The translations under genes and the position numbers were made by a program. Below the pieces are notes generated by a model that did no database searches, had not been told where the DNA came from, and was given only the letters and a program-made list of their open reading frames with translations. Below, one piece after another: positions 1 to 40,714 of a stretch of 40,714 nt of DNA. The stretch lies in the NCBI GenBank assembly GCA_022564515.1, contig JADFLH010000009.1, forward strand, positions 1 to 40,714, written 5' to 3'. The DNA is from Nitrososphaerota archaeon. GTDB taxonomy: Archaea > Thermoproteota > Nitrososphaeria > Nitrososphaerales > Nitrosopumilaceae. Positions within the stretch are counted from its first letter, which is position 1. Each line of letters starts with the position of its first letter.

Positions 1-336
1 GTTGTCACCAAAAATCCAAAGAAACAACATGTTTCCACCAAGATGCATCAAACCTCCATGCATGAAAACTGAGGTTAATAATGTAAGCTCTGGAATTGCG
101 GGACAGTGAATGATATTAATTCCTGTATTAATTCCGCTTATTTCTCCAGTAATGCAACCGGGTACCGCACCCCAGTTCAAGAATAAATTCATTGCTTGCT
201 GATTACTAAATTCAAAAAATTGTCCAGTCACTGCTACTTCCAAAAGGAAAATAATCACGTTGATGGCAATTAAAGCATATGTTAGTTTTGGTTTGAATCC
301 GGGAGGATGAGGATTCTCATCTCTTAAAGGAAACAT
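1..336 (-). CDS. Rhomboid-family intramembrane serine protease, N-terminal part
   Basis: Reading leftward from an ATG at 336, an open frame of 112 codons runs off the window edge. After a short cytoplasmic start (MFPLRDENPHPPG) comes a first membrane helix, a long luminal loop with two cysteines, and then HGGLMHLGGNMLFLWIFGDN. The last stretch matches transmembrane helix 2 of rhomboids, where the His and Asn help form the oxyanion hole. The catalytic GxSG serine and second His should lie beyond position 1 and cannot be seen. Rhomboids cleave membrane-protein substrates within the bilayer; the substrate here is unknown. The gene is divergent from the cupredoxin gene at 423. Family call is secure; activity is not checkable in this window. 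Confidence 0.88.
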   Translation of the reverse strand, partial: MFPLRDENPHPPGFKPKLTYALIAINVIIFLLEVAVTGQFFEFSNQQAMNLFLNWGAVPGCITGEISGINTGINIIHCPAIPELTLLTSVFMHGGLMHLGGNMLFLWIFGDN

Positions 337-360
337 TAATGGATTAGTTCACTCAAAATT

Positions 361-372
361 TGTATAATAATA
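361..372 (+). promoter_or_regulatory. Probable TATA box of the cupredoxin gene
   Basis: An AT-rich TGTATAATAATA stretch lies about 57 bp before the ATG at 423, so transcription starting about 25 bp downstream would leave a short leader of about 30 nt. It is the best TATA-like element in the 86-bp divergent gap. Position and composition only. Confidence 0.4.
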
Positions 373-422
373 TTTGTGCTAAAAAGCCAAGTTTCAAATT
401 CTAATAATAAATTGTTAGAAAA

Positions 423-1367
423 ATGGTTAAAAGCATCCATGATATATCAAAATCAATGAAAATAAAAACATCGACTTTCTTGGGACTTTTTGTTATTATT
501 GCTGGATTAGCTGCAACAATGCCATCAGCATTTGCAGCAGAGGTTAGCGTCCCAGCTGGTTCTGCAGTTCCCGGATGTGAGGATACCAACGAGTGTTGGT
601 TTCCAGCTGATATCTCTATAGGTGTTGGTGAAACAGTTACATGGTCAAATGATGATACTTCTGCTCACACAGTTACAAGTGGTTCTGCTGTAGATGGACC
701 AGATGATATCTTTAATAGTGATTTATTCTTGGCAGGGACTACATTCGAAGTAAAATTTGACACTAAAGGTACATTCCCATACTTCTGTATGGTTCATCCA
801 TGGATGGCTGGAACAGTAATTGTTGGAGAAGCAATGGCTGAAGAAGCTATGATGAGTGGCGTGTACTTAGGTCTGGATATAGATCCTATGTTACCATTTG
901 ATAATACTGCAAATGACATGGTTACACTCTCATTCACTGCAAAATCAGATGAGCTTAAAGGAACTAAAATGACAAGTATGATAATTGATCATCTAGACTA
1001 TAAAGTCATGATATCAAAAGATGGTAACGAGATATGGAGCGATCAGTTCCATGATCATGACGGCAATCTAGAACTCCAAATAACACCTTCTGAAGGAACA
1101 TTTACCAGAACGGAAGCTGAAGAGGTCGGGAGTAGTGAAACTAAAGCATACATGATATCAGGACCAGTCTTTATGGACAACGGTAACTATCAAGTAACTG
1201 CACAAATAGTTGGAATCGAATTCAATCCTTTATCGACTCCTCTTACAGATGACTTTAACATGCAAGTTGTTCCAGAGTTTGGTACCATAACAATGATGAT
1301 TCTTGGTGTATCCATAGTAAGCATCATAGCTATAACAGCAAAATCAAAAATAATTCCAAAACTCTAA
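423..1367 (+). CDS. PEFG-CTERM cupredoxin (plastocyanin-like) surface protein
   Basis: A 314-aa secreted blue-copper protein. Residues 13-39 are a signal peptide (hydrophobic run, then SAFAA|E). Residues 40-135 form a plastocyanin/amicyanin-like domain with the complete type 1 copper set: His82 (SAHTV), Cys122, His125 and Met128 (FCMVHPWM). Cys52 and Cys58 could form a disulfide. Residues 140-280 are a beta-rich domain without a recognised family. The C-terminus is a PEFG-CTERM tail (PEFG at 284-287, hydrophobic helix, basic end), the thaumarchaeal archaeosortase sorting signal, so the protein is probably processed and anchored outside the membrane. A likely role is electron transfer among the many copper enzymes of ammonia oxidisers; that is inference. 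Met12 is an alternative start giving a shorter signal peptide. The gene at 9134 shares the tail but lacks the copper domain. Confidence 0.9.
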   Translation: MVKSIHDISKSMKIKTSTFLGLFVIIAGLAATMPSAFAAEVSVPAGSAVPGCEDTNECWFPADISIGVGETVTWSNDDTSAHTVTSGSAVDGPDDIFNSDLFLAGTTFEVKFDTKGTFPYFCMVHPWMAGTVIVGEAMAEEAMMSGVYLGLDIDPMLPFDNTANDMVTLSFTAKSDELKGTKMTSMIIDHLDYKVMISKDGNEIWSDQFHDHDGNLELQITPSEGTFTRTEAEEVGSSETKAYMISGPVFMDNGNYQVTAQIVGIEFNPLSTPLTDDFNMQVVPEFGTITMMILGVSIVSIIAITAKSKIIPKL

Positions 1368-1370
1368 ACT

Positions 1371-1386
1371 CTTCTTTTCTTTTTTT
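1371..1386 (+). terminator. T-rich terminator after the cupredoxin gene
   Basis: The pyrimidine tract CTTCTTTTCTTTTTTT starts 4 bp after the stop codon. Archaeal RNA polymerase commonly terminates at such T-tracts without a hairpin, and none is visible here. Confidence 0.5.
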
Positions 1387-1429
1387 AACAAAAAATTACT
1401 TGCTGAAAATTTTTGTTCTGTTAAATTCT

Positions 1430-2188
1430 CTATACTCTATTTTTATTATGTGCTATAAATGCAAGCCACGCTGTTGAAAGTGCTAATCCTATGGTTTGAT
1501 GATTATTTAATGGAGGCGCCAATCCCACAATAGCAAATACAAAAAATATTGTCACAGCTACTAACGCAAATTTTGTTAGAGAAACCTTACCAAGCGCTAT
1601 TATACCTCCAAGAATAATCTCAACTAGAATAATAACCACTAAAAATGAATATACTTCATTTGCAGCTAAACCTTCACTTAGGGGGCTAGAAAGTTGAATC
1701 CATCCAATATGTCTGTTAATATTTACAATATGATCCACTGCCCATAGAAAAAGAACAGCGGATATCGAGTATCTAATAACCCACAAGAATTTCAAAAATT
1801 TCTCAGTTTTGGCTTTCTTCCATGTGGAATTGGTCAGAACTAAAAGACCTGCAATACCAATCAAACCTATATCCTGAGGATAGCTCGATGGATACTGCGC
1901 TGTCAATAAAATGACTAATAGGAAAAGAATGACAGCAACAGAAACCCAACGAATCTTTACTCCAGCAAATAATAATGCTGCAAAAATTAGTTCAACTACA
2001 CCAATAGCATAAATCGATGAACTGAGATCCTGAAAGGGAAGAATAACTTTTACTCTTTCTGTTGCAGAAAACCATGTCAAATAAAATTCATGTATGATAA
2101 ATTTATCAATACCAAACCATAAGAAAACTATCCCAAGACCATATCTGGGAAGATCATTGAGATAGACAAAATATTCCTTAACTAACAA
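1430..2188 (-). CDS. DoxX-like integral membrane protein
   Basis: A 252-aa polytopic protein with about eight hydrophobic segments. It looks like two DoxX-like four-helix halves: RYGLGIVFLWFGIDKF in the first and RYSISAVLFLWAVDHI in the second, each opening a repeat unit. DoxX-type proteins are often linked to quinol or thiol redox chemistry, but the function of this subfamily is not known and no cofactor residues are obvious. The start is TTG at 2188, supported by a TATA-like element about 30 bp upstream, implying a leaderless mRNA. It is transcribed alone, convergent with the cupredoxin gene. Confidence 0.65.
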   Translation of the reverse strand: MLVKEYFVYLNDLPRYGLGIVFLWFGIDKFIIHEFYLTWFSATERVKVILPFQDLSSSIYAIGVVELIFAALLFAGVKIRWVSVAVILFLLVILLTAQYPSSYPQDIGLIGIAGLLVLTNSTWKKAKTEKFLKFLWVIRYSISAVLFLWAVDHIVNINRHIGWIQLSSPLSEGLAANEVYSFLVVIILVEIILGGIIALGKVSLTKFALVAVTIFFVFAIVGLAPPLNNHQTIGLALSTAWLAFIAHNKNRV

Positions 2189-2212
2189 CGTGCAGCTAAA
2201 TAAAACCGCACT

Positions 2213-2224
2213 GAAATTTAAATA
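2213..2224 (-). promoter_or_regulatory. TATA box of the DoxX-like gene
   Basis: On the minus strand the sequence TATTTAAATTTC is centred about 30 bp before the TTG start at 2188, the usual spacing for a leaderless archaeal promoter. It is the main support for the TTG start. Confidence 0.55.
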
Positions 2225-2254
2225 AAAATAATGTTTTTTTAAAACAAATTATTG

Positions 2255-3448
2255 CTAAACTAGAATGCTAGTCAGATACATTATCAGCATTCCTACAGCA
2301 ATCCCAGATGCTACTGCTGCACTTGAAAGATTTTTGTCGCCCTCTTCTCGTATCCACCTCAATACGGTGATTATTACTTGGAATATTGCACCTGCTCCTA
2401 TTGATAGAAATACTACGGTCGCAAATGGAGAATAAACAAATCCGCCTACCCATGCACCAAAAATAGCGGGAGCACCTGCAATCATTCCCAATACTGCAAG
2501 CTTTCCTATCAATGCTTTTCCTATCATTGTTTTTTCTCGTGCCATGGGTGCTGCAATGGCAATCCCCTCAGTTGTATTGTGCAAAGCAAATCCCACAATT
2601 AGAAAAGTGCTGAACGCAATTGAGCCAATACCAACAGCTGCTCCGATTGCAAGTCCCTCTCCAAAATTATGCAGTCCAATGCCTATTGCAATCATCAATG
2701 CGACTGCCACAGGTTTTGTAATTCTAGATGATGCTGCTCTTTTTATTAATTTTTCAGCAGTATAGTATAATCCAAGGAAGGTTATTACAATAACTGTAGC
2801 TACAAGTAATACACCGTTAAAGCTCTGAGAAAGATTTTCTTCATAAACGTTAAGCGCCTCTTCAACAGAATCAATACCTAAGAACAGTAAGAGTCCTGCA
2901 GTGAGTGCCAAAAAGAAATGATATTTGTTTTTGCTAATCTTTTTGATAAACGGAAGCCATAGTAATCCGATCATAACAGGTATTATTCCAACATAGGTTC
3001 CTATTATTGCAAAAAATCCAGCAAGCTCAAGACTTGGCTCTAATGCAGGCGCTGCAGCTTCTATTTCTCTTTCAAACCTTGTTCCGTCTTCGATGGTAAG
3101 ACCAATTGTGTAGGGCTCTGCCACATTCCATTTAAAAGGAATTCGTACCACAGCTGACTCGAATCTTTCCAGAAATCTATCAGGTTCTATTGCTGCGGGC
3201 TGAATTCTATCGTTGACATCTGCCATCACAATCTCTACTGGAATCGGTCCGGTGTTTCTTACAGTTGCAAGTATCTCCGAGTCTACAAAATCAACCTTTT
3301 CAATAGTTATCTCAGGTAATGGTACACCGAAATCTAAAAGATCAGAGCCTGGACCAAAGATGTATGCTATCATAAGTATAAGAAACGCAAATGGGATTAC
3401 TCCACTTGCTACCAGTTTGGCTTTTGATGGTTTTCTGCTAAGTTCCAT
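2255..3448 (-). CDS. ZIP-family metal transporter with an extracytoplasmic domain
   Basis: A 397-aa membrane protein. Residues 14-31 are a membrane anchor, 40-130 a beta-rich soluble domain, and 140-397 the ZIP permease. The two ZIP signature helices are intact: HNFGEG at 260-265 and HNTTEG at 290-295, whose His and Glu residues form the binuclear metal site. ZIP proteins import Zn, Fe or Mn into the cytoplasm; the specificity here is not predictable. The extra N-terminal domain is not part of standard ZupT-like proteins and may sense or capture metal. The start overlaps the end of the multicopper oxidase gene by 11 bp, so the two are co-transcribed and probably share control by the palindrome at 4530-4551. 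Confidence 0.88.
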   Translation of the reverse strand: MELSRKPSKAKLVASGVIPFAFLILMIAYIFGPGSDLLDFGVPLPEITIEKVDFVDSEILATVRNTGPIPVEIVMADVNDRIQPAAIEPDRFLERFESAVVRIPFKWNVAEPYTIGLTIEDGTRFEREIEAAAPALEPSLELAGFFAIIGTYVGIIPVMIGLLWLPFIKKISKNKYHFFLALTAGLLLFLGIDSVEEALNVYEENLSQSFNGVLLVATVIVITFLGLYYTAEKLIKRAASSRITKPVAVALMIAIGIGLHNFGEGLAIGAAVGIGSIAFSTFLIVGFALHNTTEGIAIAAPMAREKTMIGKALIGKLAVLGMIAGAPAIFGAWVGGFVYSPFATVVFLSIGAGAIFQVIITVLRWIREEGDKNLSSAAVASGIAVGMLIMYLTSILV

Positions 3449-4496
3449 ATTCTATTTCTGTTTGTGATTTTTGATCTGGGTTGTCCTTAACTATGAATAT
3501 TCCAATCCATCCCTTTTCTGAAAATTCTACTTTGTGAGCATGGAATAGATATTTTCCAGGATATTTATATTCAAATTCCATAATCCCTCTCTCGGTTTGA
3601 GAGAGTGTTATCATGTCGGTGTATGTAGAAGGAACAGTATCAGTTCCCGTAGGATAATAATAATACAAATTGCCATGCAAATGAAGATTGTTTATTGGAT
3701 CAAATTCAAGCATGTTCACTACATATACTCTGATTAATTCATTGGTGTTAATTTGGATTGGATGGTGCTGATAGTAAAATGGAATTGTGTTTGCAGCATA
3801 GAAATTATTTTCAGTATCAAAGTCTGTGTCAAATCCATTAAGAACCATTATCATTTCATCTGCTATAGGTCTGCCTTCTTTTGGATCAACTATGTAAACG
3901 CCATACAGGCCACGTGCAATGTGTTCTTCAAGCGGCATGATATGGCAGTGATATGGGTGAACACCAACAGGATCAGCAAACCATTCATACGTAAATTGTC
4001 CTCCAGGTCCTACTGGTTCGAAAACTCCATCCATTTCAGCGGGATGGATTCCATGAAAGTGCATTGTGTGTTCCCTTGAACCATTATTGATGAATTTTAT
4101 ACGGACAAAGTCACCTTCAGTAACTCTTATCGTTGGGCCTGGAACCGTTCCGTTAAAGGTCCATACATTAAAGAATACCCCTGGTGAGATCTCCATTACT
4201 TTATCGTCTTCTGCAATAATTGTAAATTCTCTCAGAGTGGTACCATCAGGCAACTGTGAAACTCGTCCATAGTTGAACTCTCGCAAATATTTCATTGGAT
4301 CAAATTCCATAGTTGATGCAACGTAAAGAGGATCAATTATCTCACCTGTTGTTTTTACAATAGCTCCAGTATGGGTAACAAAGACTTTCTCCTCTAATTG
4401 TGCATCAATCCCTTCAGAAAATACAAAATAAAGTGTTGATGCTGCAATGATTACAGACATGGATATAATCATAAATCTAGTGCGTGATTTTTCCAT
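3438..4496 (-). CDS. Two-domain multicopper oxidase
   Basis: A 352-aa exported protein with an N-terminal membrane/signal segment (residues 8-26) and two cupredoxin domains. All four His-x-His pairs of a trinuclear copper centre are present: 146/148 (HFHG), 183/185 (HCH), 272/274 (HLHG) and 319/321 (HAH). The type 1 copper is in domain 1 (His143, Cys184, His192); the axial position, where NirK has Met, appears to be Leu197. Domain 2 has no Cys and so no type 1 site. Eight trinuclear histidines argue for an oxygen-reducing laccase-like enzyme, not copper nitrite reductase, although thaumarchaeal two-domain MCOs are often labelled NirK. The substrate is unknown; metal oxidation or a role in ammonia oxidation are possibilities. 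It is the first gene of an operon with the ZIP transporter, suggesting metal homeostasis. Confidence 0.88.
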   Translation of the reverse strand: MEKSRTRFMIISMSVIIAASTLYFVFSEGIDAQLEEKVFVTHTGAIVKTTGEIIDPLYVASTMEFDPMKYLREFNYGRVSQLPDGTTLREFTIIAEDDKVMEISPGVFFNVWTFNGTVPGPTIRVTEGDFVRIKFINNGSREHTMHFHGIHPAEMDGVFEPVGPGGQFTYEWFADPVGVHPYHCHIMPLEEHIARGLYGVYIVDPKEGRPIADEMIMVLNGFDTDFDTENNFYAANTIPFYYQHHPIQINTNELIRVYVVNMLEFDPINNLHLHGNLYYYYPTGTDTVPSTYTDMITLSQTERGIMEFEYKYPGKYLFHAHKVEFSEKGWIGIFIVKDNPDQKSQTEIEYGT

Positions 4497-4519
4497 GATT
4501 TACACTTGAAAATCATCTA

Positions 4520-4532
4520 GTGTATATATAAA
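4520..4532 (-). promoter_or_regulatory. TATA box of the MCO-ZIP operon
   Basis: On the minus strand CTTTATATATACA is a near-consensus archaeal TATA box centred about 30 bp before the ATG at 4496. It predicts an almost leaderless transcript. Its upstream edge overlaps the palindrome at 4530-4551. Confidence 0.75.
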
Positions 4533-4551
4533 GTTAGCCTAGGCTAACTTT
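4530..4551. promoter_or_regulatory. Perfect 22-bp palindrome, probable repressor operator
   Basis: The core AAGTTAGCCTAGGCTAACTT (4531-4550) is perfectly self-complementary, and one more A/T pair on each side extends it to 22 bp. It sits where TFB would contact the BRE, touching the TATA box of the MCO-ZIP operon, so a dimer bound here should block initiation. The GTTAGCCT/AGGCTAAC half-sites resemble those of metal-dependent DtxR/IdeR/MntR repressors, which fits a metal-transport operon. The identity of the regulator is inference. Confidence 0.65.
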
Positions 4552-4684
4552 TTTAGTATAATGCAAATATGTTAGTATACTACAAATTTGGAGGAGTGTG
4601 ATTAATCAAAATAATTCAATTAAATATGCATTGAATCAGTCATCTAGTCTGTAAATCGTGATCGTATACAAGATTGTAAAATTG

Positions 4685-4713
4685 CTGATTAACAGTTCTT
4701 ATCAAATGTTAAT
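4685..4713. repeat. Dispersed 29-bp intergenic repeat, copy 1
   Basis: This stretch matches 16471-16499 at 26 of 29 positions (core TTAACAGTTC, then TATCAAATGT). It has weak dyad ends (TTAACA and TGTTAA). It touches the stop codon of the minus-strand gene that ends at 4713; the second copy lies 10 bp beyond the stop of pyrB, also on the minus strand. The 4497-4712 gap otherwise holds the MCO promoter and a 10-bp TAGTATACTA palindrome at 4573-4582; no gene was seen. Confidence 0.5.
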
Positions 4714-5945
4714 TAAACTCGAATTATTCCTTGCTCAACAAGATGCTTTATTCCAAAAACAAAATCAGCATCGGATATTTGGCCGTCTGCCCACCAGCCA
4801 GCGTTGTTTTTTATCCAAGATGGAATTATCAAATTCTCGCCTCCAATGTCTCTACTTATAGGGATTTTGATTATCTCTTGATTTATCATAAATTCAATAC
4901 CTCTTACAAAGATGTTGTCATCAAGTCTATCTTCTGACCACCATTTTGCATTTGTTTTCATCCATTGTGGAATTAAAATCTCCTCCCCTGGAGTCCATCC
5001 TTCTGCAAAACCCGTTATCAAAAGCTCACCAGTTTCTCTGGGTTCCACCCCAAATGATACATGCCAGTTTCCATACTCATCTATGCGTTGAATAAACTGT
5101 TTGGGTTCACCATTTAAGTAAACATTGAATTTTTCACTATCAGTAAAGTGTGGAAACTCAAAGCTTGCATAAGTTTCAAGAGCAAAGCTAGTTTGTGTTT
5201 TCATAGAAAGCTCAGTACCTTTGTCATTGAATTTTGCGTCATAATACCAACTACCAGAATCATAACGAAAATAAAATTTCTCTGCGTTTCTTTCAGCGTA
5301 TATGGGAACTATCATCGTGTCACTGGGAGCAAAACAGCTATAGTAGTAAATTTCATCTATAATCGAGGGATCAGGATGCATTGAAAAGTTCCTTATCTTG
5401 CCGGGCTCCATTTTTTCAATCATTTCAATGTTTTGTCCCATGTCAAGTATTCCATCAAAACCATGTATTATAGCAAAAACTTTATGTTGTAAACTGGGGA
5501 TTTCCCATTGTTAATTATCCGTCCAGTAAGATGCCCATCTTTATGTTTTATTAGAGTGTCATCATAGATTACCTCAATTTTTAATGGAATTTTTTCAGTA
5601 GTAATGAATGAAATTACAGGTTTTTTGAGGATTGGGAATTGGCTAGTAATCTCTGGAAATTTGATTTTAAATGGTAGTTCTTTTGATGGGAAAATTGTAA
5701 CGTATTCAAATGATTTTGAGATAATCATTTTATCATTTTGTATATTGATCAGTACAGTCGGAATAACAGGAAATTCTTCAGAATTTTTTATTTGCTCCTA
5801 TTACAGTATAAACTCCATTTGCATCAAAGTAGGAAGTTAATTCATCTTCAGGTATCCAAACTTCAGCATATGCAACTTGTTGGATACCAAAGAACACTAA
5901 AAAAATACTCAAAGTCAGGATTATTTTTTTAATAAATGACAGCAA
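4713..5945 (-). pseudogene. Secreted Trp-rich-module protein, broken by two compensating frameshifts
   Basis: Three reading-frame pieces join into one protein. The first, from TTG at 5945, encodes a signal peptide (LLSFIKKIILTLSIFLVFFG, then IQQVAYA) and EVWIPEDELTSYFDANG, and stops at a TGA just after an A6 run near 5786. The second frame carries on through SEEFPVIPTV to NNGKSPVYNIK near 5481. The third resumes with VFAIIHGFDGILDMGQNIEM and continues to 4713. One extra base at the first site and one missing base at the second restore a protein of about 410 aa. The C-terminus has two modules of the IPxWxKxNAxWW...GIxxxI type shared with the gene at 6201. Function unknown; probably a surface protein. 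Both breaks are at homopolymers, so either decay or assembly error is possible. Confidence 0.75.
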
Positions 5946-5974
5946 TTTAAAGAGAACTTAAAATATCTCCCATT

Positions 5975-6181
5975 TTATGTCCATGAACTAGAATCTTTTT
6001 TCCAGATTCTTTTACCATCAACAAAGACTTGGTCTTTTTCCTCAAAAACTGTATGCCATTTTCCATTTGACGGAAAAATTTTGTTCATATGATCAATTTT
6101 TTTATTTGTTGGATATTTGTTCATTAATGCTCCCCATTTCATGTTAGGAATTTTTGGCATTATTTCATTGATGTCTCTCAT
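5975..6181 (-). CDS. Small hypothetical protein (68 aa)
   Basis: A 68-aa basic soluble protein, not recognised. It has no signal peptide or membrane helix and is rich in Lys and Trp, ending in WHTVFEEKDQVFVDGKRIWK plus a short tail, which reads like a small beta-strand domain. The ATG at 6181 is 19 bp after the stop of the 562-aa gene on the same strand, so the two are probably co-transcribed. If the adjacent inverted segment flips, this gene would come under the 319-aa gene's promoter instead. Confidence 0.55.
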   Translation of the reverse strand: MRDINEIMPKIPNMKWGALMNKYPTNKKIDHMNKIFPSNGKWHTVFEEKDQVFVDGKRIWKKDSSSWT

Positions 6182-6200
6182 GATTTATCATCTCTTACTT

Positions 6201-7889
6201 TCAAACTGATATTATACCGTTTGCAATCAAAAATTGTAAACCACCAGCAAAGTCTTTATCAGAAATTAATCCTTCAGCCCACCAACCAGCATTATTTTTA
6301 ACCCAATCAGGGATTACTGATTCACCATCCTGTTGTTTTTCAGTAAGCGGAACTTGAATGATTCCCTCTTTAATCATAAATTCAATGCCAGATGCAAAGT
6401 CCGAATCATCAATTAATCCTTCAGCCCACCAACCAGCGTTGTTTTGAACCCAATCAGGAATTGAAATTGATTTTTGTTCAGGGATGGGTTTTGGAGTTGG
6501 TGTAGTTGTTGGAGCACCTGACCCTACTTCAAGGAGTCCAGAACCAATTCCCGCATAGGTTGATTCATAATTAATTCCAGTTCCAAATACAAGAACATCT
6601 ATCCTGTAGCTTCCTTGGGATGGAATGTTTATTCTTTGAATATCAATTCCTTCCGTGGCTACGATTCCTAGATTGTTAGGATCATCTCCAGTATTTTCAA
6701 ATATTATCTCATTAGAATTTTGGTCAATTACAGTATATGAGTATCGGATGTCTTTAATGAGGTTCCTAGATGGATCAAAAAACGTAAATTCAAATGGTAT
6801 TTCATCGCCTTTGCCATATCTACTATCCCAAGCAATGTTTACGGTAGTTGGCGTTTTTTGAGTTTTTGTTTCTAGATCAACAAGATAAAATTCTTGAGAA
6901 TTTCGTGTAAACGAGCTTTGTGGTACTAATTTGAAAGTGGCTAACTTGTTGTCATAATTCTCAGGACCAAGAACTTGATTGATCCTTTCTAATTCGTTTT
7001 TGGTTACGAGGAAGTGAAGAATGTTTGTATCTTCATAAGAATATGGATCCAATAGCAAAATTCTTTGATCTACTTCAACACTATTCATGTATCCCTTGAA
7101 TTGTATGCCTTCAGCATATGGAGCAAAGCTCTTTGGAACTCTGACTTCTTCGTGAACCAGTGGTACTAATGAAATGTATTCAGGATCCCAATCAAATGGC
7201 ATTTCAAAGTAGATTGAATTGTCCGAATTTTCAAATTTGAAATTGTACACATCATCATAGTAGGTCTTTATAATAACTGGAACTTCAGCTGCAGCGGTTG
7301 GAATTACAAAGTCTTGTTGTTGCGCAACACTCACAAAGGTATCATAGGTTAGACGTTTTGTTATTAGAGTTGTTGGGCTGCTTGCACCTTCAATGTCAAC
7401 TCGAATATTATAAAGACCGCCTTTATCAAAAATTGGCCCTACAATAAGGGGGCTTCCTTCATTTGGAACATAAAGAGCCAGTGGTGCACTCGCATGTTCT
7501 GAGGCAAAGTATTTTGTACATTTCCATAGTTTTAGTTCTGTGCATCCAAGTACAGGGCGAATGTCTAAGTTAAGAACTCCATCTACATCATAAAACAAAT
7601 TTCTGGCTAAGAGTTGACCACTTCGCCAAATTTCAATACGATAAGTTACTTTTTCTAAAGTTATATCTGTTAATGTATCAAAAAATCGTACTTGAATTTT
7701 TGCCTTATCAACCTCACCTACTGTAATATCTGAAGGAGTCAACATTGTACTTACTGTGACTTCCATTCCAGCAAAACTGATTGGAGGTGCTTGGTCTCCT
7801 CCTAAACCGTGACCAAATACATTGTCAACAAAGGTAGGAATAGAAAAAAATACAATTAGGATGAATATTAGTACTAATTTAGATGACAA
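6201..7889 (-). CDS. Large secreted protein with two C-terminal Trp-rich modules
   Basis: A 562-aa exported protein: signal peptide at residues 1-26 (cleavage near NVFG|HG), a long beta-rich ectodomain with two cysteines in [11 protein letters not shown], a Thr/Pro linker near 460-475, then two modules of about 45 aa starting [12 protein letters not shown] and [12 protein letters not shown]. The module recurs at 4713 and 8862 and seems specific to this group; its role is unknown, perhaps cell-envelope binding. There is no PEFG tail. The start is TTG at 7889, about 30 bp from a TATA-like element shared with the divergent gene. The last part of the gene contains one arm of a perfect 123-bp inverted repeat whose other arm lies beyond the divergent gene, so inversion would swap the final 27 codons without breaking the frame. 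Confidence 0.8.
6286..6408 (-). repeat. Perfect 123-bp inverted repeat, left arm
   Basis: The reverse complement of 6286-6408 is identical to 8862-8984 over all 123 bases. This arm lies inside the 562-aa gene, from the middle of its first Trp-rich module (DFASGIEF) to NNAG in the second. Identity ends abruptly at both sides, and the coding sequence beyond falls to clearly lower similarity. Identity at every synonymous position indicates recent exchange or conversion. Confidence 0.95.
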
Positions 7890-7898
7890 TTAATTGTC
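7885..7898. promoter_or_regulatory. 14-bp palindrome over the start of the 562-aa gene
   Basis: GACAATTAATTGTC is perfectly self-complementary and overlaps the TTG start codon at 7889 in the gap between two divergent genes. It may be an operator controlling both, or chance in AT-rich DNA. Confidence 0.35.
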
Positions 7899-7904
7899 GT
7901 TGAT

Positions 7905-8864
7905 GTGATTTCCTTATTTAAGTATACGACAAAATTATCAGGTCTAAAACTTGTAGGTTTGAAATTGTGGCAAATTTTTATTACTAGCATAAAAAAAATA
8001 TGTCTGTTGAAAATTCTGTTTTTTTTATTTGTAGTTCCGTTTTTATTGATTCCTGCCTTTTCTGAAAACTCACAAGTTTTACCAACTGAGAAAGGAACAC
8101 TTGATGTTGATTTTTCAACTGAGCCTTCTGAACCAGCTCCAAATGAGGTGATAAAGCTAAAAATTGATTTTATAAATCCTTTTACAAACAGAATACAAGA
8201 ACATATTGATTATATTGTTACAGTTTCAAAGGATGACAAAAATATTTTTGGACCAATTCCATTAACGCATACTTCTTCAGGTTCTGTAAAAATTCCTGTT
8301 CAAACACAAGATGAAGGACTGTACGTTGCTTTGATAGAAATTTCAGGAATATTATTCCAACCAATTCCTCCAGAAACAGTATCATTCAATTTTGTAGTTG
8401 GTGACATTAAAACAAATAGTGGAGTTTGTGAGCCTGGAACTAAACTAGTTGAGGGTGTTTGCAAAATTGTCAAAGAACCAAATGGTGGAGGATGTCTTAT
8501 TGCAACAGCTGCATTTGGAACTGAGCTTGCACCTCAAGTTCAAAAATTGCGAGAAATTCGAGATAATACACTACTTGAAACAAACTCTGGCTCTGCATTT
8601 ATGACTGGATTCAATGAATTCTATTATTCATTCTCACCAACAATAGCTGATTGGGAAAGACAGAATCCCACTTTCAAGGAAGCCGTCAAGCTTTTAATTA
8701 CTCCACTTTTGACATCGCTTTCAATTCTAAATCATGTTGATATTGATTCAGAAGCTAGCATGCTAGGTTATGGAATTGGCATTATCATGATGAATGTTGG
8801 AATGTACTTTATCGCTCCAATCATTGCAATTATTAAATTAAAAAAACGATTCCATTACATTTGA
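7905..8864 (+). CDS. CFI-box secreted membrane protein (319 aa)
   Basis: An exported protein with an N-terminal hydrophobic segment (KILFFLFVVPFLLIPAFS), a beta-sandwich ectodomain at about 60-165, a short Cys loop (GVCEPGTKLVEGVC), then GGGCLIATAAFGTELAPQVQ, the CFI-box C-terminal domain found in many archaeal and bacterial surface proteins, and a final membrane helix followed by KLKKRFHYI. CFI-box domains are of unknown function. The GTG at 7905 is the longest start, but the signal peptide and TATA element favour TTG at 7959 or 7965, giving about 300 aa. The stop codon TGA (8862-8864) forms the first three bases of the right arm of the inverted repeat, so this gene would stay intact if the segment inverted. 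Confidence 0.75.
   Translation: MISLFKYTTKLSGLKLVGLKLWQIFITSIKKICLLKILFFLFVVPFLLIPAFSENSQVLPTEKGTLDVDFSTEPSEPAPNEVIKLKIDFINPFTNRIQEHIDYIVTVSKDDKNIFGPIPLTHTSSGSVKIPVQTQDEGLYVALIEISGILFQPIPPETVSFNFVVGDIKTNSGVCEPGTKLVEGVCKIVKEPNGGGCLIATAAFGTELAPQVQKLREIRDNTLLETNSGSAFMTGFNEFYYSFSPTIADWERQNPTFKEAVKLLITPLLTSLSILNHVDIDSEASMLGYGIGIIMMNVGMYFIAPIIAIIKLKKRFHYI
7914..7925. promoter_or_regulatory. Shared TATA-like element between divergent secreted-protein genes
   Basis: TTATTTAAGTAT reads as a TATA box on both strands. On the minus strand it is about 30 bp from the TTG at 7889. On the plus strand it is downstream of the GTG at 7905 but 39-46 bp before in-frame TTG codons at 7959 and 7965, so it also bears on where the plus-strand gene starts. 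Confidence 0.45.
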
Positions 8865-8984
8865 TTCGGACTTTGCATCTGGCATTGAATTTATGATTAA
8901 AGAGGGAATCATTCAAGTTCCGCTTACTGAAAAACAACAGGATGGTGAATCAGTAATCCCTGATTGGGTTAAAAATAATGCTGG
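8862..8984 (+). repeat. Perfect 123-bp inverted repeat, right arm
   Basis: Identical to the reverse complement of 6286-6408. It begins with the stop codon of the 319-aa gene and ends inside the orphan Trp-rich tail. The arms enclose 2453 bp holding most of the 562-aa gene, the divergent promoter and the whole 319-aa gene. Confidence 0.95.
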
Positions 8985-9069
8985 GTGGTGGGCAGAGGGA
9001 CTGATTTCCGACATGGATTTTGTGTTAGGAATTCAATGGTTAATTACAAATGGAATAATGAAAGTATGA
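8862..9069 (+). pseudogene. Orphan C-terminal tail of a Trp-rich-module protein
   Basis: The plus strand encodes [19 protein letters not shown] onward through a second module ([18 protein letters not shown]) to DMDFVLGIQWLITNGIMKV and a TGA at 9067, with no start codon or signal peptide of its own. Over the repeat it is identical to the end of the 562-aa protein; beyond it the last part differs (there [19 protein letters not shown]). Two readings are possible: the remnant of a lost paralogue, or a silent alternative 3' end that becomes attached to the 562-aa gene after inversion. The frame is preserved for the second reading. The rest of 9070-9133 is AT-rich with no gene. Confidence 0.75.
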
Positions 9070-9133
9070 TTCATGATTTTTTATTCTAAAATTGTACTAC
9101 TTTCAATAAAATTTTAATTAGTTTTGAAAATCT

Positions 9134-9694
9134 ATGAGAGGTTTTTATGTATCTCGTTTTATCCGGAGATCAATGAGGGTAATAGCATTAGGCTCATTCA
9201 TAGTTCTTTTTGCAATAATAGCTGGAATTGCCACCACTCCATGGATGGCTGGAACAGTGATTGTTGAAGCAGTGGGTACAGAAAGAGTGATGGTTGAAAT
9301 TGAAACGGGCAGTGCTGGACAAGGTGAGGTAGTAACCCTCGATGTTACATTTACTGACATGACTGGAGGTAATGTGGAAAATGTCAACTATGACATTATA
9401 GCATCACAGGGAAATGAAGTTGTTCTTGATGTAAAAGGTGCACATGAAGATAATGGTATAGGAAGTCACACAACTACTCCTTTACCATTAGCTGCTTCTG
9501 ATACAATGCCACTAAACATTCAAGTCACATTCAATGGATTTGGTATAGAAGAACCATTCACTGGACCAATAGGTCAGGTAGCTACAAAACAAGTTGTTCC
9601 TGAGTTCGGTACAATCACAATGATGATTCTTGGCGTATCCATAGTAAGCATAATAGCTATAACAACAAAATCAAAAATATTTCCAAAAATTTAG
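9134..9694 (+). CDS. PEFG-CTERM protein, cupredoxin relative lacking the copper domain
   Basis: A 186-aa exported protein. Residues 14-33 form the hydrophobic signal core, followed at once by PWMAGTVIVE (36-45), the same segment that ends the cupredoxin domain of the 423-1367 protein (HPWMAGTVIVGE). None of the copper ligands before it is present. Residues 50-150 are a beta-rich domain and the last 33 residues are a PEFG-CTERM tail differing from the other at only three positions. The gene therefore looks like a paralogue that lost its copper domain by internal deletion. Met14 is an alternative start. Probably a surface-anchored protein with no electron-transfer role; function unknown. Confidence 0.75.
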   Translation: MRGFYVSRFIRRSMRVIALGSFIVLFAIIAGIATTPWMAGTVIVEAVGTERVMVEIETGSAGQGEVVTLDVTFTDMTGGNVENVNYDIIASQGNEVVLDVKGAHEDNGIGSHTTTPLPLAASDTMPLNIQVTFNGFGIEEPFTGPIGQVATKQVVPEFGTITMMILGVSIVSIIAITTKSKIFPKI

Positions 9695-9704
9695 GAATAC
9701 AACT

Positions 9705-10361
9705 CTATTTTCTTTTTATCATTGCAATAATTGCCAAGATTACACCAGCTGCTCCTAAAGATAATCCAAATACACCAAAGTTGTAAGCTGATTCTACGCT
9801 AAATTCTCCAGGGCCTGTATCAACTCCACCAAGTTTTGATTTTAGGTTAATGACATCTTTTTGAATTGAAGATAAAGAATTTTTTAAAGCTGCAACATCT
9901 GGTGCAGATGAAGAATCAGATTTGGGTGGGAAATCAAGTACGGCGGTACTCTCCACATCTTCTAAAGGAATTTCTACATCGACAGGAACACCGTTTACGT
10001 CTCCTTTTAGTAGAATCATAAAGGAACCAGTTCTAGTGGGAATTACTGATGAGAAATAGTATCCAAGTCTGGGATCGGAGTTGATATCAAGCTTTTTGGT
10101 AACGCCGCCAAATTTAGCAGTAGCTTCTAAATTCTTAAACGCATTTTTTATACCACTTTTGACTTCTTCAGTTTCTCCAGGTTCACTTATTTCAAAAACA
10201 AAATCATTTCTAAAGCCCACAACAGGAGGTTCAATTCCCCATCCAACTTCTATTGCATAGGGACCAACCTCAACAGTTGTATGCCCAAATACAGGCAAAA
10301 ATCCTAAACCAATTAGTGGAATTATAACAAGTGGTACAAGGTGATAATTCACGATTTGCAA
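9705..10361 (-). CDS. Exported membrane-anchored protein of unknown function
   Basis: A 218-aa protein with a signal peptide (VPLVIIPLIGLGFLPVFGHT), an ectodomain of about 130 aa, a Ser-rich stretch, a short helical segment (DVAALKNSLSSIQKDVINLK) and a C-terminal membrane helix ending IAMIKRK. A His just after the probable cleavage site and its position divergent from the CopC-CopD gene suggest a link to copper handling; this is inference. Starts are TTG at 10361 or GTG at 10352. No family recognised with certainty. Confidence 0.65.
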   Translation of the reverse strand: MQIVNYHLVPLVIIPLIGLGFLPVFGHTTVEVGPYAIEVGWGIEPPVVGFRNDFVFEISEPGETEEVKSGIKNAFKNLEATAKFGGVTKKLDINSDPRLGYYFSSVIPTRTGSFMILLKGDVNGVPVDVEIPLEDVESTAVLDFPPKSDSSSAPDVAALKNSLSSIQKDVINLKSKLGGVDTGPGEFSVESAYNFGVFGLSLGAAGVILAIIAMIKRK

Positions 10362-10421
10362 CTACTTAAAACACGTTATTATCTTTACTTGCTTGGTACA
10401 TTTATCGAAGATAATGTAAAT

Positions 10422-10431
10422 TGTTTAAATT
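10422..10431 (+). promoter_or_regulatory. TATA box of the CopC-CopD-propeller gene
   Basis: TGTTTAAATT is centred about 30 bp before the TTG at 10456, supporting both the start codon and a leaderless transcript. Confidence 0.5.
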
Positions 10432-10455
10432 GTCATCAACTAATTTGGAAATTAA

Positions 10456-13227
10456 TTGAGATTTCTGATATTACTTATCCTTGTTTCTTCATTTAGTATT
10501 CCTTTTGTTGAAGGACATCCATTTACTGACGAAACTGTTCCAAACAAATTTTCAAGTGTGCCTGCTGGAACTTCAGAAATCATAGTACACTATTCTGAAG
10601 GAGTTGAGATTGATTTTAGTGAACTCAAAGTTTTTGATAGCAATGGAGAACGAGTTGATGACAAAGATACTACATACTTTGAAGGCGATAATTCTCTTAG
10701 AGTAACTACACCACCTTTGCAGGATGGTGTTTATACTGTTACTAGTAAAGTGCTATCAAAAGTAGATGGTCATCTTGTAGATGATGCTTTTGTTTTTGGT
10801 GTTGGAGATGTTGAATTAGGAGACATTCCTACTGGAATAGAAAAAGATATTTCAGACATTGTATTTTTCCCTGAAGCTGTATCTAGATTTCCTGGGCTTG
10901 TAGGACAAACCATTGTGCTTGGTGGAGTAATTGCATCATTGCTAGTGTGGGGTACCCAAAACAAAAATCTGATCAAAACAGAATTTGTAAAATTTCAGTC
11001 TGTGTATCATGGTAAATTTATGTCATTAATTGGCATAGGATTGATCATAGTTTTTGCTTCTAACATTTTGATGCTAACTGTTCAAACTATAAGATTAGAA
11101 ACTTCAGCGTTTGAAGCGCTTCAAACATCTTTTGGTACAACGTGGATTATTCGTATGATCATTACTATAATTCTTCTTGGTCTATGGTTTGTTATGGAAC
11201 GAATGAAAAAGCTATCAATAAAAAATCAAATTCCACTTTTGGTTTTATCACTTGCACTAATTGTAACAACCACAATGATTGGGCATGGTACTGCAAGTGG
11301 ATTAGCCCCACCAGTTATACTTGATTATGTTCACAACCTTGTAGCTGCAATCTGGATAGGTGGAATAATATTTTTTTCGTTTACACTATTGCCTTCGCTT
11401 ACTTCACTAGAATCTAATATAAAAGAAAAGTTGACTCTGGCTGCGATTCCAAAGTTTTCTATAATGTTTGTAATTGCTGTAGGCGTTGTAATAATTTCAG
11501 GTCCTATTCTTATGTGGTTTTTGGAAGATAATGTAGATCTAATAGTAGAATCAACTTATGGGAAATTAATCATTGCAAAGATTGCTATAGCGGTGGGGAT
11601 GATTGTAATTGGAGGTCACCACCAGTTTCGTATTCAAAAAGAAGGTGAAAAAAATCTTCAATCAGGTTCAATTGCAATTCATAAAAAATTAAAGAGATCA
11701 CTAAAGGTTGATACTGCTTTAGGTGTTACACTATTAGGTGTTATAGCTCTTTTAACAAACGGTACACTTCCAGCTGGAGAAATCCAAGAAGTGGCGGCGC
11801 AAGAAATTGTATATGGTTTTAGTACAGTAGAGTTTTCAGAAAAGGCAAAGTTTGGTGTTGACATTAAACCATTCACAAGTGGAAAAAATTCAATAACATT
11901 ATCTGTTTCAAACATTGATGGCGTTCCACTTTCTGATCTGAGCAAACTTAAGGTCAAAGTTTCAAATCCTCAGAGAAATATTGCCCCGATTGAAATTCCG
12001 ATGACACAAATTGATGACAGCCAGTTTCAAGGCGAAGTGATTTTTGGTTTTTCTGGAAATTGGCAGCTTGAATTAGAAGCACAAAGAACTCAAAATGCAA
12101 ATGAAGGTGTGTTATTTGATTTACTTGTAAAACCACGACTTGGAGATTTAAAGATTGAAATTATTGAATATGATTTTCCCGAATTTGCAGGTCCACTTTA
12201 TCCTGTTTATGATGGAAAAGAAACAATTTGGATAAGTGATTCTACTGCGCCAAAACTATGGAAATTCTCAATTAATGAACAAAAATTTAGATCATTTGAA
12301 TTTGAAGGGCAAATTTCAGTTTCACTTACTATTGACAAAGATGGAAAGATTTGGTTTACAGACACGCCACAAGAAAAAATTGGATTTTTCGATCCCAAAT
12401 CAGAGGAATTTCAAATTATTTCACTTCCTGAACTTCAACCATTAATAGCTGCGTCTCGGCCTGTTTTCTTAGAAACAGATTCGGAAAACAACATGTGGGT
12501 TTCAGTACCCACCAAGAATGTCATCCTAAAATACAATCAAAAAACAGGCGAGTTTAAGGAATTTCGACTTCCCACCACAGATTCAGGTCCCTTCGGTTTG
12601 CTGTTTGATTCAAGTGGAAAAATGTGGTTTACACAAACACTTGCTCAACAAATTGGATATATTGATCTTCAAACAGATGAAATAAAAGAGATTTCACCAC
12701 CTGATCCTTTTACAATTTTAGAAACAATGATTTTTGATAATGATGGAAACATATGGATTTCAGAACACAGTGAAAATGGTTCAATCATAAAATTTAATCC
12801 AATTCTAGAAACTTTTGAAAGAATTCCGGCTTCTGATACAACGGCATTACCCAATGATCCCGTATTCGATAAATATCAAAACATTTGGTTTGCACAACAT
12901 ACAGTAGATAAACTTGCAGTATATGATCCTCATAATCAAAACTTGATTGAAATTCCCATCCCGACTCAAACATCTTTTGTACAATTTATGACAACAGATG
13001 ATAAAAACAATATTTGGTTTGCAGAACAACGTGGTAACAAGATTGGAATGGTAAAAATAACTGAATTACCAACTTCGGGAATTTTACAACAGCAAACACC
13101 AAAAGTAGATCTAAAATATACTGAACTTGTTTCACCACTAATATCTGCGGGAATTATTGCAACATCCCTATTTTTTGTAAAAAGTGTTAGAGATAAAAGA
13201 AGAATAAATTCAGAAATTTTTCAATGA
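10456..13227 (+). CDS. CopC-CopD copper protein fused to a beta-propeller
   Basis: A 923-aa three-part protein. Residues 1-20 are a signal peptide; cleavage after Gly20 would expose His21. Residues 21-116 are a CopC domain: N-terminal His21 with Asp104 and His106 in VDGH match the Cu(II) ligands of CopC, including a histidine brace. Residues 145-440 are a CopD-like domain with about eight membrane helices. Residues 540-880 form a Vgb/NHL-like propeller outside the cell, with repeated blade motifs (IWISDS, IWFTDT, MWVSVP, MWFTQT, IWISEH, IWFAQH, IWFAEQ), seven in all. A last membrane helix is followed by a basic tail. CopC-CopD pairs bind and import copper; the propeller may be a docking or sensing module. 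It is not proof of lyase activity. The start is TTG. Confidence 0.87.
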   Translation: MRFLILLILVSSFSIPFVEGHPFTDETVPNKFSSVPAGTSEIIVHYSEGVEIDFSELKVFDSNGERVDDKDTTYFEGDNSLRVTTPPLQDGVYTVTSKVLSKVDGHLVDDAFVFGVGDVELGDIPTGIEKDISDIVFFPEAVSRFPGLVGQTIVLGGVIASLLVWGTQNKNLIKTEFVKFQSVYHGKFMSLIGIGLIIVFASNILMLTVQTIRLETSAFEALQTSFGTTWIIRMIITIILLGLWFVMERMKKLSIKNQIPLLVLSLALIVTTTMIGHGTASGLAPPVILDYVHNLVAAIWIGGIIFFSFTLLPSLTSLESNIKEKLTLAAIPKFSIMFVIAVGVVIISGPILMWFLEDNVDLIVESTYGKLIIAKIAIAVGMIVIGGHHQFRIQKEGEKNLQSGSIAIHKKLKRSLKVDTALGVTLLGVIALLTNGTLPAGEIQEVAAQEIVYGFSTVEFSEKAKFGVDIKPFTSGKNSITLSVSNIDGVPLSDLSKLKVKVSNPQRNIAPIEIPMTQIDDSQFQGEVIFGFSGNWQLELEAQRTQNANEGVLFDLLVKPRLGDLKIEIIEYDFPEFAGPLYPVYDGKETIWISDSTAPKLWKFSINEQKFRSFEFEGQISVSLTIDKDGKIWFTDTPQEKIGFFDPKSEEFQIISLPELQPLIAASRPVFLETDSENNMWVSVPTKNVILKYNQKTGEFKEFRLPTTDSGPFGLLFDSSGKMWFTQTLAQQIGYIDLQTDEIKEISPPDPFTILETMIFDNDGNIWISEHSENGSIIKFNPILETFERIPASDTTALPNDPVFDKYQNIWFAQHTVDKLAVYDPHNQNLIEIPIPTQTSFVQFMTTDDKNNIWFAEQRGNKIGMVKITELPTSGILQQQTPKVDLKYTELVSPLISAGIIATSLFFVKSVRDKRRINSEIFQ

Positions 13228-13228
13228 A

Positions 13229-14062
13229 TTAGTGTTTCAGACTTTTTGTAATAGGTAATTTGCCTAGAGATTTTATTCCTATCGATATCCCAAAAATTGC
13301 GAGGGAAACTAAAACAATGGTGCCAGAGGGAGTGATGTCAAGAACATAAGATGCTAGGATGCCAACTACTACCGAAAAAACGGCAAACCCAATTGATAAT
13401 AGCGCCGTTTGTTTGAATCCTTTTCCATACATTATAGCTGTAATATTTGGAATAACAAAAAGTGCCGATATCAACAAAATTCCAACAAGTTGAATCGAAG
13501 TTACTACTACAACACCAGCAAGAAAAACTATCAGATAGTTAATCTTCTCCACAGGAATTCCGCTAACTTTGGCTTGCTCTTCATTGAATGTAGAATACAA
13601 TAATTGCCGGTAAAGGAGTAGAATTACAACTAAGATAATTCCTGTAAGCACAAGAATCAAAATTGTGTCATTTGTACTCACAAGAAGTATACTTCCAAAT
13701 AAGAAGCTGAAAATATCTATAGTGAATCCCCCAGAGATGCTGATCAAAACTAATCCAATTGCAATTCCAGAAGATAGTAAAACTGCGACAGAGGCATCTC
13801 CTGAGATTTTTAACCGATATCTTATTCGTGTAATTATAAGAGCACTCACTAGTGAAACTGCATAAGCAGTCCATAATGGATAAATCCCAACTAGCATTCC
13901 TACTGCTATTCCTCCAAATGAAGAATGTGCAATCGCATCACCAAATAATGAATAACGTCTTAAAACCATGAAAAGACCAACAACTGAACAAAGTATAGCA
14001 ATTGCAATGCCAGAAATAATTGCTCTTTGCATAAAACCGTATGAAAGAATTTCCAGAGTCAA
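13229..14062 (-). CDS. znuB: Metal ABC transporter permease (ZnuB-like)
   Basis: A 277-aa ABC-3 family permease with seven to eight membrane helices. The N-terminal part (MVLRRYSLFGDAIAHSSFGG) is the family signature for the coupling region, and GILLISALFVIPNI is also typical. It forms the channel of a Zn/Mn/Fe importer with the ATPase and binding protein encoded just upstream. Its start overlaps the end of the ATPase gene by 4 bp, a classic coupled arrangement. Znu and Mnt/Sit systems cannot be told apart by the permease alone, so the zinc label is provisional. The stop lies one base from the convergent CopC-CopD gene. Confidence 0.88.
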   Translation of the reverse strand: MTLEILSYGFMQRAIISGIAIAILCSVVGLFMVLRRYSLFGDAIAHSSFGGIAVGMLVGIYPLWTAYAVSLVSALIITRIRYRLKISGDASVAVLLSSGIAIGLVLISISGGFTIDIFSFLFGSILLVSTNDTILILVLTGIILVVILLLYRQLLYSTFNEEQAKVSGIPVEKINYLIVFLAGVVVVTSIQLVGILLISALFVIPNITAIMYGKGFKQTALLSIGFAVFSVVVGILASYVLDITPSGTIVLVSLAIFGISIGIKSLGKLPITKSLKH

Positions 14063-14793
14063 TGTATTTCGTGAGAATGCATGTGTTGTTGCATTGATGC
14101 TTCAGAATATTGTTTAACTAAATCCTCGTTTTCAAAGAACTCGGCAGATATTCCGTGGAAAAATAAAGTTCGGTTCAAGCAAGCTACTTTGTTTGCAAGT
14201 TTATGTACAGCATCCATGTCATGTGATGACCAAATTATTGTGATGTTTTGTTTTTCATTCAAATCACGTAAAATACTATAGAAGATTTCACTACTTTGAA
14301 TATCAACACCTGTTACTGGTTCATCTAAGATTAGGATTTTTGGGTTATGGACAAGGGCTTTTGCTATAAAAACACGTTGCTGTTGACCTATGGATAAATC
14401 ACCTATTCTTCTATTACCAAGCTCATGCATCCAAACCTGTTGTAAGACTTTATCAATTAGTTGTCGATCAGAATTGTTTGTTAATTGCATTCTAACAATT
14501 TCTTTAACAGTTGCAGGAAAATTGTTTTCAAATACAGGTTTTTGTGGCACATAACCTATTAGTTTAAGATAATTTCGCGACTTACGAATGTCCTCTCCAA
14601 AAAATCTTATTGTTCCTTTGTATTTTGTCAGTATTCCTAGCATACATGAAAATAAAGTTGATTTTCCTGCACCATTTGGCCCAATTATGCCTAGAAAATC
14701 ACCCTGATTAATTGAAAAACTTACTTTATCAAGAGCTTTAACTTCTGGATACTCTACAGTTAGATCGTTTATCTCAATAGCTTTCAAGTACAC
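14059..14793 (-). CDS. znuC: Metal ABC transporter ATPase (ZnuC-like)
   Basis: A 244-aa ABC ATPase with Walker A GPNGAGKST (residues 38-46), Q-loop region GYVPQKP, signature LSIGQQQR, Walker B ILILDEP and a switch His in SSHD. It energises the importer formed with the 13229-14062 permease. The C-terminus has a small His cluster (MQQHMHSHEIH) that could bind metal and sense cytoplasmic load. The GTG start at 14793 lies inside the end of the binding-protein gene (10-bp overlap), so the three genes form one operon read from 15719. Confidence 0.9.
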   Translation of the reverse strand: MYLKAIEINDLTVEYPEVKALDKVSFSINQGDFLGIIGPNGAGKSTLFSCMLGILTKYKGTIRFFGEDIRKSRNYLKLIGYVPQKPVFENNFPATVKEIVRMQLTNNSDRQLIDKVLQQVWMHELGNRRIGDLSIGQQQRVFIAKALVHNPKILILDEPVTGVDIQSSEIFYSILRDLNEKQNITIIWSSHDMDAVHKLANKVACLNRTLFFHGISAEFFENEDLVKQYSEASMQQHMHSHEIH

Positions 14794-15719
14794 AAAGCCT
14801 CCTTTAGATTTGACAGATTGTTTTCCATTTTCATTATATAATTAGAATTTTCATTCATGATTTCCATCGTTGATAAAACTAATACTCTTGCACCAATTTC
14901 AGTGGCAATCACTTCTGATGTTCTTGCATTTACAGCTTCCTCAGTAAAAATTACATTAATTCCTGAATTCTTTGCTAGATTAATTATTTCTTCTAATGTT
15001 TTAGATGTTGGTTCAATATTTGGATTATTTGAATTAATTATTGTGTGTTGATTTAATTCATATTGTACAGCAAAGTATGAAAATGCTTTATGAAATACAA
15101 TAAAGTCCTTTTTGCAAGTAGATAATTCGTTTTTAATTTTTTCATCTAGATGCTCTAATTTTGAGATATAAGATTTTGCATTTTCTTGATAGAATATTCT
15201 GTTGTTGGGATCAATTTGTAATAATGCGTCAGCAATGTTTGAGACTTGGATTTTTGCCATCAAGGGATTTAACCAAATATGAGGATCAGCTAATGAATAA
15301 TCATCATAATGTTTATTTTCATCTTTTTGAAAAAAGCTATCATTAATCAGCGAAATGCCTTCACTTGTATTTACAACCATAACCTTAGAATTTACAGTAT
15401 CAATGTCATCTACCCAATTTTCAAAACCAATACCATTAATTACAATTAGATTTGATTGGTGCATCTTTTGTAGATCCGTAATGGTTGGTTCCCAATCATG
15501 AGGTTCAACTCCAGGAGGTACTAATAATAAAACCTCGACTTTTTCTTTACCTACTTGTTTGGTAAATTCGTAAAGAGGGTAAAAAGAAGCAATTACAGTA
15601 ATCTGTGTAGAATCTGATGAAGCTGATATAATGGCCTGATCAGAATTCCAAACAAGCAATGATAAAATTGGAATGATGACGGTTATTGCTAAAATAGCTA
15701 CTTTGGTTTGTTCATCCAT
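14784..15719 (-). CDS. znuA: Metal-binding lipoprotein-like ABC substrate protein (ZnuA-like)
   Basis: A 311-aa cluster A-I substrate-binding protein. Residues 8-26 are a hydrophobic export/anchor segment. Metal ligands typical of the family are visible: His in EPHDWEPT, His in ADPHIWLNP, His in VFHKAFSYFA, and an acidic residue near FTEEAVNART. The loop before the second His (DENKHYDDYSLADPH) has only one extra His, unlike the His-rich loop of many ZnuA proteins. It captures divalent metal outside the membrane for the permease and ATPase downstream. Zinc is the likeliest substrate given the family; Mn cannot be excluded. It is divergent from a NikR-like regulator. Confidence 0.87.
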   Translation of the reverse strand: MDEQTKVAILAITVIIPILSLLVWNSDQAIISASSDSTQITVIASFYPLYEFTKQVGKEKVEVLLLVPPGVEPHDWEPTITDLQKMHQSNLIVINGIGFENWVDDIDTVNSKVMVVNTSEGISLINDSFFQKDENKHYDDYSLADPHIWLNPLMAKIQVSNIADALLQIDPNNRIFYQENAKSYISKLEHLDEKIKNELSTCKKDFIVFHKAFSYFAVQYELNQHTIINSNNPNIEPTSKTLEEIINLAKNSGINVIFTEEAVNARTSEVIATEIGARVLVLSTMEIMNENSNYIMKMENNLSNLKEALCT

Positions 15720-15739
15720 CCATTAAGTAGCCTCGAATT

Positions 15740-15767
15740 ATTAATAAATCTAATAAATATTATTAAT
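15740..15767. promoter_or_regulatory. Inverted repeat in the znuA/nikR-like divergent promoter
   Basis: ATTAATAA at 15740-15747 is mirrored by TTATTAAT at 15760-15767, 20 bp apart centre to centre. The left arm covers the AT-rich region about 25 bp before the znuA ATG where its TATA box should lie. Half-sites about two helix turns apart would suit a tetrameric NikR-type repressor. Low sequence complexity makes chance possible. Confidence 0.4.
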
Positions 15768-15777
15768 TTTAATTACA

Positions 15778-15787
15778 AATTTATATG
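15778..15787 (+). promoter_or_regulatory. TATA box of the nikR-like gene
   Basis: AATTTATATG is centred about 27 bp before the GTG at 15809, supporting a leaderless mRNA and that start. Confidence 0.6.
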
Positions 15788-15808
15788 AAATTTAATAACA
15801 ATTAGAAT

Positions 15809-16192
15809 GTGCCCATTATTTCTATTTCCCTAAATGATGAAATTTTAACAGAACTTAATAATCTCCAAAAATCTATGGGGTTTTCTGGCAGGTCTGAAGC
15901 AATACGGGCTGGCATCAGAAGTTTTATTGCAGAAGAAAAACAAAATGCAGAACTTTCTGGAAATGTTCATGCTATTTTGTTAGTCATTCACAAAGATGAG
16001 TTTGATGATATTGTTTCTGGAATAAAACATAATTTTGAGGATCTAATAACGACACATCTTCACAGTAAAATTGAAGGAGAGAAATGCATGGAGCTTTTTG
16101 TAATTGATGGAGAAGCAGATAGAGTGAGTACAATTACAAGAGATTTTCAAACCAATAAAAAAATGGACACTGTAAAACTTGTAACTTTATGA
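15809..16192 (+). CDS. NikR-like ribbon-helix-helix metal regulator
   Basis: A 127-aa transcription factor. Residues 1-45 are a ribbon-helix-helix domain (ISISLNDEILTELNNLQ, GRSEAIRAGIRSFI). Residues 52-127 are the ACT-like NikR domain. Candidate metal ligands are His74, His83, His85 and Cys93, the same kinds as the square-planar nickel site of NikR, but spacing differs from E. coli NikR (9 rather than 11 between the first two His, 8 rather than 6 before Cys), so the metal may not be nickel. It faces the ZnuABC-type operon across 89 bp containing an inverted repeat, suggesting that it controls that importer. The start is GTG at 15809. Confidence 0.82.
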   Translation: MPIISISLNDEILTELNNLQKSMGFSGRSEAIRAGIRSFIAEEKQNAELSGNVHAILLVIHKDEFDDIVSGIKHNFEDLITTHLHSKIEGEKCMELFVIDGEADRVSTITRDFQTNKKMDTVKLVTL

Positions 16193-16195
16193 AAA

Positions 16196-16406
16196 TTACC
16201 AATTAGAAAATAAAGGTTTTTTCTTTATAATTAGAATTGAAGATGCTATACTCAGGACGAGAACCATAGTTACAATTGACTGAAATTCAGGCACTACCAT
16301 AAATCCAAATTCAGTAGCTATGCCCGTAAACACTTTCAAAATGAATAGAAAAAAATCCTAAAGTTATCAAAACGAATAACGTAGAAAAATAAATTTTTGT
16401 TTTCAA
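16196..16406 (-). pseudogene. Decayed small PEF-CTERM secreted protein
   Basis: From TTG at 16406 the minus strand encodes a clean signal peptide (MKTKIYFSTLFVLITLGFFS, then IHFESVYGHSY) and then a TGA. In the next frame EFGFMVVPEFQSIVTMVLVL continues as a hydrophobic tail and basic end (IIKKKPLFSNW) to a TAA at 16196, a PEF/PEFG-type sorting signal. The two halves abut, so the mature domain has been lost or a frameshift sits in a very small gene. It explains most of the 315-bp gap between the nikR-like gene and pyrB. Confidence 0.6.
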
Positions 16407-16411
16407 CCTGC

Positions 16412-16428
16412 TTCATTGAGAATTAATC
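16412..16428. repeat. 17-bp direct repeat of the pyrB 3' end, outer copy
   Basis: TTCATTGAGAATTAATC occurs here and again at 16521-16537, where it encodes the last residues of PyrB (GLILNE on the minus strand). The outer copy would also read RLILNEAG before a TGA. It may be a small tandem duplication of the gene end. Confidence 0.5.
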
Positions 16429-16470
16429 GGTGATATTTGAGTTTTAAGGTGTTATTACTCACTTCATTTT

Positions 16471-16499
16471 CTGGTTAACAGTTCGTATCAAATGTAAAT
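16471..16499. repeat. Dispersed 29-bp intergenic repeat, copy 2
   Basis: Matches 4685-4713 at 26 of 29 positions. It lies 10 bp beyond the pyrB stop codon, in the same relation to a minus-strand gene end as the first copy. Confidence 0.5.
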
Positions 16500-16508
16500 G
16501 AAAAAAAT

Positions 16509-17438
16509 TTAGAAACCATTTTCATTGAGAATTAATCCCATCAAAGCTGCTCTAGTGTATTTTCCATATTCAGCTTGCTCAAAATATCTAGCTTGTTTTG
16601 TTTTATCTACATCTGTGGATATTTCATCTAGTCGTGGTAATGGATGTAATATGATTGCATCATCTTTCATTTTTTGAAGCAAGTCTAAACCAATGACATA
16701 ACTACCCTTCACTTTGAGATACTCTTCCTCATCTGGAAATCTTTCTTTTTGTATTCTAGTTACATAAAGCACATCTAAATCGTCGAGATATTCCTCAATG
16801 TTTGTGGATTCAGTAAAGGATAAACTATTTTTAATTTCATAGATTGACTCTGGTCTTATTTTCAAAACCTCCGGAGATGTCAAATGTACTTCAACATCAT
16901 AATTTGCTAGAGCGTACAAAAGTGAGTAAACAGTTCGGCCATATTTTAGATCTCCAACTATACCAATTTTTAATCCATCAATCTTTTTCTTTTCTTTTCT
17001 AATTGTAAACAGATCCTGAATTGCTTGTGTAGGATGTTCTTCTGTTCCACTTCCTGCATTGATAACTGGTTTTGATGAAACTTCAGCAGCAAATCTACTA
17101 GAACCATCAAGAGTGTGTCTTAAGACTAGAATATCTGAATAAATTGACATGATTTTTACTGTGTCAGCAAGACTCTCACCTTTTTTTGCTGAAGACGAGG
17201 CAATATCTGCTATTCCCAAAGAAGTTCCTCCTAATAATGCAATTGCAGCTTGAAAACTCAAACGAGTTCTAGTACTTGGTTCAAAAAACAAATAACCCAA
17301 AGTTTTTCCTCTAGCAATTTCTTGTCTTTCATTGGGATCTAATTTAATAATTTTTTCTGCTGCGTCAAAAATAGTTTCAAGTTCTTGTTTATCTAAATCT
17401 CGTACAGAAATAATATCTCTTTGAAAAAACTTGTTCAT
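16509..17438 (-). CDS. pyrB: Aspartate carbamoyltransferase, catalytic subunit
   Basis: Catalyses carbamoyl phosphate + aspartate to N-carbamoylaspartate, the committed step of pyrimidine synthesis. The carbamoyl-phosphate motif FFEPSTRTRLSF, the catalytic HPTQAIQDL and the aspartate-site HPLPRLDEI are all intact, and the length of about 309 aa is normal. The first start codon on the minus strand is TTG at 17447, but ATG at 17438 sits about 30 bp from a TATA-like element (17462-17473) and is preferred. The regulatory subunit gene is divergent instead of downstream, unlike the usual pyrBI operon. The gene end is partly duplicated about 110 bp away. Confidence 0.95.
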   Translation of the reverse strand: MNKFFQRDIISVRDLDKQELETIFDAAEKIIKLDPNERQEIARGKTLGYLFFEPSTRTRLSFQAAIALLGGTSLGIADIASSSAKKGESLADTVKIMSIYSDILVLRHTLDGSSRFAAEVSSKPVINAGSGTEEHPTQAIQDLFTIRKEKKKIDGLKIGIVGDLKYGRTVYSLLYALANYDVEVHLTSPEVLKIRPESIYEIKNSLSFTESTNIEEYLDDLDVLYVTRIQKERFPDEEEYLKVKGSYVIGLDLLQKMKDDAIILHPLPRLDEISTDVDKTKQARYFEQAEYGKYTRAALMGLILNENGF

Positions 17439-17448
17439 GTCATTCAAT

Positions 17449-17473
17449 GATATATAGAGGCGATATACATATT
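17449..17473. promoter_or_regulatory. Overlapping divergent pyrB/pyrI promoters
   Basis: GATATATAG at 17449-17457 is centred 27 bp before the pyrI ATG at 17480. On the other strand ATATGTATATCG (17462-17473) is centred about 30 bp before the pyrB ATG at 17438. The two TATA boxes lie 5 bp apart, so initiation complexes for the two subunits probably compete or are controlled together. Confidence 0.6.
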
Positions 17474-17479
17474 ATCCTG

Positions 17480-17941
17480 ATGCAAGACTCTGATCTCCTT
17501 GTACGTAGAATTAGAGAAGGAACTGTAATTGATCACATAGATGGAGGTAAAGGACTTCGAGTTTTAGATGCTCTAGGAATAGATGGAAGAGATGGAGACC
17601 TTATAACAATAGCTCTTAATGTTCCCAGTGGGAAATATAAAAAAAAAGACATCATAAAAGTAGAAAATAGGTTTCTAAAAGAGGATGACACCAATAAGCT
17701 AGCCGTTATAGCTCCAACAGCTACAGTAAATATTATAAAAAATTTCAAATTGATTGAAAAAAGGCGAGTTTCCTTACCCAATGAGATAGATAGAATTTTT
17801 CGTTGCTCAAATCTAGAATGTATCACAAACAGTACTGAACACATTGAATCTATAATGGATGTAATTGACAAAGAGGCACTTGTACTAAAATGTCGATATT
17901 GTGGAAGAATTCTAGATGTTAATAAACTCAAGTATTATTAG
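17480..17941 (+). CDS. pyrI: Aspartate carbamoyltransferase, regulatory subunit
   Basis: A 153-aa nucleotide-binding regulatory chain. The N-terminal allosteric domain has VRRIREGTVIDHIDGGKGLR, typical of the CTP/ATP site region; the C-terminal zinc domain has four cysteines in two pairs (CSNLEC and CRYCG) that bind zinc and contact PyrB. An upstream in-frame ATT at 17447 overlaps the pyrB start and lacks a promoter at the right spacing; ATG at 17480 fits the TATA box and normal PyrI length. Present here as a divergent partner of pyrB, so the holoenzyme is probably feedback regulated. Confidence 0.93.
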   Translation: MQDSDLLVRRIREGTVIDHIDGGKGLRVLDALGIDGRDGDLITIALNVPSGKYKKKDIIKVENRFLKEDDTNKLAVIAPTATVNIIKNFKLIEKRRVSLPNEIDRIFRCSNLECITNSTEHIESIMDVIDKEALVLKCRYCGRILDVNKLKYY

Positions 17942-17978
17942 TTCTAGAATGAGAATTTAGAAAGAATTTGTGACTGGT

Positions 17979-18287
17979 TTATTGTCCCAGTATGATAAAC
18001 ATCATCACTATGCCATAGATAGCAATTGACTCTACCATTCCAATAAAGATGAAAACCTTTGATTGTAATGCTGGGTTCTCACTTATTACTGCTAGACCGG
18101 CTGAGCCTACAAAACCCAATCCAACACCTGCACCTAATGCTGCAAGACCAAATGCTAGGCCTGCACCAATTAATTTTCCATCAGATGGGCCTTCAGATGA
18201 TTCTGCTTCTTGAGCAAATGCAACGGTAGTTAATCCAAACACAGAAATGATTAATGTCAAAGTTAGTAAAATAATAATAGGTCTCAT
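17979..18287 (-). CDS. atpK: A-type ATP synthase subunit K (c-ring proteolipid)
   Basis: A 102-aa proteolipid. Residues 1-25 look like a signal peptide (LLTLTLIISVFGLTTVAFAQ), followed by an acidic linker and one helical hairpin: a Gly/Ala-rich helix (GLAALGAGVGLGFVGSAGLA) and a second helix with the ion-carrying Glu in GMVESIAIYG. One Glu per hairpin is typical of ATP-synthesising rotors. Helix 1 shows no Gln of the Na+-binding motif, so protons are the likelier ion (inference). It ends the E-A-B-D series but has its own TATA box at 18311-18323, which could raise the ring subunit's supply. An 11-bp inverted repeat (GAGGTTACCTC, 18292-18302) lies just before the ATG. Confidence 0.92.
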   Translation of the reverse strand: MRPIIILLTLTLIISVFGLTTVAFAQEAESSEGPSDGKLIGAGLAFGLAALGAGVGLGFVGSAGLAVISENPALQSKVFIFIGMVESIAIYGIVMMFIILGQ

Positions 18288-18310
18288 TTTCGAGGTTACC
18301 TCATTTCGTT

Positions 18311-18323
18311 CCTTATTTAAATC
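18311..18323 (-). promoter_or_regulatory. Separate TATA box for atpK
   Basis: On the minus strand GATTTAAATAAGG is centred 30 bp before the atpK ATG at 18287, downstream of the 43-aa ORF. It suggests an internal promoter within the ATP synthase gene series. Confidence 0.55.
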
Positions 18324-18338
18324 ATGATATAATAAAAA

Positions 18339-18470
18339 TTAAATTTTATCCAATGTGATCTTTTTGAAGTTTTGTAGATCGTCTTTAATTGTTTTTACAA
18401 AACTTTCATGGTTTTGTTCAATTACTTTTTTTGAGTTTTCTAATAATTTTTTTATTTCATCATTTACCAT
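18339..18470 (-). CDS. 43-aa helical protein within the ATP synthase operon
   Basis: An ATG at 18470, overlapping the 3' end of atpD by 7 bp, opens a 43-codon frame ending TAA at 18339: MVNDEIKKLLENSKKVIEQN, HESFVKTIKDDLQNFKKITL, DKI. It is highly charged and predicted helical with heptad-like hydrophobics. Its tight coupling to atpD argues that it is translated. Small coiled-coil stalk subunits (H/G type) exist in A/V-ATPases and none is otherwise seen here, so a stalk or assembly role is conceivable, but no homology can be claimed. Confidence 0.6.
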   Translation of the reverse strand: MVNDEIKKLLENSKKVIEQNHESFVKTIKDDLQNFKKITLDKI

Positions 18471-19102
18471 TGTTTTTTTCTCTCCATTGCTGCTTTCACT
18501 TTCTTTAATTTTACGAATTCATCTCTTTCCCTTTCTTCTAATGTAGCAAGAATGAATTTGATTCGTTGTTGATATTGGGGAATGATTACATTTTCAAGAG
18601 CGTTTAACAATTTTTGAGTTTTTTCTAATGCTTTTGCTAAACTGAAAATAGAGTTTTCATATTCTGCAGCTTTGCAAATTTTTGGAAGCATTTCCTTGAT
18701 TTGTTTTGCTGCTCTATCAATTGATGAGTTGGTATCTGCAAGACCATAAGGCATGGTTTTTGTTTCTTTTTCAGTAACATTTAGTGTGGGAATTTTTACG
18801 TCAACTACTCGCTTGAGGTTTACATCAACTTCCATTACAGCTGGTGCAGATTCTGCAACAGATTCAACGGTATTAGTACCTAATGCCAAATAAGCTTCAT
18901 TAACTGATTTATACACGTCTTGAAGGGGTTCCCAGATTCTCCCTCTTGCTTTAGTGGCTTCGGTGATCATTTCTTCAATGTTTCTCAGCAAAACTTTTCT
19001 TTTATCATCAAGAATTTTTTGAACCATAGTAGCAACTTGGCTTGAACGTTTGTATTTGATAAGTTCAATTTTGGTTGCAGTGACATTTTGTCCAAATGAC
19101 AT
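18464..19102 (-). CDS. atpD: A-type ATP synthase subunit D
   Basis: A 212-aa central-stalk subunit. The N-terminus (TATKIELIKYKRSSQVATMV) and the C-terminal part (LENVIIPQYQQRIKFILATL, EERERDEF) are the two long antiparallel helices that form the rotor shaft inside the A3B3 head; this signature is strongly conserved. The gene follows atpB with 2 bp between them and overlaps the 43-aa ORF, so it is in the E-A-B-D operon. Confidence 0.94.
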   Translation of the reverse strand: MSFGQNVTATKIELIKYKRSSQVATMVQKILDDKRKVLLRNIEEMITEATKARGRIWEPLQDVYKSVNEAYLALGTNTVESVAESAPAVMEVDVNLKRVVDVKIPTLNVTEKETKTMPYGLADTNSSIDRAAKQIKEMLPKICKAAEYENSIFSLAKALEKTQKLLNALENVIIPQYQQRIKFILATLEERERDEFVKLKKVKAAMERKKQW

Positions 19103-19104
19103 TT

Positions 19105-20490
19105 CTACTGTTCCTTGTAGTATTGTTCTACATACTTATCCTTCACTTTTATTAATTCATTTTTAGGTAAAAGAGAAACTGACTTCCAAAGTGTACCTAA
19201 AGTTTCTTCGATAGTTCTATTTTCATCAATGTCTTGAGATAAAAAATTATTCTCAAAATCATCTCCAAAGTCAAGATATTTAAGATCAATATCAGCAAGG
19301 CCAGCTTTTCCAACTATTCCTGCTAAGGCTCGTACTTCTTGTGCTCTTGAATATGCATCATAATTTTGATTAGAAATTTCTTGATGATCAGCCCTTGTTT
19401 GTCCTTCACCAATACCGTCCTTCATGATTCTGCTCAGACTCATCAAAATGTTGACTGGTGGATAAATTCCCTTTCGGAATAGATCTCTACCCAATACAAT
19501 TTGACCTTCTGTAATGTATCCAGTTAGATCTGGAATTGGATGTGTAATGTCGTCTGATGGCATTGTTAGAATGGCCATTTGTGTTACGCTGCCTTTTTTT
19601 CCTTTCAATCTACCAGCTCTTTCATAAATAGTTGATAGGTCAGTATACAAATAACCTGGATAGCCTTTCCTTCCAGGCACTTCTTCTCTGGCAGCGCTAA
19701 TTTCACGAAGAGCTTCAGCATAATTTGTCATGTCGGTAAGAATTACAAGCACATGCATTCCAACATCATATGCCAGATATTCAGCAACTGTAAGTGCAAC
19801 ACGAGGAGTGATAATTCTCTCAATTGCAGGATCGTCTGCAAGATTAAGAAATAGAACGCTTCTTTTCAAGGCTCCAGATTCTTCAAGGCTTCTTCGGAAG
19901 TATTCTGCTTCACTATATTGTACTCCAATTGCTGCAAAAACCACAGCAAATTCATCGCCGGTACCAACAACAGATGCTTGTCGTGCAATTTGTGCAGCCA
20001 AAATGTTGTGAGACATTCCAGAACCAGAAAAGATTGGAAGTTTTTGACCTCGTACCAAAGTTAACATTCCATCAATAACAGAAACCCCTGTTTGAATAAA
20101 TTCACGTGGATATTCTCTTTGTTCTGGGTTCATGGGAGCTCCATTGATATCTAGAAATTTGTCAACAATTGGATCTGGTAATCCATCTTTTGGTCTTCCT
20201 AATCCATCAAATACTCTACCAAGAACTTGCTTTGATACTGGCATTTCCATAACTTTTCCAACAAATTTAGCTTTAGTACCAGCAATTGATAATCCGGTTG
20301 TTCCTTCAAAGACTTGGATAATAGCTTTTCCGTGTCCTACTTCAAGGACTTTTCCTAACCTTTTTTCTCCTGATGTAGTTTCAATTTCAACTAATTCATC
20401 AAATGCAGCATTTTCAACATCATCAACAACTACTAGTGGTCCTTTGATCTCAGCAATCTTACTGTATTGAACTCCGCCCTTGGATGTCAT
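19105..20490 (-). CDS. atpB: A-type ATP synthase subunit B (non-catalytic)
   Basis: A 461-aa head subunit. It has the ATPase fold but no P-loop: the Walker A position reads SGSGMSHN, as usual for subunit B, so it binds nucleotide without hydrolysis. Family segments such as [20 protein letters not shown] and [20 protein letters not shown] are intact. It pairs with subunit A in the A3B3 hexamer. The start overlaps the end of atpA by 4 bp. Confidence 0.96.
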
Positions 20491-22265
20491 GTTGTTACTT
20501 TGATTCCTGCGATGCTTTTGAATTGGTTTGCCATAGTATTGCTTATTTGATCTAACTTTTCAATTTCATCATCTTTGATTTCCATTTTTGCTTTAAGTAA
20601 AGTGCTAATTACAGACATCGCACGAATATCTACCAAAGATGCGCCATCCTTAAGTGCTTGTTGACCAGTGTTGTAAAAATCAACTAGTAACTTCATTAAT
20701 TTGAATTGTTTTTTTGGACTACAATATGTGTCAACTTCATCAAAGGAGTTTTGTTGCAAGATTCCAATTTTTATCATCCTCGCAACTTCAAGGATCAATT
20801 TTTCTTCATCAGGCAATGCTTCTGGACCCAGAAGTCTTACAATTTCTTTTAGTGTGTCTTCTCTTTGTAAAATTGCGTAGGCTTGGCTTCTTATATTTAA
20901 CCAATCCTTACTAATGTTTTCAGTCCACCATTTTGCAACATCAGAAAGATAACCAGAATAACTATTCATCCAATTAATTGATGGGTAGTGTCTTGAGTAG
21001 GCAAGTTTTGCATCTAAAGCCCAAAATGTTTTGATAAATCTCATTGTATGAGTGGTTACGGGTTCTGTAAAGTCTCCTCCAGAGGGAGAAACCGCGCCAA
21101 TCAAAGTAACTGAACCATCTCTTTCTGGACTACCCAATGCCAAAACCCTACCAGCTCTTTCATAAAACTCTGCTAATCTAGAAGCAAGATAGGATGGGTA
21201 CCCTTCCTCAGCTGGCATTTCTTCTAATCTCCCACTCATCTCTCTCAGAGCTTCTGCCCAACGACTTGTAGAGTCTGCTACTAAAACAACATCTTTTCCC
21301 ATGTCTCTATAGTATTCTGCAATAGTTACGCCAGTGTAGATACTTGCTTCTCTTGCAGCAACGGGCATATTACTTGTGTTTGCTACTAGAACCGTTCTTT
21401 CCATCAATGGCTTTCCTGTTCGAGGATCTTTAAGCTTAGGAAATTCAACCAGTACTTCAGTCATTTCGTTTCCTCGTTCACCACACCCAATGTAGACAAC
21501 AACCTGAGAATCAGCCCATTTTGCAATTTGGTGTAATGTTACAGTTTTTCCTGTTCCAAAAGCCCCTGGAATAGAACCTGTTCCTCCCTTTGCTAGTGGG
21601 AAGAAGGTATCAAGTATTCTTTGTCCAGTTAACAATGGAATTGTTGGATCATGTCGTTTTTGGTATGGGCGTGGTTTTCTAACAGGCCATCTATGATACA
21701 TTTTTAGTGTTGAAGAACTGCCATCCTTTTCAACCGTAGCTATTTCTGTTTCAAGATTATATTCACCTTCACTAACAATATTTGTAATTTTTCCTCCTTT
21801 GTGATCAGGTGGCACCATAATACTGTGATCAATTAATTCAGATTCCTTTACAGTACCAATTACATCTCCATGGTGGATTTCATCACCAACTTTTACAGTT
21901 GGTATGAAATGATATTTCTTTATCATATCAACCGGACTGGTGGTAATTCCTCTACCAATAAAGGAACCAGACTTTTTAGAAAGTTCTTTTAGAGGTCTTT
22001 GAATACCATCATAAATTTGACCAATGATTCCAGGTCCCAATAAAACACTAAGCGGGTTTCCGGTTCCAATAACAGGCTCTCCTGGTTTTAATCCACTGGT
22101 TGATTCATAAACTTGAATGAATGCTTCATCCCCAGTAAGACGAATGACTTCACCAATGAGTTTGTCCTTTCCAACGGAGACGGTTTCATACATTTTTGCC
22201 TCTGACATTCCATCGGCTCTAACCGCAGGTCCACTTATCCAAGTAATTTTTCCTTGTGCTACCAT
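20487..22265 (-). CDS. atpA: A-type ATP synthase subunit A (catalytic)
   Basis: A 592-aa catalytic subunit with an N-terminal beta barrel, the non-homologous bulge region (about 115-200), the P-loop GAFGTGKT at 234-241, GERGNE downstream of it, and Walker [21 protein letters not shown]. Most A/V-type catalytic subunits have Cys in the P-loop (GAFGCGKT); here it is Thr, removing a known oxidation-sensitive residue. No intein is present. It drives ATP synthesis from the ion gradient generated by ammonia oxidation. One base separates it from atpE. Confidence 0.97.
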
Positions 22266-22266
22266 A

Positions 22267-22866
22267 TCACTTCCCTAATCCGAATTTCGTGGCAATTTCC
22301 TTCCTAATTAAAGGCTTCATACGATCAAGTCTTGCATCAATTGTGTTGTTAAAAGACATAGAACCGTCTTTTGATTTTATCTCTATGCCGCCTAAACATT
22401 CAATTGTTTCAGAGACCAATTCTGCTCCTGAAAATTTTGATAATAATGAATTTACAATGTCCTTATCTGCCGAATTTGTATAAACAATAACATCCTTAGT
22501 TCCTAAAGTTTCTGTAGCCTCTTCAAGAAGTGTGTTAATTAATTTAGAATAATTATCATCACGTTCTATTGTTTTAATTTTTTCTATTGCTTTGCTGAAA
22601 ACATTTTGAACAGAATCGTCCACAATTTTAAGTTGTTTGTTTCTGGATTCCAACTCAGAACTACCAATTATCTGTTTTTGAACCTTATCAGCCTCTTTTT
22701 TTCCTTCATTAACAATTCGATCATATTCCTGTTCAAGTTTAGATTGGGATTTTGACAAAGTTTCTTGAGTTTCATCAAGGGATGATTTTAAACTTGATAA
22801 TATTTCTGTCCCTGTTTGATTTAGAACTTTATCAATGGTTGTTTCCAATTTAGAGTTAGAAGCCAA
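22267..22866 (-). CDS. atpE: A-type ATP synthase subunit E (peripheral stalk)
   Basis: A 199-aa protein with a long charged N-terminal helix (about 1-100, rich in Glu, Lys and Ser) and a compact C-terminal domain containing [20 protein letters not shown] and DARLDRM, the conserved head-binding part of subunit E. It links the A3B3 head to the membrane stator. The start is TTG at 22866 and it is the first gene of the minus-strand operon. Subunit H, its usual stalk partner, was not found. Confidence 0.9.
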
Positions 22867-22963
22867 TAACGAGCCGATCTATAGATATTGGATTTGAATG
22901 TTTGGACAAATAAAAAGTTACAGACTTGGATCAGTTTTTTGTTTTTCAGAATAATTTTAGAAA

Positions 22964-22974
22964 GATTTTAAACA
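22964..22974 (+). promoter_or_regulatory. TATA box of atpI
   Basis: GATTTTAAACA is centred 29 bp before the TTG start of atpI at 22997, consistent with a leaderless transcript divergent from the atpE operon. Confidence 0.5.
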
Positions 22975-22996
22975 TCCAGTAAATCGTTGGTAATTA

Positions 22997-25093
22997 TTGG
23001 CTATAGCTGAACTTTTGGTAGGAAGTGTTATCCTCCCAAGAACAGAATCTCCACAAGCTGTTTCGCGTCTTGCAGAATTTGAGTGGTTCCACAAGATAGA
23101 AACAGAAAATGAGACTATTACACCAGAATTAGATGACCTTCTTCTTAGATCCCAAAAAATCTACCAAACCATTGAAGAGGTGGTAAAAGGGTTAAATGTA
23201 CCCCCAATAGTTGGCATGATGGAAATTCTCTTCAAGGGAACACAGATTAAACAAAAAAAGTATGAACTCAAAGAACTCGAATCCATTATTGAGGATGTAA
23301 AGAAGAAAACTCCATTAGTTATTGGAGATGCTACAAAGCTTTTGGAAGAAGATACTAACACAAGAAAAAGTCTTGAAGAATACACTTCTCTAAAAGAAAC
23401 TTTGCAATTGGTAAAAAAATTGAACATTGATATTGGCGATTTTGGTTTGATGAAATATTTTTTCATAAATTTTTTTGTCATTAAAACTTCTGACTATGAT
23501 GAAATTATAAGAACGTTAGAAGGGGTTGCCATTTACAAATATGAATTAGAATCAAAGGAAAATTCTGCACTTGTTATTATTTCTGATGTAAAAGATGCAG
23601 ATAAGGTAACCAGGGTGATGAGAAGTCTAAATGCTAATCCATTTTCTATTCCTCAGGGATTTCCACAGGTTCCAAGCAAAGCATATGCACTTGCTGAATC
23701 AAAAATTAAAGAATTGACTGTGAAACAAAAATCAATTACAAAACAGCTTTCTATGATGAGAAAAAAATTACGTGTAGAAATATTGACACTACAAGAAGAT
23801 GCACGTGTAGCAAAAGACATTTTTGAAACCCTACGAAAGCCAGGAGGAACAAAACATTTTGCACTGATTCAAGGATACATTCCGAAAAAAATGGAAAAGA
23901 GATTCAAGGATATAACAGGTCAGTGGACATCTACAACTGAAGAAATTAAAGATCCTAAAACTCTTGAAGAATTACCTGTACTGTTACGTAATCCACGTTG
24001 GGTAAGAACATTTGAAGTTATCACAAATAGCCAGGGGATTCCAAAACGTGGTGAACCAGATCCAACATGGATGATTGCACTTATGTGGCCAATTTTCTAT
24101 GGTATAATGTTTGCAGATTTGGGTCATGCATTATTACTGATGGGTTTTGGTCTTTTGTTCAAGGTCAAAGGACAAGGTACGCTATCTAGGTGGGGAATGT
24201 TAATTGCCATATCGGGATTTTCAGCTGCCATTGCAGGCTTGTTTACTGGTGAGATGTTTGGTTTTCATTTAGATCAAATTGCTCCCATAGCGTTTTTGAT
24301 AGAAGAAGGCGGACCCTTACATTTCATGGCTGGTTTCATTGGTTTACTCAGCGTAGCAGAACTCACCTTCGAGCAAGTAATCATGATTCTAAAGGTTTCA
24401 ATCTTTTTAGGGATTATACATCTGGTTTGGGCATTTCTTTTACGAATTAAAAGATACTATAGAGAAGGAAGGAAAGTCGCATTATACTTTGAAGCTATTC
24501 CAAACTTCATAATGTATTTTGGAATCGTCGCAGTGATGATGTCTGCTATAGGATCTGGATATGATGTAATGGGCATGTATTCCAAAATTCACACAGAACC
24601 CGTTCCTTGGATTACAATTCTTGTAGGAGATTGGGCAGTAGTTTGGCTAGTAGTTAGAATTGCAATAATTACTGTGATTGGATGTATTATAGTGATGATT
24701 GTTGGTGGCATTATACATAACAAAAAACATCCTGAAGAAGGAGGCGACATGGCAAGTATAGTTATGGAAACGTTACTTGGAAAAACAGTAGAATGTTTAT
24801 CACATACTATCAGCTATTCTCGAATTGGCATCATGTTACTTGTTCATGCTGCTCTTCTACTTACTGTAAATAACGCATACGTACAGCTAGGCGGAATCGG
24901 ATCTCTCGGGGCCTTAGCAATAATTATTGGTGGAAACCTTGGAATAATGATAATTGAAGGATTGATAGTATACATTCAATCTTTGAGGCTTCATCTATAC
25001 GAGTTCTTTACAAAATGGTATGATGGTGGTGCTACCCCATTCAAAAAACTTGTTCCAGAAATGATTTACAATAAACTTGTGTGGAAAGAATAA
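22997..25093 (+). CDS. atpI: A-type ATP synthase subunit I (membrane stator)
   Basis: A 698-aa a-type subunit. Residues 1-330 are the cytoplasmic arm that binds the peripheral stalks; the rest has seven to eight membrane helices forming the ion half-channels beside the K ring. The conserved Arg-bearing segment is visible in ECLSHTISYSRIGIMLLVHA, and LRLHLYEFFTKWYDGGATPF is the standard C-terminal signature. The start is TTG. It is transcribed divergently from E-A-B-D-K, separating stator and rotor genes across a 130-bp gap. Its stop is immediately followed by the convergent rhodanese gene. Confidence 0.95.
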   Translation: MAIAELLVGSVILPRTESPQAVSRLAEFEWFHKIETENETITPELDDLLLRSQKIYQTIEEVVKGLNVPPIVGMMEILFKGTQIKQKKYELKELESIIEDVKKKTPLVIGDATKLLEEDTNTRKSLEEYTSLKETLQLVKKLNIDIGDFGLMKYFFINFFVIKTSDYDEIIRTLEGVAIYKYELESKENSALVIISDVKDADKVTRVMRSLNANPFSIPQGFPQVPSKAYALAESKIKELTVKQKSITKQLSMMRKKLRVEILTLQEDARVAKDIFETLRKPGGTKHFALIQGYIPKKMEKRFKDITGQWTSTTEEIKDPKTLEELPVLLRNPRWVRTFEVITNSQGIPKRGEPDPTWMIALMWPIFYGIMFADLGHALLLMGFGLLFKVKGQGTLSRWGMLIAISGFSAAIAGLFTGEMFGFHLDQIAPIAFLIEEGGPLHFMAGFIGLLSVAELTFEQVIMILKVSIFLGIIHLVWAFLLRIKRYYREGRKVALYFEAIPNFIMYFGIVAVMMSAIGSGYDVMGMYSKIHTEPVPWITILVGDWAVVWLVVRIAIITVIGCIIVMIVGGIIHNKKHPEEGGDMASIVMETLLGKTVECLSHTISYSRIGIMLLVHAALLLTVNNAYVQLGGIGSLGALAIIIGGNLGIMIIEGLIVYIQSLRLHLYEFFTKWYDGGATPFKKLVPEMIYNKLVWKE

Positions 25094-25867
25094 TCACTCA
25101 ACAGGTAAATCTAATTTATTTCCCCATTCTCCCCAAGAACCCAAATAAACGCGTATATTTGTAAATCCAATTTTTTTCAATGCAAGAAACGTGTTAGCTG
25201 CTCTATATGCACCATGACAATAAGTGACAATTTCATCATATTTTGAAAATTGGTATAACTCTGAAAGCTCTTTTTCATTTTTCAGAGTGCCATCATTTGC
25301 AATATTTTCGTTCCAATCTATGTTTTTAGAGCCTGGAATGTGTCCTGCGTTTGCCGACCTCACAATTGTTCCATCATATTCTTCCTTTGTTCTTGCATCC
25401 ACAATTATGAGTTGATCAAGGTTTGCTTTGATGTATTCAAAGCCAACTATGATTTTGGAGTTTACTTTGCCCGAAAATTTTGTCGGCTTGAAAGCATTTG
25501 ATTTGGTTTCGGTTGGAAAGTTTTTGTTTTTCCATTTGTTTATTCCTCCATCTAACATGAAAACTTGTGGGTGTGAAAAATAAAGTAACATCCAAACTCC
25601 TCTAGCTGCCAATATGCCTGATACATTATCATAAAACACTACTTTTTTTTCATTAGTTACACCAACAAATGAAAAAAGTTCCTTAGTTTGTACGTTGAAA
25701 GACTCTATCCCTTTCTTTGTGGTATCGAACCAATGAAATGCAAAAAGATCAAGGTTTACCGCACCTGGAATATGATCTTCTGAATATTCTTTGAATGATC
25801 TAGTATCAATCAAAACAAGATTAGGATCATTTAGGATTCGATGTAGTGTGTTTGTACTAATTAACAC
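25094..25867 (-). CDS. Thiosulfate/3-mercaptopyruvate sulfurtransferase (two-domain rhodanese)
   Basis: A 257-aa protein with tandem rhodanese domains. The first (1-115) begins LIDTRSFKEYSEDHIPGAVN and has Asp80 at the catalytic Cys position, so it is structural. The second (about 145-257) has VDARTKEEYDG and the active-site loop YCHGAYRA with Cys217. It transfers sulfane sulfur to an acceptor such as cyanide or thiols; the physiological acceptor is unknown. Asp rather than Arg-Thr context in the loop prevents a firm choice between thiosulfate and mercaptopyruvate. The start is GTG at 25867. It is unrelated in function to the neighbouring ATP synthase. Confidence 0.9.
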   Translation of the reverse strand: MLISTNTLHRILNDPNLVLIDTRSFKEYSEDHIPGAVNLDLFAFHWFDTTKKGIESFNVQTKELFSFVGVTNEKKVVFYDNVSGILAARGVWMLLYFSHPQVFMLDGGINKWKNKNFPTETKSNAFKPTKFSGKVNSKIIVGFEYIKANLDQLIIVDARTKEEYDGTIVRSANAGHIPGSKNIDWNENIANDGTLKNEKELSELYQFSKYDEIVTYCHGAYRAANTFLALKKIGFTNIRVYLGSWGEWGNKLDLPVE

Positions 25868-25932
25868 AAATCAATTATTGAAACTGTGATGTAAATTCAT
25901 TTGTTTTATGATAGAAAATAAAGAAAGATTTT

Positions 25933-27492
25933 CTATTCGTTTACGTAGGAACGCTCTCCATGCTGCGCTAGATCAAGACCAATCTCCTCTTCTCTTGGTG
26001 TGATTCTGATTCCGCCTGGCCATACAACATCCATTATCTTCAGTATTACAATCGTTACAGCAAAGGCATAGGATAGTGTCATTACGGCACCGATAATGTT
26101 GATTGCTTGTTGTTCAAATCCTTCTGGTGTTCCAGTCCACGCACCGATACCATCACCGGTATCCCAAATGTGAGGACTGGCAAGTGTACCTGTTAGAATT
26201 GCACCTGTAAGACCACCAATTCCGTGTACTCCCCATACATCAAGTGCGTCATCCCATTTGCGTGCGTTCTTGAATGCAACTGCACCATAACAAACAGTTC
26301 CAGCTGCAATACCAATGATTATTGATGCCATGGGTCCAACCCAACCAGATGCTGGTGTAATTGCTACCAATCCTGCAACTGCGCCTGTTGCAGCGCCAAC
26401 GATGCTTGGTTTTCCGGTATGAGCCCAAGACATGAGTAACCATGTAATAGATGCAACACCTGTTGCAGTGTTTGTAACAACCCAAGCACTAACGGTTATA
26501 CCATCAACCATTACTTCACTTCCTGCGTTAAATCCGAACCATCCAAACCAAAGTATGGATGCACCAAGTACTACCATTGGTACATTGTGTGGTTCCATTG
26601 GAACCTTACCATATCCTAGTCTTCGCCCAAGTACTAATGCTGCTGCAAGTGCGGAGAATCCTGAAGTAATGTGTACCACAGTACCACCAGCAAAGTCAAG
26701 ACCATAGCTTGGTGACAAGTCTGGATCAAGGTCCAGATTTCCAATGAATCCACCACCCCATACCCAGTGGGCAACTGGATCGTAAACGAACGTTGCCCAG
26801 AGTAGGATGAAAATTATAAGAGCGCTGAACTTCATTCTGTCAATTAATCCACCAACAATTAGTGCTGGGGTGATAATTGCGAAAGTTGCCTGGAACATTG
26901 CAAACATTTGATGTGGAACGGTTCCCGGCCAGCCTTGACTACATATCTCATCTTCATGGAATACCTGCATTTGATATGCAGCAGACCAAGTATCAGTACA
27001 AGGACCTGGTTCACCAAGAGGAGCATAATGAGAGACCTGGTTAAAACCAACGTAATCTAAAGCGCCCATGTACATGTTAGTAGTATCATTATCATTGGGT
27101 CCAAATGCAAGAGTGTAACCCCATGCAACCCATTGCCATGACATTAATCCAATTATGATAAAGACCATTCCAATTACATTTACTGCATTCTTTGATCTGG
27201 CCAATCCACCATAGAAGAATGCAACTCCAGGAGTCATGAATAGCACAAGTGATGATGCGGTCAGGATCCATGCTGTGTCACCTGTATCAATTCTACATGG
27301 CATCATGTTACCTTCGCCATCATCAAACCAACATTCGTTTGGGTTTCCGGTGTAAATTCCACTGGTGCCTATGACATATCCATCCATGCCATCAGTTATC
27401 TGTTGTGCAAATGCAACTGACATTACACTAGTAGATGCAACAGCTATTACTACTAAAAGTAGAAACGAATACTTGCGATTCCTAGAATTCAA
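25933..27492 (-). CDS. amt: Ammonium transporter Amt
   Basis: A 519-aa Amt/MEP/Rh protein. Residues 8-30 are a signal peptide (SVAFAQ), followed by about 11 membrane helices. The twin pore histidines are in GGTVVHITSG (His274) and WGVHGIGG (His423). It is longer than bacterial AmtB (about 400-430 aa) because of an N-terminal extracellular segment with two cysteines (CWFDD, PCRID) and a loop at about 150-190 with two more (GPCTD, EICSQ), so a disulfide-stabilised outer surface is likely. It imports ammonium, the energy and nitrogen source of this lineage. The TTG start is supported by the TATA box at 27511-27523. No GlnK gene is adjacent. Confidence 0.96.
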   Translation of the reverse strand: MNSRNRKYSFLLLVVIAVASTSVMSVAFAQQITDGMDGYVIGTSGIYTGNPNECWFDDGEGNMMPCRIDTGDTAWILTASSLVLFMTPGVAFFYGGLARSKNAVNVIGMVFIIIGLMSWQWVAWGYTLAFGPNDNDTTNMYMGALDYVGFNQVSHYAPLGEPGPCTDTWSAAYQMQVFHEDEICSQGWPGTVPHQMFAMFQATFAIITPALIVGGLIDRMKFSALIIFILLWATFVYDPVAHWVWGGGFIGNLDLDPDLSPSYGLDFAGGTVVHITSGFSALAAALVLGRRLGYGKVPMEPHNVPMVVLGASILWFGWFGFNAGSEVMVDGITVSAWVVTNTATGVASITWLLMSWAHTGKPSIVGAATGAVAGLVAITPASGWVGPMASIIIGIAAGTVCYGAVAFKNARKWDDALDVWGVHGIGGLTGAILTGTLASPHIWDTGDGIGAWTGTPEGFEQQAINIIGAVMTLSYAFAVTIVILKIMDVVWPGGIRITPREEEIGLDLAQHGERSYVNE

Positions 27493-27510
27493 TGAGCTGC
27501 AACTAATTGA

Positions 27511-27523
27511 AAATTATATAAGG
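27511..27523 (-). promoter_or_regulatory. TATA box of amt
   Basis: On the minus strand CCTTATATAATTT is centred 24-25 bp before the TTG at 27492, a strong archaeal promoter match predicting a leaderless mRNA. Confidence 0.7.
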
Positions 27524-27669
27524 ATTAAGATGTTTTATGGTTCGAGAATGTAAATTATTATATTTCAGTAATTTACGATATTAACATAGAATATGAAAAT
27601 TATGTCATGTAGGATTGAGCCTTGGATTATTAGAAGAAGAGAGTTGTTAAAAAATGTGAGGGGAACTAT

Positions 27670-28335
27670 TTGAAATCAAAACCACCAAAGCTGGCAATTT
27701 TTGATACTTACAAAACCAAAAGTCAGAAGCCTACTGGAGAAGCTATTAGACAAAGATTCATAATTATTACACTAGCAACCCAAACAAATCCAATCGAAAA
27801 GACCAGAATATCCATTTCAAAATCGATTGCAAATGAAAGCCAAACCATTTGGAAAAATCTCTATTCAGGAATTTTTCTGGATTTGGATCAAGTTCTTATC
27901 CCATTGGGACTAGTTGAGGAGGCGGGTAGATTACCGTTAAAACGGGGTCCAAAAGCACTTCAAGAAAAAGGAATTCCGTATTACAAACTAACTAAGAGTG
28001 GATTGTTAGTGTCATTATCCCTCAAGGAGTTAAAAAATCAACAAAATATCCTAGAGCAATTTTTTTCAAATGCTAGTTCAGAAGAAAAAGAGTTTCAGGA
28101 AATTATTCAAAAACTATCAAAAATTGCTCCAAAGTTCACCCATTCACTTTTTGAGAAATACATTAGATCTTACTGCAATGGAAAATTGAAAAATTTAATG
28201 CCGATGAATTTAGAAAACTTGAAGATTGTTAATGATGAAAGCCTTCAAGTTCAAAAGGAATTTCTTAAAGCCTTTTCACATTTATCAAAACCAGATATGG
28301 AAAAAACTGTTAATTTGTTAAACAGAATCTGTTGA
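27670..28335 (+). CDS. Hypothetical DNA-binding-like protein (221 aa)
   Basis: A 221-aa basic soluble protein with no signal peptide. The first 100 residues may hold a winged helix: IEKTRISISKSIANESQTIW is helix-turn-helix-like, followed by GLVEEAGRLPLKRGPKALQE and GIPYYKLTKSGLLVSLSLKE, where the YKLTKSG strand-turn is typical of winged-helix proteins. The C-terminal 100 residues are helical. The start is TTG with a purine-rich GAGGGG 6 nt upstream, so this message has a leader, unlike most here. It may be a regulator, but the partner is unknown. Confidence 0.7.
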   Translation: MKSKPPKLAIFDTYKTKSQKPTGEAIRQRFIIITLATQTNPIEKTRISISKSIANESQTIWKNLYSGIFLDLDQVLIPLGLVEEAGRLPLKRGPKALQEKGIPYYKLTKSGLLVSLSLKELKNQQNILEQFFSNASSEEKEFQEIIQKLSKIAPKFTHSLFEKYIRSYCNGKLKNLMPMNLENLKIVNDESLQVQKEFLKAFSHLSKPDMEKTVNLLNRIC

Positions 28336-28401
28336 ATTAATACTAACAAAGCTTAGACTTTCACTAAACATTAAAATCATCACCAAGGAAAGATTGTTTG
28401 A

Positions 28402-29439
28402 ATGACTGGAGGTTCCCAAAAGGTATACGCATCTGTCAAAGCCTACAGCAAGCGTGGAAAATTACTCACAAAAAGTGAATTACAAACCTTGGCAGAATCA
28501 AGAGATCTTGATGAGTTGATAACTAGAATTAAAAATACTTATTATTCTGATTCTGTTTCAGAAATCTCAAAACCCCTTACTGCTGAAAAAATTGAATCTA
28601 CTTTAAGAAGCCGTCTTGCTGATATACACTATTCTATTGCCAAGATGGCTGGTTCAACCGTATTAGATGCGTATTTTCTCAAATTCATTGTTTGGAATTT
28701 GAAATTAATACTAAAGGGCAAAGTTCTCGGAAAGTCACAAGAGGAGATAGAGCCACACATTAACCTTCATGCTGAAGAGCTCATAAAACAAAGAGATGTG
28801 ATACTAAAAGCTCTTGTGGCAAAAGATCTTGAAGAAACAGTTGCAAGTCTTAGTAGTACACCATTTGGGGAGGAGGTGGCTAACGCAGTATCTCTTTATA
28901 ATGAAACCAAAAACATTCAGGTTTTTGACACATTTTTTGACAAAATTTTGATTAAACAACTCAGTATAGGATTGAAAAAATCTGGCGACAAAGATCTTTC
29001 TCGTCCAGTGTCAATGGATATTGATTTTTACAATATTCTTAGTGTGATTAGAGGAAAATTCTGGAAATTAGATGAACAGCGAATTCAGGATCTGATCGAC
29101 ACATATTCTCCCTTTGCATCTATGGATTTGGTAGGAAGAATGATTGCTGCGCCATCTGTACGAGACGCTTTAAATGAATTGGCAAGTACTCAGTACAGAG
29201 AACTTGTTCCTCAATCAGAAACTGAAATTGACGCCATTTCAGAATTTGAGCATGCATTTGAGATGGAGATTTACAGAAAGGCAAAGGCTACGTTCACAAG
29301 AATGTTTAGCTCTGCTACAAGTGTTGGAATTACAAAACTAACGGCTTTTGAAGTGAGAAATCTTGGTTCAATAGCTTATGCAGTTGAACAAAAGATTCCG
29401 GCACAAACCACAATGTCAAAACTCATTATAGAGGATTAG
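28402..29439 (+). CDS. atpC: A-type ATP synthase subunit C
   Basis: A 345-aa all-helical protein of the V-ATPase AC39/subunit C family. The N-terminus (YASVKAYSKRGKLLTKSELQ) and the three-fold repeated helical arrangement, including DAYFLKFIVWNLKLILKGK and EFEHAFEMEIYRKAKATFTR, are diagnostic. It couples the rotor shaft (D/F) to the K ring. The gene lies about 3.3 kb from atpI and apart from E-A-B-D-K, behind an unrelated hypothetical gene, so the ATP synthase locus is split. Confidence 0.88.
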   Translation: MTGGSQKVYASVKAYSKRGKLLTKSELQTLAESRDLDELITRIKNTYYSDSVSEISKPLTAEKIESTLRSRLADIHYSIAKMAGSTVLDAYFLKFIVWNLKLILKGKVLGKSQEEIEPHINLHAEELIKQRDVILKALVAKDLEETVASLSSTPFGEEVANAVSLYNETKNIQVFDTFFDKILIKQLSIGLKKSGDKDLSRPVSMDIDFYNILSVIRGKFWKLDEQRIQDLIDTYSPFASMDLVGRMIAAPSVRDALNELASTQYRELVPQSETEIDAISEFEHAFEMEIYRKAKATFTRMFSSATSVGITKLTAFEVRNLGSIAYAVEQKIPAQTTMSKLIIED

Positions 29440-29469
29440 ATCTCATTCTCAGGACTCAGGATGGGTAAA

Positions 29470-29479
29470 AAGTTATAAT
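29470..29479 (+). promoter_or_regulatory. TATA box of the 52-aa protein gene
   Basis: AGTTATAATA is centred 30 bp before the ATG at 29505, supporting that small gene as real. Confidence 0.5.
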
Positions 29480-29504
29480 ATCCAGAAATTTTGATGAATC
29501 AGTG

Positions 29505-29663
29505 ATGAAACTAAGCTGTAGTGATTATGGGTTTGAATGTGATTTTGTAGCAGAAGGTGGTTCCGAGGAGGTAATTACTAAATTTGGCGAACACAGCCGT
29601 AAGGAGCATGGAATTGATTATTCTAAAGAAACTTTAATGCAATTCATCATGAGAAAAAGATAA
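29505..29663 (+). CDS. Small C2H2-type protein, DUF1059-like (52 aa)
   Basis: A 52-aa protein from ATG at 29505 to TAA at 29661-29663: MKLSCSDYGFECDFVAEGGS, then EEVITKFGEHSRKEHGIDYS and a short helix. Cys5, Cys12, His30 and His35 make a plausible zinc site, and the CxDxGFxCxFxA start and HxxxxHG pattern match the DUF1059 family of small proteins common in archaea. Function unknown. The TATA box and family pattern together make it convincing. Confidence 0.75.
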   Translation: MKLSCSDYGFECDFVAEGGSEEVITKFGEHSRKEHGIDYSKETLMQFIMRKR

Positions 29664-29684
29664 AATTTCCAAAGTTGAATTGAA

Positions 29685-29915
29685 ATGGAGTCCATAAGTA
29701 AAATCGTTTTTTCAACAGAGATGATTTTTAGAAATGTTTGGTTAAGCGCATTTCTTGCCATGACATTTTCATTACCTCCCATTGGAATTTTTCTAGCAAG
29801 TTATGGTTTAATTGGATGTCTTGCTATTAGCATAACAGTTGGTTTTGCAGTTCATTTTTTTACCCTAGCGTTATCAGCTAAAATCTCAAATTTATATCTG
29901 AGAATGATGAGCTAA
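29685..29915 (+). CDS. Small two-helix membrane protein (76 aa)
   Basis: A 76-aa protein with two hydrophobic segments (VWLSAFLAMTFSLPPIGIFL and LIGCLAISITVGFAVHFF) and short polar ends. Not recognised. It starts 21 bp after the DUF1059-like gene on the same strand and may be co-transcribed with it. Confidence 0.55.
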   Translation: MESISKIVFSTEMIFRNVWLSAFLAMTFSLPPIGIFLASYGLIGCLAISITVGFAVHFFTLALSAKISNLYLRMMS

Positions 29916-29948
29916 CTTATGAGGATTCATCTTGATGATTGATCAGTC

Positions 29949-30590
29949 ATGATGGGGGATAGAGATTATAGACAGCTCATAAAAAATGCAATTAAATCAA
30001 TTGGTAGCGAAATAGAACCAAAAATTGATCCTAAAGACATTAACACAATAAATGTTCATGAGGTTGTTAGATGTCTTAGGCGTTCTTATTTTGATAGAGT
30101 TGAACCAAAAGAGGTTGAAAGAACAGGTTTCAATGATTTAGTGAGTGGTTTGCTTCGAAGTAGAGCCTTTGGTTCAAAATCTGGAGAATTTGAAATAGAT
30201 GAAATAAAGTTCAAAGGGCAAGCTGAAATGATAATTGATGATGCAATTATCATTTTCCGTTGGGTGAATGAGTTGCCAGAAAATCCAAAGGCTAACGATT
30301 TATTATATCTTAATTCTTGTATGTGGATTTTTAACAAGATGGATGGAATAGTTATTTACCTAGCTGGAGATCGAAAGGAGACTTCATTTTCATTATCAAG
30401 AGATAAAAAAATGTTTGAAGAGATTATAAGACGTGTTAGAGTTCTTCATGATCTTCTCAAACAAAAAAAGACTCCAATTTTAGAACCCTCAGATGAATGT
30501 TCTACTTGTCAATATTACGATAAATGTTACATCAAACAAAAGGTTGCAAAGTCTATTTCATTAAAAGATTTAGTTGGAATGGGAAAGTAA
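29949..30590 (+). CDS. Cas4-like Fe-S protein with a degenerate nuclease motif
   Basis: A 213-aa protein with the Cas4/RecB-like layout: an N-terminal Cys in EVVRCLRRSYF (Cys42) and a C-terminal CSTCQYYDKC (Cys184, 187, 193), the four cysteines that hold a 4Fe-4S cluster. The middle should carry the PD-(D/E)XK catalytic residues, yet the (D/E)-x-K position reads IIFRWVN after GQAEMIIDD, and the QxxxY helix appears as NDLLYLNSCMW. A cluster-binding but probably non-cleaving protein is inferred. No CRISPR repeats or other cas genes occur in the window, so a DNA-repair or regulatory role is likelier than adaptation. Starts at 29949 or 29952. Confidence 0.7.
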   Translation: MMGDRDYRQLIKNAIKSIGSEIEPKIDPKDINTINVHEVVRCLRRSYFDRVEPKEVERTGFNDLVSGLLRSRAFGSKSGEFEIDEIKFKGQAEMIIDDAIIIFRWVNELPENPKANDLLYLNSCMWIFNKMDGIVIYLAGDRKETSFSLSRDKKMFEEIIRRVRVLHDLLKQKKTPILEPSDECSTCQYYDKCYIKQKVAKSISLKDLVGMGK

Positions 30591-30620
30591 GAAAAATTTT
30601 GTAAGAGGAACAAACTTTTT

Positions 30621-30731
30621 CTAATCTACCGGTTCAGGGTGTCCTTTACCACGAAGTGCAAAGGTCACTATTGCTAGTGCAATTGCGACTCCTATTGCTG
30701 AGCCAAATGCACCCATGCTTGCTTCTGCCAT
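30621..30731 (-). CDS. 36-aa single-helix membrane miniprotein
   Basis: From ATG at 30731 to TAG at 30621: MAEASMGAFGSAIGVAIALA, then IVTFALRGKGHPEPVD. A short polar start, one Gly/Ala-rich membrane helix and a basic then acidic tail. A good TATA box lies 28 bp upstream. Not recognised; perhaps a small subunit of a membrane complex. It was too short for a usual gene caller, so the promoter and composition carry the case. Confidence 0.6.
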   Translation of the reverse strand: MAEASMGAFGSAIGVAIALAIVTFALRGKGHPEPVD

Positions 30732-30753
30732 TGGCAAACATCATGCTGGGCAT

Positions 30754-30764
30754 CATTTATAACT
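30754..30764 (-). promoter_or_regulatory. TATA box of the 36-aa miniprotein gene
   Basis: On the minus strand AGTTATAAATG is centred 28 bp before the ATG at 30731. Confidence 0.5.
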
Positions 30765-30836
30765 TTGTCAAATCATTTCGTCTAAAAACAAATAATCATA
30801 ATATTGAGATTCTATGATACAATCATTGAAATGTGG

Positions 30837-31385
30837 TTATACTGTAAATTCAAAGGTAATTCTTTTTTCAGCTCCGCTTATCATGGAGCTCAAATTGAAA
30901 AATGCCTCTCCATTGATTTTCCATTTTAGAGTATTACTTGTTAACGCAGACCAAAATTCCTCAGTGTTACCAGTATTTTTTATGGTAATTCTATCTGAAA
31001 GAATGGATGGTCTCTCGTTTAAAATTATAAAATAGTTAGAACCCATAACGAAGCCTTGAGGCTGTTCACCTATTAAACCAGAATGAACTACAAGGTTATT
31101 TTCGAATATTTGATATCTGATGTATTGTAATATCACGGAATTGTAGTTAGGATTTAAAACTTTGAATTTAATTTGCAAGGTAGCAAATTTGTCTGTCACT
31201 TCCAAAACTGTCAAGTCCTCTAATTCGATTGTAATTGGCAAAACTTGTCTTGATGCATCTGTTGGAGGGGAAAAAAATCCGCCCTCAGAAGTATCATTTA
31301 TTATAGATTGACCAGAAAAAGTCATAACGCCTAATAGAGCAACAAAGAAAGCTACAACAACAACAACAAGAATTCTTGGATTCAT
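30837..31385 (-). CDS. Exported LEA14-like protein (182 aa)
   Basis: An N-terminal membrane anchor (ILVVVVVAFFVALLGVMTFS) precedes a beta-sandwich of about 140 aa. Features such as LQIKFKVLNPNYNSVILQYI and a TFEFTV end fit the water-stress/LEA14-like fold, where NPN is typical. Function unknown; probably a membrane-tethered extracytoplasmic protein. ATG at 31385. Confidence 0.6.
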   Translation of the reverse strand: MNPRILVVVVVAFFVALLGVMTFSGQSIINDTSEGGFFSPPTDASRQVLPITIELEDLTVLEVTDKFATLQIKFKVLNPNYNSVILQYIRYQIFENNLVVHSGLIGEQPQGFVMGSNYFIILNERPSILSDRITIKNTGNTEEFWSALTSNTLKWKINGEAFFNLSSMISGAEKRITFEFTV

Positions 31386-31422
31386 TATTCAATTTATAGT
31401 TGCACATATCATAAATGTTGAT

Positions 31423-31433
31423 AATTATATACT
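31423..31433 (+). promoter_or_regulatory. TATA box of the 119-aa protein gene
   Basis: AATTATATACT is centred 26 bp before the ATG at 31454, implying a leaderless transcript. Confidence 0.6.
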
Positions 31434-31453
31434 AAAATGAATTGATCTAATTA

Positions 31454-31813
31454 ATGCAGTATTTTCAGGCAGTAAAGATTGGAAAGGAAAGAGCAAGTAA
31501 ATCACAGATGAAGCTATTTGAGTTAGGTGGTTTTGGAATGTTAACATTAACGACAAAAAAAGAAGGCGGGAAATTCTTACCAGTTGGAGAAGAAGATCTT
31601 GTTGCTGTAATTCAAACTCCTGATGGTTATGTTACAATTTTAGTTGATACTGATGGTTACACCAAAGCTCAATCAAAGACTTTAGAAAAGGAGGAAGCTA
31701 TGAAAATATTCAACAAAGCAATTGAATCTGGAATTTCTGAATTCACAGAAGAGCATGTAGAGATTTGGACAGAAAATTATCCGACTGTACAAAATAAGTT
31801 AAAATCAGAATAA
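31454..31813 (+). CDS. Conserved-looking cytoplasmic protein of unknown function (119 aa)
   Basis: A 119-aa acidic soluble protein with alternating strands (FGMLTLTTKK, DLVAVIQTPDGYVTILVDTD) and a C-terminal helical part (KEEAMKIFNKAIESGISEFT). No signal peptide, membrane segment or catalytic motif was recognised. A strong TATA box makes it a secure gene. Convergent with the UMP kinase gene. Confidence 0.65.
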   Translation: MQYFQAVKIGKERASKSQMKLFELGGFGMLTLTTKKEGGKFLPVGEEDLVAVIQTPDGYVTILVDTDGYTKAQSKTLEKEEAMKIFNKAIESGISEFTEEHVEIWTENYPTVQNKLKSE

Positions 31814-31815
31814 AA

Positions 31816-32499
31816 TTATTTCTTTGGAAAAATAATTTCGGTTCCAACAGGGCCTCCTTTGATTGCTTTTTCTAGAGTTTTGATATCGGCTTTTAGAATC
31901 CTAGTTTTGATTTTAGAACGTTCAATTATCTTCAACGTAAGAAGATCCATAAGGTCGTATCCGCCAGCTATAGATTCTTTATGAACAAGCATGTTTCGGA
32001 GTTTTTTTAATGCAATTCGTCTGTACATTTTTGCACCCTTGTATTTGTTAGGGTCTAAATCATAAACCCCATCAACATCTGTGGCATTCAAAAATACAGA
32101 TGCTTGTATTTTTTCTGCAATTAGTGCAGCTGTTCCGTTTGTACTATGTCCAGGATGCAATCCTCCTGTCACAACAATTACTCCACTATCTACTGCATTA
32201 CGAATTTCTTGTAAAGTTGTAGGTGGATGTGGGTATGCTCTGTGTTTTAGAGCATAAATCAAAAGTTTTGCATTAAGACGAGATATATCAATTCCAAGTT
32301 CATCTAAACTGGATTCATCTGCACCTGATGATCTTGCATAGTTAATATAGCGTCTTGCAATGTTTCCACCTCCAGCAACTATAACTGGTTGACAAACTTT
32401 GCTAATCTTGACCAGAAACCTTGCATAGTCCTTTAAGATTTTGACATTATCCATTCCAAATATTCGTCCAGAGAGTTTTATGACAATTCGTTTCTTCAT
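31816..32499 (-). CDS. pyrH: UMP kinase (archaeal type)
   Basis: A 227-aa amino-acid-kinase-fold enzyme that phosphorylates UMP to UDP. Motifs are KLSGRIFG at the N-terminus, [17 protein letters not shown] for the phosphate loop, [20 protein letters not shown] for the UMP region and [20 protein letters not shown] for the ATP site. Length and motifs are those of the archaeal subfamily. It is the last gene of an overlapping operon with an HD phosphohydrolase and thymidylate kinase; its start shares one base with the HD gene's stop. Confidence 0.93.
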
Positions 32500-33743
32500 T
32501 ATCTTAAACCACCGAGAATTGATTTGGCTGCAATTTCTACTTTTTTTCGATTCCGGTTTGATGTGTAAACTCGTAAAATATTCATAAATCCTGACATTTG
32601 AGAAACTAATGGAATTTTTGAAATTGGAATTTTTTCTGCATGTAGTTTGCTAACATCTTTTGTAACTAAAATTATTGAACGTGACTCTTTTTTCGAAGAC
32701 CCTAATGGAATAGAAGATGTTATAGAACTATCAATAAATATCTCATTTTTATTGACAAGAGATTTTTTTGAAATTTTTGTCCTTAATTCATTTGTTTTCA
32801 TTTTTCCCAATTTGGTCATATTTGTTAGAATTCTTTCAAAGACACATTTTAAAAGTCTGCGATTTTGATAATCTTGTGCAAATTCTTTTGCCCTCTTTAA
32901 TTCATCGGAATCACCTGACAAGTAAAGTAATTTGAATAACAAGGATTCATCAGTAAGTTTCACATAATCATCCAAGTTTAGGGAGGTTAATCCCAATTCC
33001 TTATCAGCCAGTCTGATTGATTCTAATAACATTACTTCAGCAGACCGAACAGTTTTGTGAAAATACACTGCTTTGAACATTTGATAGCGGGAATGCATCA
33101 TAGATTCAAATGAGTACAAAGCAGAACTTTCCAATGCTAATTTTTTTTGATGCACCTCAAGAGATTGGGTTATACGTTTATGATCAATTTTTGCATGCTC
33201 TACTCCAGTGAAATATCCATCACGTAACAAATAATCCATAATATCTGCACTTAGTGTTCCAGAGATAATCTCGTTCATGAATTGAGGTTTTGAGTTACCA
33301 AATGCAAGTTTTGTTATGAATTTTTTATCATAGCCCGATTTTGACAGAATATCACCTAATTCTGTTTTCAAAATGATTCTTCTGCCCATCTCCTCATGTG
33401 AAATTTTTTTTCTTTGTTGTAAGATTTCTTCAAACAGATGAGAAAAAGGTCCATGGCCTATATCGTGAAGTAAGGCTGCTACGCGAAGATTTTCAATATC
33501 ATCGGTTTTTAGAATTTCTTTTTCCTTCAATGCTTGGCCAGCTTGGCTTGCTATATGCATTACTCCAAGTGAATGCTCAAATCTTGTGTGTTGAGCACCT
33601 GGGTAAGTTAAGTGAGCTCCAGAAAGCTGTCTTATACCTCGTAGTCTTTGAAATACAGGACTGTCTATGATTTTTAATTCAGGGTCATAAACTCTGATAA
33701 AATCATGAATTGGATCAATGATGTCTAAATGACTTTTTTTCAT
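32499..33743 (-). CDS. HD-domain phosphohydrolase (dGTPase/SAMHD1-like)
   Basis: A 414-aa protein of the HD superfamily. It opens [20 protein letters not shown], followed by [20 protein letters not shown], and has the metal ligands His57 ([12 protein letters not shown]), His93-Asp94 ([12 protein letters not shown]) and a later Asp in [10 protein letters not shown]. These fit enzymes that hydrolyse dNTPs or nucleotides. Placement between thymidylate kinase and UMP kinase with overlaps on both sides points to nucleotide-pool control. The precise substrate is not predictable. Confidence 0.87.
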
Positions 33744-34321
33744 GTCCTGATTTTTTTTGCAAAGATTTTCATAATTTCTTGATGAATGTTTTCTTTTGAG
33801 CCAGACGCATCAACAAGTTTCCAATGCTTTTTTCTTGCTAATTGTCTGTATGTTTTAGAAATTTTTTTAGAAAATTCGCGATGCTTTTCAAATTGATCTC
33901 GTTTTGTTTTTTTACGACTAAATGATTCTCTTTGAGATACATCTAAAATAATAACTAAATCGGGTTTTGGAAGACCTGAATCTAAATTTTCAAGCCAATC
34001 AAGATTCATACCATTTACAAGACCATACACCAAATTTGATTGGTAATATCTATTCATTATTAAAACAGAATTTTTTGAATTGGCATCCTCTATATCTTTG
34101 AGTTTCTCCCATCTATTTGCAGCTAAAAGACAATGAACTACTTGAACAGGAAGTTTTCTTTTTCCTGAGAGATATTTTTTAATCTCCTCTCCTATAGGGG
34201 TTGAGTAATCTGGGAAGCTAAACAGTTTGGTTTTGAGTTTTCGTTTTCGTAATGCCTTGGCTAGTAGTTCTGATTGTGTCTTTTTTCCTGCTTGATCTCC
34301 ACCCTCAATTACAATAATCAT
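33740..34321 (-). CDS. tmk: Thymidylate kinase
   Basis: A 193-aa P-loop kinase converting dTMP to dTDP. The P-loop IEGGDQAGKKTQ (5-16) has the archaeal GGDQAGK form, the dTMP-site motif is NRYYQSNLVYG, and DLVIILDVS is the Walker B-like strand. A basic lid (RKKTKRDQFEKHREFSKK) follows. First gene of the tmk-HD-pyrH operon, overlapping the HD gene by 4 bp. ATG at 34321. Confidence 0.92.
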   Translation of the reverse strand: MIIVIEGGDQAGKKTQSELLAKALRKRKLKTKLFSFPDYSTPIGEEIKKYLSGKRKLPVQVVHCLLAANRWEKLKDIEDANSKNSVLIMNRYYQSNLVYGLVNGMNLDWLENLDSGLPKPDLVIILDVSQRESFSRKKTKRDQFEKHREFSKKISKTYRQLARKKHWKLVDASGSKENIHQEIMKIFAKKIRT

Positions 34322-34364
34322 AAGACGTGATCAAGGAGAGTTTGATTAATTAAAAATCTATCAA

Positions 34365-34374
34365 AATTTATAAG
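34365..34374 (+). promoter_or_regulatory. TATA box of the hsp20 gene
   Basis: AATTTATAAG is centred 28 bp before the ATG at 34397. Confidence 0.6.
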
Positions 34375-34396
34375 CAAAAAACAAGAATTTTTTAAA

Positions 34397-34789
34397 ATGG
34401 ACCTAGTAAAATCCATGGCAAAAGAAATGATGCGAGAGATTGACAACAAATCTAGAGAATTTTACGAATTTGTTCTTCCTCCAATAGATATAGAAATTGA
34501 TGAGAATGTACTAACGATAGTAATTGATATTCCAGGTTTTGATAAGAATGACATCAATCTCTCCATTAATGGAAATATCCTTTCAATTAATGCAGAAAAA
34601 AAGCATAGTGAAGAAAAAAAGAATACAATGATCTGTAATCAAAGACCAAATGTGATAGATAAAAAAATTAGACTTCCAATTCACATTAAACAAGGAGAGG
34701 AAAAAGTAAATTCAGCAAAATATTCTCAGGGAGTCTTAACACTTTCAATTCCTATAACGAAACGTGGGAAAAATATCTCAATAGAATAA
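34397..34789 (+). CDS. Small heat-shock protein (Hsp20 family)
   Basis: A 130-aa alpha-crystallin-domain chaperone. A short helical start is followed by the crystallin domain, with DIPGFDKNDINLSINGNILS early and the terminal GVLTLSIP motif. The IxI-type anchor at the very end may be ISIE. It holds unfolding proteins in large oligomers. Single gene with its own promoter; ends 1 bp from the convergent UbiB-like gene. Confidence 0.9.
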   Translation: MDLVKSMAKEMMREIDNKSREFYEFVLPPIDIEIDENVLTIVIDIPGFDKNDINLSINGNILSINAEKKHSEEKKNTMICNQRPNVIDKKIRLPIHIKQGEEKVNSAKYSQGVLTLSIPITKRGKNISIE

Positions 34790-36298
34790 CTATCTGTTTC
34801 TAAAGACAGTAAAAATTCCCATTATAATTAGTGAACCAATCATTCCAGTAATTGAAACAGCTTCATTTATGTTATACAAAAATGCGGAACCTAGAAAAAT
34901 TGCTGAAGATAATATGCTTCCTGAAACTAAAACATTTGATTTGGGTTTGCTAGCAAGTAATTGCAATGATCTGTTTTCATCAATGAATTTTTTCAGTTCA
35001 GGAGCAATAGAAATTGTTGCTTCAATTGACTTTACGAAACTTTTGAATGAATATTTTAGTTCTTCAATGTATGCATCTTTGATAAGATGTTCTTCTTCTA
35101 AAATTATTTTCAGAACTTTAACAAATTTAAAATCAACTTTATGTGTCTTGTAAATTCCTTCAATGATTGTTGCCATTCTAATGTATAGTGCAAGATGTTT
35201 TGGAAGTGTGAATGGAAATTTACTCATTGTTTTGTTTGCAAGTTCCAACAATGCATCAACTTCCATTTCCGTTGGTTTTTTGCCATGCATGGCTTTTACA
35301 GTCAACTCAATTGCACGTTCTATCGCAGTACGATTAAAGTCTGGAATAAGCATTCCAAGTTCATTCATTGCGTTGACTGTTCTGGAAGGATCTTTCTCAA
35401 CTAAAGCAAGGTAAAGTCGTATCAATCTCATTCTAGTATCAGAATCTAGTCTCCCAACCATTCCATAGTCATAGAGAATTAATCTCCCATCATCTGTGAC
35501 TGAGATGTTTCCAGGATGAGGATCTGCATGAAATATTGAATGGCGAAGCAGCATGGTGAAGAAGATTTTGTGCACGTCAATTACGATTTTTTGCCTATCA
35601 ATTCCCTTGTCATCAAGGGCTTGAATATTGGTCACCTTAATTCCTGGAATATACTCCATAGTGAGTACATTTTCAGAAGAATGAGTATCGTAAACTTCAG
35701 GAATAATTACATTTTGATAAGCTTCCATATTTTCCTTAATTGATTTTAGATTTGATGATTCTATTGTATAATCCATTTCTTCATGTATAGTTTCAATAAA
35801 TTGAGCAAGCATTGCTTTTGCGGAAAATCTCAAGTTTGGATCTACAAATTTTAGTGCAGTTGGTAGAATTTTTTGGAGAATTTTTAGATCTTCTTCAACA
35901 ATTTTTTCAATCCCAGGTCTTTTAACCTTAATAACAACTTCTTGATTTCCCATATTTGCTCGATAAACTTGACCTAATGATGCGCCAGCTAATGCATTAT
36001 GATCAATGGAATCAAATTTTTTATCTATTGGGCCAAGATCCTTTTCTATAATTTGTTTGACCTTTTCAAAAGGAGCAGCAGGTACCTGATCTTGAAGTTT
36101 TGAAAGTTCTTCCATGTAGGGTTGCGGTAAAATATCAGCTCTTGATGAAAGCCATTGACCAAGTTTGATGTATACTGGACCAAGAGAAATAAATGCTTTC
36201 AAAACTTTTTTTGCATTTTTTCGGTATTTTTCTGTATCAACACCTCTACCTTCATTTTTTACCCAATCCTTTCTATCCTTTTTTAATGCTAGAATCAA
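34790..36298 (-). CDS. UbiB/ABC1/ADCK-family atypical kinase
   Basis: A 502-aa membrane-associated protein. Residues 45-48 are the KxGQ motif (YIKLGQWLSSRADILP); AGASLGQVYRA (about 103-113) is the Ala-rich nucleotide loop; VVIKVKRPG carries the ion-pair Lys; HADPHPGN and YDYGMVG are the catalytic and metal loops. Two C-terminal helices (residues about 455-500) would insert in the membrane. ADCK proteins support isoprenoid quinone synthesis in other lineages; here the target is unknown. The only standard start is TTG at 36298, but an in-frame N-terminal extension (LRTIKVVFKLIPLILALKK) typical of the family begins beyond it, with no ATG, GTG or TTG; an ATT at 36343, 7-9 nt after AAGGAG, is a possible start. 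Confidence 0.9.
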   Translation of the reverse strand: MILALKKDRKDWVKNEGRGVDTEKYRKNAKKVLKAFISLGPVYIKLGQWLSSRADILPQPYMEELSKLQDQVPAAPFEKVKQIIEKDLGPIDKKFDSIDHNALAGASLGQVYRANMGNQEVVIKVKRPGIEKIVEEDLKILQKILPTALKFVDPNLRFSAKAMLAQFIETIHEEMDYTIESSNLKSIKENMEAYQNVIIPEVYDTHSSENVLTMEYIPGIKVTNIQALDDKGIDRQKIVIDVHKIFFTMLLRHSIFHADPHPGNISVTDDGRLILYDYGMVGRLDSDTRMRLIRLYLALVEKDPSRTVNAMNELGMLIPDFNRTAIERAIELTVKAMHGKKPTEMEVDALLELANKTMSKFPFTLPKHLALYIRMATIIEGIYKTHKVDFKFVKVLKIILEEEHLIKDAYIEELKYSFKSFVKSIEATISIAPELKKFIDENRSLQLLASKPKSNVLVSGSILSSAIFLGSAFLYNINEAVSITGMIGSLIIMGIFTVFRNR

Positions 36299-36349
36299 TG
36301 GAATGAGTTTGAAAACAACTTTGATAGTTCGTAATGTGCTAATAAGAAA

Positions 36350-36736
36350 TCACTCCTTGTAATTTTTAATTTTTTTAGTAATAAAATAGCCAAGATAGCC
36401 TAAAACTAATGATGTGATGAATCCTGAAAGTAATGCGTCTTTTTTTGAATTATTTTTTTTAAAAACACTTGAAGCAACTTTAGAGCCGCCTAATGCTGCA
36501 CAAACAAGACCAACTAATACTTCAGGTGCATCATGAATTAAATGTCCCAGTGGATTCTTTCGTGGATCAACTTTGTCTGTGTGTACAAGAAACTTGTCAT
36601 CATATTCTCTAATGTGTAAATTTCCGTAGCGATATTGCTTATTTGCACCATTTTTTTGTCCTAGAGAAGTTAGTTCCGCTTCTTCAAGCATGAATTCACG
36701 TAATTCCTTAGGGATTTCGATTTCATCCCATGACAT
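36350..36736 (-). CDS. Hypothetical membrane-anchored protein (128 aa)
   Basis: A protein with a soluble N-terminal part (MSWDEIEIPKELREFMLEEA) and two hydrophobic segments near the C-terminus (PEVLVGLVCAALGG and SGFITSLVLGYLGYFI), ending in a basic tail. Not recognised. ATG at 36736 is preferred over the ATG at 36742 because a TATA-like element (36758-36766) is centred 26 bp away. Its stop codon overlaps the Shine-Dalgarno-like AAGGAG of the UbiB-like gene, so the two are likely co-expressed. Confidence 0.65.
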   Translation of the reverse strand: MSWDEIEIPKELREFMLEEAELTSLGQKNGANKQYRYGNLHIREYDDKFLVHTDKVDPRKNPLGHLIHDAPEVLVGLVCAALGGSKVASSVFKKNNSKKDALLSGFITSLVLGYLGYFITKKIKNYKE

Positions 36737-36766
36737 GATCATAGATTTTGGATATCAGATATAATC

Positions 36767-37994
36767 TTAACTTGCGTTTGTTTCTACTTTCTTTCGTTTT
36801 CGTATCTGCGAAAATACTATAATTCCCACGCCAACTGCCACAGATAAAATTATCCATGGGTTATAATCAATTTCAGATTCTTGGCTTTTTGAGGGATCAT
36901 TTATCAAAATGGTTGTGTCATAAGTAATGAATTTTTCATCACGAAGTGAATCTTTGTATCTTACCGTAATTCGTATATCATGTTCACCATATCTTGGGTC
37001 ACCATCAAATTCTAATGGAGTGTTAAATGGAACAGGAGAATCTGTTTCTATTTCATCGATAAATTGAGTTGATTTGATAATGTTAGAATCTCCTAATGGT
37101 TCTAGTGTAACAAATCCAAACAATGCATCTTCATTTCCTTCGTTAATTATTTCACCAATTACAGTTGGCTTGCCGGATAAATCAATAACTCTGACATCAT
37201 ATATCCTTGCATCTATTAGACCTTTAATATAGAAATCAACAATTCTAGAGATTGTGTGTCTATCACCATGTGCGTTAAAATAAGTTAAATCCATTGGGAC
37301 ATGTAGTGTTTCATCCTTTAATGATCCTGGAATATAGACATCGACCTCTAGATACTTGGAAGTTCCAGGATCAATATGACCCACATCCCAGTTTGAATCT
37401 AATACAACTACATTTTCTAAATTTGTTACTGATGTTGTAGTGGAGGAAATTGTAGTTTCAGTATTTTTTGCAACAATGTCTACACCTGAAATTGGTGCAG
37501 TACCATCATTAGATATTTCAATCACAATGTGATTTGTTTGTAAAGAAGTCAAAAATGGATCAAGTGCACGCATGTTAATGATGCTGTCACCTGTAACTTT
37601 GAAATCAAAATCAAAAAATGCATTTCTGACTCCAGATTCCCTTAATCTGGAATAATCTACCTTCAAGTGAATTTGTATCGCTGTTTGCAAAAATTAACTG
37701 ATGTTCTCCATCTGAGGAACTAAATCCTAATGTCATTGAAAGTTGTCCGCGAATACCAGTGATATCCTGAGTTCCTACGTTTGCAAAAACTACAGTAAAT
37801 GGTACGTTTCTGTCACCTGGCTCTACTTCCATTTTTTCATCTTCTATACCAAAATATGCATCAAGAAACTTTACATCACCAAATTTTCGCTCAAAAGGTG
37901 AATCACCTGCTCCCACTTGTGCATACACGTTTAGAAGTATAAGTTGAGAGATTACTAATATAGCAACTAATGTGAATAATGAAAATCTAATCAT
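36767..37994 (-). pseudogene. Secreted ABC-transporter-associated protein, frame-broken
   Basis: From ATG at 37994 the first frame encodes a signal peptide (FSLFTLVAILVISQLILLNV) and a beta domain up to QLIFANSDTNSLEG, then runs into unrelated residues and a stop at 37611. A second frame carries KVDYSRLRESGVRNAFFDFD onward, two more beta domains, and a C-terminal helix (PWIILSVAVGVGIIVFSQIR) with a basic end. The pieces look like a single exported protein of about 400 aa of the COG1361/S-layer-like kind. At the junction (near 37655) either a 1-2 base slip or a short deletion has occurred. It follows the ABC ATPase with a 4-bp overlap, so it probably served that transporter as an extracytoplasmic partner. 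Confidence 0.7.
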
Positions 37995-38698
37995 GTTGTT
38001 ACCTCCAGTGTTTTTGGTTCTTTACTATCAAATGCTCGGCCATCCTTGATTGTAATTACTCGGTCTACGTCTCCAAACACTTCTTTTTCATGTGTGACCA
38101 CGATGAATGTTTGATTCAGTTTTCTAGCCATAGATTTCATAAGTTGGATAATGGTTTCAGCAGTGATAGAATCCAGATTACCGGTTGGCTCATCAGTAAG
38201 GACGATTGAAGGATGATTAATCAAACCTCTTGCAATTGCGGCTCTTTGAGATTGTCCTCCAGAAATTTTGTTGGCACGTTTATGTAGTTGGTCTTGAAGA
38301 CCAACAGCCCTTAACATCTCCTTTACTTCATGTTCTGCATTCTTTTCTGTTCTCTGTATGTTTCTTGGGAGCATTACATTTTCAAAAACAGTAAGGTCTG
38401 CTAAAAGATTAGAAAATTGGAAAACAAAACCCAATTTGTCATTTCTAAATGAGGATATTTTGTCATCGCTGAGTTTGGAAGTATCAACGCCATCGATAAA
38501 GACCTTTCCCTTTGTTGGTTTGTCCAATAGTCCAATCATGTTCAATAATGTGGATTTTCCAGAACCCGAACTTCCAACAACTAATACAAATTCTCCTTTG
38601 TTTATACTAAAGGAAACATCACGTAAAGCTTTGACTTCAGTTTCCCCTTCACCATAAGTTTTGTCTAGATTTTTAATTTCAAGAACTTTCTCAGACAG
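37991..38698 (-). CDS. MacB/LolD-type ABC transporter ATPase
   Basis: A 235-aa ATPase if begun at CTG 38698. Walker A is GSSGSGKST, Q-loop VFQFSNL, signature ISGGQSQR, Walker B VLTDEP, and the switch His lies in VTHEKE. The first ATG in frame (38545) lies after Walker A and would delete the P-loop, so it cannot be the start. Between the in-frame TGA and Walker A no ATG, GTG or TTG exists; CTG at 38698, overlapping the permease stop, is the best candidate. It powers the FtsX-like permease, probably for export or envelope work; no substrate is evident. Confidence 0.88.
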   Translation of the reverse strand: MSEKVLEIKNLDKTYGEGETEVKALRDVSFSINKGEFVLVVGSSGSGKSTLLNMIGLLDKPTKGKVFIDGVDTSKLSDDKISSFRNDKLGFVFQFSNLLADLTVFENVMLPRNIQRTEKNAEHEVKEMLRAVGLQDQLHKRANKISGGQSQRAAIARGLINHPSIVLTDEPTGNLDSITAETIIQLMKSMARKLNQTFIVVTHEKEVFGDVDRVITIKDGRAFDSKEPKTLEVTT

Positions 38699-39878
38699 TT
38701 CTCATCGCCTCCACAGGTTGAAGTTTGGTTGCTCTGTATGCTGGGTATATTGAAGCAGCGATTGCTAAACCAAACGAGGTAAAAGCAATCTGGAGAGTTT
38801 TGGGCCAGTCATAGTTTACCTCCAAAGGAACGCTATTATTCCAAGCCATTTTGGTTTCTTTGGCATAGAATGTATAGCCTATACCAGCTGCTGTTCCAAC
38901 ACTTGCTCCGATAACACCAATGATCATTCCTTGTAGTAAAAACAAAATCAAAATGTCCTTTCTCTTTGCTCCAAGTGAGCGCATAATACCAATTTCTCTA
39001 GTTTTGCTTGAAACAAGCATCATCTGAATTGCTACAATAGCAAACCCAGAAGACATCATTCCAAAATATCCAATCATGTTAATCATGGCAATGCCGGATC
39101 TAAAACCGCGAAGAACTTCTTCAGCAGATTCTTCTATGGTTTCAGCCTCAAAATCATCATTAGGAAATGATCTGAGAAAGAAATCTTTGACTTGAATAGC
39201 TTTTGTTGGATCGTTTAGTCTAACTAAAAATGAACCTGTCTCGCCATTTCTATCCAACATGTCTCGCAAGGTATCAATGTGAATCAGAACAGTGTTATCA
39301 AATCCTTGCCCACCAGCTGAGGTAGAAATTCCACTTACAACAAATTGTTTTAGTTGGTTTTCACCCCAACGATCAACAATCTTAAGTTTTACAGCTTCGC
39401 CGGGTTTAATATCACCAAGTTTATTTGCAATCCAAGAACCTATCACAATTGAATTTCTTGAAAAAACATACTGACCAGAACTTATAGTTTCATGAGCTGC
39501 AGATGTTCGAATATCTCTTAGCGGATCAATTCCCAAGATAGGAACTCTAGTTTCTTCAAATCTCTCACCGTATTTTGTTGCATTAATTGAAGCTGTAGAC
39601 GACAACCGTGGCGTTACCGCTTCTACAAATGGTATTCTTTCAAGCCAATTTACTAAAAATAAATCAGATTTTTCGATAAAGTCTTCTTCATCAGTAATAT
39701 AGATATCACCAAATCTATAACCAGACATATCTCTGATAATTGCGTCATACAAACCTTGAAAAATTACAAAATTTACGTGAATTACTAAAATTCCAATTGA
39801 GACTGCTAATACTGCTCCAGTCAGGCTTCCTTTTTTGTTAGCAAGCATCCTCTTTGCTAGATTAAATCTGTAATCCAA
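38691..39878 (-). CDS. MacB/FtsX-family ABC transporter permease
   Basis: A 395-aa permease: one N-terminal membrane helix (GAVLAVSIGILVIHVNFVIF), a large extracytoplasmic domain at about 45-260, and three C-terminal helices with the FtsX pattern EIGIMRSLGAKRKDILILFL. The arrangement fits lipoprotein- or peptide-related ABC systems. The TTG at 39878 is supported by the TATA box at 39898-39908 and by the conserved RFNLAKRMLANKKG start. Stop overlaps the ATPase gene by 8 bp. First gene of a three-gene operon, divergent from an Lrp/AsnC regulator. Confidence 0.9.
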   Translation of the reverse strand: MDYRFNLAKRMLANKKGSLTGAVLAVSIGILVIHVNFVIFQGLYDAIIRDMSGYRFGDIYITDEEDFIEKSDLFLVNWLERIPFVEAVTPRLSSTASINATKYGERFEETRVPILGIDPLRDIRTSAAHETISSGQYVFSRNSIVIGSWIANKLGDIKPGEAVKLKIVDRWGENQLKQFVVSGISTSAGGQGFDNTVLIHIDTLRDMLDRNGETGSFLVRLNDPTKAIQVKDFFLRSFPNDDFEAETIEESAEEVLRGFRSGIAMINMIGYFGMMSSGFAIVAIQMMLVSSKTREIGIMRSLGAKRKDILILFLLQGMIIGVIGASVGTAAGIGYTFYAKETKMAWNNSVPLEVNYDWPKTLQIAFTSFGLAIAASIYPAYRATKLQPVEAMRTV

Positions 39879-39897
39879 CGGTATATAATGAAAAAGT

Positions 39898-39908
39898 CCT
39901 ATATATAA
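39898..39908 (-). promoter_or_regulatory. TATA box of the ABC transporter operon
   Basis: On the minus strand TTATATATAGG is centred 25 bp before the TTG at 39878, predicting a leaderless message. A second AT-rich element (39882-39892) is too close to serve that start. Confidence 0.6.
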
Positions 39909-39942
39909 TAGATTTGGTGTTAATTTCTTATAAATTCGACAT

Positions 39943-39954
39943 TTTTATAAATAA
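39943..39954 (+). promoter_or_regulatory. TATA box of the Lrp/AsnC-like gene
   Basis: TTTTTATAAATA lies about 48 bp before the TTG at 39997, leaving a leader of about 20-25 nt that carries a Shine-Dalgarno-like AAGGTG (39986-39991) 5 nt before the start. This is one of the few leadered genes in the window. Confidence 0.55.
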
Positions 39955-39996
39955 TAAGTTTGGTTTAGATAGCAGATCAAATCAAAAGGTGTAATA

Positions 39997-40714
39997 TTGG
40001 ACAAAATTGATATGCAAATTCTAAGCAGATTATTGAATAATTGTAGAGAATCTGACCGACAGATAGGCAAAAATATTGGCATTTCTGGTGGTGCTATAAA
40101 ATCTAGAATCAGAAAGATGTTAAAAAACAAAATTATTGAATATTTTACGTTAAAAATTGAACCTACTGTTCTAGGATATGGAGTTATTTACATTGTGATC
40201 ACAGGGGAAGAACTTGAAGATATTTTACAACAGGTCAAACTGATTGGTGAACCATTTTTTGTTGTCCCATGTGTTGGTGGAATAACTGTATGTAGTATTG
40301 TTGTAAAAGAAAATGTTCAACAAAAAATTGAACTTGCAAAAAATCTAATGAGGGATGTCAGAATTCTTACAATATTCGAAGCTGAAAATCCTGGTGTAAA
40401 TTCAAACCTAACAAAAACTGATCTACTTATCATTAGTGAATTAATGAAAGATCCTAGGCAAAAAATTGAAAGTATTGCTAAATCAACAAATCTTTCTACA
40501 AAAACTATAACAAGATCAATAAAGAGGCTTCAAAATGATGATGCAATTCAATTTACACTTATTTACAATCCAACTAAAATTGAAGGATATATTTCTCATG
40601 CGATTTTAACATGGATTAATGGTGATCTTAAAAAAACCCTAGAAATTTTGAAAAATAAGTTTTCAGAACATTTTATGCAAATGCCATTTGTTGCTAAAAA
40701 TCAGATTGTATTGT
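39997..40714 (+). CDS. Lrp/AsnC-like regulator with two HTH domains, cut by window edge
   Basis: At least 239 residues from TTG at 39997 to the window end. Residues 1-50 form a helix-turn-helix of the AsnC type (DKIDMQILSRLLNNCRESDR, then QIGKNIGISGGAIKSRIRKM). Residues 55-125 are a linker domain, and a second HTH follows at about 135-180 (DLLIISELMKDPRQKIESIA, then KSTNLSTKTITRSIKRLQ). The double-HTH layout is common in thaumarchaeal Lrp relatives. It is divergent from the MacB-like ABC operon, which it may regulate (inference). Confidence 0.85.
   Translation, partial: MDKIDMQILSRLLNNCRESDRQIGKNIGISGGAIKSRIRKMLKNKIIEYFTLKIEPTVLGYGVIYIVITGEELEDILQQVKLIGEPFFVVPCVGGITVCSIVVKENVQQKIELAKNLMRDVRILTIFEAENPGVNSNLTKTDLLIISELMKDPRQKIESIAKSTNLSTKTITRSIKRLQNDDAIQFTLIYNPTKIEGYISHAILTWINGDLKKTLEILKNKFSEHFMQMPFVAKNQIVL

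Follow-up and report, generated by a model that had tools for sequence, protein, structure and literature searches.

A conserved tandem palindromic array at archaeal MCO1-ZIP promoters as the predicted operator of an MntR-type repressor

The MCO1-ZIP operon and its promoter

The window, meaning the whole stretch of 40,714 nucleotides analyzed here, contains an operon of two minus-strand genes, with the following features in the operon and its promoter.

3438-4496, minus strand: MCO1-type multicopper oxidase, 352 aa, first gene of the operon (Pfam Cu-oxidase_3 and Cu-oxidase_2)
2255-3448, minus strand: ZIP-like metal permease, 397 aa, overlapping the end of the MCO1 gene by 11 bp
4523-4532, minus strand: TATA-like element TTTATATATA, which shares 3 bp with the edge of the palindrome
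4530-4551, no strand assigned: candidate operator site 1 (TATA-proximal), a 22-bp palindrome with core TTAGCCTAGGCTAA at 4534-4547
4553-4566, minus strand: candidate operator site 2, degenerate, TTGCATTATACTAA, 19 bp upstream of site 1
4572-4585, minus strand: candidate operator site 3, degenerate, TTGTAGTATACTAA, 38 bp upstream of site 1

The assignment of the permease is a weak one, with matches below cut-off for both Pfam Zip (E 0.064) and NCBIfam ZupT (5e-9) and a weak match to a solved ZIP structure (E 0.001); its translation contains the motifs HNFGEG and HNTTEG. The ZIP gene lies directly 3' of MCO1 in all 73 named loci with enough downstream DNA, and most of the examined AOA genomes of the family carry the pair. 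Elsewhere in the window, a copper-handling gene at 10456-13227 (plus strand) encodes a CopC-CopD fusion with a C-terminal beta-propeller-like region (Vgb_lyase), and V/A-type ATP synthase subunits are encoded on both sides of an ammonium transporter gene (25933-27492) within 19105-29439.

At 4530-4551, AAAGTTAGCCTAGGCTAACTTT reads identically on the two strands, which confirms the perfect 22-bp palindrome reported in the first-pass annotation, and it is the sole perfect palindrome of at least 22 bp in the window. Dinucleotide shuffles of the window (n = 100) gave a mean of 0.01 such palindromes, with at least one present in a single shuffle. Across the genome, chance palindromes of this kind are expected at roughly 1 per 1.5 Mb, as estimated from base composition. 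Palindromy by itself is thus weak evidence at genome scale, and the significance of the element comes from its conservation.

The overlap with TTTATATATA bears out the earlier placement of the dyad at the BRE position and in contact with the TATA box of the operon; the MCO1 ATG at 4494-4496 follows at most about 35 bp downstream of this element on the minus strand. The palindrome had been described alone, and although it is real, two weaker copies were missed. Sites 2 and 3 are minus-strand copies of site 1 spaced at exact 19-bp steps, site 2 with 0 mismatches to the tandem pattern and site 3 at a spacing for which autocorrelation shows a secondary peak at -38.

Within this genome, the 16-bp core GTTAGCCTAGGCTAAC is present in 1 exact copy, and allowing as many as 3 mismatches to this 16-mer revealed no further site. 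Two additional matches to the tandem pattern, at a tolerance of 2 mismatches, were attributed to chance, since reversed controls gave 3 and 4. The regulon in this genome therefore appears to consist of one operon.

Conservation of the array at MCO1 promoters

The exact 16-mer is found in 18 of 200 family genomes, and in all 18 it lies within approximately 100 bp upstream of the MCO1 start. For a broader comparison, 121 MCO1 upstream regions were collected from the family and the 119 with at least 150 bp were used; upstream DNA was too short in G121 and G167, and G026 and G042 (contig edge) and G099 (match beginning inside the gene) were excluded from the set. The tandem test scores two units at a 19-bp step, with a threshold of at least 19 of 28. 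By this measure, orthologous promoters have kept the dyad within a tandem array, which is present in 117 of the 119 promoters compared with 0 of 595 shuffles; the two others score 18. The best 14-mer match to TTAGCCTAGGCTAA reaches at least 12 of 14 in 112 of these promoters. In all 119, a TATA-like string starts 0 to 4 bp after a unit, under a permissive pattern and with a choice among three units.

The same picture is obtained for the 80 named loci, which include Nitrosopumilus, Nitrosarchaeum, Nitrosotenuis, Cenarchaeum, one Nitrosotalea, and thaumarchaeota, with the array in 78 of the 79 that have enough upstream DNA. Beyond the family, in other families of the order, the array is found at 13 of 32 MCO1 promoters (0/160 shuffles), and the remaining 19 score below the threshold.

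Further upstream, in the interval between MCO1 and a divergent gene of about 168 aa, there is another conserved near-palindrome, TTTAGTTTAAACCTAATTTTT. It is seen at about 2050-2110 of locus L245 and in many MCO1 upstream regions (e.g., G048, G085, and G097), and it may be the promoter of the divergent gene or the site of another regulator. A separate locus, L249 (G145:C1:932732), holds a decayed MCO1-ZIP copy, recognizable by short matches only, in which the operator still looks intact.

The array at other metal transporters

When 130 genomes of at least 90% completeness were searched with the tandem pattern, 62 matched, mostly at MCO1 promoters. In five genomes without MCO1-ZIP (G113, G180, G184, G192, and G198), the array is found in the same neighborhood, where it precedes genes for a ZnuA/TroA-type SBP and an ATPase, and in other genomes without MCO1 it lies upstream of an Nramp gene. 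The array-linked Nramp passes the NCBIfam model for the Mn(2+) uptake NRAMP transporter MntH (455.9; cut-off, 430). The array is present at 38 of 42 MntH-type Nramp promoters (0/210 shuffles) and at all nine TroA-type SBP and ATPase promoters (0/45 shuffles). The four MntH promoters scoring below 19 are those of G173, G102, G107, and G181, with no array seen in G107. Single-site searches allowing 2 mismatches in genomes without MCO1 were mostly at control level, with some matches before Nramp or TroA genes. In G200, a tandem array at 2000-2032 of locus L252 (G200:C14) precedes genes for a PhnD-like SBP and an ABC ATPase, which may point to another target of the metal type.

The first-pass annotation had suggested that the dyad may mark a metal regulon in this lineage. 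This idea is supported across relatives, where similar sites stand before MntH and TroA-type transporters, but in this genome, where a second site was not found, the regulon appears to be a single operon.

The occurrence of the array is selective. It is absent from second-group Nramp promoters (0/7) and from Zn-type ZnuA promoters (0/28). The latter include the zinc-type ZnuA gene of the window itself.

14784-15719 (with adjacent ORFs, 13229-15719), minus strand: zinc-type ZnuA SBP, without an upstream tandem operator

With this gene and 30 further loci, 31 ZnuA-family promoters were tested, and the array is present in only 3, which are exactly the TroA-type three. The three TroA-type proteins are 76 to 85% identical to the G113 protein, whereas the other 27 loci encode proteins only 23 to 30% identical to it and 40 to 57% identical to the ZnuA of the window. 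The array is likewise absent from the promoters of 30 MntR genes (maximum score, 16 of 28), which speaks against MntR autoregulation through it.

The distribution of the transporters is also of interest. An MntH-type Nramp is encoded in 22 of 37 high-quality genomes without a full MCO1 compared with 0 of 82 that have MCO1. These counts were tallied by hand, and the associated Fisher value of 2e-14 exaggerates the association, since a single genus accounts for 19 of the 22 MntH genomes; the 22 span three genera in all. The mutual exclusion of MCO1 and MntH is therefore partly phylogenetic, and both genes are present in G007 (79% complete). For 6 of the 37 genomes (G009, G027, G055, G074, G195, and G041), no operator-linked alternative transporter was shown, and G041 has MCO1 fragments with the array. 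Taken as a whole, the loci offer a clear example of a promoter retained through an exchange of the transporter gene that follows it.

Candidate regulators

Two DtxR-superfamily proteins are encoded in this genome, the MntR-like P0001 and P0002. P0001 passes the NCBIfam MntR model (NF003025; 139.3 bits; cut-off, 138), and its best solved relative is B. subtilis MntR (E 1.8e-29). The six Mn ligands of B. subtilis MntR, as listed in PMC9861239, are all kept in P0001, and D8, E11, H77, E99, E102, and H103 are identical in 30 of 30 P0001 homologs at gap-free offsets. Among solved structures, P0002 is closest to SloR and ScaR, and DtxR and IdeR rank lower. In P0002, Met and Cys presumably replace Asp8 and Glu99 of MntR, as judged by eye from the alignment, with the ligand numbering of DtxR.

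Of the 200 family genomes, 193 have a match to P0001, and the weaker matches are P0002-like. As both types are widespread, co-occurrence cannot tell them apart. The MntR gene of this genome sits on a different contig from MCO1-ZIP, a point against the MntR reading. In several genomes, an MntR-like gene is found beside the array: at MCO1 in 8 of 30 loci and, in a set that overlaps with these, in 5 of 80 named loci; at MntH in 4 of 30 loci; and at the TroA operon in G123. In the five named loci it lies directly upstream of the operator, MCO1, and ZIP on the same strand. These array-adjacent proteins of other genomes are more distant paralogs of P0001, to which they are 52 to 68% identical, apart from one remnant-like match (38%). 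No P0002-type gene was found beside an operator-bearing promoter in six locus sets.

At four MntH loci (L356, L360, L363, and L371, in G173, G122, G102, and G144), the adjacent MntR is more diverged (52 to 58% identity to P0001), and the tandem scores are 17, 18, 20, and 21, so that two miss the threshold of 19. Such a combination of diverged MntR and diverged operator would fit a co-divergence of protein and site.

The half-sites had been described as DtxR/IdeR-like, which holds at the level of the superfamily. Within it, the manganese (MntR) branch is favored over the iron (DtxR/IdeR) branch because P0001 passes the MntR cut-off, MntR genes adjoin the array, and the targets include MntH.

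Proposed regulation and alternatives

When these results are placed together, the palindrome probably serves as the high-affinity unit within a tandem operator, bound by an MntR-type, metal-dependent repressor of the DtxR superfamily that silences MCO1-ZIP. As read from the sequence, the case is made by the array, its position and conservation, its recurrence upstream of three unrelated kinds of Mn/Fe-class transporter, and the adjacency of MntR genes. When Mn(II), or possibly Fe(II), is plentiful, metal-loaded MntR dimers would occupy site 1 at the edge of the BRE and TATA elements, and the weaker units 19 and 38 bp upstream would then be filled with cooperative help. A bound dimer would exclude TBP and TFB and so turn the operon off; when the metal is scarce, the repressor would leave and uptake would be turned on. 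Exclusion of TFB and TBP is to be expected because the proximal unit lies over the BRE position and reaches the TATA element, and the placement of weaker units at 19-bp steps suggests cooperative loading. We infer repression by metal-loaded MntR, and not activation, from the position of the site and the protein family; MntR binding itself, the identity of the metal, cooperativity, and metal import by ZIP are likewise predictions.

Mn(II) is the favored signal and Fe(II) a live alternative. It is conceivable, if rather unlikely, that the MntR-type protein and its operator act as proposed but with Fe(II) instead of Mn(II) as both signal and cargo. Nramp, TroA-type, and ZIP proteins can also transport Fe(II) or Zn, which counts against specificity for Mn. 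In addition, one study of AOA genomes reports an inorganic Fe-specific uptake system in only 40% of them (PMC9723733). Against an Fe(II) signal, the six Mn-site residues of MntR are kept in all 30 homologs, Asp at position 8 included, and the MntR and MntH models both pass their cut-offs.

We give little credence to the array being instead the operator of the second, iron-type DtxR/IdeR-like protein, P0002, which would make MCO1-ZIP an Fe(II)-responsive iron-uptake operon. Such a protein is indeed encoded in this genome, with SloR and ScaR, then DtxR and IdeR, as its nearest solved relatives; GTTAGCCTA is common to the operator and the DtxR consensus TTAGGTTAGSCTAACCTAA; and Fe(II) uptake through general ZIP transporters has been proposed for N. 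maritimus in PMC9723733. However, MntR-type genes adjoin the array at all three transporter classes and P0002-type genes at none, and the alternative targets include a transporter that passes the MntH (Mn) model.

A copper regulator would agree with the literature, where MCO1-ZIP is supposed to be a copper-uptake operon, and an MCO is a copper enzyme. In PMC7785015, MCO1 of N. viennensis and the adjacent permease are mildly up under Cu limitation (log2FC 0.81 and 1.33), but the responses of homologous MCO1 genes in N. maritimus are called "conflicting", and the Cu-limitation motif published there, TTCSGSMTTTGWACYANT, is unlike the array when compared by eye. With the array also upstream of MntH and TroA-type transporters and MntR-like genes flanking it, a copper site is very improbable. 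It is scarcely credible that the repeat belongs to the general core promoter (BRE/TATA) of these archaea and is no specific operator, for although the array abuts a TATA-like string in every examined MCO1 promoter, it is missing from the MntR (0/30), Zn-type ZnuA (0/28), and second-group Nramp (0/7) promoters, and the exact core is present only once in this genome.

The reading as an MntR operator suggests that MCO1-ZIP serves in the uptake of manganese (or iron), although the operon is usually linked to copper. That a Mn-uptake operon should include a multicopper oxidase is chemically odd, and we counted this against the MntR reading. It may also be, although this is less likely than not, that the secreted multicopper oxidase and ZIP form a system for oxidase-coupled acquisition of Mn (Mn/Fe), a functional analogue of Fet3-Ftr1. 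In evolution this system would be interchangeable with MntH and the TroA-type ABC transporter under a single retained MntR and tandem operator, the 19-bp phased TATA operator being unlike known MntR sites. An MntR-type switch common to MCO1-ZIP, MntH, and TroA would amount to a testable reassignment of the operon from copper to Mn or Fe supply, and it suggests that Mn (or Fe) status could be read from ocean AOA transcripts.

Comparison with known systems

The gene pair of MCO1 and ZIP in AOA is already known, with nomenclature from Kerou et al. 2016 (via PMC7785015, PMC7819960, and PMC5817080). A table in PMC5817080 includes one AOA with neither gene, and the pair is called copper sequestration in PMC7819960. 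In contrast to this literature, which places MCO1-ZIP in copper uptake or homeostasis, our analysis adds an operator and a predicted link to MntR and Mn. We found no published description of this operator, of a regulator of the pair, or of a Mn role for MCO1-ZIP in a search of titles and abstracts that covered few subscription papers; in PMC10367259, MntR appears in the reference list only. The Cu-limitation motif of Nitrososphaera viennensis, TTCSGSMTTTGWACYANT, is similar in being a conserved promoter motif before AOA metal genes, but it is another sequence and is reported before CopC/D and MCO4 genes in PMC7785015.

DtxR/IdeR operators of the type TTAGGTTAGSCTAACCTAA are recognized by the same superfamily, and the 9-bp core GTTAGCCTA is shared with the DtxR 19-mer; one predicted C. 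diphtheriae DtxR site contains TTAGCCTAGGCTAA (DtxR sites from PMC524172 and PMC1382209). The dyad of the window differs from the 19-bp operator in its center and in the missing outer TTAGG/CCTAA arms, and the regulator genes that adjoin the archaeal array are of the MntR type.

A further parallel is with bacterial MntR. Its regulons include mntH and mntABCD in B. subtilis and mntH in E. coli, and the archaeal system resembles them in having an MntR-like repressor with identical Mn ligands and MntH and ABC metal transporters as targets. The operators are also alike in their palindromy, their GCC/GGC-type arms with flanking T/A, and their overlap with the core promoter. The B. subtilis MntR (mntH) site TTTGCCTTAAGGAAA has two more central bases than the archaeal dyad (PMC9861239), and the unequal arrangement of TTAGCC-TA-GGCTAA and bacterial TTTGCC-TTAA-GGAAA marks the former as a variant operator. 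Different, too, are the tandem array with its 19-bp period at the BRE/TATA elements and the main target, an MCO-ZIP operon. On this comparison, the array is a variant of known regulation with an unexpected target, MCO1-ZIP, and is most likely the operator of MntR.
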